Both the position numbers and the translations under genes were made by a program. Below the pieces are notes generated by a model that saw only the letters and a program-made list of their open reading frames with translations, had not been told where the DNA came from and made no database searches. Below, piece after piece: positions 1 through 64,000 of a DNA stretch of 64,000 bases; position 1 is the first letter of the stretch, and each line of letters starts with the position of its first letter. Source of the stretch: Terebella lapidaria (Eukaryota > Annelida > Polychaeta > Terebellida > Terebellidae). The stretch spans positions 33,234,423 through 33,298,422 of the forward strand of contig OX424566.1 in assembly GCA_949152475.1 (NCBI GenBank). The letters are read 5' to 3'.

Positions 1-125
1 TATGTTCAAACTCCACTGCAGGATCAGGCGGATGTATTTTGGAGGTTGTAACGGTGCTATATCATCGAATACATTCTAGCCAGTTGGCTTATAACAAAAT
101 TCAGAAAGAGATAAACCAATATTTA

Positions 126-192
126 TCTGCACACAAAACAACAACGTTTGTGATACGAGTCTGCACACAAAACAACAACGTTTGTGATACGA
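126..192. repeat. 34-bp tandem duplication
   Basis: A unit beginning TCTGCACACAAAACAACAAC occurs twice head to tail (126-159 and 160-192). Short CCCGGGA-containing words follow up to about 320, and similar words recur at 5725 and 6055-6140. No gene is visible in 1-578. Confidence 0.8.
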
Positions 193-578
193 CTATCCCG
201 GGACTGCGACTATCCCGGGAATCTCGGTACCACTCTGTCGGGAACGGCTACTATCCAGGGAAGAGTAAACCCCCTCATACGACTAAGTCGGGAAATGCGA
301 CTATGCCGGGAATCGTGATATATGATACCGAAAAATATTGTGAATTGTTCATAGAACTAACATGCAGTTGTAACGTCAGTATTGATAAAATTGAGATATT
401 TTAGGAATACATAAAATAAAAACACAAACATAACCACTTCTTTATTCAAAGATCGTATGTCAAACAAGTCGAACTTGGAAAAAATCTTTTGTATGCTAGT
501 AATTTTCTTGCTCAAATGGGCGAGAAATAGCATGATGATTGGTTTAAGTCACAACCTACTAATTGGAACGTGCTAAAC

Positions 579-2012
579 CAGGGGCCTAGTGCACCAAACC
601 GTCGTAAAACAAGCGTCGGTGGAGTGTCGGTGGCACCTACGTCCGTCGTAGAAACGTATGTCGTGAAATCACCGCCCGTGTGGTGTGTACCAAGCAGTCG
701 CAAATTGATCGTTGGTCCGACGCGTCGGCGTGCCTACCGACGGATCGGTGCATATTTGTATGAGCTTTTGAGTGTCAAGATTATCAGTTTTAACCATTAA
801 ATGCATAGTATATGGATGGCTGATGTTGGAAATACACGTACAGTATAAGTCTGGAAAGGTATTGCGTGGACATTAACGTAGTCCGCTACAAACAAGGAGG
901 TAATGAAAAGTCAAAATTTAAAAGTTATATCTTGAATATTATCTTTTCAAAATAATATATTTTATAGAGTAAATAATCAGCATTCTAATACTGAAAAGAA
1001 AATAGGGGGTCACCGTGCTGGTTTCTTCGACATATTCGATCAAAAATCACGAACATTTACTAAAATGACTTAATTAATAGTATTTTTACACCTTTTTTTC
1101 CCCATAATCACATCTTGCATCTTGTTTTCCAAGAGAACGGATACGGTGACCCCCTATTTTCTTTTCAGTTTTAGGATGCTGATCAGTTACTCTATAAAAT
1201 ATGTCATTTTGAAGCTCTAGATTTTGTTAATACAGTCATTTATGTTGAAAAACTCTTTGACCCCCTCCCCTCACTGTTTGGAGCGGACTACCTTAAATTT
1301 ATGAACATTTACTGTAACCACTCTTGTAGGCACTGCCGCTGCAAACACAAAGCTATTGAAGCCTAAAATAGATCTGTTGACAATGAATGTACATTTTCCC
1401 CTGTGCGATTCCAATATTTTACCGTTATTGTACTTCAGCATTGATTACCACATTATGCATATAATTGCAAAGGATCAAACATAAAATGCCCTTTGGCACA
1501 TAATGAGCAGTGATATCGTCCCTTGTCATAATATAATATGTCATGTACATTGGGTTAGTGTATAAATATATCTAAGTATTTGGAAAAAAATATGGCTATT
1601 TACAGTAAATGATATAGTACAGTTTCATAATTTGAGTCTTCTTCGCGTGCTCAAGCAATATCATAACAGCGCAGTTGTTAGCATAATTATACTGATACTC
1701 TGCAATCATTAAAATTTTGATAACAGCTCGTTCCCAACGCTATCAGAGAGTTATGTGAACATATCGCACAGATAAGAAATATTTCACTCCACTTATATTG
1801 TATGGTACACGATTTCAAAAGCTGTACGACCCATCTACGACTGCTCAGTAGGAGTCGCAGATTTTACGTCCAGTGGACGTTAGTTTTCAACGACCGACAG
1901 CTTGGTGCAAACCAACTTTCACACCGACGCAGAATTCACGACGGACGTTGGTGTTTTTACGACGGACGTTGTCACCGACGCTTCACCGACGGTTTGGTGC
2001 ACTAGGCCCCTG
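579..2012. mobile_element. Non-autonomous DNA transposon with terminal inverted repeats
   Basis: The ends are a perfect inverted repeat of about 26 bp (left starts CAGGGGCCTAGTGCACCAAA; the right end is its reverse complement, ending GGCCCCTG). The sub-terminal 200 bp on both sides are rich in related CCGTCGG/CCGACGG words in inverted orientation. I see no transposase and no clear target-site duplication, so the superfamily is not assigned. A second inverted repeat (878-1291) lies inside it. Confidence 0.7.
878..1291. repeat. Nested long inverted repeat (hairpin/MITE-like)
   Basis: The left arm around 878-894 (AGTCCGCTACAAACA) pairs with 1275-1291. A longer inner stem pairs about 955-1012 with about 1150-1205; both arms contain AAAATAGGGGGTCACCGT or its complement. 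It sits inside the 579-2012 element and probably inserted into it. No coding capacity. Confidence 0.65.
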
Positions 2013-2462
2013 GTCATTTAATAGGTAATTTAATAGGTAATTAGAATATGGGACGAAATTGCGTGTCTACGTCGGCGATTACGCCAACACGATCATATAG
2101 TACGATGTAATGTCGTGCGATAACACAAATCAATAGTTCGACGTTTCTTTCCAATAATCCGGGGTTTATTGGGATGATTAAAGTTCGATGAAGCGATCAC
2201 GGCATTCACACGTAATCCCAGTAATATAGTCCGAAATATTCTCTAGTCCGATATAGTCTTGATTTCTTCTCAATTCACAATATTCGTCTTACTCTCGTTA
2301 TCTGTATTCTTTCGCGTTAAATTTACAAGTCTATTCAGTTCAATGTCCAACTCTTAGAATGTGGAAAAGCGCGGGCCATGTGGTGAGTGTCTGTAATTTT
2401 CCCGCGTAGTGGGGCGAAAGTCCTGTCATGATTCGTTGAATATCATGTGATGTCTGGGGAGG
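2013..2462. other. Non-coding interval, nothing recognised
   Basis: About 450 bp of unique-looking AT-rich sequence between two inverted-repeat elements. I see no exon, RNA gene or repeat that I can name. Confidence 0.5.
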
Positions 2463-3553
2463 CACGGGGGTCAAGCGGACCTGAATTATTCGGAGGAACA
2501 TTGGCGCCCCTGAATTATTGGGAGTGGGGGCGTGATATATTCGGAGGAAAACATGAAAGTAGGTTGCTTAAAAACCGCAAATAACTCGCCTACGATGTGT
2601 GAACAGACAAAGCAATGTCACCATAGAGTATGGGATATAGTTGTGTATATGTTGACACATATATTAGTCAATTAGCTTCACTAGTTTATTCACATTTATT
2701 TTCACCGATTCTGAACACCGATAGAAATGAACCCGCCAGGACTAATAACACATGGATTACTCTGGATATGCGTCAGTAAACACTCAAAAGTACCCTAGCT
2801 CTGAAGTAAGGTGATACTAGAACATCCGCTTACAATTGTAAGGCGTTTTATTTCGATTTGTTCATCCAAGTCATGTCTATTTGTTTTTTTGGCTAGGGCA
2901 TGATTTATCGGGAGGAAGTACATGAATCTTTCGGAGATTCATGAAAAATAAACCTTCCTTCCTGAATACTCCTGTTTCTCCATCAGTGCGTGCCCTGAGG
3001 ATTATGTATTTTTAAAGTGATACACCGAATAGTCTTTCAAACTACAACATAAGTACATTCGCAATGATTTATATATTTTTTTTAAAATATCAATATTGCC
3101 CCTCCCAATTAATCATGCCCCGGCCCAAAAACACTTAAGGTGAAACAGAAACATAATAAAACACCTCACAATCAAAAGCCGATGTTCTAGTACTGCTTCA
3201 CTATTGATATCCTTTGAAGTTGGTGTACTTTTGAGTGTTTATATGTGCAGAACCATAGTACTTCCACATATGATTGGACTCAACGGGTTCATTTATATCA
3301 GTGTTCAGAATCGGTGAACATAATTGTGAATAAACTAGGAAAGCTTGGGAACCTGTATATTGTAAATAAATACATAACTATATCCCATACTCTATGGTGG
3401 CATTGGTTTGTCTGTTCAAACATCATAGTCGAGTTATTTGCGGCTTTTAGCAGCCTACTGTTACGTTTTCCTCCAAAATCTCACGCCCCAACTCCCAATA
3501 ATTCAGGGGCGCCAATGTTCCTCCGAATAATTCAGGTTCGCTTGACCCCCGTG
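2463..3553. mobile_element. Foldback-type element with long imperfect inverted arms
   Basis: The outer ends CACGGGGGTCAAGCG (2463) and CTTGACCCCCGTG (3541-3553) are inverted copies. The inverted similarity runs inward for roughly 400 bp per arm; for example the word around CCATAGAGTATGGGATATAG at about 2621 matches the complement at about 3380-3400. The centre near 3000 is a loop. Words like GAATTATTCGGAGGAA recur in each arm. There is no transposase, so it is a passive foldback or MITE-like element. Confidence 0.75.
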
Positions 3554-4157
3554 GGAGGAGTGGTTAAGTGTCTGGAAATGTTGTGATTGGAGGGAATGAG
3601 GGGTGTGACGTCGTGAGTAGAGTTGTTAACATGTGGAGCGGTGGCGAGGACGGTGTGTGCTGGATGACGCAAGGTAAGTATGGAGTCATGTGATGAATCT
3701 GTGTCGTGTATGTCGAGTGAGAGAACGTGTAAGGGAGGGGTTTTGAGTCATCATAGTCATAAATATTCTACAAATATAATAAGAAATATATAATAAAATA
3801 TAATAAATAGCTTATTCTGTGACACGATTAGAATTCTTCTTCAATACCTTGGCATCGGATTTATGGTGTATTTTACAACATTATCTATGTGATATTTGCT
3901 TTCATTCTACGTATCTTTCATAGTGGAAAACACATGTGTAATTATGGGGTTTATATTGGAAACGGGCGTGGTTACGGCCATGGTGACTTGAAGTGTAGCA
4001 CATGTAAATAGTTAAGATATGGATCACACTTTTCTCTATTATTGTATTCAGAGACAAAATTGACTTACCATATGATAATAAAATTTCGTGGTACTAACTG
4101 GTTACTGGAGCATGTAGGCACCGTAGTGTCGCAGTCCGAGGTGTAATGTCTGGTGAC
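3554..4157. other. Non-coding interval, nothing recognised
   Basis: About 600 bp of AT-rich sequence with no supportable gene, RNA or repeat boundary. Confidence 0.4.
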
Positions 4158-4440
4158 GATTCTGCATTGAGTACAGGTAGGCACATTCGATGGAGAAATT
4201 TTTGCTTTGCCAGGATGAAAACTCCAACTAGATTGCTATAATTTGCCGGTGACAGGATTCTAGCTTCTGGCAAACCTTCAAGAGCTACCAATCCTTTATC
4301 CCCTCGGACACGTACAGAGTAGGCAAGACTAAAAACCGTTTCCAAAACTAGGGCCAACTTATTTTTTTTTTATAAAAATCGGGACGTTCTATGGTGGTAT
4401 TAAAGTCGGCGCATAATTTATTGGCGCGAACATATCTCAT
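4158..4440 (-). repeat. tRNA-derived SINE, diverged copy
   Basis: Read on the minus strand this is a second copy of the SINE at 5733-5997. It shares the A-box-like segment (CCCCTCGGACACG on the plus strand), a tRNA-like middle, a body containing GCTTTGCCAGGATGAAAACT and a T-rich boundary. Its B box is degenerate (GGATTCTAGC on the plus strand). It is not expected to be a tRNA gene. Confidence 0.6.
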
Positions 4441-4710
4441 GAAATCTCGGAACTTACTGACTTGTATTATATGAAATTCAGACAACGTTCGAACAAGCCT
4501 GTGACCAAAGTTGCTGACGTGAATTCGAAGTTTGTTTTTCACACGGAAGACTACTATTTCAATAAATACGATTCTAAATGGGATTTTACCATTGTAACAA
4601 CGAGCGGGAAAGCACACAATCTAAACAGTGGTGAATGCCAATGCAACAGCTCATTAATGCAAAGAAAAATCATTGGTCTGACCAGTGGTGTGCAACGGTC
4701 CGAAAAATAA
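4441..4710 (+). pseudogene. Possible transposase-like fragment with a SWIM-like motif
   Basis: An 82-codon open frame from 4462 contains HNLNSGECQC, which resembles the first half of a SWIM zinc finger (CxCxnCxH) as found in MULE-type transposases. The second half of the motif is not visible in the frame. No other transposase motif is seen nearby. It may be a short relic of a mobile element or chance. Low confidence. Confidence 0.25.
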
Positions 4711-5667
4711 CATCTGATGGCGTTATGCTGTTCAAAAACGGATAGTGGCCACAGTTTGATGTCCCGGAATGGCTGAGAGTATTATTGTATACTTGGGTGA
4801 AAAACTATATGTCACAGGCAGAAAAGGAGACAAAATCATGTGTGATTGTAGTGTATTGTTATCGCTAAACAAATGAATTATTCAATATTCAGCAATATAT
4901 GAATTGAGGATTTGGGGTGTCTAATTTTTGACCAGCTTTGTATCGTGCCCGGCTATGCTCGCGTTGGTCTGGCCTGAGTCCTCTGAGTCAAAATATATAG
5001 CTCAGTCCAGTATATTTAAGGGACAGTCTCAAAGATTCCATGCTTATGGAACAGATTTCAGAAAAATGCCGAAATGTCTGTGCTGGATTGCGCTGTTGAT
5101 AACATAATAATTTGATCATAATATTGATCATAATAAATTTCAACGTACCGCACATAGGCCTAATATATTCCTTAGCAGATGAGCTGAAATACACGTACCC
5201 GTATACCTTACATGTGCAAGCATATATACATATATGTCCACGAGCGAAACATGAAGTTGTCTTCAGTGTATGATCAGATTCAGGATGAATAACTCCCGTG
5301 GATCTTGTGTGATTGTGATTTCTTGAATGCAAAATATTTTCAAGCACGAGTAACAAAACCAATTTTCATTTGTGACCATTGCATTTTCTTTGAGATGGCC
5401 CCTATTCAGATCGGCTGTTCCATTGATTTGTCACAATCCCATACAATATCAAAATGGCAAACTAGAATTCCCATGTTAAAACCCCACAAGGAAATATATT
5501 TACCTAAATATACCGACGAGAACTGCACACGACAGAAAAACAGCCATTGTTTCATAATGGTCATAGTGCCGTTTTCACTTTATATAAATTTCAAATAATA
5601 CAAGTCAGTGAATTCTGAGATATGACGGGATAGGTTCGCGCCAATAAATTATGCGCCGACTTTTTAA
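4711..5667. other. Non-coding interval, nothing recognised
   Basis: AT-rich sequence. Open frames on both strands around 4988-5598 overlap each other, lack recognisable motifs and have no splice or promoter context, so I do not call them genes. Confidence 0.4.
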
Positions 5668-6063
5668 CGCTTCAAATTGTAATATGCAGAGGGTATGGCT
5701 TGCACATAATTTGTTAACGGTTTCCCGGGACGATTCTGCATTGAGTAGGCACATTGGTAGGCACATTCGATGGAAAAAAATTTGCTTTGCCAGAATGAAA
5801 ACTTCAACTAGACTACTATAATTTGCCGGTGACGGGATTCGAAGCCGCCCCTGAGCTTCCTGGCAAACCTTCAAGAGCTACCAGTCCTTTATCCCCTCGG
5901 CCGCGTACAGAGTGGGCAAGATTAAAATTTGTTTAAAAAAACTAGACCTACATTATTTTTTTTTTTTTATAAAACTCGGGAAGCTTATTGTGGTATTAAC
6001 GCTTCAAATTGTGACATGCAGAGGGTATGGCTTGCATATAATTTGTTAACGGTTTCCCGGGAT
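5668..6063. repeat. 65-bp direct repeats flanking a SINE copy
   Basis: The stretch 5668-5732 (TTAACGCTTCAAATTGTAAT at its start) is repeated with few changes at 5998-6063, on either side of the SINE at 5733-5997. This is longer than a normal target-site duplication. It suggests a local duplication or a composite insertion. Confidence 0.65.
5733..5997 (-). repeat. tRNA-derived SINE
   Basis: On the minus strand the head reads like a tRNA: an A-box-like GGCCGAGGGG near 5903-5893 and a B-box-like GGCTTCGAATCC at 5846-5835. The body ends near 5733. A related copy is at 4158-4440. The tRNA-like part resembles Leu/Ser-type tRNAs, but no intact cloverleaf is expected. Confidence 0.65.
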
Positions 6064-6746
6064 TGTCGCAGTCGTTCCCGCGAAACTTTCCGTGATAGTC
6101 TCACGGCCATGAAATTTCCCGGGTAGTCGCAGTCGCGGGATAGTCGTTCGCAAACGTTTTTGCGATGTTTGAGCCATATGTACACCAACCAAGCCTTCCA
6201 AGCCTTGGACTGAAAATTAACATTGGGGTGGATTTACACCTGTTTTTTTATTTTTTGACATATCAGAAATTTGGTGAAAAATTGCGGCATGATAACCAAT
6301 TAAGACACATTTGAGTTGATCTAATTATCTAAAACAATACTGCAGCCAAAAGGCGTGTTTCACTGATAGATGAGTTTGACTTTAATCATCCTCACAGCTG
6401 ATGATTCAGATGTAATCGAGAAATAGTATAAAGTGTTTTTTTTTTCATAATATATTTTTGCGTTTAATTGATGTTCAGTTCAGACTCTTCACTCATGTTG
6501 TCAGTGATTATAAATCACCCCATGTTGTTGAGTGCTAAAATATTGACTGTCAATTTGTTTTGTATATAGAATCAGCTTGTGAAACCTTTGCTATACGAAC
6601 TACTGGCTGTAACGTTAAATGTATCTGGCTGCAAAATGAGATATAAACATAAATGTGTATCTGGTGATGTGTCTTGAATTCTTACCGAGTTAAATATCAT
6701 TAAATGTAGAACAACTTTCGCCGAGATCTGCCAATCTATCTAACAG
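6064..6746. other. Presumed first-intron/upstream region of lectin gene 1
   Basis: AT-rich. It starts with CCCGGGA-type repeat words. A first exon with a signal peptide is expected upstream of the acceptor at 6746 by analogy with lectin gene 2. I could not find one. Confidence 0.35.
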
Positions 6747-6929
6747 GTTCTTGTCCTGGGAGCATGCAGAGTTATGGAGGTAACTGCTACGACCTGGTCC
6801 AGGAGAGAATGTCTTATGACGACGCCCAGGCAGCCTGTAGTTCCTTCTGTGCAGACGGACACATCGTGGAGATAAATGACGCAGATGAATTCCAGTTCGT
6901 TCGTTATATGTTCGCAAATGCAAACACTG
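6747..6929 (+). CDS. C-type lectin gene 1, first half of the lectin domain (exon 2)
   Basis: This exon lies between an acceptor (CTATCTAACAG, ending 6746) and a donor GTGTGT at 6930. It is 183 nt with phase 1 on both sides, exactly like exon 2 of the paralogue at 48355-48537. It encodes the N-terminal half of a C-type lectin domain: CPGSMQSYGGNCYDLV, then YDDAQAACSSFC, then HIVEINDADEFQFV, which are the usual first Cys pair, helix 1 and beta-strand motifs. A downstream donor (GTAAAT at 6940) is a possible alternative. The product is predicted to be secreted and to bind sugars or serve in innate recognition. That role is family knowledge, not shown here. No signal-peptide exon is found, so the gene may be incomplete. 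Confidence 0.8.
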
Positions 6930-7756
6930 GTGTGTATGGGTAAATTTGTATTCATTTTATTAGGTTGACACATGATGTAACGAGATGATGATGAGTATAC
7001 ACTGTATAAGTGTGGTTACCATTTCCTACCTTTAACTAAAATACAATGGAACCACAAACGAATGGAATAGTAGTAAATCGAATATGTTTCCGGACCTCAT
7101 TGCTCAAGTTTATACAAATCCATAATTTTAATCAGAACACACGTAGATGGTTTCTGGGAAGACGGGCAATTGTTATTTAGAAACACATACATGCATGTGA
7201 TACTCTCATACCCGCATACTCGTTCTCATACCCGGCTGCTTTCAAAGAAAATTCATTTCTGTCAATATGTTTAAAAATCAAGATGGCTGACTTGTGCATA
7301 CCAACGACTCAAAAGCACCCCAAGCTTTACACGTCACAAACTAGGAGTCTTTTGCATAAATTAGAGGAAGTTTCTGAACATATTTTAGGAAAATGACCAT
7401 CGAAGTCCGAAATTGGCTACATTCTGGCAACGACATTACAAAATTAGAACAGTTGACGACGGACAGAAGAACATACGGGCGACGGACGCAACCGCACTAT
7501 ATTATCGGACCAGATGTCTGGTAACCTAGGAACAAAACGAACACAAAAACATCATCAATGTTGCCAATATCACCCTGTCATGGCCAAGACATGTTTTTGT
7601 TTCCATTCTATATATATTTGTTCTCTACATTTCTCTTCCACTGTATTTATATGAAATACCGTACGATTTACAATATAATCCGATACTGAGCAATTTCGCA
7701 AACATCTCACACCAGTTATTGACTATGTGACTAATGTAACATTTTAATTATTTCAG

Positions 7757-7880
7757 TCACGGTTGTTATTCAAGCACAATTATTACCGATCACAAGGACG
7801 CTAAGCAGACAATCATAACTGTTTATGGCTGTGTGAATGAGTGCTGCCCCAATTCCAAACGGAGTACTATATACTGTTAT
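7757..7880 (+). CDS. Possible additional Cys-rich exon in lectin gene 1
   Basis: After a good pyrimidine-rich acceptor (TTAATTATTTCAG) there is an open stretch reading HGCYSS..., with YGCVNECCPN further on and five cysteines within about 40 residues. Its phase would fit the alternative donor at 6940 of the upstream exon. I do not recognise the domain, and the paralogue at 48-50 kb has no counterpart. It could be an alternative terminal exon or a chance open frame next to the repeat that begins near 7890. Confidence 0.25.
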
Positions 7881-8524
7881 TTTCATTTGAATGAAAACCG
7901 GACCCATGGTCCGAAAACCTATTGCCATGGCGTTGCCTTCGTCGTCCGTCCGTCCGTCGCCCGTAAAAAAAATTATCTTCGAATCTTATTTTATCTTTAA
8001 AGTTTACGGTCGAATCTTTCTGAAATTTTGCACAAGAATGCCTAAGAATATTTTGAGAGGGAGATATGTTTAGTTTTTTGTTTATTTTCGCGATTGTTCC
8101 AAATTGGTGAGCATTTTTGACGAAGAATGACCCTTTTCGGACTTTGACGGTCATTTTCTCAAAATCTGTTCAGTCACTTCTTATTGTTGCATAACATTCC
8201 TCATATGTACCCCTGTGATGTAAATAAGTTTCATTGCCCTTGAATCGTTCGAAGTGGGCCATTTTGGCCCCAAACTCGGCCCAAAAGGGACTTTCCCATG
8301 TTAAATTCTCCTATGCTTTATAATAGAACAAATTTTTCCAAATATCTCAGTTAATATTGAGATTGGAGATTAAGAATCAATTGTGGACATATAGGAATTG
8401 ATATATGCTGAATATTCTAGCGACCTTGAATTTGACCTTTGACCTATTTTTTCATCAAAAATGGCCGTCATGCTGAAAAAAATAGGTCAATTTTGAACTT
8501 TGACGGTCGTTTTCTCAAAATCGG

Positions 8525-9240
8525 TACCTAGTAGCATGCCGATGAAAGTGCTTCTCATTTAGTCTATTATGAATAGTTTCCATTGAATTCGAACGAATGT
8601 TACAGATACAATCAATGGGTTTCGAGATATTGAATCAAATAGGCACTCCTTCCGTAAATTGCCGAAGATTTTGATCACAATTTTAGTATGGGTCACGTGG
8701 TCGGTGACGTCAGTTGAGGCAGAACTGAAAGTACATGTAGCCAGCAAGGTAAACTGCATGTCGCTTAATCATTCCCCTGATGTATGTTTGACAAATCAAG
8801 TGAAAGGGTAAGATGGCAGGAATACGGCATTCCTTGTATTGATATTTAGAATCAGTACTATTTATTCACCCGGAACGGAGGTTTGTTTAACTGTAAGATG
8901 TCCAGTATTTGCTGGTTTTTGCGTGTTCCTTTTGAATCGAATTCATTTTGGAGTGATTTTCCATCTTTGAGCTGGCCACCAAATTACGTATTATACGTTT
9001 TTGGCGAGATATCAAAGCACATTTCGCCTCAACTGACAACACGATTACGGAAACTGCCGAAGCTAGTTTTTTCATCGGCATGAGAAGGCGACTGTAATAC
9101 TGGCTCAATTTACTCGATTACATGTCGCTGTTATTAACTACCAATTACCGCGAATATCTTTTTTATAACTAAATGTTCACAATGTCTTTATCTGAACAGG
9201 AATAAAACAACATTATTATGGTACCTTGCGACTATGACTT
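8525..9240 (+). repeat. 0.7-kb interspersed repeat Y, uninterrupted copy
   Basis: The copy runs from about CCTAGTAGCATGCCGATGAA to about GGTACCTTGCGACTATGACT. A second copy is present as 11405-11669 plus 37235-37690, split by the retroelement nest. The uninterrupted copy shows the empty target: CTGATGTATGTTTGAC around 8777-8792. No ORF with recognisable motifs; unclassified. Confidence 0.75.
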
Positions 9241-9469
9241 TAATTTTTTTTCTTCTTGATGCATAACACTCCTCATATCTATCCCTGTGACGTGTATAAG
9301 TTTCTCTGCCTTTGAATCGCTAGAAGTGGGCCATTTTGGGCCCAAAGTTGGCCGAAATGAGACTTTCGCATGTTGAATTCTCCTATGCTTTATAATGGGG
9401 CACATTTTTCCAAATATCTCACTTAATATTGAGATTAGAGACTATGAATCAAGTCTGGACATATAGGAA

Positions 9470-10340
9470 ATGCTGAATATTCTCATGACCTGTTTTGACC
9501 TTTCACCTAATTTTCAAGGTCACAGGACAAATGGCTGATATCTCGCTTATTGTTGATTTTACAGTTTAGGAATCAATTGTGAACATATAGGAAATGATAT
9601 GTACAGATTATTCTCGCTACCTTGAATTTGACCTCTGACCTGAATTTCAAGGTCACAGGACAAAATGACTAATATCTCGTCTATTATCGACGTTACAGCT
9701 TAGGAATTAATTGTAAACTTATAGAAAATGATATGTTCTGAATATTTCCATGACCTTGAATTCGACCTTTGACCTCATTTTCAAGGTTAAAGGACATAAT
9801 GGCTAATATCTTGCTTCTCTATTGACTATATAGCTTGGGAATCAGTTGTGGACATGATGAAAATGGTATACACTGAATATTTTGATGAGTTTGAGTTTGA
9901 CCTCGACTGTATTTTCAAGGTCAGAGCACAAAATGGCTAATATCTCAATTATTATCAATTTTACAGCTTAGTAATCCATAGTGAACATATAGGAAATGAT
10001 ATATGCTGAATATTTTGGTGACCTTGAATTTGACCTTTGACCTCATTTTTTCAAGGTCATTGGCACAAAATGGCTAATATCTCGCTGATTATCGACTTTA
10101 CAACTTAGAAATCAATCAAGGACATATGGGAAATGATATATTATGCCGAATATTCTGATGACATTGAATTTGACCTTTGACCTCATTTTCAAGGTCATTC
10201 GCTCAAAATGGCTAATATCTCACTTATTATCGATTTTACAGCTTAGAAATCGATTGTGGACATATAGGAAATGATATACCGGTATGGTGAAAATTCTGGT
10301 GACTGAATTTGACCTTCAACCTCATTTTCAAGGTCGGAGT
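9470..10340 (+). repeat. Tandem array (~135-bp units) with nuclear-receptor-like sites
   Basis: About seven diverged units, 130-140 bp each, recognised by CATTTTCAAGGTC at about 9500, 9640, 9770, 9905, 10040, 10180 and 10320. Many units contain a direct repeat of AGGTCA with 1-bp spacing on the minus strand (for example TGACCTTTGACCT at 10031-10043 and 10171-10183, TGACCTCTGACCT at 9629-9641) and a TCAAGGTCA word. Such words match DR1 and ERR/SF-1-type half sites by consensus. Whether they work as enhancers is not known. Confidence 0.7.
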
Positions 10341-10418
10341 ACAGGTCATATATCACCTGCTGTGTCAAAACATGAAATTGTCCGGTAACCTATTTCAGCC
10401 CTTGGGCTGATTTTTTCA

Positions 10419-10719
10419 TTTCAAATGTCATTTGAAGCCCGCCTACCGTGATTTTCATTTGAAGCCCAGTTTTCCTTTCAAATGTCATTTGACGCCTGCG
10501 TTTTATGTTCAAACGTATTTGAGATTCATACGTTGGAGCCAAGCCCAAAAAAACGTGGCGTTGTTATCTGTTCACCGCATATATGGCTTATTTTGTCTTG
10601 TTTTGTTCAATAAACAGAATAAAAATATACTCCTACATCGAATAAAACTTGGTTGATCGGTTTTATTCGCTAGCGCTCGGGCTTTAAATGGTCCCTGTCG
10701 GGCTTCAAATAGATGAAAT
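10419..10719. repeat. Small inverted-repeat element
   Basis: The left end ATTTCAAATGTCATTTGAAG (10419) pairs with the right end CTTCAAATAGATGAAAT (10703-10719). The 300-bp interior has no gene. It lies between the long repeat and exon 3 of lectin gene 1. Confidence 0.5.
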
Positions 10720-10881
10720 AAGTCTTGAGGTGACTTACTACAATATGTCTGAGTTCATATTGTAGTATTGAATTCGTGTAACTAAATACACAAGATAGTA
10801 ATTTTGATCCCGTGTATGATTTTTGATCGTGTGCATGATTATCATATGGTCCTCGGTAATTCCTTCATTTAATAACTGTAG

Positions 10882-11120
10882 GAACAAGAACGTGTCGCCT
10901 TGGTGCCGTACGTTCCCCGAATGCAGGACGTTATGATTTCCGACTGCCGAGCACTGGTGAGCCGGTACCATACACGAACTGGAGATCCGGCCAACCCTAC
11001 AGAGGCTGCGACGACTGTGACTGTGCATACATGAGCAGGAACTACGACTATAAGTGGGATGATGATTCATGTGCATCACAAATGACTTTCATATGTGAAT
11101 ATGAAGTGTCCACGGAATGA
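10882..11120 (+). CDS. C-type lectin gene 1, second half of the lectin domain and stop (last exon)
   Basis: An acceptor TAACTGTAG ends at 10881. The first two bases complete a phase-1 codon from the exon at 6747-6929. Then 78 codons run to TGA at 11118-11120. The product shows CRLGAVRS, then EPVPYTNWRSGQPY, then CDDCDCAYM, KWDDDSC and FICEY, the second half of a C-type lectin fold. QPY stands where QPD/EPN sugar-binding motifs usually lie, so sugar preference cannot be read off. WDDDSC corresponds to the WND calcium-site segment. An AATAAA at about 11317-11322 is a plausible polyadenylation signal. The intron from 6930 to 10881 is swollen by repeats. Confidence 0.85.
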
Positions 11121-11404
11121 GCGTATCTTGAAAATGAATAGTCAAACGAGTCTATGTGTTTCGTTGTATTTTCACGTGTAGCGTTCCATGACTTATTATC
11201 CTTTCTACTTTGCAAGAATCCTTCAAGTTTCAATCTTTTTTTTATTTCCCTGGTCAGACAAGTGTACAAGTGTGTGCTGTTTATCTTTACCTACAGACGC
11301 CCAGATAGAACATGGAAATAAAAACAGTAAACTATTCGTCAATTGATCAAATTATTTGTTCAATATATTAAACTGTTCACTCGATTCAATAAACCGTTCA
11401 ATAT

Positions 11405-11669
11405 CAAGACCTAGTAGCATGCCGATGAAAGTGTTTTTCATCTAATCTATTATGAATAGTTTTCAATAAATTCGAACGAATTTTACAAATACAATCAATG
11501 GGTTTCGAGATATTGAATCAAATAGGCACTCCTTCCGTACATTGCCGAAGATTTTGATCCTGATTTTAGTGTGGGTCACGTGGTTGGTGACGTCAGTTGA
11601 GGCAGACCTGGAAGTACATGTAGCCAGCAAGGTAAAACTGCATGTCGCATATTCATTCCCCTGATGTAT
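11405..11669 (+). repeat. 0.7-kb repeat Y, left part of the copy split by the nest
   Basis: Matches 8540-8785 closely (GCATGCCGATGAAAGTG onward). It continues on the far side of the nest at 37235. The last four bases, GTAT (11666-11669), are the target duplication of the outer LTR element. Confidence 0.85.
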
Positions 11670-13057
11670 TGTAACGGTTTTGGGGCGTACCCAAAGGTTT
11701 CCCCTAGGTAATTATGTTAGTGTTTTGTGATATTATGGTTAAATAACCGTTTATTAGGATGTATATGTGTTTAAAGGTTCATACGGTTCCGTATTGTTAA
11801 TGATTAAAGGGTTTTCCGTCTCGGAACTTAGTAATTTATGATGTCGGTAAAGCCGGAGACGGAGCCGGAACCGGAGACGGAACCGGAGACGGAGCCGGAA
11901 CAATGGAGTACAAAAACGTAATGACGTTATTTCCGGAAGGTCATGTGATCAGCCTCGTTTTCGGTTTAAAAGGTGACGTGTCAGCCACTGATTGGTTCTA
12001 GAGTGTTTTTAGAAATCCGGAAAATATCAGTGTTTTGGCGGACTATGACGTCACAATAGGTTGGTCACGTGACGTGGGTCTCAGGTCTATAAAAGCCCCC
12101 GCTTCACAGCGGACGGCGGAGTTGGTGTCCTGACGTCGACCTGTGCAGACCCCTTCTCCCATAGCAGAGTACTCCCTTGTTCCGGATAGAGTCATCCAGA
12201 TGATAGCAGTTAAGTCTTCCGACTGTGAACTTGGAAAATAAACATGAAAACTTCAACCGAGTTGTTTTTCCGTGTTCGTTAGGGAACTGGAAGTTATAAT
12301 AAAGATAGTTTCCCGGAAAAGACAGTTATACGGAGTAGAGGGAGATAAGACCACAGTCGGTTAAGACCAAGTTGTAACGACGTCTTAGGGTGATCTAAGA
12401 ACCCAGATCACCGAGGAAGGAGACGGAGACGGAGACGGAGGTGGAATTCAACGGAGCAACTACGGAGGCGGTATCGGACGGAGCAGTTGCAGAGACGGGA
12501 ACGACGAAGCAGTTGCAGAGGCGGTACCGGACGACGGAGTTGCAGAGGCAGTACCTGACGGAGCGGTTGCGGTAACCGGAAGTGGGAACACTTCCGAGAT
12601 ACTCCATTTCAGGTGCAGTCGTAGGTTGCGGTGAGGCGGAGCCAACCGGAGCAGATTGCAGTGCGGCGGAACCTGGCAGAGCGGTTGCAGTATTCGGAAA
12701 CGGCAACGTTCCCGGATTCTTTATTCCAGGTGCAGTCGCAGTTTGCAGTAAGACGGAAAACGACGGAGCTGTTGCAGTAAAGCGGTATCCCGACGGAGCA
12801 GTTGCAGTACCCGGAGACGGAAACGCCTCCGGATCCTTACTTTACAGGTGCAGTTGCAGATTAGCAGTCGGACAACGGTTAAGAGGTCCATTCCAGACCA
12901 CGCTACCAACCTTAGAGACTTCTAGCCGGAGATCAACCGTACAGCAGTAGCAGTTTCCCGGAGTTTTACCGTTTCAGCTCCGGTTTTATAACAACTCACC
13001 CACCTCCCTAGAAAACCGGTTCATCAAGACGTCACAGAAGGGTGCAAACCCGTTACA
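11670..13057 (+). repeat. Left LTR of the outer element
   Basis: 1388 bp, beginning TGTAACGG and ending CCGTTACA. It holds a TATA box (12088-12094), an AATAAA (12237-12242) and many GGAGACGG and GGAGCAGTTGCAG words. Its 3' 435 bp match the right end of the element at 36800-37234. Confidence 0.88.
12088..12094 (+). promoter_or_regulatory. TATA box of the outer LTR
   Basis: TATAAAA in a GC-rich setting, followed about 145 bp later by an AATAAA. This is the usual U3-R arrangement of an LTR. Confidence 0.6.
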
Positions 13058-13063
13058 ACTTTT

Positions 13064-13081
13064 TGGTGGCAGCGGTGGGAT
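13064..13081 (+). other. Primer-binding site, tRNA-Leu type
   Basis: TGGTGGCAGCGGTGGGAT lies 6 bases inside the left LTR. It is complementary to CCA plus the 3' acceptor/T-arm end of animal tRNA-Leu species ending ATCCCACCGCTGCCA. This is recalled from known tRNA sequences and was not searched. Confidence 0.65.
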
Positions 13082-13091
13082 CATCTGCAGT

Positions 13092-14369
13092 ATGACTACT
13101 AGACGGGGCAAATTGGCGGAACAGCAGCTGAAGGCAGCCGTGTCGGACACGGAGCAGCCTGTAGGAGCAGTAGGAGCTGAGCCGTTGCAGATGCCGGTCG
13201 CGGAAAAGGAAGCAGTTCGTCCTGCCGAGCGAAAGCTGTTGCAGCCGGAAATGCAGAAAGCAGTTGCAGAAGAGCCCCTTCGGGTTCCTCAAGGAGTACA
13301 GCCTGCAGAGCAGTTAGCAGAGGCGGAAATTAACTTTCCGGACCAGGCTGGCGATCGGGAACCGGATGCGGACCCGGAAGGCGGAGAGAACTTAGTCGAC
13401 AACCTGACCAGATTATTGGCGACCCAAATGGAGGTGTTTCAGCAGCACCTGGCAGTAACCGGAAAGCAGCAGCAGGCAGAAGCAGTACAACAGCCAGCAC
13501 CAAGGGCAGGAGTAGCCAGATTAATGACATACGACGGAACTGATCCGTGGCCGGAATATGAGGCTCACCTCCTTGAATACGCTCGGTACTACCGTTGGAC
13601 AGCAGAGGAAAAGGCGCTGAACTTATGTGTCAGTTTGAGGGGTAACGCCCGCAGCATACTACTGGATCTGTCCGCGGAGCAGAGACGCAGCTTTGATACG
13701 GTTGTGGCGGCATTAAAACAGCAGTTTTGTCCGGGGGAGAAAACATTTGTTTTCCAGGCGGAATTGCAGACACGGAAATTGCAGCCGGAGGAGGAGCTGT
13801 CCGAGCTGGCCAGAGACATACGGAGCAAGACGCGGCTAGCTTACCCAAAAGCAGATCCGGCAACAACAGAAGTGCTCATGAAGATGCATTTCTGCAACAG
13901 CCTGACTAACCGAGATATGCGGTTGTCGGTATTGAAAAGCCACCCGGAAACGCTGTCGCAGGCCCTGGCTTTCGCTACCGAGTATGAGAGTATCATGAAA
14001 ACGGACAACAGCAGACCAGCGGAGCGACACCGGACGAGGCAGCTGAACACGGAGCCGGAGTGGAGCCAGCAGGTGAACGAATTGCGGAAGCAAGCCGAGC
14101 AGACTCAGCAGCAGTTGGCGGATCTGATGACTCAGGTCAAGGAAGCGGTTAGCCGGCAGCAGCAGCAGCGCAGTTCCCGAGCGGATTTAGAATGCTTCAA
14201 CTGTGGCCGGAAGGGGCATTTTGCCCGAGACTGTAGGCAGCCGAAGCAGCAGCAGCAGCGGCGTCAACCACAACAGCAGCAGTCGCCGCGACAACAGCAG
14301 CAGCCGCAGCAGCAGCAGCAGCAACAACTGCAGCAGCCACGACAGCAGCAGCAGCAGCCGGAAAACTAG
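13092..14369 (+). CDS. Gag of the outer Gypsy-type element
   Basis: A 425-codon open frame. The middle (about residues 145-310) has the retrotransposon-gag pattern (YDGTDPWPEYEAHLLEYARY, LRGNARSILLDL). A CCHC zinc knuckle, CFNCGRKGHFARDC, lies near residues 368-381, followed by a Gln-rich tail of CAG-type repeats. Gag proteins of this family form the particle that holds the element's RNA. Treated as part of a fossil element. Confidence 0.9.
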   Translation: MTTRRGKLAEQQLKAAVSDTEQPVGAVGAEPLQMPVAEKEAVRPAERKLLQPEMQKAVAEEPLRVPQGVQPAEQLAEAEINFPDQAGDREPDADPEGGENLVDNLTRLLATQMEVFQQHLAVTGKQQQAEAVQQPAPRAGVARLMTYDGTDPWPEYEAHLLEYARYYRWTAEEKALNLCVSLRGNARSILLDLSAEQRRSFDTVVAALKQQFCPGEKTFVFQAELQTRKLQPEEELSELARDIRSKTRLAYPKADPATTEVLMKMHFCNSLTNRDMRLSVLKSHPETLSQALAFATEYESIMKTDNSRPAERHRTRQLNTEPEWSQQVNELRKQAEQTQQQLADLMTQVKEAVSRQQQQRSSRADLECFNCGRKGHFARDCRQPKQQQQRRQPQQQQSPRQQQQPQQQQQQQLQQPRQQQQQPEN

Positions 14370-14431
14370 AGCGGGTCGCGGAAAAGGGGAAATCCGGGAC
14401 CCGGAAGAGAGGACACCCCCATAACCGGCAG

Positions 14432-17400
14432 GTGGTTCACGGACCCGGTCCCAGGGGCGAGGTGGGCATGTGTGTGACAGCCAGAGTATGCGGAGAGCCA
14501 GTAACGCTGATAATAGACACCGGCAGCACTGTCACAATGCTCAACCTACAAACCTGGGAACGGATCCGGAAACCCGGAATGAAGCTGAAGCGGTCGCCGA
14601 TTCGTCTTTCAATGGTTGACGGAAGTAACATACAGACACATGGCCGGAAAGAACTCCCACTCAACATCGCAGGAGTAGCTGAGACCGTGACGTTCGAGAT
14701 TGCAGACTGTGAAGACGAAGGAATACTGGGGATGGATTTCATCCGTTCCCGAGTATCCGGCATAAACTTCGACCGGATGACCATGCAGATGGGCAGCCAG
14801 GAGGTGTTCCTCACCATGTTCGAGCAGACCAGGGAGCCGTTTCCGATCAACGCTGTAGCAGATTACCAAATTCCGCCGGAAACGGAACAGCTGATTATAG
14901 GACAAGCAGAGAGTGTCCGTGAAGCAGAAGGAGTACTAGAAATGCCGCAGGAGCCTACGGAGAAAAGACCTTGGCTGATCGGGAGAACTTTATCCCGGAT
15001 AAAGCAAGGAACAGTCCCGGTTCGAGTGATTAACGTGATGGCAGAGCCGGTAATCATCAAGAAAGGAGCGCAGTTGGCGACGATGACCACCTTAGCAGCC
15101 GGTTGCAGTGTTGTGCCGTTGGCGGAGCGGAGCCGGAAGGTGCAGATTTCCACGGAGTCGGAGGCCGGGCGGAATTGGAGCGGGTACGAGAAGCTGCGGC
15201 AGTTAGCAGAGCAGACCCAGGATGCAGTGCCGAGTCATTTCCGCGAGAGAGTAACCGACCTCCTATTTCGGAATAAGCTGACCTTCAGTAATGATGTCGG
15301 AGAACTGGGGCAGACCAACGAGGTGCAACATCAGATAAACACGGGCAGTCACCGGCCGATTAAGCAGCCAACCAGACGAATTCCGCCAGACAAGAGAGAG
15401 CTGGTGAGCAGTCTGATTCAGGAGATGAAAGACAAGAACGTCATTGAAGAAAGTAGCAGTCCGTGGGCTTCACCGATTGTCCTCGTGAAGAAAAAGGATG
15501 GGACCACCCGGTTCTGCGTCGATTACCGGCGGTTAAATGCAGTCACGGAGAAAGATGCTTATCCGTTGCCGAGAATAGACGACACCATAGCAGCCTGTGC
15601 AGACGCTAAATGGTTCTCCACTCTCGACCTGACCAGTGGTTACTGGCAGGTCGGGATGGATGAAGACGCCCGGAAAAAGTCGGCCTTCTGTGTTCCCGGC
15701 GGCCTTTACCAGTTCAAAGTGATGAGTTTCGGCTTGTGCAATGCTCCGGGTACGTTCGAGCGGTTGATGGAGAAGGTGCTAGGCGGTTTGTCCTGGAAGA
15801 CCTGCCTCATATATCTGGACGACATCATAGTCTACAGCAAGACCCTGGAGGATCACATCCGTGATCTTCAGGAGGTGTTCAGCAAGCTGAGAGAGGCAGA
15901 CCTAAAAGTCAAACCGTCAAAATGCAAGTTCTTCCAGCCGGAGGTGTCTTTCCTAGGTCACATAGTCGGCAGAGACGGTATCCGCACCGACCCGGCAAAA
16001 ACGGAGGCAGTACGGAAGTGGCGGACACCAACCAACCTGACGGAGCTGCGCAGTTTTCTGGGACTTTGCTCCTATTACCGGAAGTTCGTGCCGAAGTTCT
16101 CCGAGATTGCAGCGCCGCTGAATCACTTGACGGAAAAAGGGGTGCTGTTCCGGTGGCAGACGGAGCAAGAACAGGCATTTGCAGAGCTGAAGAACCGCCT
16201 AGTATCGGCACCGATACTCGGGTACCCAAGGGAGCAAGGCCGTTATATCCTGGACACGGACGCCAGTGACACCGGGCTGGGAGCAGTACTGTCACAGAAG
16301 CAAGGCAACCAGGAGCGGGTGATAACCTACTTGAGCCGCAGCCTAACCAAAGAAGAACGGAGATACTGTGTCACCCGGAAGGAGCTCCTGGCGGTTGTGT
16401 TTGCGGTACAGAAGAATAAGCAGTACTTGCTGGGACGACACTTCCTTCTTCGCACGGATCATGGCAGTCTTACCTGGCTTATGAATTTCAAGGAGCCCCA
16501 GGGGCAGGTAGCCCGGTGGATTGAGCTCCTGAGTGAGTTTCATTTCGACATCGAACATCGTCCGGGGCGAATCCATAATAATGCGGATGCCTTGTCCAGA
16601 TCCCCATGCAGCCAATGCGGAAAAATCGACTGGAAACAAGCCAAGATAGACGCCTGGAACTACGGAGAAAGAATCCGGCAGACACGAAGTGAAGAAACTC
16701 CTCAGCCCAAGCCAAGGAAGGGGGGACGCCGGAAGCGGTCAAGGAGATCGGGCGGAGAAGCAGAACTGACGGAGGAAGCAGTCCCAAGGAAGGCGGTTGC
16801 AGTAGCGGAGAAAGCAGCGTCCCGGAAGCCGGTTGCGGTTGCGGTGACGGAGAAAGCAGCGTCCCGGAAGCCGGTTGCGGTTGCGGTGACGGAGAAAGCA
16901 GCGTCCCGGAAGCCGGTTGCGGTTGCGGTGACGGAGAAAGCAGCGTCCCGGAAGCCGGTTGCGGTTGCGGTGACGGGGAAAGCAGCGTCCCGGAAGCCGG
17001 TTGCGGTTGCGGTGACGGAGAAAGCAGCATCCCGGAAGCCGGTTGCGGTTGCGGTGACGGAGAAAGCAGCGTCCCGGAAGCCGGTTGCGGTTGCGGTGAC
17101 GGAAAAAGCAGTGTCCCGGAAGCTGGTTGCGGTTGCGGTGACGGAGAAGGCAGTTCCAGGAAAAGCGGATGCGGTTGCAGAGCAGATTAGGCTGGCGGAG
17201 AATGCGGACCAGGATACTGTGCTGGGGCAGAAATATCGACCAGATGATTTGCGGAGAATGCAGCAAGCAGAACCTTGGTACTCACTGGTGACGTCGCTGA
17301 TCGACGGGAGCGGTACAGCTGGCAGTGCAGACTTTTCCAGCATGAGCAGCGAGGAGAAAGTGCTGTACGGGATGCGGAAGACCTTGCTGAAAGTCGACGG

Positions 17401-18060
17401 AGTAGTCTACCGGAAATGGAAAACGGCAGAAGGAACCAGCCGAATGCAGTTAATAACCCCGAAGGAGCTGAGACAGGAGATTTTCCGTCTGGCCCACCAG
17501 AGCCGGACGGGAGGACACCTCGGAAGCAGAAGGATGGCGGCTAGCATTCGGAGGCGGTATTTCTGGCCGGCTATGATGCGGGACATAAAGCAGTGGGTGC
17601 TGAGCTGTGACGAATGTGCGTCAAGAAGTATGCAGAACTTGAAACGATCTCCGATGCAGAAATACCGGGTTGGAGCGCCCATGGAAAGGGTGGCAATGGA
17701 CGTGATGGGTCCGTTACCTAAATCCACCCGGGGGAACCGGTACATCTTAGTAATCGGCGATTACTTCACCAAGTGGGTAGAGGCTTACCCGATGCCGAAT
17801 CAGGAAGCGGTGACGGTTGCGGACATATTCGTCAACCAGTTTGCAGCGCGGTACGGTATCCCGATGGAGATACACACCGACCAAGGCAGAAATTTCGAGT
17901 CCGACTTGCTGAGAAATGTTTGCAGAATCCTGGGGATTCACAAGACACGGACAACCGCTTTCCGACCTCAGTCGGACGGTTTCATCGAGCGATTCAACCG
18001 GACGCTGCAGCAGATCCTGAGCCTGTACGTAAGCGAGCGGCAGACCAACTGGGATCAGCT
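14432..18060 (+). CDS. Pol of the outer element, part before the LINE insertion
   Basis: The open frame shows, in order: an aspartic protease (LIIDTGSTVTML, about residue 27), reverse transcriptase (FCVDYRRLN and YLDD, about residue 463), RNase H (DTDASDTGLGAVLSQ, about residue 608), a 42-bp in-frame tandem repeat, the integrase H2C2 zinc finger (HQSRTGGH...CDEC), and most of the integrase core (MDVMGPLP, HTDQGRNFES, DGFIERFNRTL). The domain order is that of Ty3/Gypsy elements. It stops where the LINE begins; the distal part lies beyond 36010. Confidence 0.9.
16809..17155 (+). repeat. 42-bp minisatellite inside pol
   Basis: About eight units at exact 42-bp spacing (unit starts at about 16811, 16853, 16895, 16937, 16979, 17021, 17063, 17105). 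Each encodes 14 residues, EKAASRKPVAVAVT with small changes. It sits in the linker between RNase H and integrase, is in frame throughout, and gives a basic/Val-Ala-rich spacer. The unit-to-unit similarity suggests recent slippage. Confidence 0.9.
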
Positions 18061-18452
18061 AGTAGTAGTAGTAGTAGTAGTAGTTTATTTCCACAGCATG
18101 TATATAACAAAATAATTATTTTATATATGAAAACAAGACACATTGCTGTGGGGGACAGCACATAGCCAAGGCTGTCTTCCCGTGCTGACCCCATGAAATA
18201 GAAAATAGTACAGTTGTTACAGACATCAATGTAATGATACATTTAGCATACATTCATACAGTATGGCATGGTATGTGCTGCCGTCGATGGGATTTAATGC
18301 GCTGACACGCCAATACCCCCACAACGCGAGAATGACACGAGCCACCTGAGCGCCAAGAGGAGAGCATGAAGCAAGTGGTAGCCGCCCAAGGCCACCACCT
18401 GCTTGACCGGGAAGCGATTTTGAATACAGTTATGGACAAGATCATATATTTT
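18061..18452 (-). other. LINE 3' UTR and trinucleotide tail
   Basis: About 390 bp between the ORF2 stop (18453) and the outer-element junction. It ends in about nine TAC/CTA triplets, a microsatellite-like tail in place of poly(A), as in several LINE groups that use simple-repeat 3' ends. Confidence 0.75.
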
Positions 18453-21145
18453 TCAAAAACATTCATTGCAATATGGGTTATCGCAATTCACCACATTACT
18501 GTAACTATCAATTAACTTACGAGTAAGTGATGATTTCAATACGTTTCTGTTAGAACATGTTCTACAGGACGATTCTAAATTGTTCCATACAAGTCCAGCA
18601 TTGTAAAAAGCACAATTTCGGGAAAAATTGGTTCGAGGGATCGGTAGATGTACACAGTTTTCCTTTCGGGTTCTGCTGCTCGATTGGTGTTGCGGATAGA
18701 ATTGGCGGAACGATACCGGAAGACGATCGTTCAGATAGTCAAAAACAAACAAAGCCGATGTCTGGGTATAAAGATCACACAGTTTGATAATATTGCTTCG
18801 TTTAAATAATGGTTCTGTGTGAGATTTGTATTTAGATTTGGTGATTATTCGGATAGCTCTTTTTTGCAGTTTACAAATTTTCCCTATCGAAGCGCTTTTG
18901 CCCCATGCTAATAAGCAGTAGTTTAAATGGCTATGAATTAACGCAAAATACAAAGTTCGCAATGTGTGGTTCGCAAGAACCTTTTTCGCCTTGTTCAGCA
19001 TATATAAATTCTTGGATAATTTATTACCTAAATACCTAATGTGTTGATTCCAGCTGAGGTTGGGGTCTAAGATTAGGCCAAGGAACTTTGTGTCATTTGG
19101 ACTGGTTATATTGGCACATTCAACTATTGTATCATCAATCTTCAAATCTAATTTTCTTGGGATAATTAGTCTAGTGTTAGGAGTGAAGATCATGTATCTA
19201 GTTTTGCTAATATTCAAGGATAATCTATTTGCCTTCAGCCAATTATTGATTGATCGTAATTCAAGGTTTACTGTGGAGAATAGCCGAGTGAAGTTATTGC
19301 CCGAATGGTATAATGTTGTGTCGTCAGCAAACGACAATATATTGAGAGACGTAGAGTATGGGAGATCATTAATATATATCAAAAATAAAAGTGGCCCGAG
19401 AATTGAACCTTGAGGCACTCCGCTATTCATGGATAGGAGACAAGATTTAGCCCCATTCATATCTACGTATTGTTGGCGTTCAGATAAATAGCTTCGAAAC
19501 CACTGGTTACAGATGCCTCTAATGCCGTAGTGATCCAGTTTGCTTAAAAGTATTTCGTGTGACAGCGTGTCAAATGCTTTACTTATGTCTAGAAAAAGGG
19601 CCAAAGTTACGTCTTTCGTTGGCTTATTATTAGCTTCGCTAATCGCCTTTATGAGATGCATTACTGGGTGAATTGTAGAATGCTTTGGTCTGAAACCGTA
19701 TTGATGTTTTGTAAAAATATCATACTTATTCAAGAATGCAAACACTTGTTTGTATATTATTCTTTCAAGTAATTTACTGAATGCGGGAAGTATACTAATA
19801 GGCCTATAATTTTTTATTTCTTTGTTATCGCCAGATTTGTGAATCGGAACGACTTTTGCAATTTTCATATTCTTGGGAAAGGTCCCGGTATTAATACTTA
19901 AATTAAATATGAATGTTAGGACATCTTTTGTTTGTTGAGTCGTGGCTTTCATTACTCTACATGATATATTATCAAAACCTTGACTTAATTTCGGTTTAAT
20001 TTGATTGGCAGCAGATACTATGTCGGCAGGGGTCACAGCTTGCAGAAACATGCTATTATGCAATTTTTGTGGCATTTGGGCTTGATAGTCATTGTCCGGT
20101 TCACTAATCAAATTACTCAGTTCAGTACTAATGCTCGAAAAATATTTATTAAATTCATTTGCTATCACACTCTGGTCATTTATTTCGATATTGTTGATCA
20201 TGAACAAAGACGAAGTTGATTTGGTGTTTTTCCTATTTATAATTTGATTCAAGATTTTCCATGATTCTTTCAAGTTGTATTTACATGATTCAAGTTTATC
20301 ACTATAATAACATTTTTTAGCAATTCTGCATAGCTTGTTGTATATATCAGTATATTCTTTGTATTTATTGATTTTATCCGGAGTTGGTTTAGCTAATTTC
20401 TGTTTGTGTAGTTTTTGTTTCTTTAGAGACGATATCAAAAGGCCTTTGGTGAACCATGGTTGGTGTTTTACAAATTTACTATTGCTGGAAAATGTCTTTA
20501 TTGGGAATGCTCTATCAAAGGCAGATCTGTATAAATCAGAAAATGTATCATACGCATCGTTAGCACACGTTTTAGTATAGACGGTATCGAAGTTCAACAG
20601 GTTCAAAATATTCGAGAAGTTGTCAATATTCGTTTCATTGAAGCAACGGAATTGCTTGGTTTCTTTCGGAATAGTCCGTTCAGTTTTAATTATTAAGAAC
20701 GTGCCAAAATGATCGGCTACGTCCGTTACCAGTATGCCTGGTAGGATTTCATTCCGAGTTGAACAATTCGTGTATATATGGTCAATGAGAGTGGCCGAGT
20801 GGTCGGTGATCCTAGTTGGTTTCGTAATATGGGGAAGGAAACCATTCGTTATTAAATCATTTAAAAATTCGTTTGTTTTGGAATGCTGTGAATAATTCAA
20901 TAAATTTATGTTGAAATCTCCCAATAATACCAGGCTCTTGTTTTTGTCATTTGCTTCAGTGACAATATCGATGATCGACTGGGTGAAAATATCGAGGTCA
21001 GCTCTGGGTGGGGTGTTCGGGCGGTACACGACACCTACGACGATAGATTTGTTATTTAAAATATCATTAACTTCAACGAATAACGTTTCGATCACATGTG
21101 GTATAAATATCGATAAATCTTGGCGAACCTTGTATTTTATAGTGC
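18453..21145 (-). CDS. LINE ORF2, C-terminal endonuclease part and reverse transcriptase
   Basis: An open frame of about 897 codons. The beginning carries the distal half of an APE-type endonuclease (VVGVVYRPN, LLGDFNINLL, DHIYTN, VADHFGTF). Reverse transcriptase follows, with KVVPIHKSGD, NYRPISILPAFSKLLERII, ALFLDISKAFDTLSHEIL, GVPQGSILGPLLFLIYIND and the catalytic FADDTTLY. The C terminus (DRLPVSFRQFY, LVWNNLESS) is typical of Jockey/CR1-superfamily proteins. The protein nicks target DNA and reverse-transcribes the element's RNA at the nick. The frame is cut at 21145 by the LTR element; the first endonuclease part lies at 32105-32541. No stop interrupts the part seen here. Confidence 0.9.
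21142..21145. other. Target-site duplication of the inner LTR element (left copy)
   Basis: GTGC directly before the left LTR, repeated at 32105-32108 directly after the right LTR. If the LTR is taken one base shorter, the duplication is AGTGC (5 bp). Four bases agree with the GTAT duplication of the outer element. Confidence 0.8.
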
Positions 21146-22041
21146 TGTAACAAAACCATGCAACTGCCGCGCTGAAACGTTCGTTAGGAACGGTCACGTG
21201 ATCTACAAAGTCCACTTGCGAAGACACCGTTCGCGGAAGAACCGTTCGCGGAAGCACGATTGCGGAAGCATCATCAGCGGAAGCATCGTTCGCGGAAGAA
21301 CCGTTCGCGGAAGCACGATTGCGGAAGCATCGTCAGCGGAAGCATCAGTCGCGGAAGCACCGTTCGCGGAAGAGGAGCCTTCGCGGAAGAACCGTTCGCG
21401 GACGCAGTCTTCACCACGTGGAGAAGAGTGCGGAAGATACGTTCGCGGACGAAGATGCGCGCGCAGCCACCCTGGCTATATAAGGGAGAGCGGACGGCCG
21501 CTCTGAGAGCACTGCAACAGCGACATCGACCGTGGGGAGATCGTCACCGCCACAGCCAAGGGACTCGACGAACTCCGTGCGGACGACTCCTTCTTCAGGG
21601 CCTTAGAGTCAACCGGGATTTAGACCGACTACCTGGAGAAACCATTCGACTAAGCGGGACGGGAAACTTCAACGGGAAGGGACAGAGAGACGCCGCCGGC
21701 TAAGAACTCTTTTTAGTTGTGCCCTCGTGCACTATTTATTTTTGAAATGTGATCATACAGTGCTCCATGTCTGAACTTCATATTTGTACGTCACGTGGGT
21801 GACCAGCCATACAATTGTAAGTTGATTTGATGTATATAAATCTTCAATTTATTTACATCTGAGTTGCTTCTTGCCTAAGTGAAGCCGGTGAGCTACGGAG
21901 TGATGATACACCAGCGTTGGGGGACACCAATTTAGTGACGGCTCTCGAATCACAACGAGCGGGAGTTACATAAAGTCTATACGATCAGAGAAACCAGGTT
22001 TTTTGGGCCACACCGAAAACAAGTCATTACCAAACGTCACA
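21146..22041 (+). repeat. Left LTR of the inner element
   Basis: Begins TGTAACAAAACC and ends ACGTCACA. It contains six exact TTCGCGGAAG words and several near copies (about 21230-21400), then a TATA box at 21477-21484. A weak match to a primer-binding site starts with TGGTGCACGTGACC just inside the element at about 22045; I could not assign its tRNA. Confidence 0.92.
21477..21484 (+). promoter_or_regulatory. TATA box of the left inner LTR
   Basis: TATATAAG, about 80 bp downstream of the cluster of TTCGCGGAAG words. The right LTR has the same box at 31540-31547, and a third TATATAAG precedes ORF3. Confidence 0.7.
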
Positions 22042-22105
22042 ACTTGGTGCACGTGACCAGGATCCCCGAGGGTCTACTGCCAGGGAACGAACTTCAGCAT
22101 CACTC

Positions 22106-24664
22106 ATGTCCGGCGAAAACGACGAAACTGCCCCAGGGAAGACAGGAGGTGAAGAGGAAGACTCTTCGCGGACGGCCTCACTTGCGGACGAGGAAGACAG
22201 CGGTTCGCGGAAGCCGACCTTTGCGGAAGAGGGAGACGACCGTTCGCGGAAGACGTTCGCGGAAGACGACCGTTCGCGGAAGACGTTCGCGGACGACAAC
22301 CGTTCGCGGAAGACGACCTTGGCGGAAGAGGCCGACGACCGTTCGCGGAAGACAACGTTCGCGGAAGACGACCGTTCGCGGAAGAGCAGCTTCACAGCCA
22401 GGGGTAGACGGGACGTTTCGACGAGTGAGGAGCAACCAGGGAGGTCGAGACCTTCCATGGGCCAGTCGACTAGTCAACAGAGACCCCGGAGCCAGACACC
22501 CGACAACCGTTTTCTTTTCAGACACGACTCTGGGTGGCAGCACGATCGAGACAGGGAGAGGTCAACCTACCTTGAGAGCGTTAGGAGGGGCCCCGAGTTC
22601 CGACGAGTGCTGGGACCGGAGTACGTCAATCTGGACGGGGAGGACGGCGAAATCTGGGCGAGGAGGGATCGGCTACAGCTACCGGAGCAGAGTCCAAGTG
22701 TGGCACCTCCAGAGAATGCAGCATTGAGACGGCTTTGGGACCAGTCCCAGCAGCAGTCTGGTGCAACAGAGCAGCAGTCTGGTGCAACAGGGCAGCGGTC
22801 GGGTGTGACGAGTCGACAAACGGGAGTGACTGGAGGACGGGTTACTTGGGCTCCGACCCAAGAGAGCAGCTCGAGAGGGAGAGGACTTTTCGCGGAAGAG
22901 AACATTCGCGGACGAGAGGCATTCTTCGGCGACAGGGACGCTTGCAGCCGGGGATCCTTCGTGGATGAACGGGCTCGTGGGCGAGGGGGAGTCTTTGGTG
23001 ACGAGGACGCTTGTGACCGGGGAGGGCCCTTCGCGGACGACCACGTTCGCGGACGAGGACGACTCGCGGAAGAGAGTGTTCGCGGAAGAGAGGAGTCTTC
23101 ACCCAGACGGCGGCTCGACGAAAGGAGTGATCCAGGCGACCAATCTTCCTTTCCAGTTTTTCAGAATAGACGGGGAAGACCATTCGCGGATGAGCCGGTT
23201 CGCGGAAGACTCGCGGAAGATGGCGTTCGCGGACGTGCATCTTTTGTGGAGGGACGTCTCCGAGACATCTTGGCGGACGAGCCCGTTCGCGGAAGACTCG
23301 CGGAAGACGGCGTTCGCGGAAGAGGCCTGTTCGCGGAAGAACTTCTTCGGGAGCTGTTGGCGGAAGAGTCCGTTCGCGGAAGGTTCGCGGAAGACAGTGT
23401 TCGCGGAGGGTTCGCGGAAGACAGCGTTCGCGGAAGAGGGAGGTCTTCACCCAGTCGACAACCGAGACAGCCAGCCTCCTGGAGAAATCCAGCTTCTATT
23501 TCAGTCACCCAGGGAGGCCGGAGACAGCACCCTTTCTCATCATCGGGCGATGAGGGGCCTTCATCTGATGGAGGGACCGACAGCAGCCATGGTTACCCAG
23601 GACGGGGGAGGAGACCACCGAGGCGGGGACCGCCGCTGCACCGACGAAGCCCTAGGCCGAGACGGAGGCAGGAGGACTCGTCGTCCGAGGACAGCACAGT
23701 CTGGAATCAGAACGGCAGAAGGAACCGGAAGATGCTGACCCCTGACAAGTTCGATGGGACTTCCATAGAGTGGCCGGTGTACCGGGCCCACTTTGACGTC
23801 ATCGCAGAGGTCAACGGATGGAGCAAGCGGGAACAGGGCGTCTACTTAGCCGGGAGCTTGACAGGAGAGGCGCGACGAATGCTGACCAGCCTGAGTCCTG
23901 CAGACCGGAGGGACATCGACGTTCTGACCGACAAGCTGACCCTACGATTCGACCCTGACTGTCAGGAGGAGTCCTACAAGGCGACCTTGGGACAGAGAAC
24001 CCGCAGGAAGGCAGAGACACCCCAGCAGTACGGCTATGAGTTGCAGCGACTGGCCGGCCGTGGTTATCCGGATCTGAACTCCGCAGCTCAGGAGGCTATC
24101 GCCTTAGACCACTTCTGGAAGGGCCATCCAGATGGGGACATGAAGGTGATGGCGCTCATGAGGAAGATGAAGACCATGGAGGAGGCCATAGCGTTCGTGA
24201 CCCAGTACGAATGTGTCAAACCCAAGCCTGGGAAGCCGGTGATGTCCATAGAGTCGGAGGACTCCGAGCCAGCTCTAGGACGGGTCCTACAGCTGTTGAA
24301 GAACCAGCAGGGAGGCGAGATTACCACCAGTGGGCAGCAGAGCAACCAGCCGAACGTAGCGGGTCTACCCAGACTTCCCTACTTCAAGGGGCTCTTTGAG
24401 AGCCAAGACAGGAAGCTGGATCGACTAATCGAGCTGTGTGAGCAGGTGCTATCCATCAAGCCGAGGGCCGCCACTGCTGAGAACAAGGGACCAAGCGCTA
24501 GGCCGGGACCAGATGACTGTTGGTACTGTGGGAAGCCGGGTCATCGGAAGTACCAGTGTCCAGATCGGCCGCCACCTCGGACCAAGGAGGAGCGCTTGAG
24601 TCGACTAATCGAGGAGATTGGTGAGCGGAACAGTTTGACAGACGAGGAGTCGGAAAACCAGTAG
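22106..24664 (+). CDS. Gag of the inner Gypsy-type element
   Basis: An 852-codon open frame, long for the family because of low-complexity blocks. Two blocks (about residues 20-95 and 260-460) are built from the 15-bp repeat and read as FAEDDRSRKT or FAEEPVRGR-like strings. The retrotransposon-gag core (FDGTSIEWPVYRAHFDVIAE) lies at about residues 550-700. A CCHC knuckle, CWYCGKPGHRKYQC, lies near residues 805-818. The charged FAE/RSRK blocks precede the core, so the extra length is N-terminal. Part of an element that looks whole. Confidence 0.92.
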   Translation: MSGENDETAPGKTGGEEEDSSRTASLADEEDSGSRKPTFAEEGDDRSRKTFAEDDRSRKTFADDNRSRKTTLAEEADDRSRKTTFAEDDRSRKSSFTARGRRDVSTSEEQPGRSRPSMGQSTSQQRPRSQTPDNRFLFRHDSGWQHDRDRERSTYLESVRRGPEFRRVLGPEYVNLDGEDGEIWARRDRLQLPEQSPSVAPPENAALRRLWDQSQQQSGATEQQSGATGQRSGVTSRQTGVTGGRVTWAPTQESSSRGRGLFAEENIRGREAFFGDRDACSRGSFVDERARGRGGVFGDEDACDRGGPFADDHVRGRGRLAEESVRGREESSPRRRLDERSDPGDQSSFPVFQNRRGRPFADEPVRGRLAEDGVRGRASFVEGRLRDILADEPVRGRLAEDGVRGRGLFAEELLRELLAEESVRGRFAEDSVRGGFAEDSVRGRGRSSPSRQPRQPASWRNPASISVTQGGRRQHPFSSSGDEGPSSDGGTDSSHGYPGRGRRPPRRGPPLHRRSPRPRRRQEDSSSEDSTVWNQNGRRNRKMLTPDKFDGTSIEWPVYRAHFDVIAEVNGWSKREQGVYLAGSLTGEARRMLTSLSPADRRDIDVLTDKLTLRFDPDCQEESYKATLGQRTRRKAETPQQYGYELQRLAGRGYPDLNSAAQEAIALDHFWKGHPDGDMKVMALMRKMKTMEEAIAFVTQYECVKPKPGKPVMSIESEDSEPALGRVLQLLKNQQGGEITTSGQQSNQPNVAGLPRLPYFKGLFESQDRKLDRLIELCEQVLSIKPRAATAENKGPSARPGPDDCWYCGKPGHRKYQCPDRPPPRTKEERLSRLIEEIGERNSLTDEESENQ

Positions 24665-24687
24665 GGCTCATACCAGCCCCCAACCGT

Positions 24688-27600
24688 ATGGGCCATTGGC
24701 AGGTGTGTGCACGGCTTCACAGGCGAGAAGCTCGACGAAGACGTGAAGAACACATTGCCAGGGGGGAATTTTTAGTTTCACAGATTTTTAATAGGTTTTT
24801 CCGGTGTGCATCCGAAGTGACTGGATGGGCGCAGGAGGAGCTTGAGGATCGAATTCTCGACTATTTGGAGGGCAAGCCTGTCAACACAGACGGGAGTGCC
24901 AATGTACAGCAAACCGATGGAGCCGTGGAGCGTCTAATGCCCCGCGGAGACGTCAAGGAAATGCAGACCGATGGAGCCGTGGAGCGTCTAATGACCCGCG
25001 GAGACGTCGACGAAATGCAGACCGATGGAGCCGTGGAGCGTCTGGGGACCCACGGAGACATCAACGAGGTTTCTGCTAGCAGCAAGGAGAACCAACAGGT
25101 TACAACCTTGAGGCTGGAGGCTGCGAAACAGCAGGGACCCCCCTATGCAACTGAACCACAAGCGGCCGTGAAAGAGGAGACGGAGGGCCGGTGGAGCGGA
25201 ATGACCAAGGGGCCAGCGCAGCAGCTATTGCTGGTGGACGACTCATTACTTATCCGGAGCGGCGGTTCCGAGGGGAGTGATTCCCTTAAGACTGACAGAG
25301 AGGACCAGGGTGGTGCATCACTGTGGGTGGACGACTCAGTACTTATCCAGGGCGGCGTCCCTGAGGAGAGTGGCAGCTCTCTTAAGATTGACAGAAATGG
25401 CCAGGTGGTGTCGCTGTCAGCCGGTGCCCGAGGCACATTGGCGTGGTATGCGGCGTGCCACGTTATGGGGAAGGCGACTCGTATGTTGGTGGACACGGGT
25501 GCCTCTTCCACCGTTCTGGACGAGTGTCTCTTCGACCAAATGGATGACGAACATAAAGCAATGATAAGGCAGACGAGAATAAGGTTACGGGCAGCAACCG
25601 GAGACTACTTACAGGTTCAAGGAGAGATGACAGTTCAACTTCTACTGGGCACACGACTCGTGTCGGCAGATGTACTGGTAGCCAAACTAGGGATCCCGGG
25701 AGTGTTGGGGCTTGATGTACTTCAACAGATTGGGGGACAGCTGGATCTGCGTAAGGGCGAGTGGCAGGTGGGCGACACTACCGTAGTGATGAGCTCGGGC
25801 CACGAGGACGCCGTCTACACACTGGTGACGGAGGAGACGGTCGTCTTGCCACCCTTTTCAGAGATGATGGTGGACCTCAAGCTGACAGGAAGTGAGGGAG
25901 GAGTTCCGAAGGCCGGCCTCGTGCAGTCCGCAAGAGAGCCGTTGGAGGACGACCCCCTCGTAGTGGGACGAGCCCTGGTACGACCCCGAGGACGCCTGGT
26001 ACCGGTGGTACTTCTGAACGCCGGCGCTGGAGCTTGCACTGTGCTGATGGGGACCATCCTAGCCGAGCTTCACGGAATAGAGGCCGTGATCGACCTGGGA
26101 TTTCGTCCCGATGGAGGGAAAACAACCCAGAATGAACCTAAAAGGGAACAGTGGTACCGGGAGGAAAGCGGGAGGGAGCATGAGCCCCTTACACCAAACT
26201 CCACCAAGTGGCGGAACCGGACGCCTGAGCAGCCCGAAACCAGAGTGCACGCCATGCACGCAGAATCGTCGACGAAGACACCAGAGTGCCCGGAGCATTT
26301 AGAACCGCTCCTGGAGGGAATGCATCCGAACTTGACGGAAAAGGAGGTGGAGGTCGTCAGCGATCTCCTTCGACGCCACCAGCAGGTCTTTATGGGACCA
26401 GATGGGAGGTTGGGCCGGACGTCCCTGGCGAAACACGTCATCGACACGGGAGATCACCCCCCGATCAAGCAGCCTCTGAGGAGAGCCCCGTACTACCAAC
26501 AAGAGCTGATCGAGGACGAGGTCGACAAGATGTTGAAAGCTGACGTTGTGGAGCCAAGCGACAGTCCATGGTCGTCTCCCATCGTGCTAGTGAAAAAGAA
26601 GGATGGTGCACTGAGATTTTGCGTCGACTACCGCCGTCTAAATGATGTCACCCGGAAGGATGCGTACCCCCTGCCTCGAGTCGACGAGAGTTTTGATACC
26701 TTGTCAGGAGGACGATATTTTTCGACGCTAGACTTGGCTAGTGGTTACTGGCAGGTCGAGATGGACGACAGGGACAAGGAGAAGACGGCGTTCACTACCC
26801 GTAGTGGACTCTATCAATTTAAAGTGATGCCGTTTGGATTGGCGACGGCCCCGGCTACTTTTGAACGTCTAATGGAGCTGGCACTGAGGGGACTCCAATG
26901 GAAGCGTTGTCTAATTTATTTGGACGATGTCGTCTGTCTTGGAAAGACTTTCCAAGAAGCCGTGGACAACCTCGAGGACGTGTTCCGGAGACTGCAGGCT
27001 GCCGGGCTGAAGCTGAAACCCGCCAAGTGTGAGCTGTTTCGACAACAGGTCAACTTCCTGGGCCATGTCGTGTCCGACCGAGGCATCCAGTGCGACCCTG
27101 CCAAGGTCGAAGCTGTAACAAAAATGGTTCCTCCGACCACCTTGACAGAACTAAGGAGCTTCCTTGGGTTCGTGGGGTACTACCGCAGATTCATCCCTGA
27201 CTTTGCCACCCGAGCGGGACCCCTCAACCACCTGTTAAAGAAGGAAGTCAACTACCATTGGAGCGAGGCTCATCAGCAGGCGTTCGAGGCGCTGCGTCAA
27301 CCCCTGACCGAGCACCCCCTGCTGGTGTACCCTGACATGGACCAAGAATTTATTTTAGATACTGATGCTAGCGGCTACGGAGTGGGAGGCGTCTTATCCC
27401 AAGTGCAGGACGGACGAGAGCGGGTGATCGCCTATGCTTCCAGAACCCTGAGGGACACCCAGCGGAATTACTGCACCACCAAGCGGGAGCTCCTGGCCGT
27501 CGTCAGTATGATACACCATTTCAGACATTTCTTGTGGGGGAGAGCGTTCTTACTACGAACCGACCACGCCTCTCTCAAGTGGCTACTGAACTTTCGGGAT

Positions 27601-29760
27601 GCGGAAGGAATGATCGCTAGATGGGCAGCTCGCATCGCCAGCTACGCCTTCAGGTGTGAGGTCCGACCGGGAGTACAACACGGGAATGCAGACGGGATGT
27701 CCAGATGCCGACAGTGCCGGAGACCGGATTGTCCCGCCCCTCGCCACACCACAAGACCCGAAGGAGAAGAGGAGGCCTGTCCGACTCAGGAGGAGTGTCC
27801 CCTACCCCTGGAGGACCTCTCTGACGAGGATCTGCTTCCACCGATCAGCGGAGAAGGATGGAGCCCCGGAGGACCTCAAGTTAACATCTTGCGGGAGGTC
27901 CCTGTGGAGCCCTGGACGGAGGACTACTATTGCGGAGATGGAGTCGGGATATTCCAGATCTGGGAGGTGCGCTGCCAGGAGGACCCGAGGACGACTACCC
28001 AGCCGACCGAGGAATGCCTGCCTGACCGGAGCCCCCCACAGACGGAGGAAGGAGCCAGGAGCGTCTGCAGAACCCTGCATCAGCTCCGCCCCTCTGCCTG
28101 GGTTTGGTTTCTCCTGATGATGCTCCTCGCACTGCATGGTTTGGGACCGGAGGTTGTGGCCGGAGCAGCGATCGGTGCGACGGCCGACGTGTGGATGCGC
28201 TGCCGAGAGGAGCCCTTCCTGGACCCATGCCCCAACCCTGTGCTCCGAGATCCAGACAAACAAATGCTAGCTGTCACGCGGGCTATGGCTACGGGAGGAC
28301 GCCGGAATCCGATGGAGGGAGCCCCGGAGGCCCAGGTCCTGAATGGTTATTCCCAGGAGGACCTAGTGACCCTTCAACGAGCCGACCCTGAAGTTGGAGG
28401 CATCCTCGGGTGGAAGAATATTTTCACTGAGAGACCTGCATGGCCCGAAGTCAGAACAAAAAGTCAGCAAATGAAGACTCTGTGGCAACAGTGGGACCAG
28501 CTGGAGCTACGTGATGGGCTTCTGTACCGGCGGTACCAAGCGGCTTGCCAGAACGCACCAATCCATCAACTGGTCGTTCCACAGGTCCTGAGACGCGCCG
28601 TCATGAAGGAGGTCCACACCGGCAAGCTGATGAGCCACCAGGGAATCACCAAAACAGTCCACCGACTAAAAGCGAGAATGTACTGGCCGGGTATGACGAA
28701 GGACGTGGAGCGTTGGTGCCGGGAGTGCCTGAAGTGTAGTGGGAGAAAGCCGCGACCGGGGCCCAAGTACCACCCCATGGGAAATCTACCGGTAGGCGAT
28801 CGGCTAGAAAGGGTGGCCATGGACATTTTGGAGCCTGGAACGATCACCAATTCTGGGAACCGGTATATACTGGTCGTGGGTGATTATTTCACCAAGTGGA
28901 CTGAGGCCTACGCTCTACCCAACCATGAGGCTCAGACGGTGGCGGACGTCTTTGTGACTGAGTTCGTGTGCCGCCTGGGAATGCCAGCCAAGATACACAC
29001 CGACCAGGGACGAGAGTTCGAGAGTAAGCTTTTCCTTGAGATGATCAAGATCCTAGGAGGGGAGAAGACTCGGACGACCCCTTATCACGCCAAATCAGAC
29101 GGGATGGTCGAGCGATTCAACCGGACCCTGCTGAACCTTCTGGCCGTGGTCGTGGACGAGAACCATGACGACTGGGACGACCATCTGCCCTACGTGATGG
29201 CGACTTATAGAACATCAGTACACGAAAGCACCGGGTGTACACCATTTCGAATGATGATGGGACGGGAGGCAACCACCCCATTGGACCTGAGGTACCGGAC
29301 GAAACCGGACGATTTGGGAGGACCAGTCCCCGAGTGTGCGTCCGAATACGTCGAATGGGTGAAGGAAGCCACCATACAAGCTCACGAGACTGCCCGAGAG
29401 TGCCTGAAGACGGCTACGGTGCGACAAAAGCGCCATCATGACATAAAATCAGCCGCTCGACATTTTCCGGTGGGCACCTGGGTGATGTATTGGTACCCTC
29501 CAAAGGCTAGACCAAAACTAGGACTAGGGTGGACGGGACCTTATCTCGTTGTGAAGTCTCATCTCGGATGGATGGTGTCCATACAAGATCGACCCGGTGG
29601 CAAGATTAAAGATGTCCACATTGACAATATAAAAAGGTGCTGGTTCACCCCTGAAACCGACGCCTGGATACCCAATCCGGACGATGTGACCCCAGTCCGG
29701 ACCCCCAGTGATGACGAGGGACGAGTGGAAAACAGCGGGAATGCAGTCCAAACGATGTAA
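24688..29760 (+). CDS. Pol of the inner Gypsy-type element
   Basis: A 1690-codon open frame that begins 23 nt after gag in another frame. Near residues 75-130 it has three 54-bp repeats encoding TDGAVERLMPRGDVKEMQ-like units. Then come protease (MLVDTGASSTVLDE, about 265), RT (FCVDYRRLN; YLDD about 744), RNase H (DTDASGYGVGGVLSQ, about 888), a hydrophobic stretch (VWFLLMMLLALHGLG, about 1135-1165), the H2C2 zinc finger (about 1309-1350), the integrase core (MDILEPG, HTDQGREFES, DGMVERFNRTL) and a GPY/F-type C-terminal module (GWTGPYLVV). The domain order is Ty3/Gypsy. Gag-pol expression probably relies on frameshifting or reinitiation, as in relatives. Confidence 0.93.
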   Translation: MGHWQVCARLHRREARRRREEHIARGEFLVSQIFNRFFRCASEVTGWAQEELEDRILDYLEGKPVNTDGSANVQQTDGAVERLMPRGDVKEMQTDGAVERLMTRGDVDEMQTDGAVERLGTHGDINEVSASSKENQQVTTLRLEAAKQQGPPYATEPQAAVKEETEGRWSGMTKGPAQQLLLVDDSLLIRSGGSEGSDSLKTDREDQGGASLWVDDSVLIQGGVPEESGSSLKIDRNGQVVSLSAGARGTLAWYAACHVMGKATRMLVDTGASSTVLDECLFDQMDDEHKAMIRQTRIRLRAATGDYLQVQGEMTVQLLLGTRLVSADVLVAKLGIPGVLGLDVLQQIGGQLDLRKGEWQVGDTTVVMSSGHEDAVYTLVTEETVVLPPFSEMMVDLKLTGSEGGVPKAGLVQSAREPLEDDPLVVGRALVRPRGRLVPVVLLNAGAGACTVLMGTILAELHGIEAVIDLGFRPDGGKTTQNEPKREQWYREESGREHEPLTPNSTKWRNRTPEQPETRVHAMHAESSTKTPECPEHLEPLLEGMHPNLTEKEVEVVSDLLRRHQQVFMGPDGRLGRTSLAKHVIDTGDHPPIKQPLRRAPYYQQELIEDEVDKMLKADVVEPSDSPWSSPIVLVKKKDGALRFCVDYRRLNDVTRKDAYPLPRVDESFDTLSGGRYFSTLDLASGYWQVEMDDRDKEKTAFTTRSGLYQFKVMPFGLATAPATFERLMELALRGLQWKRCLIYLDDVVCLGKTFQEAVDNLEDVFRRLQAAGLKLKPAKCELFRQQVNFLGHVVSDRGIQCDPAKVEAVTKMVPPTTLTELRSFLGFVGYYRRFIPDFATRAGPLNHLLKKEVNYHWSEAHQQAFEALRQPLTEHPLLVYPDMDQEFILDTDASGYGVGGVLSQVQDGRERVIAYASRTLRDTQRNYCTTKRELLAVVSMIHHFRHFLWGRAFLLRTDHASLKWLLNFRDAEGMIARWAARIASYAFRCEVRPGVQHGNADGMSRCRQCRRPDCPAPRHTTRPEGEEEACPTQEECPLPLEDLSDEDLLPPISGEGWSPGGPQVNILREVPVEPWTEDYYCGDGVGIFQIWEVRCQEDPRTTTQPTEECLPDRSPPQTEEGARSVCRTLHQLRPSAWVWFLLMMLLALHGLGPEVVAGAAIGATADVWMRCREEPFLDPCPNPVLRDPDKQMLAVTRAMATGGRRNPMEGAPEAQVLNGYSQEDLVTLQRADPEVGGILGWKNIFTERPAWPEVRTKSQQMKTLWQQWDQLELRDGLLYRRYQAACQNAPIHQLVVPQVLRRAVMKEVHTGKLMSHQGITKTVHRLKARMYWPGMTKDVERWCRECLKCSGRKPRPGPKYHPMGNLPVGDRLERVAMDILEPGTITNSGNRYILVVGDYFTKWTEAYALPNHEAQTVADVFVTEFVCRLGMPAKIHTDQGREFESKLFLEMIKILGGEKTRTTPYHAKSDGMVERFNRTLLNLLAVVVDENHDDWDDHLPYVMATYRTSVHESTGCTPFRMMMGREATTPLDLRYRTKPDDLGGPVPECASEYVEWVKEATIQAHETARECLKTATVRQKRHHDIKSAARHFPVGTWVMYWYPPKARPKLGLGWTGPYLVVKSHLGWMVSIQDRPGGKIKDVHIDNIKRCWFTPETDAWIPNPDDVTPVRTPSDDEGRVENSGNAVQTM
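24913..25074 (+). repeat. Three 54-bp repeats at the start of the inner pol
   Basis: ACCGATGGAGCCGTGGAGCG recurs at 24913, 24967 and 25021. In frame, each unit encodes an 18-residue string. It lies upstream of the protease domain. Confidence 0.9.
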
Positions 29761-29767
29761 ACGATGA

Positions 29768-29890
29768 CGGGAGCGTTCGCGGAAGAACCGTTCGCGGAAG
29801 CAGCGTTCGCGGAAGCAGCGTTCGCGGAAGTACCGTTCGCGGAAGCACGTTCGCGGAAGCAGCGTTCGCGGAAGAACCGTTCGCGGAAGC
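29768..29890 (+). repeat. Cluster of eight TTCGCGGAAG repeats between pol and ORF3
   Basis: Eight exact copies, mostly at 15-bp spacing (CG + TTCGCGGAAG + 3 bases). The cluster begins just after the pol stop and ends about 68 bp before an internal TATA box. The same unit fills the promoter half of the LTR and parts of gag. Confidence 0.92.
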
Positions 29891-29957
29891 AAGCGAAAAA
29901 CGTTATTTCGTTCCACGACAATGCTTTTTCCCCCAGATCCCTGGTCCGCGCCTTTTC

Positions 29958-29965
29958 TATATAAG
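29958..29965 (+). promoter_or_regulatory. Internal TATA box upstream of ORF3
   Basis: TATATAAG, 35 nt before the ORF3 start codon and downstream of the repeat cluster. This copies the layout of the LTR promoter and predicts a separate ORF3 transcript with a very short leader. Confidence 0.55.
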
Positions 29966-29999
29966 CAGGCCGGCCTACGATTCCGTCATCACTTCAACC

Positions 30000-31088
30000 A
30001 TGAACACACCAACTCTGCAGATCATTGAGATACCCGCATTTGCAGACGAAGATTTCGGGGACGTTCCAGATTTCGACTTGGCTGACTTTCTGCCCCTTGA
30101 AGTCGACAAGATGAGCGACCCACCTACCAAGCCTGACCGAAAGCGGGAGCGCTCGAGGAGCCGGGAGCGTCGTGAGGAGCCCCGAGGAGGTCGACGGTCC
30201 CCTGCCCGGAAGTTGTCCACCGAGAGAGGGCGACGCTGGTGCAGCCCCTGCCGGATCCACGTGACGGCATCCAACTTTAGCCGACACGTGGCGACCAAAC
30301 ACACGCAGAAGGAGGGGCGGCACCTCTGCAAGATGTGCAGCCAGCGATTCGCCCGCCGAGCTGACAGAGACCGGCATGAGACGTCGCATGCCAGCGGCAA
30401 CACCCTCAAGCCAGGACGGAGGAGGACGACGACCGACACGCCCGTGTCCGACCCCCGAGATGGTCCGACTACTGTGTCTGCCCCTGAGCTGAAGACTGTC
30501 AGCTTTGCGGCCAGCGGGACGACCAGCTCCACGCCGTCAAGCCCCCGGGAGGACGCCCCCAGGTCAGAGGACGCCCCAGACCCCGAGGACGACCCCCCGA
30601 ATAGCGAAGAGGAACCGGAGTCTCAGCAGGAGCGGAGAGAGGCGGAATCCCCGGAGGCCCCCACCCCCGAGGACGACGGACCCCCCGTTCCCAGAGACTC
30701 GGCCCCTACCTACAAGCCCCTAGACCTGAGTTGGTACCTCAAGCCCGTTCCGGAGGAGGAGGACCAACTGCGACCGTATGTGGAGGGCCTGGGCAGAGCG
30801 GTCACTGCCGGAGAGAAGGCCCTGGAGGACCTGGCGTCCACGATAGCCATGGGACGACGCCACCTCACCCAAGCGGAGGCTCGGCTCCAAGCCAAGGAGG
30901 AGCAGAGACAGCTCGAGGCCGAGGTGCTGCAGCTGCGAGGGGAGGCCTCTCAACGAGAGAAGAGCCACCGGAAGGAGCTGCGAGCCCACGTCCGAGAGAC
31001 CAAGCTGCTCCGGGAACAGCTCCGAGCATATACAGACACTCGAGACAGGCTGGCGGAGACGTCCGAAAGCGAGGTGGATCGCCAGTGA
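30000..31088 (+). CDS. ORF3 of the inner element: zinc-finger and coiled-coil protein
   Basis: A 362-codon open frame. The N terminus (residues 1-40) is acidic. A basic Arg/Ser-rich segment follows. Two C2H2-like fingers lie at about residues 81-130 (CSPCRIHVTASNFSRHVATKH and CKMCSQRFARRADRDRHETSH patterns; first finger CxxC-x12-H-x4-H, second a standard spacing). The middle is Pro/Glu-rich. The C terminus (about 270-350) is a Leu/Arg/Glu-rich coiled coil. There is no signal peptide or membrane segment, so it is not an envelope protein. It could be a DNA- or RNA-binding regulator of the element. That is inference from the fingers and the preceding promoter-like repeat cluster. I do not recognise a named family. 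Confidence 0.7.
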   Translation: MNTPTLQIIEIPAFADEDFGDVPDFDLADFLPLEVDKMSDPPTKPDRKRERSRSRERREEPRGGRRSPARKLSTERGRRWCSPCRIHVTASNFSRHVATKHTQKEGRHLCKMCSQRFARRADRDRHETSHASGNTLKPGRRRTTTDTPVSDPRDGPTTVSAPELKTVSFAASGTTSSTPSSPREDAPRSEDAPDPEDDPPNSEEEPESQQERREAESPEAPTPEDDGPPVPRDSAPTYKPLDLSWYLKPVPEEEDQLRPYVEGLGRAVTAGEKALEDLASTIAMGRRHLTQAEARLQAKEEQRQLEAEVLQLRGEASQREKSHRKELRAHVRETKLLREQLRAYTDTRDRLAETSESEVDRQ

Positions 31089-31208
31089 AGTGGAGGGAGA
31101 GAGCCCTGTAAACATCAGACAGGCAGGAAAAGACGAAGAAGGAGGAAGAAGAGAAAAGAAGAGAGAGAAAGGATCAACGGGGACGTTGATCTCCAGAAAG
31201 GGTGGAGT

Positions 31209-32104
31209 TGTAACAAAACCATGCAACTGCCGCGCTGAAACGTTCGTTAGGAACGGTCACGTGATCTACAAAGTCCACTTGCGAAGACACCGTTCGCGGA
31301 AGAACCGTTCGCGGAAGCACGATTGCGGAAGCATCATCAGCGGAAGCATCGTTCGCGGAAGAACCGTTCGCGGAAGCACGATTGCGGAAGCATCGTCAGC
31401 GGAAGCATCAGTCGCGGAAGCACCGTTCGCGGAAGAGGAGCCTTCGCGGAAGAACCGTTCGCGGACGCAGTCTTCACCACGTGGAGAAGAGTGCGGAAGA
31501 TACGTTCGCGGACGAAGATGCGCGCGCAGCCACCCTGGCTATATAAGGGAGAGCGGACGGCCGCTCTGAGAGCACTGCAACAGCGACATCGACCGTGGGG
31601 AGATCGTCACCGCCACAGCCAAGGGACTCGACGAACTCCGTGCGGACGACTCCTTCTTCAGGGCCTTAGAGTCAACCGGGATTTAGACCGACTACCTGGA
31701 GAAACCATTCGACTAAGCGGGACGGGAAACTTCAACGGGAAGGGACAGAGAGACGCCGCCGGCTAAGAACTCTTTTTAGTTGTGCCCTCGTGCACTATTT
31801 ATTTTTGAAATGTGATCATACAGTGCTCCATGTCTGAACTTCATATTTGTACGTCACGTGGGTGACCAGCCATACAATTGTAAGTTGATTTGATGTATAT
31901 AAATCTTCAATTTATTTACATCTGAGTTGCTTCTTGCCTAAGTGAAGCCGGTGAGCTACGGAGTGATGATACACCAGCGTTGGGGGACACCAATTTAGTG
32001 ACGGCTCTCGAATCACAACGAGCGGGAGTTACATAAAGTCTATACGATCAGAGAAACCAGGTTTTTTGGGCCACACCGAAAACAAGTCATTACCAAACGT
32101 CACA
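31209..32104 (+). repeat. Right LTR of the inner element
   Basis: 896 bp, looks identical to the left LTR, including the six TTCGCGGAAG words and the TATA box at 31540-31547. It is preceded by a purine-rich tract (GAAAGGGTGGAGT) that would prime plus-strand synthesis. Confidence 0.92.
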
Positions 32105-32541
32105 GTGCTTTTGATAAAAAGTCCCACACCACCTCTGGGATCATCGCTTTCTGGTCTCGTGTTATACAATAATTCATGGTATCCATTCAGAGACATACGA
32201 CTGTTGATACGAAAACATTCAGTTATGCCTATAATATCGAATGAGAAAGATTCACTGCTCATGTCCGCTATTAAATTATTAAACTTATCCCAATGACTAG
32301 TTAAACCTTGGCAATTCAGTGAAAAGAACGAGAACGATTTTGCATTATGGCTATGAGCGCCAGAAACTAACGGTATGATCTCATCACTAGAATAGTATTT
32401 ACAGTCAGTAAGATTGACAAGCTCATCGTTTTGGTCATGTTCGGTATTAGTATAATCATATAAATGTGCAAAATCATACTGAGCGTCGTTCGCAACCCGG
32501 TCTAGTGTAATACTATCCACCGACATGAGACACGTGCACAC
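32105..32541 (-). CDS. LINE ORF2, N-terminal endonuclease part
   Basis: The open frame starts at 32541 (MCTCLMSVDS; a second Met follows at 32523). It contains the first APE-endonuclease motifs: FFSLNCQGL with the active-site Asn, and IIGITECF with the Glu. It ends at the LTR insertion after DPRGGVGLFIKS. The rest of the endonuclease and the reverse transcriptase are at 18453-21145. The leader before the endonuclease (about 60 residues, acidic) has no known domain. Confidence 0.82.
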
Positions 32542-32920
32542 AAGCGGCGCGAATCATTCCCACGAGGCAGACGGCATGACATGTCCCACAGCACCCCAAC
32601 GACAACAGCACACACATATCCATACAATCAAGTACAACAAAAAATAAAACAAAGATGACATATAACATAAATTGCGGCAAAGATACTACGACTTTCCGTA
32701 GTACGTACATGGCACGCACAAATGAATTGCATAAACATTGCTCGAGGACTCGCTACAGTGTTCCTTATCGATGGTCATTACACGCACACACAATTTCTCA
32801 TACATAATCATTATCATCTTTGTCATTCAAAGTCACAAATATCAAACAAATCATGAGTAGATATATGCAATCAGCTAGTACATTTATGATCAAAGGACAA
32901 AATAGTATTATCTGTGAGTC

Positions 32921-33217
32921 ACATCTCAAACATCCGACCATGCTACCAACATGACAGGCGGGACAGCCCCATGTTCAAGCAGCATGGACAGACGAACGAA
33001 ACGGAACAGTACAATCAGCAAATAGGTAAGCATCTGTGCAAAATAATTGATTATTTCTCAAAAGCATATCAAGTGAAATCACTCCTGATTTTTCTTCAAT
33101 GTCACCTATGACCTGTAATATCTGATGTCGGGGTATGCCCCGGTAACATCTCAAACATCCGACCATGCTACCAACATGACAGGCGGGACAGCCCCATGTT
33201 CAAGCAGCATGGACAGA
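32921..33217 (-). repeat. Pair of 72-bp direct repeats in the LINE spacer
   Basis: 32921-32992 and 33146-33217 are nearly identical (ACATCTCAAACATCCGACCA at each start), 225 bp apart. They lie in the 1.16-kb non-coding spacer between the esterase ORF and ORF2. Function unknown; an internal promoter or translation-control region is possible. Confidence 0.85.
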
Positions 33218-33703
33218 TGCCCGAAACGAACCAGTTCACACCACATACTAATCATTATCTGGCTACCATTATATACAATATTATTACAAGGTATGGGTGA
33301 ATACACACATACACGTGTAAAGAGATACGTACAGTACCGATACGATATAGATATTCTTTATACAATACGGTACTCGTTTATACATTTGAATACAATAATG
33401 AGTATTCAAGGTGCCTGTCTACGAAGTACACCACATTATTGTCGAATTCAACACGCATACATGTACATTATACCAAAGTGCTATAGTTCGTATTAATTAT
33501 GTAAGATGGACATAAATCCGGATGCGCTGATTCTACGACGTATGTCGTACCCATAAGGACAACAGATATTCAAATTATAACCAATAGAGTGAACATCTTT
33601 CACACATTAACATAGAATGAATTCCTGTTTGCATCGGGTCAAATCCGAGAAAGGAAAAAAAAAATCAGACTCAGATAAAAAATTGGTTATATATATCTAT
33701 GCC

Positions 33704-34288
33704 TCAAAACCTTGACCACTCACTTCTTGCAAATGATTTGGTTTCCCCGTGCACGAATCGGGTGGCTTTGAAATTGAATTTCGAAAACATTTGACAAATG
33801 TATTGCTTGAGCCGTTTGGTTCCATCAAAGTTAAGGTGTACTCCGTCGTGGCAGAAATATTTATGGTCAATACCTCCACCCGTTGTGAAAAGTGTATATG
33901 TCTTTACGGAGAAAACGTTATTGTTCCATGTAGGACATTCTAGCTTGATTAGTCTGTTAACTTCAAGGAATTTATCCTTATATTTATCATCGATTCTGGG
34001 GCGAGGGATGAGGGAGGAAATAATTATGACACATTTTGGGTTGATTGATAGAATCGTATTGGTTAAATCACGGAGTTGGGATAGGATATCCGCAGGCGTG
34101 TCAGATTCAACATTATTACCACCACATAGGAGAAAAATAACCTTGTAGGATATTATGATTTCGTGCTTATTCGAGATAACATTTGTTACATTGTTCACTC
34201 GTGCGCCTCTTAAAGCATACACATCTGTGTCATTCACGAATTGTATATCTTTGACGAGAGAGGAGCCAATGACAAGTCTAGACGACAT
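33704..34288 (-). CDS. LINE ORF: SGNH/GDSL-type esterase
   Basis: A 194-codon open frame. The SGNH blocks are visible: block I LVIGSSLVKDI with the Ser at about residue 9 or 10, a Gly in block II (RGARVNN, about residue 28), block III LLCGGNN with the Asn at 58-59, and block V HDGVHLN with Asp148 and His151. The catalytic set looks complete. Esterase domains of this type are known in ORF1 of CR1/L2-group LINEs. Here the esterase is a separate frame 185 bp downstream of ORF1. Its substrate is unknown in the family; lipid or acyl-ester hydrolysis is presumed. How it is translated is unclear. Confidence 0.82.
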   Translation of the reverse strand: MSSRLVIGSSLVKDIQFVNDTDVYALRGARVNNVTNVISNKHEIIISYKVIFLLCGGNNVESDTPADILSQLRDLTNTILSINPKCVIIISSLIPRPRIDDKYKDKFLEVNRLIKLECPTWNNNVFSVKTYTLFTTGGGIDHKYFCHDGVHLNFDGTKRLKQYICQMFSKFNFKATRFVHGETKSFARSEWSRF

Positions 34289-34473
34289 TTTACAAGATGA
34301 TGTTTAGAGTAATTACAAAGAAATATAATGATAGGGCTTCAATAAATGGTTTTTCCTATCAAATCAATACTCATATACATAGTATCAGAAGATATAGAAT
34401 TACATGTGTTAGATATTTGTCAGCTAACAAGTGTACTTGTACATTGTATCTGACTCAACATGAACCAATTTAT

Positions 34474-35664
34474 TCAGGTGGTTGTATTATCTTTGTTGCA
34501 GTCGCTGGTTTCGTCCATTGGAGACTCCTCGTTTGTGTCGCCGACGTCGGACATGATGATTTTACGGACATCGGACAGTACGGCTCCCATCGAGTTATTT
34601 CCCGGCCAGGTATTACCTTTTGATATTGCAGCGCTGGCGGTTACTCCGGTGCCCCAGTACGAGTCGTGTGGGTTGGCTTCGGCAAGGATCTTGTCACCAG
34701 TCTCAAGAAGAACTTTAGCGAGGTAAGTGTTCTGCTTGAATTTCGCTAGAGCGATGGATGCCATACAGTTCAGGGCTTTTATTGGGTTTCCCCAGTCTCG
34801 ATGGCCGAATGATTCGCCAAGTTGTTTCTGAATAGACGGTCGTGTTTCTGCAAGGATCCGGGCTCCGATGTCGGTTTCACCATAGTGCATGGATTTCTTG
34901 TAGAAGAAGGCTTGTTCGACACAGGTGAAACGTAATCCATCAATGACAACTGCAGAGGGGTAGAAATTGGAGAACGGGCTACTCAGTCCATAGAAGTATA
35001 AAGTGTCATCACTTTCCGTACAGCCGACCACTGCTTGCAGAGCTTCAGGTAAGTGAGACAATGTCTCCACTGTGTATGACTTTTCTTTAACGATTAGTCG
35101 GTCTTGGGTCAGGTATGTATCGTTATACTCCTCAGATTCCCTCGCGAAGTTTACAATTTGCTGTAGAACTTTTCTTTTTGAGTCTATTTCTAGGGGGAAA
35201 ACTTGTTTCAGGCGCATTGGAGCAGATAGATCACTGCGAGCTTTCCAGGCAAGGTTTCGGTCCTGCAGATGAAAAAAGATCACTTCTATCGGACGAATTT
35301 TGCCTTCGGTGTAGCGACCCTGACGGTATGCTTGCACAATTGATCTGTCGTCATGTGGGACACTAATTGAGTTTAGTATCGATGCGATACGCTGCTTAGG
35401 ATTTTCTTTCCGTTGTTCTGGAACGTTGATGAACTGTAATTTATGCTTGCAATCGTCTTTTTCTAACGTAGTGACTCTATTTTCAAGCATCACTTGTTTG
35501 TTTTGTAAGACGTTCAGTTGGAGTTTCAGATTCAAATTTTCGGCTTGGGTGTCACACAATTTGTTTTCAAGCGCAGTCAATTTTGTAGAATTGTTCTCAA
35601 TCGTGGCCTGGATTCTGTCAATTTTGTTGAGCAGCTTGTCAAGTTTTTCGTCAATTGTCGCCAT
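34474..35664 (-). CDS. LINE ORF1: coiled coil, RRM-like segment and C-terminal NADAR domain
   Basis: A 396-codon open frame from ATG at 35664. Residues 1-70 are a heptad-rich coiled coil (LLNKIDRIQATIEN...LENRVTTLEKD). Residues about 73-145 resemble the RNA-binding RRM of L1-type ORF1 proteins (LQFINVPEQRKENP, VQAYRQGR, RPIEVIFF, AWKARSDL). Residues about 222-370 carry a NADAR/YbiA-like domain: LYFYGLSSPFSNFYP, CVEQAFFYKK, ALAKFKQN, LLETGDKILAEA, SYWGTGV and MGAVLSDVRKI. The NADAR family includes YbiA-type N-glycosidases and enzymes acting on ADP-ribosylated molecules. The fused domain keeps the conserved E250, D334, W337 and G338 positions as I align them by eye. The first two modules would bind LINE RNA; the NADAR role is unknown. 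Confidence 0.82.
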   Translation of the reverse strand: MATIDEKLDKLLNKIDRIQATIENNSTKLTALENKLCDTQAENLNLKLQLNVLQNKQVMLENRVTTLEKDDCKHKLQFINVPEQRKENPKQRIASILNSISVPHDDRSIVQAYRQGRYTEGKIRPIEVIFFHLQDRNLAWKARSDLSAPMRLKQVFPLEIDSKRKVLQQIVNFARESEEYNDTYLTQDRLIVKEKSYTVETLSHLPEALQAVVGCTESDDTLYFYGLSSPFSNFYPSAVVIDGLRFTCVEQAFFYKKSMHYGETDIGARILAETRPSIQKQLGESFGHRDWGNPIKALNCMASIALAKFKQNTYLAKVLLETGDKILAEANPHDSYWGTGVTASAAISKGNTWPGNNSMGAVLSDVRKIIMSDVGDTNEESPMDETSDCNKDNTTT

Positions 35665-36009
35665 GCTGAATGTTTACAATGTGTATTACCTGTGTGTTTA
35701 TTGGAGCGTGTTCGTCGGCCTCGAGAGAGCACTTGTTGTAGATCGATATTGAATGTTCCGCTGACCGTGTCCAAAATGACCACTTATTGCCCATATAGTT
35801 AGTGTTATCCAAGATATTCAAAGCATATTCCGACAACAAGGAGTATTATATTCCCATTTTTAACACATCATTATGTCCACCAGTGTTTCCCATCCATGTC
35901 CCGATATTCACAGTTCACATGGTGTGCAAAAAATAACTGAAAATCACGAAAATCCTCTGTGCAATTCGAAACGTGTTCACGCAGCCTTCGCCATAGACGG
36001 TTTCGGTCC
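35665..36009 (-). other. LINE 5' leader
   Basis: About 345 bp between the ORF1 start codon and the junction with the outer element. No motif recognised. The exact 5' end is uncertain by about 15 bp, because no target duplication is visible. Confidence 0.55.
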
Positions 36010-36594
36010 GTTGTACCGTTGGCGATGGCAGCTTACCGGAGTACCCCGCAGGAGACAACCGGGCAGAGTCCCAACTTGCTGATGCTGGGCAGAGAAGTCA
36101 ACACTCCGGTAGAGTTACTGATTGGCAGACCGCCGGGAGAATCAACAGCAGAAGTAACAGAGTATGGCAGTCAGCTCCGGGAGCGACTAGAAGCGGTATA
36201 CAAGGCGGTTCGAGCGAAATCTGGCAGAGAAATGGAACGGCAGAAGAAGCTGTACGACCGGAGGAAGGTCGACAATCAGTTCCAGCCAGGAGACCGAGTG
36301 TGGATGGCGGTCAAAACACGGAAGAAGGGCAAAGCTCCCAAGTTGCAGAGGAAGTGGAGCGGTCCAAAGCTAGTGCTGAGCAGATTTACCGACGTGACCT
36401 ACGAGATTGCAGAGAGTGAAACTCGACAGAAGGTGGTTCACTTCGATTTGCTGAAACCGTATAATGGTGTCAAGCATCCGAGATGGATGAAGCGGAGAAT
36501 GGCGGATTCCTGGAGGCAGACGGAGCCGCCGAAGCAGAGTAGTGTTCCGGAGACGGAACAGACGGTCTCTGAGTCGGATACGGACTCGGAGTAA
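36010..36594 (+). CDS. Pol of the outer element, part beyond the LINE insertion
   Basis: The open frame continues the C-terminal end of a Gypsy integrase: LAMAAYRSTPQETTGQSP, LLMLGREVNTP, then FQPGDRVWMAV and a GPK/GPY-type module (KWSGPKLVLSRF, VVHFDLLKPYN). It ends in an acidic/Ser tail at 36594. This is the distal piece of the pol gene split by the LINE. Confidence 0.88.
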   Translation, partial: VVPLAMAAYRSTPQETTGQSPNLLMLGREVNTPVELLIGRPPGESTAEVTEYGSQLRERLEAVYKAVRAKSGREMERQKKLYDRRKVDNQFQPGDRVWMAVKTRKKGKAPKLQRKWSGPKLVLSRFTDVTYEIAESETRQKVVHFDLLKPYNGVKHPRWMKRRMADSWRQTEPPKQSSVPETEQTVSESDTDSE

Positions 36595-36799
36595 AGCCGC
36601 AGAGGACGCAGAATTATGAGAAGACGGAGTGAGCTGTAGAGCAGGAGAAGGAGATAGCTGAGACCCTGGTAAAACGTTGAGTTCCGGCAGAGAGCGACCG
36701 CAAGAAGTCGGAGCAGTGAGCAAGTGCTGGTTCCGGAAACAGGGCGGAGAAAGGAAGCAGAGCGGAAAGCGGTGCAGAGACCGGATAGAGACATCCTAG

Positions 36800-37234
36800 A
36801 GGTTGCGGTGAGGCGGAGCCAACCGGAGCAGATTGCAGTGCGGCGGAACCTGGCAGAGCGGTTGCAGTATTCGGAAACGGCAACGTTCCCGGATTCTTTA
36901 TTCCAGGTGCAGTCGCAGTTTGCAGTAAGACGGAAAACGACGGAGCTGTTGCAGTAAAGCGGTATCCCGACGGAGCAGTTGCAGTACCCGGAGACGGAAA
37001 CGCCTCCGGATCCTTACTTTACAGGTGCAGTTGCAGATTAGCAGTCGGACAACGGTTAAGAGGTCCATTCCAAACCACGCTACCAACCTTAGAGACTTCT
37101 AGCCGGAGATCAACCGTACAGCAGTAGCAGTTTCCCGGAGTTTTACCGTTTCAGCTCCGGTTTTATAACAACTCACCCACCTCCCTAGAAAACCGGTTCA
37201 TCAAGACGTCACAGAAGGGTGCAAACCCGTTACA
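36800..37234 (+). repeat. Right-hand terminal repeat of the outer element
   Basis: 435 bp that match 12623-13057 of the left LTR with about one difference by eye, ending CCGTTACA. The match covers the 3' part of the left LTR. GTAT follows as target duplication. Confidence 0.88.
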
Positions 37235-37690
37235 GTATGTTTGACAATTCAATCGAAGGGGTGAGATGGCAGAAATACGGCATTTCTTGTCTTGATATTC
37301 AGAATCAGCACTATTTATTCACCCAGAACGGAGGTTTGTTGAACTGCAAGATGTCCAGTATTTGCTGGTTTTTGCGTGTTTTCCGTTGAATCGCATACAT
37401 TTTGAAGTGATTTTCCCTTCTTTGAGCTGGCCACCAAATTACGTATTTTACGTTTTCGGCGAGCCATCAGAGCACATTCTCTCTCAACTGACGTCACGAT
37501 TACGGAAATTGCCGAAGCAATTTCTTTCATCGGCTGCAGAAGGCGATCGCAATACTGGTCCAATATACTCCATTATATGTCGCTGTTATTAGTTACCAAT
37601 TAAGGCGAACACCTTTTTCATCACCAAATGTCCACAATGTCTTTACCTGAACAGGAATAAAATCATCTAATGGTACCTCGCTACTATGAC
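37235..37690 (+). repeat. 0.7-kb repeat Y, right part of the split copy
   Basis: Matches 8780-9235 (TATGTTTGACAA..., TCCAGTATTTGCTGGTTTTT, CGATTACGGAAA). Together with 11405-11669 it makes one copy, interrupted by the nest. Confidence 0.85.
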
Positions 37691-39559
37691 TTAAATATAT
37701 TATATTTTTCACATGGTTTGAGAAACAGTTCACTCAATGAAATAAATCGTTCCCTCAGTTTGTGGAGTACAATAGTTGTAAGGTTTGTTAAACTAAGTTA
37801 AGCATGGTAGCGAATCATTATAATGATAGCGTTTATAATATCCTTACGGTGGACCTATGAAGACTATGCCAGGGCAGCCGGAGCAACTCATCGCGAAAAA
37901 GCTCTACTGTTCTCGTTTTCGGGGGCAGCGGAGAGACAATCTCCACTGGAGACAGACAGGAGACACACCACGAGGTGAGGTCACGACAGGTGCCACTGGT
38001 TCTTCATCCTGTACCGGCGAATCCGAGACGCGAGCTTTTGAGAAGGCGCTTAGTGGTCCTCAGCAGCGCGGGATCAGCAGGTGCTGTTCCAGTAGTGGTG
38101 GCGGCGGAATGTTCCTGCTGTAAAGCATTATAATGATGACATCAATAAATTTATGAAGTCTTCCGTTTGTTATCTATGTGAATCGACATTTTGCCGGGAA
38201 GAATTACTGGAGATCGATGGCGACTTCTGTGATTTTTCCTCAGAAGATGATATAAAAACGAAGAGTGCAATGGTAATACTTTCGCGATAATAGCTTTCAA
38301 AGCTTCACCACAATAAATACACAACATGCGGTTCCAAACTGGAAGACGGACTGGCTGTAGAGAAAAGGGATTTTTTTGCGATAATGCAAAGATGTCAACA
38401 CACCCACTTTATTGCATAAATGTTCTAATCACAGGAGGTAGTTCGTCTGGCTACAACGATAGAGGGATCGCTAGGTCTGCCGATGACTCTTTTAACGCTG
38501 TTGGGACGTTTATTGTACACGTATCATGAGGTGGTGTCAAAGGACAAATGATGTTTCAAGACATTGAAGTAACAAAATTTTCTGTTTACCCGAAGAGAGA
38601 TGCCGGTTGCTCGGTATTTACTGCTATTCTGCTTGTTTCACCATGTTACTGATGTTTACTCGTAATGTGATGAATTTTTCGTCAGGGATTAATCCGAACC
38701 CTTATCGGCTGGTAAAGTCTATGTTCATGATGTTGTCGTGTTAATAACCGACTCGAAGTCGTCTGATTTCAATGCCCCTTTCACCGAACTGGACGAAAAA
38801 ACGAATGAGTCACTCTCACACTCCGGTATACCGCTATCGTAATGTCACCGGTAAAGTTGAGCCTTGAGCTTTCGAGGGAAAAGACCGAAACTTCACATCC
38901 ATCAACGATAGAAGTCCCACTCAAACTCGTTAGTCCGTGACGTTTGAATCTGTCAAGATCCTCGGAACGATTTTCCGTGGAACGATGTCCGAGTAGCTTT
39001 TATCCATTGAAGAAGAGGACGACTGGTTGTAGTCATCAGCAGTGGGGACAATCGACGACGAGGACGACTTGGGCGGTAGTAAGCGTCGGTTGATCTCCTC
39101 CGTAAAGTAGATTAGGTTACTTTAGTCTCACATCCGGATTGATGATCACCACGCCATAACTGTTCCATCCTGGCTTCCGCAACAGTCATTTCCGTTGATT
39201 CGCTCGTGCGCAATTTGCACATGTTTAACCATGTTCGGAGCATACTGTTTGAACAGGTTGAGGTTCATGGGCCACATGGCGAAAGATTGAGTGCGACCAT
39301 CCGGCCTCCTTATGATGGGCAGGAGCGCCGGAACATGGGGCGGTAGAAAGTTCAAACTGACTTGCATTCCAACTCGATCCAAGAGTAGAACGGAAGGACT
39401 GCAGCTTTACACACATCCCGATTTTCCTTGTGAACTCTGTTTATATTTCCTTGTGAACTCTGTTTTATTTTTCTCTCCTGCTGTAAACAGACTGTCAATT
39501 TGACGAATCAGATGACACCATGGGATTACCTTGACATGACACAAATGTCATTCTCACAG
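37691..39559. other. Interval without a supportable gene
   Basis: Includes open frames at 37857-38123 (+) and 39146-39416 (-) that have no motif I recognise. Moderately GC-rich stretches (37900-38110, 38930-39340) differ from the AT-rich surroundings and may be relics of old mobile elements. Confidence 0.35.
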
Positions 39560-41955
39560 GGTCACATTATCACATGTCGCTGGCCGATGTGGGGACATCG
39601 GTGGTATTTACCGATGTTCCGGTGATAGTTCGTCAGGCATCTTCCCCATATCTTTCGAGTAGTCATGAAACTACCAGGCAGGGCCCTCTGGTGACCACTA
39701 TATTCACCCTCGATCGCGCGTCTTCACCATTTCTCAAAATTGATTCATAAGCTGCAAAGTTGATAATAGGCGAGATATCAGCCATCTTGTGCTCTGACCT
39801 TGAAAATGAGGTCTAAGGTCAATTCAATGAGCCAAAGTCCAAATTCAGACATTTTTCGTCAAAAATGGCCGCCATTTTGAAAGAAATTAGGTCAGAGGTC
39901 AAATTCAAGGTCACGAGAATATTCAGCATGTATCATTTCCTACATGTCCACAATTGATTCCTAGTCTCTAATCTCAATATTAAGTGAAATATTAGGTATA
40001 ATGCGTCCCATAGGAGAATTTTAACATGGGAAAGTCCCATTTGGGCCGAGTCCCAAAATGGACCACTTCAAGCGATTCAAGGGCAACAAAACTTATACAC
40101 ATCACAGGGGTCGAGCGTATGACGAGTGTAATGCAATAATGAATATAAAAACTTACTGAACAGAATTTGAGAAAACGATCGACAAATGGCCGCCATTTTG
40201 AAGAAATTGCGAAAATAAATAAACAGATAAAAAATACCTCCATCTTGAAATATTTTTAGGCGGTTTTGTGCAAATTTTCAGAAAGATTTGACAGTATACT
40301 TTAAAGATAGGTCCGGTAACCTAAAATTTCAAGAGACTGACCAATAAACGATGCGCTACTGGAGACTGCATGATACCCTACTGATGTGTTTGACCGTCTG
40401 ATATGAACAAATCGGCCAATTATCTGAATGGCACCTGCCGGACTACCCTGCGGTGATCGCCTGGTGAGCTAACCATGTACACCTGATGGGCATCTGAAGG
40501 GGCTCTGGCTGGTAACCGGCAGGCGTGCTAGCGATTCATTACCAATGTCATTCTTTCCACCGGTCGCCGCAAGAAAACAACTATGTGTTATTTTCTTCCG
40601 ATGCCTCCACCGACGTGTCTAGGATGTCCGATTGTTGCCCGATGGCCACTGGTGGTCTTCCCGCGCTCGGTGGGTGACCTGCCGAAATGCCCATTTTTAG
40701 GCGTTTTTGTGCAAATTTCAGAAAACGAACGAAACAAACAAATTTGTTTGTTTCTCAACTTATACGCTATTCCAGAGCTAGTTGCAAATATGAGGAATTT
40801 GTTTATCGAAGTGCCGAGCTAGTCTCTAAACTGCTGCGACAAGGATATTTTCTACAAAGACTTATAGCTGCCTTCAAGAAATTCTGTGGACGTCATCGTG
40901 ATCTGGTTGATAAATAAACCAAATCCATGAATGCCATGCAACTAGATCTATTTTCATGTTAATTTTGGGGAATTCATGACGGGTGCCACGAGTGGGGCAG
41001 GAAATGCTCACTCTTTCTGGAACACCTGATTTCACCTCCTAATGGCCATTTTTGGGGGTTCATGAGTTTCCCTGTCATTTTTGTTTTCTCTCATTTCGTA
41101 TGCCTGATATGACTTTCTATCCCCGGACTATGAGATTGGATAACGGAAAATGTTTGTTCGCTTGGAATACTTAATACCGAGTATTGATTCTATGTCTATT
41201 CCATGATATTTGGTCCACAAATCTACAGAGAAATCTACCCAGAAGAGGAAGAAGTTGGCAAGATGGTAATTCCTCTTCAGAGAGTGGGGTTTGCTTGGCT
41301 GCAGATGCAGTAGCCTATGCCCGTGCTCGTCACCACCAAGGAGGAGGTGCAGGAGATGTAGGAGAGGGTTGCTAGGGTGCAAAGTCCCTGCAGCCGGAGA
41401 TGGTGGATCCGAGGCTGATGAGACGCCCTGCTATATGGCTATTTTGATACTTTGATGGCTGAGCTGGAGAGGGAGCATCATGGAGACTTCAAGCATTTCC
41501 AGTCTATGAGAAAGTTCGAAGAATTATTTTGCATGGACAATCGCCATCTAATGTGTATCTGGCGGGCAACCACCGACTGCCTTTATATATCGGAGGCAGA
41601 CTACCCGTCACCCGTCCGGCAATCGGCCGATGTTTCGGCCGCCAGGGAAGAACCATCCGGACGTCAGTCGGTCACCGGCCAATGCCTGCTAGGTGACCGG
41701 TTGGTCTCCCGTAGGCATCAAGGTACACATTCTCCCCCAACCCCCAACCCCCATCCTACGTATGCCGGCCGGTCAGTGTACGATGTCCGGATAGGTGTCC
41801 ACTGGTGATCTGCATATGCCCGGTGCTTTCACGACCACTTGAGAGATATGTAAAAGTTACCTGAAAAAAGTTACTGGCGGCCGGAACATCGGTGAAAACC
41901 ACCATTGTATTCGCATCGGCCGGCGACCGGTGCAAATGTGACCCAGGCATTAGGC
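39560..41955. mobile_element. Candidate degraded DNA transposon (PIF/Harbinger-like?)
   Basis: The sequence around 39565-39690 (GGGTCACAT, then ACCGATGTTCCGG) is present in inverted form around 41800-41955 (CCGGAACATCGGT, then ATGTGACCC), giving diffuse terminal inverted similarity. A short frame from 41455 reads MAELEREHHGDFKHFQSMRK, which resembles the N terminus of Harbinger-type transposases. A fragment at 40687-40917 (LVSKLLRQGYFLQRLI) looks mobile-element-like but is unassigned. The long AGGTCA-type repeat (39770-40330) sits inside. Superfamily uncertain. Confidence 0.35.
39770..40330 (-). repeat. Copy of the long AGGTCA-rich interspersed repeat
   Basis: Inverted relative to 7890-10416. 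It holds AGGTCAGAGGTCA at 39889-39901 (a DR1-spaced pair), TCAAGGTCA just after it, the CATTTTGAA/GGCCGCC block and a terminal GTCCGGTAACC. Confidence 0.7.
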
Positions 41956-42589
41956 ACTATAAATCAGGGCACGACATGTTGATATTCGAAGAGGGGTAGA
42001 TGGGATGACTAGACGGCCATGGAATAGCGCGATGAGACATAATTCAAGGTCTTTGATGACAGTCTGTGTTTCGACTATGTGAGGTTTAATATGGTGTCGA
42101 CCCGTTTCATGACGTTACCCGGGATTATCTTCGGGCGAGCAGAGGTCCTGATTCTGTAAACTTGCACCGGAGTTGACCACCCTGACATATCTTCATCGAC
42201 CAGGTAGCCTTGCAAATCCCATGAATGGAATCTGTACGGAATGGATGTAAAACATGGCATTCGAGAGGGAACGTTATGACGAACTATAGTGCAGACAGTG
42301 TCTAGAACAAATATCATGAAATATATCATTTTGGCCTCAATGACATGATTTGTACATAGATATAAAGAAAATGTGAATAGTAGTAGTAATAATATTATTT
42401 AAAATATGTACAGATAATTATTGTTGTAAAGTTTGATGTCCACTTTATGGGGTCACTGCGGAAAAGCCGCTATCTAGAGTCACGTAGGTAATTACTATAT
42501 TATAGAACTATAACCAGGTAACAGTCCACCGAACAAGTCCGGTCGGCGCCCATCATACATGACTCAGACATTACATCATCATTGTAATG
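41956..42589. other. Non-coding interval, nothing recognised
   Basis: AT-rich. A short TAGTAGTAATAATATTATT tract at about 42378 resembles a LINE-type simple-repeat end, but no LINE body is attached. Confidence 0.35.
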
Positions 42590-42990
42590 TAGCCTGTGGT
42601 GACGAGCCCAGAACGTCATGGGCGTGGTGCCCAGAACCCGCGCATTTGGGCGTGTTGCTGGCCGGCCTCGTCGACGGCACTGCCGCGCGGAGAGAACCAC
42701 GGACAGCCCGACTGTATGCCAGAGCCTGTTTCGCACCATCCCAGAGCGAGAGACTAAATCTTCCACGGGGTGTGCGCCCCCGGATCTATGCAGCCCCCCT
42801 CCTGGGTGCCCAGTTGGAAATTGCCCCCGGGGCCCTAGCAATCCCGCTTAGCCAGAGAAAGGGGATTTGGAGCATATGGCTGTGTTTGCCGTCTTCCTCT
42901 CGCCTTGACTGCTCTGAGACAACTCCTAGTAAACAAGACAGGCTGCAGCTGGCAGGACGCGAGAGCGAGGGCTGACGTCAGACCATTGAT
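42590..42990. other. GC-rich island, unclassified
   Basis: About 400 bp of clearly higher GC content (GGCCGGCCTCGTCGACGGCA and similar) in AT-rich flanks. Both strands stay open because of the base composition. No protein motif, tRNA or rRNA signature is recognised. Confidence 0.4.
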
Positions 42991-43299
42991 GCAGTATAGA
43001 GGATTGATAAAAGACAATGCGTCACAAAGCGACGCACGTGCTTCGAATGTGAAGCAGCCTGAACAGGGGAGATATGGTGTACGATGACGGCCGAAACTCC
43101 TATCGCAATCTTTGGGCAAAATCGCCACATTATATAACTGTATTTTATGACACAAGAGAGTCCATATACGTTCATTATTCATCATCATATTTATCAGTGC
43201 CATCATTTCACGATCGTTATCTGAATAGTGCAGTCTTGCGACACTACCTTCGGGAACGTCTCAGAGGCGGGTTGGTTGGATTTATTTAACTGCTTGGCG

Positions 43300-43800
43300 G
43301 ATCTCTGAAAAGAGAGAGACGGGATTGTTGTCGCGGCGGGTGCTGAATAGCGGGGATATACGTTAGGTCACTGTCACTAGCGCTGGTGCGCTTCCGTTTA
43401 GATCTTCCTTACGATGACTGGAAATCGTCTCGTGAGGAACTGGGCGTTTTCTGGGCGTCACTCTCGTGATGGGGTCTGACGAGTCAACATCTGAGCTCGT
43501 TTGTTCCGGAGTGTACCTGATTATGACAACTCATGGATGGTACAGGTTTTGGACCTGCTCCACGGGATCTTCTTCGCCTTGTTATCTGGTGCGGTACTGA
43601 GACGATTGGCGTTACGGTCCGCATACAGAGGAGGCAGTTGGGCGTCTCCTTCGTACAACTTGAACACGTCCATATGAACGACACGAATCTGGTGCAGGTG
43701 GATACTCGTACGATGTGGTAATCTACTTCCGTGACACGTTCCAGAATTCGCCACGGTCTTGTCCATGGACGGGCAAATTTTTTTCTTCCTTTTTTAAATG
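43300..43800 (-). mobile_element. Remnant of a Gypsy-type pol C terminus
   Basis: On the minus strand short pieces read like the end of a Gypsy integrase (ARPWTRPWRILERVTEVDY; HMDVFKLYEGD). The element is old and broken in several places, and no LTRs are visible. Confidence 0.45.
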
Positions 43801-46800
43801 TTTATTAACAAAATTCACATACAAAAATGTTCGTGTATTCAAATGCTCCTATCCTGTTAAACGAAAACGAAAAGCGGAAAAAACATACAAATACACACTA
43901 TGTAAAACTTTGGCATTTAGCACTCATACTATACATGTAGTGAAAACACTTTTCCTATATCGTCACCTTCATCTGCCAGGGGATAAATTACATGAGAAAG
44001 GCACTATTTTTCAGAATACACCGAAATTGTGTTTCAAAATTGCCCATTTTATACCGAAATTGAAATTACTTTTCTTTCTCATTGTACTATTCTTTTCTAT
44101 ATGCATTTTCAAATTGTAACATGCTTTCACACAGTTCACAAAGCCCGTCAAATTTTTTTTTCCTAAAAACAACAAATGATTTATCAATATCAAGTTTTCA
44201 CTTTCGTCCCCAAAACAATATTTCCACTATCAATATATTGGTGTAGATTTAACTCTGGGCCAAACCAGTCACTAATTCTCTCAGAGGTTTTTTTTTACTA
44301 CGGTACAGTCATGAAACAAAAATAGGTGTAACATCCTATTTGAAAAGACATGTTTGTTTTCCACATCATCATTTTTGTATTATTTATCAATATGTTGAAT
44401 GAATCAACTGTTTTATGGTCAACAGTACTGTAGAGACTATTCGAACATCTCCTAGACATCTTACTAAGAACATCCTAGAAACATTACAGGCACCTTACTT
44501 CTCTGTATCCACGTATAGATATGGTGATCGATCAAAAAAAAACTTTCCAGTTCACACAGCACAGCATTTGACATTGATGCGCTTGATCTTCCCGGCAATC
44601 TCAGAAACACAAGAGGTGATGAAAATCATAATCCAACTGTTTAACTACAAGATCGCACAAATATCAAAGGTTTCTGCATCATTAGGCGTACGCTTCACAG
44701 TACAACTGTACATCAGGCGATTATACAAACATGCATAAACATAGAAAGAAATTAGTACGAGGCATTGAAAAACGTCTTACTCTGATCAAATTGTGATATA
44801 CATCATTGCGCATAATATCAGCTTCAATACGTTGAATAAATATACGTTCAATACGTTGCACTGTGATGCCAATGGACTGTTATTGTGGTGTCCATACTGA
44901 ATTGTTGAATAATAATCAGCTCTAACGTATCACACTGAATACACCAAGCGCACGAGACAATCTGAATGCTCGATCTTCCAAAGTCAGACTGTCATGTATA
45001 TAAACAACACACACAACATACAAACATTGTTTTGCAATGATATAGCTGGTGATATGCATACAATAATAATTACATGCCTACTGGACGATTACACGATATC
45101 AGGTGATGTTACCAGCATTGACGATCACGGATGATTAACAGCTCAACTGCATGTATTTATTCAGTGCAAATTGCATAATATGGGAGTTGATGTCATGCCA
45201 ACCTATATAACTGTACACATCTGAATATCAGTTATCATTTTTGTATATTATTCTCATTATCAAATATTGTCATATGTTTCTAACAAACATGTGTGGTGTG
45301 TGTTTAATTTGTACACACAAAATATTTTGTTGTATTTTTTTTCTGTGAAGTGGAAATGGTGAAATCAGCTTGTAACTATTGTGAAAAGCATTAAAATACT
45401 TTGTTAACAAATTCATGTTCGGATACTACAGAACGAACATGAATAGAATATTAAAAACAATATGGGGAAACTTACTACAAGCCAGACACACGTCTGACAA
45501 AGCTTTTACTAAACATATTTAACCTCGAATTAATCATATCAATGGCAATGGTATTGGTTAAATAATGTCCCATGATGGAAAAGTGTATCAACTTCCCGGG
45601 GAATTATTCGACTCTGGACCGATAAACGTGGTAAATACCTTGTTGAGATCATATTGTCGTCATATTTGGTAAAGATGTGGTAATAGGAATTACAACAATC
45701 GCCATACTGTATATACCCAGCATGACACATGTGTGTTTCTGTTCAATCAATGGTTTCGAACATTTGACAGTGACATTCGACAGTGAAGAGCATGCCCCGG
45801 TTGTGCATCATTGTGAACGAAAGTGGATGTTTGAAAAAGTTATGGGTTAACAATAAAACAATACATAGCTTTACATTAGACAAGTTACATGCCCTCGACG
45901 ACAATACTCTGTCGTCAAAACTACTCCAGCTAATATCACAAATCAATGTCGAGTTAATTTGAGGACAACGAAACAGACTCTCTGACGATCATGCATCCAA
46001 ATAAACCATGCAATGGCGTTCACGCAGTAATGCCCCTCAAAAACATCAACGTAAGTATAGTATGTTTCACAACATATGTCACAACTATTGCTACCGAGTC
46101 GTGTGCAGGCTTATTTCTAACTAATGTCATGTTGTACCACTCCCTATTATCGTACTTACCGCATGAAAACAACAATCTTCCATGTTGGAAATAGTCCTGG
46201 CAAGCGCTATAGAGCTGTTCAATTGTATTTTCTGTTGACAACGAGAGGCCGCCTGTGATAGCGTCAGGCTGAACCACGCACCATACGCTATGATTCGGAT
46301 GTTGACTAGTGCTATAACGGATGACAGTACATAATCGCCTAGTGTATAGGTATATGATAAAAATCATATATTGCAATTTAATGAAAATATGTACGTTTAA
46401 TCAATGAATCGTTCGAGTGGCTTACTTTGTTCACTCTTGGTACTGTGTCAATTGTATTTCATCAAAAATCAGGGAGTTTTTTTTTTCTTAAGCCTGATAG
46501 TATATTTCAGTCGGTACCATCAACCTTTGACATATGATTCCGTTCGAATGTTCTTGCCATATATCTGATTCTTGGACTATGTGTCAGATTTCTGAATTGC
46601 TTCAATCAGTTTCGCGGCAGTTCTACACTACCTGAACCAAAAGTATGATAAGAACAACTATATTTTAAGGTGTGATTGCACGTAACTTACCGGTGACTGC
46701 ACTGAGGCACTTTTCCATTGACTTATAATGTGAAAGTAAAGGTAACAAAATCACCAAGACAATACAATCCCCTGACCTAAAATTGGCTATCACACACACA

Positions 46801-47923
46801 TATACTCATGGATGATGAACCGAGACATGGTTTCATAAATGATATCACGAAAGCTGTGCAATTTGATGATTAGATAGATCATTTTATACGTTTCACCAAA
46901 ACGAAGATTCGAGTGTTCTGCTTGACAAGCACTGGCTGTTGCATATATTTATTCCTTGTTGTTGTTGTCAAAATAATGAGAATATCTAGGGCTATACTTT
47001 CTGTGAGATGAATACAATGAGCTGAACATTCATAATCCCGAACACCTCGGTGCACCCGAGTGCATATCACCTGTGAGTTTTACTGGCCTCACTAGCTATT
47101 TGCTGCACAGCATAATCCTTTCGCTCGGCCTGTTGTGAGTGTATTTTGTAGACTGAGAAATAGGTCGGAAAATGACATATGAAAACAATGAATTTATCAA
47201 ATTTAACATTGCTTAGTAAGAAACAGAGTCTCGGTTAGTAATCCTTGATGGCTAACAATCAGAAAGGCAAAGTTTCACGTTGATTGGAAGTGTGTAAATT
47301 CATGAATTTGTTACCTTTATATTCACATTATGAGTGAATGGACAGCTGGTCACTGCCAGGTTCATGACAATCACATGCAATCAATCCTTAAACCCTGTCT
47401 CATGATGACGCCAAATTTTGTTATTGAAATATTGGTCTTTCTGTTTTTCTTTTACAAGAATGATTCATCACCATAGTTGCATGGAACTGGAAATTCGTGA
47501 TAAGGTGATTCATACATAGGCAGCAGGCGACAGCCTAACTGATACCCGTGTCTGCCTGATCTCAATGTAGATCTAAAAATGTGTGACGACATGTAGTGTC
47601 ATATTGACAATATTTCGAATCCAATGCGTTATACCTTCATATACCATTTCCCCAGCTTTTGATGTTACGTTGACTTAGTACTGCATTTATTCCGGTACAT
47701 TATACCATACACAGAAGCAAAACTTACAAAGTAGTAGTGAATGAAGAGTAATATGTATTATGTTCATACACATCAACATACAGCCAGTGAATTAACAAAT
47801 ATCATAAAAATAATACAAAACTGACATACTTCGGACACTTTGACATGTCATTTCAACTCACAAATATTTACATGCATGCACATGTTCTTTGTGTGATTTT
47901 AGTTAATTTTTGTAGTCGACGCT
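43801..47923. other. AT-rich intergenic region upstream of lectin gene 2
   Basis: About 4.1 kb with many short chance frames and no recognisable exon, RNA gene or well-bounded repeat. The 134-codon frame at 43715-44119 has biased Lys/Phe/Leu composition and no motif. I treat it as chance. Confidence 0.45.
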
Positions 47924-47931
47924 TATATATA
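47924..47931 (+). promoter_or_regulatory. TATA box of lectin gene 2
   Basis: TATATATA, 60 bp before the start codon. This predicts a transcript start near 47955 and a 5' leader of about 35 nt. Confidence 0.55.
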
Positions 47932-47990
47932 TCCCACTTTCTATAGTTGACAACTAAGCCTTCCGACAACTTCGAACATTCGCAAGCAAA

Positions 47991-48054
47991 ATGTTGGGCA
48001 CGAAAGCATTCTTGTTGGCCGTGTGTGGAGCCAGTGTGCTGCAGCTCGCATCAG
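47991..48054 (+). CDS. Lectin gene 2, exon 1 (signal peptide)
   Basis: 64 coding nt from ATG. It encodes a basic start, a hydrophobic core (AFLLAVCGASVLQLAS) and ends in phase 1 before GTTAGT. It is too short to stand out as an ORF; the start is supported by the TATA box 60 bp upstream. Confidence 0.88.
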
Positions 48055-50080
48055 GTTAGTTCATTAGCGAACGAGATGATTATCTTACAGATTAAGACTA
48101 GTGTAAAACACATCATGATTTATTACACTCAGCCAAACAATAAAATAAAAATTGATGATGTTGTGGTATCATGTGGACAAAAACGCACTTGAACGTATGA
48201 ATCAAAATGTGATGCAGCTGGTTTTGAGGAAATGATATAACAGAAACTCCAGAGGGTCATCATGCCTTATTTTGATGTAGAAGTTTCAAGTTTGATTTTC
48301 TTGACCGTTTGTGGTTAGCCTCAACGTAACTTGTTGCAACGGTCATTACAACAGGAGCATGTCCAGGGAATCTCCCGAGTTATGGAGACAGCTGCTACGA
48401 ACTGGTGAAAGATGCACTGTCATTCGATGACTCTGAGGCGAGATGTTCAGCTTTCTGCATGGATGGATACATTGTGGAGATAAACGACCAGGCAGAGTTC
48501 AATTTTGTTGTTGAACAGTTTGGGAATATCAATAACCGTGAGTGATGTAGCATTATCTCCTGGATTCTGAATATACAAGAAGGAACAGCAGTACTTACAT
48601 GGGCTATAATATATAAATAGCACCATTCGTCAATGACGTTTTTCCAAAACAGAACACACGGTATAATATAAAAATTTCACCCTGTGTGTATATTGGTACC
48701 ACGGATAATTCCCCTCGTGAAACATAACCAACCTTGGTTTATGCCTCGGGTAGTAATCTGTACCTCGGGAAATAATCCGCTGTACCAATATACATACAGG
48801 GCAATATTTATATAATAACGAATAGTGGTTTTGATAAAACGTCATTGAACAATGCAACGCACGATGCGGTTGGTTAGTATATCAAATTATCACACACTAT
48901 AAACTAGAATGCTACAGAACCCAAAAAGGTGTGATAACCTTTTCTGTATCACCCTACCTCAAATTATTCTGTATCACTCGCTGAGCCGAAACTACTTTTT
49001 TACTGCGGATTATGTGAAGATCGTTATTACGTAAAAGAACAATGTGAAGTCATATATATGAAAACGATCTTAGCAACCGAAAGTCACCAAGCCGACTTGA
49101 GATTTTTGGACATCACAGCAGACATATTCAAGAATATTATAAAATTAATATTATTATATTAATGATCATTCACAATTTTCTTTGATCTACGACAATATCT
49201 AGAATTATGTCTGAACAGTTATGTGTGATAAAATAAAAACCACGCTCATGTGTTTTCCGCAAAAAGATATCGGTCTCGTTTGGTCTGGCGGATGAACACA
49301 GAATACACTCGTCCTTCGGACTCGTACATCCTGAATTCATCCGCCAAACCAAACGAGACCGATATCTTTTTGCGGAAAACTCACTCGCATGGTTTTATAT
49401 ATTTACCAAGTAGTATGTCGGCTCTGGCAGAGCGAATTGTTTCACCTGTATTGACAATTCTAGAGCATGGCTCTTACATGAGGTATAATATATGGCATTG
49501 TTAAATGAATCCATGTGTTTGTAATCTATTATCCGGTACACATCGAATAAAAGTGGACCCATTAATCCTAAAAGAGCGAGTACATTAGAGTCCTGGACTG
49601 TTTATCATACAGTTAGACAATGGTCTTACAATATTCCCCTGCAGTGTGTGTTTTCTGAAACAAACAAAAATACGTCATGATCATTTTATTTTACATATCA
49701 TCCGTCAACTTATAGAATACAAAAAGATGTTCCATGACGATAAAGTAGTATAGTAATGGACGTCCATACTGACAGAATGAAACTGCTCTATAGGAATTTC
49801 AAATAATATGTACATCAATCTGTGTCACATAAATAATCCTACTCCAGCCTACATTCGCCTTGGTGCCCGACGTCCACCTGGTGGCGGGAGCTTTGATTTT
49901 CGCCTGCCCAGCAACAATGAGCCAGCGCCATTCACATACTGGAGAAGAACACAACCCTACAAAGGCTGTCCTGACTGTGACTGTGCCTATATGATGCCTG
50001 CGAATGGTAATCGGTGGGATGATGATTCTTGTGCAAATGGCATGCCTTTCGTGTGTGAATATCGAAACCCAACCATGTGA
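47991..50080 (+). CDS. Secreted C-type lectin (gene 2), three exons
   Basis: Exons 47991-48054, 48355-48537 and 49848-50080. Both introns are phase 1 with GT-AG ends (donors GTTAGT and GTGAGT; acceptors ACAACAG and CTACTCCAG). The total is 480 nt, coding for 159 residues. Residues 1-22 are a signal peptide (MLGTKAFLLAVCGASVLQLA). A single C-type lectin domain fills the rest: ACPGNLPSYGDSCYELV, FDDSEARCSAFC, YIVEINDQAEF, YIRLGARR, EPAPFTYWRRTQPY, CPDCDCAYMM, RWDDDSC and FVCEY. The expected product is a small soluble lectin of the haemolymph or mucus type. QPY stands where QPD/EPN would be, so the ligand is uncertain. An AATAAA lies at 50097-50102. It is a paralogue of the exons at 6747 and 10882. 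Confidence 0.92.
48355..48537 (+). CDS. Lectin gene 2, exon 2
   Basis: 183 nt, first half of the lectin domain, the same length and phases as 6747-6929 in gene 1. Key residues: the first Cys pair (ACPGN, SCYELV) and VEINDQAEF. Confidence 0.9.
48622..48860. repeat. Imperfect hairpin (MITE-like) in intron 2 of lectin gene 2
   Basis: TGTGTATATTGGTACCACGG (about 48682) pairs with CCGCTGTACCAATATACATA on the other arm. The outer arms carry AATGACGTTTT and AAAACGTCATT. About 235 bp, no coding capacity. Confidence 0.65.
49228..49412. repeat. Near-perfect hairpin in intron 2 of lectin gene 2
   Basis: The arms around 49251-49295 and 49338-49381 are reverse complements over about 44 bp with one mismatch (TTTTCCGCAAAAAGATATCG... 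against ...CGATATCTTTTTGCGGAAAA). Weaker pairing extends the stem outward on both sides. The loop is about 40 nt and holds a small inner palindrome. It could be a MITE or a source of hairpin RNA. Confidence 0.8.
49848..50080 (+). CDS. Lectin gene 2, exon 3
   Basis: 233 nt to TGA. It encodes the second half of the lectin domain with EPAPFTYW, WDDDSC and FVCEY. The final residues are RNPTM. Confidence 0.92.
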
Positions 50081-50679
50081 GCACATCTGTTCATGTAATA
50101 AAAGTGTGCTCGAGAACATATGTGTGTGTCCATTCTAAAATGTTGTTTGTGGTTAATAATGACCACAATGTTGAGCCATATTTATTTTCACCAAAATTGT
50201 TTTGGTTTTTGTTGTTGACATTTTTGACATTATTAGATCTTTGCAGGTCAAACTAACGTCACCACTGAAACCGCCATATATTCCCCACTTGAAGTTGTTC
50301 TGAAAATTTATTTCATACAGCTCCCATTGTGACGTAAACTTGGACAAAATGACACAACAACTTTTTCTATGGCAGAAAATGTGTTTTCGATTGGAAGTGG
50401 CTCAGAACCTGCTTTTATTTTCGCCGACACATTGGAAAAACGAAATGGCCGTCATGCGCAGACTAGCAATTCAAGGTCAACATGTGTGGAGTACTATAGA
50501 TCAATTACAAAAAACAAATATATCAGACCAATTTTTAGAAAATAGCTGTCAATGTCCGAAATTGGAGTTTTTATCAAAAATGGCCGAAATCTTTAAAAGA
50601 AGTGTGAAAATGAAAAAAAATTCAGTATCTCTCTCAACATTTAATAAACCTTTTTCGGCGAATTATTTAACGGGAATCA

Positions 50680-50990
50680 GTTTGAAGCAACTGCCTTCGA
50701 AAACAGGCAATACTTTGAGGAAACTACATTTATATTTCATATCAAACATGTCAAATAAATTGAATGATTCGTACTCGCATTGAATGTTATTGCTACAACC
50801 AGTCCTTTGATGGGAATTTTGCTCATTTGAGTAGGTGGTTCACGCGTAAATACAGGAACTGTATCCATCACAAGCAGATGTAAAGAAACATAAAACTGCA
50901 AAATGGACTGACAAATCCACGTACAACACCTCATACCAATGAATATTTTCTCGAAACAACACAGATACAAACATGAAAATGTAATCAATT
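50680..50990 (+). repeat. Diverged interspersed repeat (second copy at 58490-58790)
   Basis: Shares AGCAACTGCCTTCGAAAACA and, further on, CTGTATCCATCACA...GCAAA/GATGTAAA with 58490-58790. No ORF; class unknown. The GCAACTGCCTTCG word also ends the SINE bodies near 51217 and 52553. Confidence 0.55.
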
Positions 50991-51047
50991 TGGATTCTCA
51001 AACGGCATTTTAGGCATTTGTTTACATTTCGGCTTGATGGATACACT

Positions 51048-52385
51048 TCGTTCGTTTATATACAAACCTGGCATAAAATGTGTCTTAAAACGGATGGGAA
51101 AAAGGATGGGAAAAACAGGCTGTAATCGTTAAAATCAATGTGCACATATTTTGTGATATTGTATTAGATGATTTGCACTAAAATTCAGTTTAGAAAAAAA
51201 AAAATTGCATACATTCGAAGGCAGTTGCTTTAGACTAACATCTCCTGTTGGCTCGGATCTTGGCGTAAGGGTGGTCACTAATGTGGGAGGAAACCATAAA
51301 GCTCGGTAATATTCACTTTCCACGTTTGGCGACCACATACCACCCCACATAGTGCCGAGGTCCAGGATCGAACCCGCACCCAAATACTGTTGGTGAGAAG
51401 TCAGCCCTCATGCGAACTGAGTTAACTGGAATTATTGTACGGCGTCCCGCCATACTACTATCTATCAGTTTGTGGAATGGTGTTTCCGGTAGCACGGCCT
51501 TGCATTCCGGTAGCACGGCCATCTTGCCGCGAGGGATTTGGGATAGGAGTAGCGAGATCATTATATCATCGCTTTTGTGTGCGGGCACTCGAGCACAGAA
51601 ATTCTCGAAGTAGATCTTGTATGCTAATTGGTACGTACAAAGGCAGCATCGCAATGATGCTGTGATGTCTGTCGAGTATACGAAATTGAAACGATCGAAC
51701 ACTTTTTTTGTTTACCTGTCTACAGTAGGCCTACGGGCGTTTCTCCGATTGATTTAGCCTGGTTGTTCACCATGGTGTCATCATGGGCGCATTATGATAT
51801 AGTTTACTATAAACCCGGGAACATAATATCATCATAAACTTCCCGTTTTTCGCGAGTGTAGATCTACCAATCACAACTTAATTAGTCACTGTTACTGTGA
51901 CTCACAACTGGCAAGACTGAAGTAGGTCTACATGGCCGAGAATCATGTTACTTTCAAGTTGTTTAACGTCTAATGCTCATTGTCATTCCTCCTTAAAATT
52001 GCCTGCAAATATTTATATATATGCAACCACATTTTACTATACCTCTGATATCTAAATTATATTTATATCAAGTCCTCTGACCCATTTTGCCGTACACCCC
52101 GGCTAGAGACTCTAACCATAGTATTGCTTGTTTTTAGGTAAGAACCTACGGTAGTTGAACAACAATTTCAAAGGGTCTCCTTCTTCACATAAAAATTCGT
52201 TTGTATTCCAAGGTGCCCAAGAAATTTCACAGTTTACTTTTAGTGGATAAGGAATAATGACATTTAAGCGTCTTCCCCAATCATATGACATTAAAATGTA
52301 AAAATAGATATCATATTAGGCGCCTTCTCTGTAAACAAATTAAATCCTTGCTTCTTGGTGAAAGTACAGTATAGTGGACCACATT
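51048..52385. repeat. Tandem segmental duplication, copy 1
   Basis: About 1.33 kb, starting CGTTTATATACAAACCTGGC. It is repeated at 52393-53700 at about 95% identity by eye, with a length difference of about 26 bp late in the unit. Each copy contains a minus-strand tRNA-derived SINE. Confidence 0.88.
51135..51425 (-). repeat. tRNA-derived SINE (in duplication copy 1)
   Basis: On the minus strand it starts with an A-box-like TAACTCAGTTCGCATGAGGG, then a B-box-like GGGTTCGATCC (51377-51363), then a body with GGTTTCCTCCCACATTAGTG. It is the same family as 62605-62850. Confidence 0.75.
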
Positions 52386-52392
52386 AACTTCC

Positions 52393-53700
52393 TTTCGTTT
52401 ATATAGAAACCTGGCATAAAATGTGTCTTAAAACGGATGGAAAAACGACTTGGACAGGCTGTAATCGTTAAAATCAATGTGCACATGTTTTGTGATATTG
52501 TATTAGATGATTTGCACTAAAACTCAGTTTAGAAAAACGAAATTCCATACATTCGAAGGCAGTTGCTTTAAACTAACATCTCCTGTTGGCTCGGATCTTG
52601 GCGTAAGGGTGGTCACTAATGTGGGAGGAAACCATAAAGCTCGGTAATATTCACTTTCCACGTTTGGCGACCACATACCACCCCACATACTGCCGAGGCC
52701 CAGGATCGAACCCGCACCCAAATTTTGTTGGTGAGAAGTCAGCCCTCATGCGAACTGAGGTAACTGGAATTATTGCACGGCGTCCCGCCATACTACTATC
52801 TATCAGTTTGTGGAATAGTGTTTCCGGTAGCACGGCCTAGCATCTCCAGTAGCACGGCCATCTTGCTGCGAGGGATTTTGGGATAGGAGTGGCGAGATCA
52901 TTATATCATCGCTTTTGTGTGCGGGCGCTCAAACACAGAAATTCTCGAAGTAGATCTTGTATGCTAATTGGTACATACAAAGGCAGCATCGCAATGATGC
53001 TGTGATGTCTGTTGAGTATACGAAATTGAAATGATCGAACATGTTTTTTGTTTACCTGTCTACAGTAGGCCTACGGGCGTTTCTCCGATTGCTTTAGCCT
53101 GGTTGTTCACCATGGTGTCATCATGGGTGCATTATGATATAGTTTGCTATAAACCCGGGAACATAATATCATCATAACCTTCCCGTTTTTCGCGAGTGTA
53201 GATCCACCAATCACAACCTAATTAGTCACTGTTACTGTGACTCACAACTGGCAAGACTGAAGTAGGTCTACATGGCCGAGAATCATGTTACTTTCAAGTT
53301 GTTTAACGTCTAATGCTCATTGTCATTCCTCCTTAAAATTGCCTGCAAATATTTATTTTTATGCAACCACATTTTACTATACCTCTGATATCTAAATTAT
53401 ATTTATATCAAGTCCTCTGACACATTTTGCCGTACACCCCAGCTAGAAACTCTAACCATAGTATTGCTTGTTTTTAGGTAAGAACCTACGGTAGTTGAAC
53501 AACAATCTCAAAGGGTCTCCTTCCTCACATAAAAACACGTGTGTATTCCAAGGTGCCCGAGAAACTTCACAGTGTACTTTTAGTGGATAAGGAATAATGA
53601 CATGAAAATGTAAAAATAGATATCATATTAGGCGCCTTCTCTGTAAACAAATGAAATCCTTGCTTCTTGGTGAAAGTACAGTATAGTGTACCACATTAAA
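52393..53700. repeat. Tandem segmental duplication, copy 2
   Basis: Follows copy 1 after a few bases, in the same orientation. It ends around GTATAGTGTACCACATTAAA. The small number of differences points to a fairly recent duplication. Confidence 0.88.
52475..52762 (-). repeat. tRNA-derived SINE (in duplication copy 2)
   Basis: The same SINE as at 51135-51425, carried along by the duplication (B-box-like GGGTTCGATCC on the minus strand near 52703-52713). Confidence 0.75.
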
Positions 53701-54872
53701 TTGTTCAATAGGGCCACCTTTTTACTTCTATGAGGCTCTACTAGTATATAATATAATATATATATTTGTTTCATTTATTAAAAGAAAATGATGGAAACAC
53801 TTTTCTGGATACGAAAGGCACAAATGTTGGCTGAAACATAAATAAACAGGAACACGTCAAATTTGTTATCACAATAACTCTCTTGTAAGTATTTCCGTAT
53901 TACTCATTCCGTATTAAAGAAACGTTGATGGAACCACATTTTCGGTTGTACATTGTTGGCAGACATTTGTTCCGCGTGAACATAATCTGGACCACATTCC
54001 ATATATCAAGGCTGAGGATGTGGTCGCGTTCATGACAAATACACGAAACGAACCAAATACTAAGTATACCATGATAACAAATACCTTCTGAATGTTCGGT
54101 TCATTCCGTTTTATTTCATGTCAACAATCGAGGACATCCCCTGTGACGTCATAAGAATAACATTCTAATAAGCCTCCATCTGAAATATGTCTGCACGAGT
54201 CACACCAACATGGAGGTTGTTGGAAACTTTGCAGAAAATGGATTGATTTACAACTGAATCTTGTTGGCTACACTATACATTCACCGCATTTCCATTTCAT
54301 TTGACATGGGAATGGCAAACTATTTGAACACAATATGTCAACCAATCAAATAATAGGGTGGGTACACATTATTTATTGATTCATTAATATACAATGTTAT
54401 ATAATGACACAGATCATACAATAGAACGAAATACGATTGTCTGTAGCAATGTATTCAGCCGTCTTCTCAACGGAGACCACAGAGGTTAAATCAATCATGA
54501 TGTGGACATCTTAGTTTATGGAAGCAAAACAGAACATATGGGCAACCATGTATGTGGTTCCACCTTTGTGTGAACTTGATTTGTATTTATCTCGAATTTT
54601 CAAGCTGTATAACTTCTCCGTTTCAAAATATTTACATTCACAAACTGTACAACATATTGGTCTTCATTCAGAAAACACACATGTAATTTATTATCCAATG
54701 AACTGTATGATTCAGCAAAAACACAAATTCTCTCGTATAGACATGTATAGACATATACATGCTTTCAGAAATACATAAGTTCCCAGTATTTTTGTTGTAG
54801 ATGGTCTCGTGTATTTCCAATGTTATGAATACCACATTATGCATACACTGAGATGTCCATACTAGATGCACC
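53701..54872. other. Intergenic region downstream of lectin gene 3
   Basis: About 1.2 kb of AT-rich sequence. No gene recognised. It includes the presumed 3' UTR of the minus-strand gene next to 54873. Confidence 0.4.
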
Positions 54873-55093
54873 TTATGGGTATTGGCAGATGTAGGAGGCT
54901 AGAAGAGTACAGCTGGTGTCACGCCACTGACCAGTGGTGCCAAGGATCCGCACACATGGCGAGCTGCAGTCTGTACTCGGCTCGTTGTCGGCCCAATTCC
55001 ACACGTACGTGACTTCCGCGCCATCAGAGAGCCAACGGAGGGTGCAAGACGGAGTTGTGTCCCGCTGCATACCGAGCCAGATACCACGGTTCT
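54873..55093 (-). CDS. Gene 3, exon 3 (second half of the lectin domain)
   Basis: The acceptor on the minus strand is GGTGAACAG. Two bases complete the phase-1 codon, then NRGIWLGM runs to YICQYP and a TAA at 54875-54873. EPSTDC and WRDTSC mark the calcium/sugar-site loop. Confidence 0.88.
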
Positions 55094-58000
55094 CTGTTCA
55101 CCCAAACAATAATGGTTGAAGCAAACGTGAGTTTGCAACATGTCAGTAACTGTGAAGGTAAAGTGTATGTATATATCCATATATATTTTTGTACCAACAC
55201 AACAAAATTTTGTCACTAGGTGTGTAAATACAGTTGTTTACACAGTAATTTCAATGAAATTGGTAAACAATGGCCCAACACCAATCAAGGTTGGATTGCA
55301 TATACACGGTGGGTAGGCAGACAGTAGCCTTGCATGATTTCCGAACTCTAACTGATGCACTAAGAACTCTTGCATGATTTTATGATGGATGCGGAGATGG
55401 GGACCTCCACAAAAACACCTAATAATACGAGAAATTGTTAATTTTATGAGTAACCAACCATATCACGGAACATTTAAGTAACTCATTGTGATAGGGACGA
55501 ATTTTCGGTAAAAATAAACAACGTTTTGTGTTCGAAATGTCCTACACTGCAATGAAGGTTGATCAAAAGAAATAGCCGCCGAGTGAAATAATGGGTTGTC
55601 TTTCTGTCGTCGTCGTTTATTTACAAGGTACATGGCAATTTACAGAGCCATACAGAGCCATACAGTTCTATTGTACTTTTAACTCTTGCAGCCAAATATT
55701 ATCTATAATCATCACATATAACGTTTTAAATTATTTATGCATATTTACGCACTCTAACATGATTGGCAAAAACCTAGCATCTCACTCTTGCATGATTCGA
55801 CGTGATCGAACCTTTGCAGACCGAGACAGAGATCTCTGTGATGGAGACACGTGTTAATAAATATAAATGGTGCAACCTAAATAATACTTAAATGGATCGT
55901 TGCATCCGATAATTCACTCATTTAGATAGCAGATGGTTTCTCTGTTACTGTAACCTAACATCTCACCCGAGAAGAGGCCGTCGGCTCTGCATGGAAATTT
56001 GTCAGTAGCCTATACTAAACAAGCTACAGAATAGTAGGAATGGAAAGTGTTCAGAATATGTCCGGAGGAAATGTTTTGCTGTTTTTTTTTTTATTTATGA
56101 ATTAAATTAATATCTCGCCTATTATTCCCCAGTGCTCGAGTCTTCACTCCAGGTTTTTTTTTATGCGCATATGCCTATATATCCTATTCTAAGTGCGATT
56201 CTAATATGATGCTATTACATCAGCGTTATATCACTGCCTTGGCAAACAGAGTGACAATATTTGCAACCCCCGCTGTACCACACAAACATCCCTGACGTCT
56301 GACATGAGACATTGTGAACTACAGTAAACGGGCTAAGCCCGCACAATAGCGCGCAACGTATGTCCACCGTGGAATCACTCCCTGCCCGTCACTGCGGGAG
56401 ACCTCGCAAAACGGAAACAGCTGAAATTAGTGCGTTTTTAGTATATCCGGGCCCGGGGCCCGGACAATAAGATGTCTACTTTCCGAAAAGAAAAAACAAA
56501 ATTGGGGTCACCTGCGGAGGCTCCCTCGTGGACGATATTCCACGACTGTTTTTTCCCATAAACCTTCTCCAGCTGCACTGCCGTCTGGTCTCGTGGATAT
56601 ATACTAGATCATATCAAATTATGGCTCTGCAACCCGAGTTACCAAATTTATTACCCGAAACCCCCGTAAACAAGCCCGTCCATTAATTTGCATATGAGTG
56701 TATTTACTGATTTTTTTTCGAAAATATATATTTGTTATTTTTAGCTTACCGGTCCATATAGGGAATGATATATGCCAATTATTCTGATGACCTTGAATTT
56801 GACCTTTGACCTCATTATCAAGGTCAGAGCACAAAAATGGCTAGTATCTTGTTGGTTTTTTTTTACTTTACAGCTCAGGAATCAATTGTGGACATATGCT
56901 GAATATTGTCGTGACCTTGAGTATGACCTCATTGTCAAGGTCAGAACACAAAATGACTAATATCTCGCTTATTTAACTACTTTACAGCTTCGGAATCAAT
57001 TATGAACATGTACATGTTCGGAATATCCTTGCGACGAATGAATTAATATTCTTGCGACCTCGAATTTGATCTTTGACCATACTTTCAAGGTCCCTGAACA
57101 AATTGGCTAAGATCTACAACATATATTGTCCGGTAACCTTCCTTAGCCCTTGGAATAAATTTTACAAACATATACAGGCCTCTACAGTAACTTTTTGAAC
57201 CACTTGCCATGTCGGGCAAGTAATTTGCAAAACTTACTTGCCCGAGCTGACTATTAGCTTGCCCTACTAAGATTTGGGTGACGGCAACACCTGTCAAACT
57301 CTGTTGTATGCTACCTGATGTGCCTCCACCCTGGAATGAGGTTCACCCCCAGATCATTGAGAAAAGACAACTGTAAAATAAGTTTAATTAACAGCCACAT
57401 GAATTCTGGGGAAAAACACATGGCATACCACGTTTTATTTGGGAGGAATCATGCAAGAGTGGGGAAGTACATCATGCAAGAGTTCGGATTTGTTTTTTTA
57501 TTAATTAGCATTGCTATTATTCGTCTTCACAGTAATTTCGATGTGCCAATCGTTTAAAATTAACCAATTGCACGTCCAGATACGATTGGTCAGATAGCTG
57601 AAGTATATTCTGTGAACCATTCCAAAAATATATATATTTTGACTCTGTTTGATCCCACTTTCACGCAACTGTGTGCACAACTGTGTGATACTAAAGATAT
57701 GTATGAATATTCTCAATTGATGATAAAATAGTCTAATATGTCTAATGTTCCGTGCAAATCACATAAACGTAAAAACCTTATCTGTTTCCACGCAATTCAG
57801 ATCTTCCTTCTACTGCCATGTGCGTTTTGTTTACGCAAGAGTTCTTAGTGATCAGTTAGAGTTCGGAAATCATGCAAGAGTACTGTCTGCCTACCCACCG
57901 TGATATAAGAATCTCAGGAATTGTATTGAGGAATTGTAATATCAGGAATTTTTTTTCAGGAAATAAATTGGCCCGGTTATTGTATTGCTCTCGTCGTCAG

Positions 58001-60511
58001 TGTAACAGGTATGTATACGTGTAGATCCCTACAAAAAGGGTCCTCATGCTGAAGACACGAACCTTTGTTTTGGTGGAGCGTGTAAAAACAAGATTTTTAT
58101 AGTCAATTTGTACGATTCCTGCGGTATTATTTATGAAACCGATACAGTATCTGAATCGGGGAAAAGGGTTGCGTAGTCTTTTCTTATTTGTTACATTTGT
58201 GTGTACATTATGAATGAATGGAAGATTGGGTATCTGCAGTTTCTGGTAATTCGCAGTCTGCTTTGAAATCTCAAAATCTAATAAATGAATCCCAAGTAAA
58301 TGGTCAATGACAAGACGAACTACATAAGTGACCATTCACAAGCCAAGAGGCTACCGAGTTGATACCATTGAAGAAGCTCCTGATGTTATAATATATCTCT
58401 CGTGATTTTTATATTCAAATTTGAAATTGGTCAAATAACAATATAATTCCCCAGGGAAAATAACTTTCATCAAAATAAATTTATTATAGCAACTGCCTTC
58501 GGAAATAGGCAATTATTTTTGAAAATTATGTTTCATATTAAACATACGAGATTAACTGAATGAGACATAGAGTCTACTCAAATATTATGACAAAAACCGG
58601 CTTCCAAGGAATTTTTCGTCATTTGGAGAGATTCAGGATCTGTATCCATCACACGCAAATATAAACAAAGCATAAAGAGTGCAATATGGCATGACAATTC
58701 CACGCACACCACGGTATATGTATTATTATCTTATATGCAGATACACCATATATGCAGATACAAACTGTACATTAAAACGGCTAGAAAGACAAATCTGTAA
58801 GCGTAAAAGGCATTGTGTTCGTGTTTTATTATCTTGTACTAGATTTGTTGCACTGAAATTTAGTTTTGGGAAAAAAATATTGCATACATTCGAAAACAGT
58901 TGCTTTAAGATTCATTGTATGACCATACTAAGCTCGAACATTAATACCTCACCTGATAATGCTCGCATTAGTGCTTGATCAAAGTCATTCCGAACCTCCA
59001 TCAAAGTGCTGTTTTCGTGGAAAGCAGTTTGGCAGTGCGTTTGAGATTGGGCAAACTTTTTGCTTGATGTCACCAGGGCGAAGCACTTGTTGACGGTATC
59101 ATTTCTCACCATTCCTGGGGGACAAGTGATGAGTGTTATTGTTGTTGCTATTTGTTCTGTTGTGGTTGTAATGGCGCTTGTTGTAGTTGCAGAGTCATAT
59201 GTTGTTTCAGCGGCGAATGGTAATGTTGTTGTCATTTCCTCTGTAGTGGTTGCTATGGTGCTTGTAGTTGCAGAGTCATCTGTTGTTCCAGCCGCGTACG
59301 GTACTGTTGTTGTCATATCCTCTGTTGTGGTTGCTATGGTGCTTGTAGTGGCAGAGTCATCTGTTGTTCCAGCTGCGTTCGGTATTGTTGTTGTCATTTC
59401 CTCTGTTGTGGTTGCTATGGTGCTTGTTGTAGCTGCTGGGTCGTCTGACGTTATTGTGGCGGAGTGAGTTGTACTCGCTTCCGGTGTAGTTCCTTGTCGC
59501 GTTGTGATTGGCTGAGTGGCTGTGTCAGGTGATGACGTTGATTCTACGCTCGTGATTTCCATCGCTGTGTTCATATCTGAGGAAGTAACAAATTCGTCAG
59601 TTGTGGTTGTTAATATGCTCGGCAACTCTGAGCTTGCCTGTTCCAACTCAGCGTTCGTTGTTCCTTGCATAGTTGTCAGATTTCCATCATATTCTGGATT
59701 TGTAGGGGAAATTCCACCCATACCAGTTGTGGATTCGAACACGCTTACTCGGTGTGTTGCGGGATATGTAGTCATGACATCTTGGTGAGTTGATACTTCG
59801 ATTATGGGTGTGGTCGACGCGCGGGAGGAATTGGTTGGTGGACCTGGAAAATGCATACACAGATTGTGCATGGTTAGGGGAATACAAACAAAGTAGATAA
59901 TTACGGTATTACAGTATCACAACAATGTGACCAATACAGGGCACTAGATCGGTAGCTGGAGTCAATGAAGCGCTCTCGTGAATAATCGATGTGTTACAGG
60001 TGTGAGATTCCACAACAAAGTCCCACACAAACCTCCACATTAAAATTCCACACAAAATTTATTTTTTTGCCGAACTTCAACACCGATCGAACTACCCTTT
60101 CTGGAACACACATATACCGCATCAAGGTAGTTCTTTATTTCCCACAATATTCACTTCCATACTATCTATATGTGCACCATAGCTATACTGTCAAAGTTTA
60201 CCTGTACTTCGTGCGATGTACCGTCCTCCAGGATTAGGAAGCAACTGGCCACTGCTATTCCCATCAGCTGTCCAAACCTTCACGAATTCACAAAGGAATG
60301 AACCATTTGCAAGAGGAACCAGTTGAGCCGCGTAACAGTCACTTGGATGCTTCAGACAGAGTGCCTCGCAAGCTGGTCCACTAGACGTCATGAGGTGAGA
60401 TTGTACCACAGTAAGAGCTTCAGCCTTCATGTCCTTCCACAAGAAGAAGAGACATGCTGATACACTATCACAGATGAGCAAGAGCGAGATACACTGTTGT
60501 AACAGGGACAT
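54873..60511 (-). CDS. Mucin-like PAN/C-type lectin protein (gene 3), three exons
   Basis: Exons 60511-60202, 59843-58953 and 55093-54873; both introns are phase 1 with GT-AG ends. 1422 nt, 473 residues. Residues 1-19 are a signal peptide (MSLLQQCISLLLICDSVSA). Residues about 20-100 are Cys-rich and resemble a PAN/apple domain (PACEALCLKHPSDCYAAQL, FLCEFVKVW). Residues about 104-330 are a Thr/Ser-rich mucin-like region with 27-residue repeats (STIATTTEEMTTT...), likely O-glycosylated. The last about 140 residues form a C-type lectin domain (ITCPPGMVRN, KCFALV, FAQSQTHCQ, then RGIWLGMQRD, WNWADNEPSTDC, WRDTSC, YICQYP). EPS replaces EPN, so sugar binding is uncertain. No membrane anchor is seen, so the protein is probably secreted. 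The 3.9-kb second intron holds a DNA transposon. Confidence 0.88.
55305..57902. mobile_element. Non-autonomous DNA transposon in intron 2 of gene 3
   Basis: Terminal inverted repeats of about 75 bp: the left begins CACGGTGGGTAGGCAGACAG (55305) and the right ends with the reverse complement (...CTGCCTACCCACCGTG, 57902). Both are flanked by ATATA (55300-55304 and 57903-57907), a 5-bp target duplication. No transposase motif is visible in the 2.6 kb. The AGGTCA-rich repeat at 56750-57180 is nested inside. Superfamily not assigned. Confidence 0.82.
56750..57180 (+). repeat. Copy of the long AGGTCA-rich interspersed repeat
   Basis: About three diverged units with ACCTTGAATTTGACC words; a DR1-spaced pair TGACCTTTGACCT at 56800-56812. 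It ends with TGTCCGGTAACC near 57127-57138, like the copies at 10378 and 40310. Confidence 0.7.
58490..58790 (+). repeat. Diverged interspersed repeat (pair of 50680-50990)
   Basis: Similar to 50680-50990 with many differences (AGCAACTGCCTTCGGAAATA at the start). Lies in intron 2 of gene 3. Confidence 0.5.
58953..59843 (-). CDS. Gene 3, exon 2 (mucin-like region and first half of the lectin domain)
   Basis: 891 nt between the acceptor GCATTTTCCAG and the donor GTGAGG, phase 1 at both ends. About 220 Thr/Ser-rich codons with a repeat of about 81 bp (roughly 59110-59440), followed by ITCPPGMVRNDTVNKCFALV and MEVRNDFDQALM of the lectin domain. Confidence 0.88.
60202..60511 (-). CDS. Gene 3, exon 1 (signal peptide and PAN-like domain)
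   Basis: 310 nt from ATG at 60511 to the donor GTAAAC, phase 1. It encodes a hydrophobic leader and a domain with five Cys (ACLFFLW, ACEALC, DCYAAQ, FLCEF). Confidence 0.85.
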
Positions 60512-62604
60512 CGTCAGAGGCTGAAGAGGCAGGGTTTCCCTGTCTGTGATACAACGTTATGACACAGACATGTTTATTCTGCGTAAACCTCTCAAAGGGT
60601 ATTGGAGCTAATCAATATATTTTAATAATCCAAGCAATAATATGAAGTCAAACGAAGTCAGTGTAAAGCATGTTTCCTGGAGCAGCTAACAGTTGCATTT
60701 GCTATGAAAAGGTATACACTGTCCTATTGAGTGATGTGCCATCGAACACATATCCAGTGGAAGCGTTTAATAATGTGAAAATGAGAACAAACGACGTAAA
60801 TTCACTTTTTCATTGATGAATGTATTCACTTCTCGTCGTGATGAGGCCGATATCAATTTGAGTCCAATATTTTTGTCACTTCGCAAGTACGACACTCCAC
60901 TCACACACACAGGAGCACAAAGTCAAGCAAATAGTTGAATGTGCTTTTTCCTGATGGCGATCCTCATTATATCTGTACCAGAGCCAATGCCAATCGACCA
61001 AAGACTACTTGGTGCTCACTGATCGATGACCTCCAAGTATGTTGATTTCTAGTCAATGTCTCCCCACTGTTATTGCCCACAATTACGGGAGATTGCTTGT
61101 CAAAACATATCGATATCCACGTCGACCGCCTGGGTCATGTCTGAATAGGTCCGCAGGAATTATGAGGACACTGAGATTGGCTATTTTTTGTTATCCTTTG
61201 TTACGAGCGCTGGTCTTCATTGTCATGTGAGGCCTGATCGCACACATAGAATCGATATTCATTTCATAGGACAATATTTCAGTGAACTTAATGAGTCCTA
61301 AAGTGAGGAGACGTTTGCAGGAGAGAGCGAGACAGACGATGAATCGTTTGCTTGCTGAGTATGTTGGCAAACACAAAACAAGTTAATTCTCTTCAGTCCC
61401 AACACGCCAATAAACTGTTTCAGAACACGTGAGCAATCTCCAAGTTCTAATTTTCACAAGGTTATTCAACACTGTGCGACATTTTTCTGGAATCACAATT
61501 ATACCAACAATATAGTATTTGCAATGAAGTGTGTTATGTATCAATACTTGTTCACACAGATGAAAAGGCTTTTTTCACCTAATACTCGTCTTTCACTTTC
61601 AGACCATAATAGCTAAACCCTGTCCCGCATACACCGACAATATTCAATCGATATAAAATCCCCTTTTTTGCACTCTTCTACGATGATTATATTGGCATCC
61701 ATTCTATTCGTCCAAGCTTCATAGAGATTTCCACTTTCACTCACCCACCATGAGTAGGATAAACTACCGGCGCGGGCTATAAGCGCCCTCCCGTATTGCG
61801 TGATCTGGATAGATTGGCAAAACTTATGTCGACATGAACAGTGAATGAAGCCTTGCCTCAATACTAGGAAGGGAACGGCAATTCCACGTATTTGAAATGA
61901 TTTGAAGAAAAAAGTCCTGCAATCAAATATGTCCAGTCATGCACTGATCCCTGGTCTGATAGTTGGTTTCATGATATTTCCATGGAAGTTACCCCTGTGG
62001 CCTGTCAAATTCTAGTATTTTTTCGCAACATGTTACATCATGGAAGATGATATAAGGCCAAAAAAAAATTTGGCCTTAAAAAAAAAAAACGAGTGATGCA
62101 CAGGGTTAAAACTGACGCGCGCGCCTAACCAAAACCATAATACTTTTTCTTTGCCTAATGTTTGATCTATTTCCCGGCATTAGTTGACATTTGAGCTGGT
62201 ATGATATGAACGGTTATGGCTTTATCGTTATTCATGAATTCTGCACGAGGCATTATATCATGTGAGATTCAGTAATACGCTTGTATTGTCTCCCGGTACC
62301 AGATGAATTACATAGGCCAACATGCACAACAATAAATGATGCGCAACCATAAATTCCAACGTCATTTTCCCCATCAAGATGTACGCACGTATCGAGATTT
62401 TGCTGCAAGTTCACCTGATAACTGATGATTTATTGATCATTAGTCAGTGATGGTTACTGCTACAAATTACTGTGGACTTCCAGCTGAACTCGCCGTAACA
62501 CCTTCGAATTAAGGCACCATGTGAAAAAAGCAAAAAGTTGACTTAGGAAATATGAATAATCGACAACATGAATCAACCACAAAATACACACAATAATGTA
62601 GATA
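60512..62604. other. Upstream region of gene 3
   Basis: AT-rich; presumed promoter and leader of the minus-strand gene. A TATA-like AATATATTGATT lies on the minus strand near 60620, too weak to assign. At 62127-62162 there is a copy of the CCATAATACTTTTT...TTGCCTAATG end also seen at 63280-63302. No other gene. Confidence 0.4.
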
Positions 62605-62850
62605 GGTTGCCCGGTTAGCTCTGTTCGTATGTGGGCTGACTTCTCACCAATGCAGTCGGTTTGGGCGCGGGTTTGACCCCGGCCTCAGAAGTATGTGAGA
62701 TGGTATGTGGTCGCCAAACCGGACAAATGGGTTTTCACCAGGTTCTCTGGTTTCCTCCCACGATAATGATCACCCTTACACCAAGATCCGAGCCAACAAG
62801 AGGTGTTAATATAAGCATATGCTTCTTCGTCAATTGTTGTAAAATAAATA
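62605..62850 (+). repeat. tRNA-derived SINE
   Basis: Head GGTTAGCTCTGTTCGTATGT (A-box-like), GCGGGTTTGACCCCGG (B-box-like, near 62674), then a body with GGTTTCCTCCCACGATAATG. It ends near TAAAATAAATAAAG. Same family as the two SINEs in the 51-53 kb duplication. Confidence 0.75.
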
Positions 62851-62917
62851 AAGTTAAAAGAAAAAATAAAATACGGATTTTTTTGGAAATCAAGACAGCA
62901 GATAAGCAACTATGCCC

Positions 62918-63290
62918 AAAAAAATTATTATGGTTCTGGTTAGGCGCGCACGTCAATTTTTTTTAACCCCCCCCCCCCCCCCCAAATATCGCGCACATCA
63001 CTTTTTGAGGGCTGAATTTCTTTTTTTACATCGATTTTTGGGAGATAATGATCAATAAAATGGTCCCGAGTGTCTTTGACAATGCAAAAACTTGGTGTAT
63101 GGCTGGCCAAACAGGCAAATTCAACCGGGTCGCTTATCAACAGTCAATTTTAGGGGAAAATAATTGGCCAAATGGGCCATATTTGACCGGATCAGTCATC
63201 GGCCGCTCATTTTAGCAAAAAAAGGAAAATAATAAAAAACGAAAATCGCGTCGTCGCATCACTTTTTCAATAACCAGAACCATAATACTT
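62918..63290. repeat. MITE-like inverted-repeat element
   Basis: ATTATGGTTCTGGTTA (about 62927-62942) is mirrored by TAACCAGAACCATAAT (about 63273-63288). Inside are a C-homopolymer of about 17 and two GGCCAAAC/GGCCAAAT-type blocks. No ORF. Confidence 0.6.
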
Positions 63291-63777
63291 TTTTTTGCCT
63301 AATGTACCATGCTTAATGCGCCGTCATTTGTATCATAAATGAATACAGTAAAACGCCCAATTTGAATATAATGATTTACCAGTTGGCTATGTAATACGAG
63401 AAGATTGCCCACTACATATGACTCGTGAAGTCTACAGTACGTGTGGTGATTTCTAATAGTCGGGCATGTACGGGGGGTCCCTTTGCACCCTCCCCCATGA
63501 TCCTCCAAAACCAACTTTTTTCTCAAGGTTTTTTAATACTAATAAACTTTACATATGTCTCCGGTTGCGCATCCATTGCAAAAATTGGTTTTCGGGCCAT
63601 TTTTCAAAATGGCCGCCCCGCGAAATCTCGAATTTTGAGATCGCTTCACTTTAAGCTGCATAGGTCTACAAAATAAAATGTTTGTTACCTTTGGCTGCTC
63701 ATTGTAGGGACCTTATACATTGTACATGAGAAAACAGTGGTTAAATAAACATTTATAATATGAATATGTCCATAAAT
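63291..63777. other. Non-coding interval, nothing recognised
   Basis: AT-rich sequence with one AAAATGGCCGCC word similar to the tandem repeat that follows. No gene. Confidence 0.4.
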
Positions 63778-64000
63778 CCAAGATGGCCGCCAAATTTAGA
63801 TAATTTTTCACTAAAATGTCCATAACTTCGGACTGAGTCAACCTAGGATGTTCATTTTGGGGTCTATACCTAGGTTTTCATATACAGGGAATCCATTTAG
63901 ACCAAAATAAATACAATCAAGCTATTTCTTTTGATGCATGCATCCAAGATGGCCGCCAAATTTAGATAAGTTTTCACTAAAATGTCCATAACTTCGGACT
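63778..64000. repeat. Start of a tandem repeat of about 166 bp
   Basis: CCAAGATGGCCGCCAAATTT begins at 63778 and again at 63944, and the two copies agree over the 57 bp available before the window ends. The array probably continues beyond the window. Confidence 0.8.

Follow-up and report, generated by a model that had tools for sequence, protein, structure and literature searches.

Does the NADAR domain that closes the ORF1 frame of a LINE in the annelid Terebella lapidaria belong to the working protein of this retrotransposon and, if so, on what could it act? The locus lies in a stretch of 64,000 nucleotides that was analyzed as a whole (the window). A preliminary description had read one uninterrupted frame as a LINE ORF1 protein with a coiled coil, an RRM-like segment and a C-terminal NADAR domain, an observation that is confirmed by Pfam profiles, the predicted fold and structure matches. 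The ends of the LINE were set by comparison with its copies L021–L024, yielding the following features:

18062..35994, minus strand: whole LINE, 5' end at 35994 and 3' tail at 18062, split at 21147–32103 by a nested LTR element
34474..35664, minus strand: ORF1, 396 aa, with coiled coil, RRM, CTD-like part and NADAR
35449..35661, minus strand: coiled-coil helix, ORF1 residues 2–72, from the secondary structure of the predicted model
35020..35448, minus strand: RRM and CTD-like part, residues 73–215
34555..35001, minus strand: NADAR domain, residues 222–370 (Pfam, E 4.5e-31)
33704..34288, minus strand: putative SGNH/GDSL hydrolase ORF, 194 aa, from a PF13472 profile match and residue alignment
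32104..32553, minus strand: N-terminal part of ORF2, start of the APE endonuclease (tblastn with the L021 ORF2)
18453..21146, minus strand: remainder of ORF2, endonuclease and reverse transcriptase (tblastn, 98% identity to the L021 ORF2)
18062..18085, limits approximate, minus strand: 3' tail of trinucleotide repeats, (ACT)n on the element strand, the same tail as in L021–L024
21147..32103, plus strand: nested Gypsy-type LTR retrotransposon, not part of the LINE, which splits ORF2; its 894-bp LTRs are 100% identical and it is flanked by the 6-bp target duplication AGTGCT

ORF2 is contiguous with ORF1, and downstream of it, in copies L021 and L022. The ORF2 of L022, a sister copy that aligns to the window in two blastn blocks of 98.7% and 99.3% identity, matches RVT_1 (6.4e-34) and Exo_endo_phos (1.6e-9) in a profile search. 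By the endonuclease and reverse transcriptase (RT) of its ORF2, the window element is an APE-type non-LTR retrotransposon. A 4–6 bp repeat, ambiguous with the tail, flanks the 5'-truncated copy L024 as a candidate target-site duplication; none was obvious by eye around L021–L023.

The surroundings of the LINE were inspected as well. The nested Gypsy-type element is young and contains gag, pol, arginine/serine-rich tandem peptide repeats and a 362-aa ORF at 30000–31088 that shows C2H2-finger-like words and matches nothing in Pfam at 0.001. The LINE itself landed in the integrase gene of an older Gypsy element (13092–18061 and 35995–36594, plus strand), whose pol holds about eight tandem copies of the short repeat VAVAVTEKAASRKP; L024, of the same LINE family, also lies inside the integrase gene of the same kind of Gypsy element, at another site. 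Elsewhere in the window, a 319-aa open frame at 58912–59871 (minus strand), with Thr/Ser-rich repeats and, by eye, a short C-type lectin-like end stretch, may be a host gene exon.

The assignment of residues 222–370 to NADAR holds. In the Pfam profile search, the window domain scores 108.7 bits against PF08719 (curated cut-off 35.1), its predicted fold is YbiA-like, and all 23 aligned ORF1s match the profile at E 0.01 or better. This alignment comprises the window, 15 further genome loci and 7 database proteins, the others being 24–61% identical to the window. Upstream of NADAR, the protein has the coiled coil, RRM and CTD layout of LINE type II ORF1s (L1 ORF1p), from which it differs by the extra C-terminal domain. 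Re-alignment of Foldseek's best 1000 structure matches gave L1 ORF1p trimers whose matches start at residues 28–31 of the window ORF1, with 17–18% identity to the human trimers. The family profile Transposase_22 (PF02994) was absent from the matches listed at E 1 for the window protein, and from the 25 of 27 families listed at 0.01 for the 23 aligned ORF1s. Sequence and fold model together thus describe a probable LINE-1-type RNA-packaging protein with a YbiA-type NADAR, a family of ADP-ribose N-glycosyl-hydrolases, at its C-terminus, where a corresponding activity may be expected.

We compared the active site of the domain with the ADP-ribose complex of the P. nicotianae NADAR (8bau). Residue roles described in section 12 of PMC11543638 were mapped by hand via a HMMER alignment of 8bau, with a constant offset of 2. 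Seven ADP-ribose-site residues, E250, K257, K280, W291, E329, D334 and W337 (E43, K50, K75, W89, E125, D130 and W133 of 8bau), are invariant in 23/23 ORF1s, a count to be read with the choice of loci in mind, which fell largely on open frames and so favoured intact active sites. They make up 7 of the 11 side-chain contacts named for the complex and include three positions tested by catalytic mutation: a change at E88, K95 or D171 disables the C7 NADAR (PMC11543638), and these positions are unchanged in kind in all 23 proteins, as Glu, Lys and the YbiA-type Glu. Both superfamily-wide residues, the Glu and Lys at E43 and K50 of 8bau, and the E125 position are thereby kept as E250, K257 and E329. 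The remaining four contacts are not: R79 corresponds to E284 in the window and varies (K in 9, E in 6 and R in 3 of the 23), the positions of Y84 and R93 are free to vary (H288 and A297 in the window), and D86 falls in a gap. In the literature consulted, none of these four is given as defining NADAR. A catalytic core that is kept alongside a ligand periphery that is partly not leaves room for a substrate other than that in 8bau. At the E125 position, the YbiA subfamily has Glu, BC4488/DarT1-linked NADARs have Asp and phage NADARs have His (PMC11125620). E329, present in every aligned protein, places the ORF1 NADARs with the YbiA subfamily; the BC4488/DarT1-linked type is ruled out by the same residue.

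In columns occupied in 18 or more rows, invariance is found at 21 of 147 positions of NADAR, 4 of 145 of the RRM and CTD part and 0 of 70 of the coiled coil; no other part of the ORF1 protein is as conserved as NADAR. The ORF1 matches at least 106 places in the 762-Mb genome, with 99% to 27% identity, 82 of them without an in-frame stop (105 of 1012 candidates were scored, and some places are pieces of one copy). The NADAR model alone finds at least 150 places, all above cut-off (150 of 973 candidates scored), and the ORF1 layout is common to the 7 database proteins at 26–52% identity. Nei-Gojobori dN/dS between families is mostly saturated, and a codon model was therefore used, on trees from fast searches made separately per partition. 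For 17 ORF1s, omega is 0.078 for NADAR and 0.064 for RRM and CTD; in three clades, the respective pairs are 0.113/0.103, 0.070/0.049 and 0.074/0.075. Fixing omega at 1 (with kappa at 2 in the neutral model) costs 112 to 551 log units. Purifying selection on NADAR is about as strong as on the RNA-binding part. The preliminary description had proposed selection across copies as a check on the domain: with omega at about 0.1 or less, neutral decay is excluded for the aligned lineages, and a domain with a significant profile match, selected in many copies, is neither spurious nor confined to a single locus.

Three NADAR places were also noted. At G000:C5:32043952-32048213 (plus strand), a single RT place is preceded by two NADAR matches on one strand with 3.4 kb between them, which may reflect a duplication of the ORF1 region. 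Five near-equal matches within 37 kb at G000:C6:12340190-12377586 (minus strand), four of them in shorter 240-aa frames, form a tandem array or a possible domesticated copy. The match at G000:C8:827568-828002 (minus strand) is part of an 812-aa open frame, the longest among the NADAR matches listed.

To which LINEs does this ORF1 belong? RRM and NADAR trees give the same main groups, namely A (window, L026, L031, L032), B (L033–L035, L037, L038, L040) and C (L041–L044), with weak support at some forks and with the long-branch rows L039 and L045 of unsure place. The ORF2 tree conflicts with these groups. There, the window family joins L044 (support 100/100; 46% identical), far from L026, to which it is 61% identical in ORF1 and 70% in SGNH but only 27% in ORF2; L026 in turn joins L033 in ORF2 (56% identical) but not in ORF1. 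The conflict is significant at an AU p of at most 1e-4 in 6/6 tests, some of them on groups named only after the trees had been seen: three groupings taken from ORF1, and a subset of one of them, are rejected by the RT data (four tests, AU p 1e-4 to 1e-75), as are two RT-based groupings by the ORF1 data (AU p near 1e-57 and 1e-59). The RT tree implies four changes of ORF1 type, the minimum conceivable being two, and at least two exchanges are therefore needed. The ORF1-NADAR gene, which in some families is directly followed by an SGNH gene, acts like a cassette that can be exchanged and has been coupled to different RT lineages. NADAR-ORF1s occur on at least two deeply divergent RT lineages in the ORF2 tree. 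A single LINE clade defined by the fusion, as the preliminary description had envisaged, is ruled out by this conflict, and the fusion is not wholly undescribed either (PMC12477816); what stands of that proposal is the fusion itself.

The two RT groups also differ at the start of ORF2. In group II, a hydrophobic leader and a 2A-like motif, GD[V/I]xxNPGP, open ORF2 in L026, L031, L033, L035, L037 and L040; the motif is degenerate in L034 and L041 and absent from group I (window, L044), while L032 and L039 were read as fragments that lack the ORF2-start part. In L026, L033, L037 and L040, the leader carries a QYR word and precedes, with its 2A-like motif (GDVESNPGP and alike), the endonuclease. 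Such an arrangement suggests ribosome skipping or signal-sequence use. Both lineages contain a GVPQGS.LGPLLF motif, which may mark them as CR1/L2/Jockey-like rather than L1/Tx1-like. 2A-like motifs are known in non-LTR elements (PMC4981915). Among group I RT relatives, at least 8 of the 44 places scored (from 12984 candidates) have a listed NADAR upstream, that of the window lying across the nested insert; absence at the other places is uninformative.

Whether NADAR joined ORF1 once was addressed with trees that include stand-alone NADARs and 19 of 80 viral loci. The best tree puts clade C (L041–L044) and L045 among stand-alone and viral NADARs. Holding the fused NADARs together was rejected in a first test (AU p 6e-6), in which P0008 was counted as a stand-alone protein; as P0008 looks like a 5'-cut LINE ORF1 (69% identical), it was dropped before the second test, as were the long branches P0015 and P0007, a fused ORF1. 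With 22 fused NADARs held together versus 24 others, a single origin of the fusion is not rejected (AU p 0.066). In the viral contigs, matches cover NADAR and hardly anything beyond it, the frames being 150–290 aa long in most cases, and no ORF1-like NADAR fusion was seen in the best 80 of 244 matches.

The gene behind ORF1 merits separate consideration. The window SGNH matches PF13472 at E 4.8e-7 with 30.9 bits, just under the cut-off of 32.9, and S9, N58, D148 and H151, presumably the SGNH catalytic blocks, are invariant in 4/4 aligned sequences, two of which are from one family. An SGNH match lies 25–668 bp downstream of NADAR on the same strand at no fewer than 36 of 168 NADAR places, where chance would give about 0.02; copies of the same family were counted apart, and 127 of 132 SGNH rows were used. 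The other 132 NADAR places have no SGNH within 1.5 kb among the matches listed, and tblastn with the window SGNH found nothing in L033–L041 and L046. Since the paired SGNHs include families only about 31% identical to that of the window, the pairing is either ancient or has arisen more than once. The nearest functional precedent is the esterase ORF1 of ZfL2-1 and other CR1/L2 elements, likewise an SGNH hydrolase encoded upstream of endonuclease and RT (PMC3905857, PDB 4c1b) and proposed there to bind membranes. Unlike in ZfL2-1, the SGNH studied here is a separate ORF behind the NADAR ORF1 and not an ORF1 domain, and it matches 4c1b at E 0.025 only, with a better match to PAF acetylhydrolase (1fxw, 1.6e-4).

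Parts of this picture have been described before. NADAR is reported in ORF1 of several Tx1 LINE families of C. gigas and in a Gypsy lineage of Ectocarpus, with a suggested role in RNA processing (PMC12477816); the former share with our element a NADAR in a LINE ORF1, the latter a NADAR in a retrotransposon. As far as its available text goes, that report does not analyze selection, active site, anatomy or RT linkage in the oyster LINEs, whereas the NADAR-ORF1s studied here sit on two deeply separate RT lineages. YbiA and the P. nicotianae NADAR (2b3w, 8bau) lack the fusion to an RNA-binding retroelement protein and differ in the four contacts named above. Exchange of whole ORF1s between RT lineages was described for the Jockey superfamily and CR1/L2 LINEs, with 5'-truncated insertion into another LINE proposed as the route (PMC4120745, Metcalfe & Casane 2014); its ORF1 types I–V are, in the text available, without NADAR, and the cassette exchanged here can include a second gene, SGNH. 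We did not find the active-site and selection evidence for NADAR-ORF1s, their linkage to two RT lineages or the NADAR-SGNH cassette in the literature searched, which was mostly open-access, and earlier descriptions may exist.

What could the domain act on? NADARs remove ADP-ribose from guanine in DNA (PMC11543638, PMC11125620, PMC11833690) and are the only hydrolase family, among those tested in PMC11833690, to remove it from guanine in RNA. N2-guanine DNA ADP-ribosylating activity has been found in six edible clams, with CARP-1 in one (PMC11209040). Given this chemistry and the clam activity, the simplest reading is an eraser tethered to the ribonucleoprotein, for which substrate, activity and host writer are all inferred. 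ORF1p would coat the element RNA and thereby hold NADAR in cis on the ribonucleoprotein, where the domain would clear guanine-linked ADP-ribose from the template RNA, from the cDNA or from target DNA that has been nicked. Left in place, these modifications would block reverse transcription or synthesis of the second strand. Their source could be foreign toxins or a guanine ADP-ribosyltransferase of the host, for which the clam CARP-1 is no more than a lead. That the ORF1 NADAR, as part of an exchangeable cassette, cleans guanines of the element's own nucleic acids in this way is our preferred reading, held tentatively and with slightly more doubt than belief. It has to accommodate the four contacts that are not kept, a NADAR omega slightly above that of RRM and CTD in 3 of 4 sets, the lower activity of E. 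coli YbiA on guanine-ADPr RNA compared with the DarT1-linked C7 NADAR (PMC11833690) and a literature that describes as unclear what NADARs do outside DarT operons (PMC11125620).

The same YbiA-type site (E329) and the four lost contacts suit a different, soluble substrate. NADAR might hydrolyze NAD-derived signals or reactive metabolites, such as cyclic ADP-ribose-like molecules or riboflavin intermediates, and so blunt a host immune signal, with ORF1 a mere route of expression; viral and above all phage NADARs were proposed to prefer soluble ADPr derivatives (PMC9503650), and E. coli YbiA acts on riboflavin intermediates (PMC11543638). An enzyme of this kind has no need of an RNA-binding partner, yet RRM and NADAR are fused in 23/23 proteins (partly by construction, as the searches ask for both) and their trees agree for the main clades, leaving this explanation rather unlikely. 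Proteins as targets, be it ORF1p and ORF2p or host restriction factors of the PARP type, seem distinctly unlikely to us: the characterized macromolecular substrates are guanine-linked ADP-ribose in DNA and RNA, with no demonstrated protein substrate in the accessible text of PMC11543638, PMC11125620 and PMC11833690, and the PARP-type target raised in the preliminary description is accordingly not the best supported one. The seven invariant ligand-contacting residues would equally serve a domain that binds rather than cleaves, recognizing ADP-ribosylated or NAD-capped nucleic acid or damage-site chromatin and guiding packaging or insertion; binding alone would not predict that catalytic positions stay in every aligned protein while several contacts outside them drift, and we think this very unlikely. 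In-frame stops at 24 of 106 places would fit a decayed passenger without function, or an accidental fusion with a host gene by read-through. Against 15 further genome loci and 7 database proteins with the fusion, omega of about 0.1 or less and seven invariant site residues, this last explanation is scarcely credible and, for the aligned lineages, is refuted by the many divergent copies, the selection and the invariant site.

The active-site core has been kept by selection, and this hints that such LINEs may defend their own nucleic acids against chemical attack or repair the damage; a counter-restriction role of the ORF1 NADAR is an inference. The furthest-reaching version of this idea would hold that guanine ADP-ribosylation of nucleic acids serves the host lineage as a defence against mobile elements, and that a diverse guild of LINEs answers with a ribonucleoprotein-tethered eraser, passed between unrelated LINEs as a counter-defence cassette, partly with SGNH, in a eukaryotic counterpart of the bacteria-phage DarT1-NADAR conflict. 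As a whole, we regard this version as unlikely.

What NADARs do in eukaryotes, including animals, is described as unclear (PMC11125620), and retrotransposons offer a concrete setting in which to find a role: their NADARs form a large set that is under selection and in part young. An ORF1-NADAR gene that moves between RT lineages, partly together with SGNH, makes modular LINE evolution with an accessory enzyme testable, beyond RNA-binding folds alone. Retrotransposon NADARs point to a possible level of transposon control that works through ADP-ribosylation of nucleic acids.
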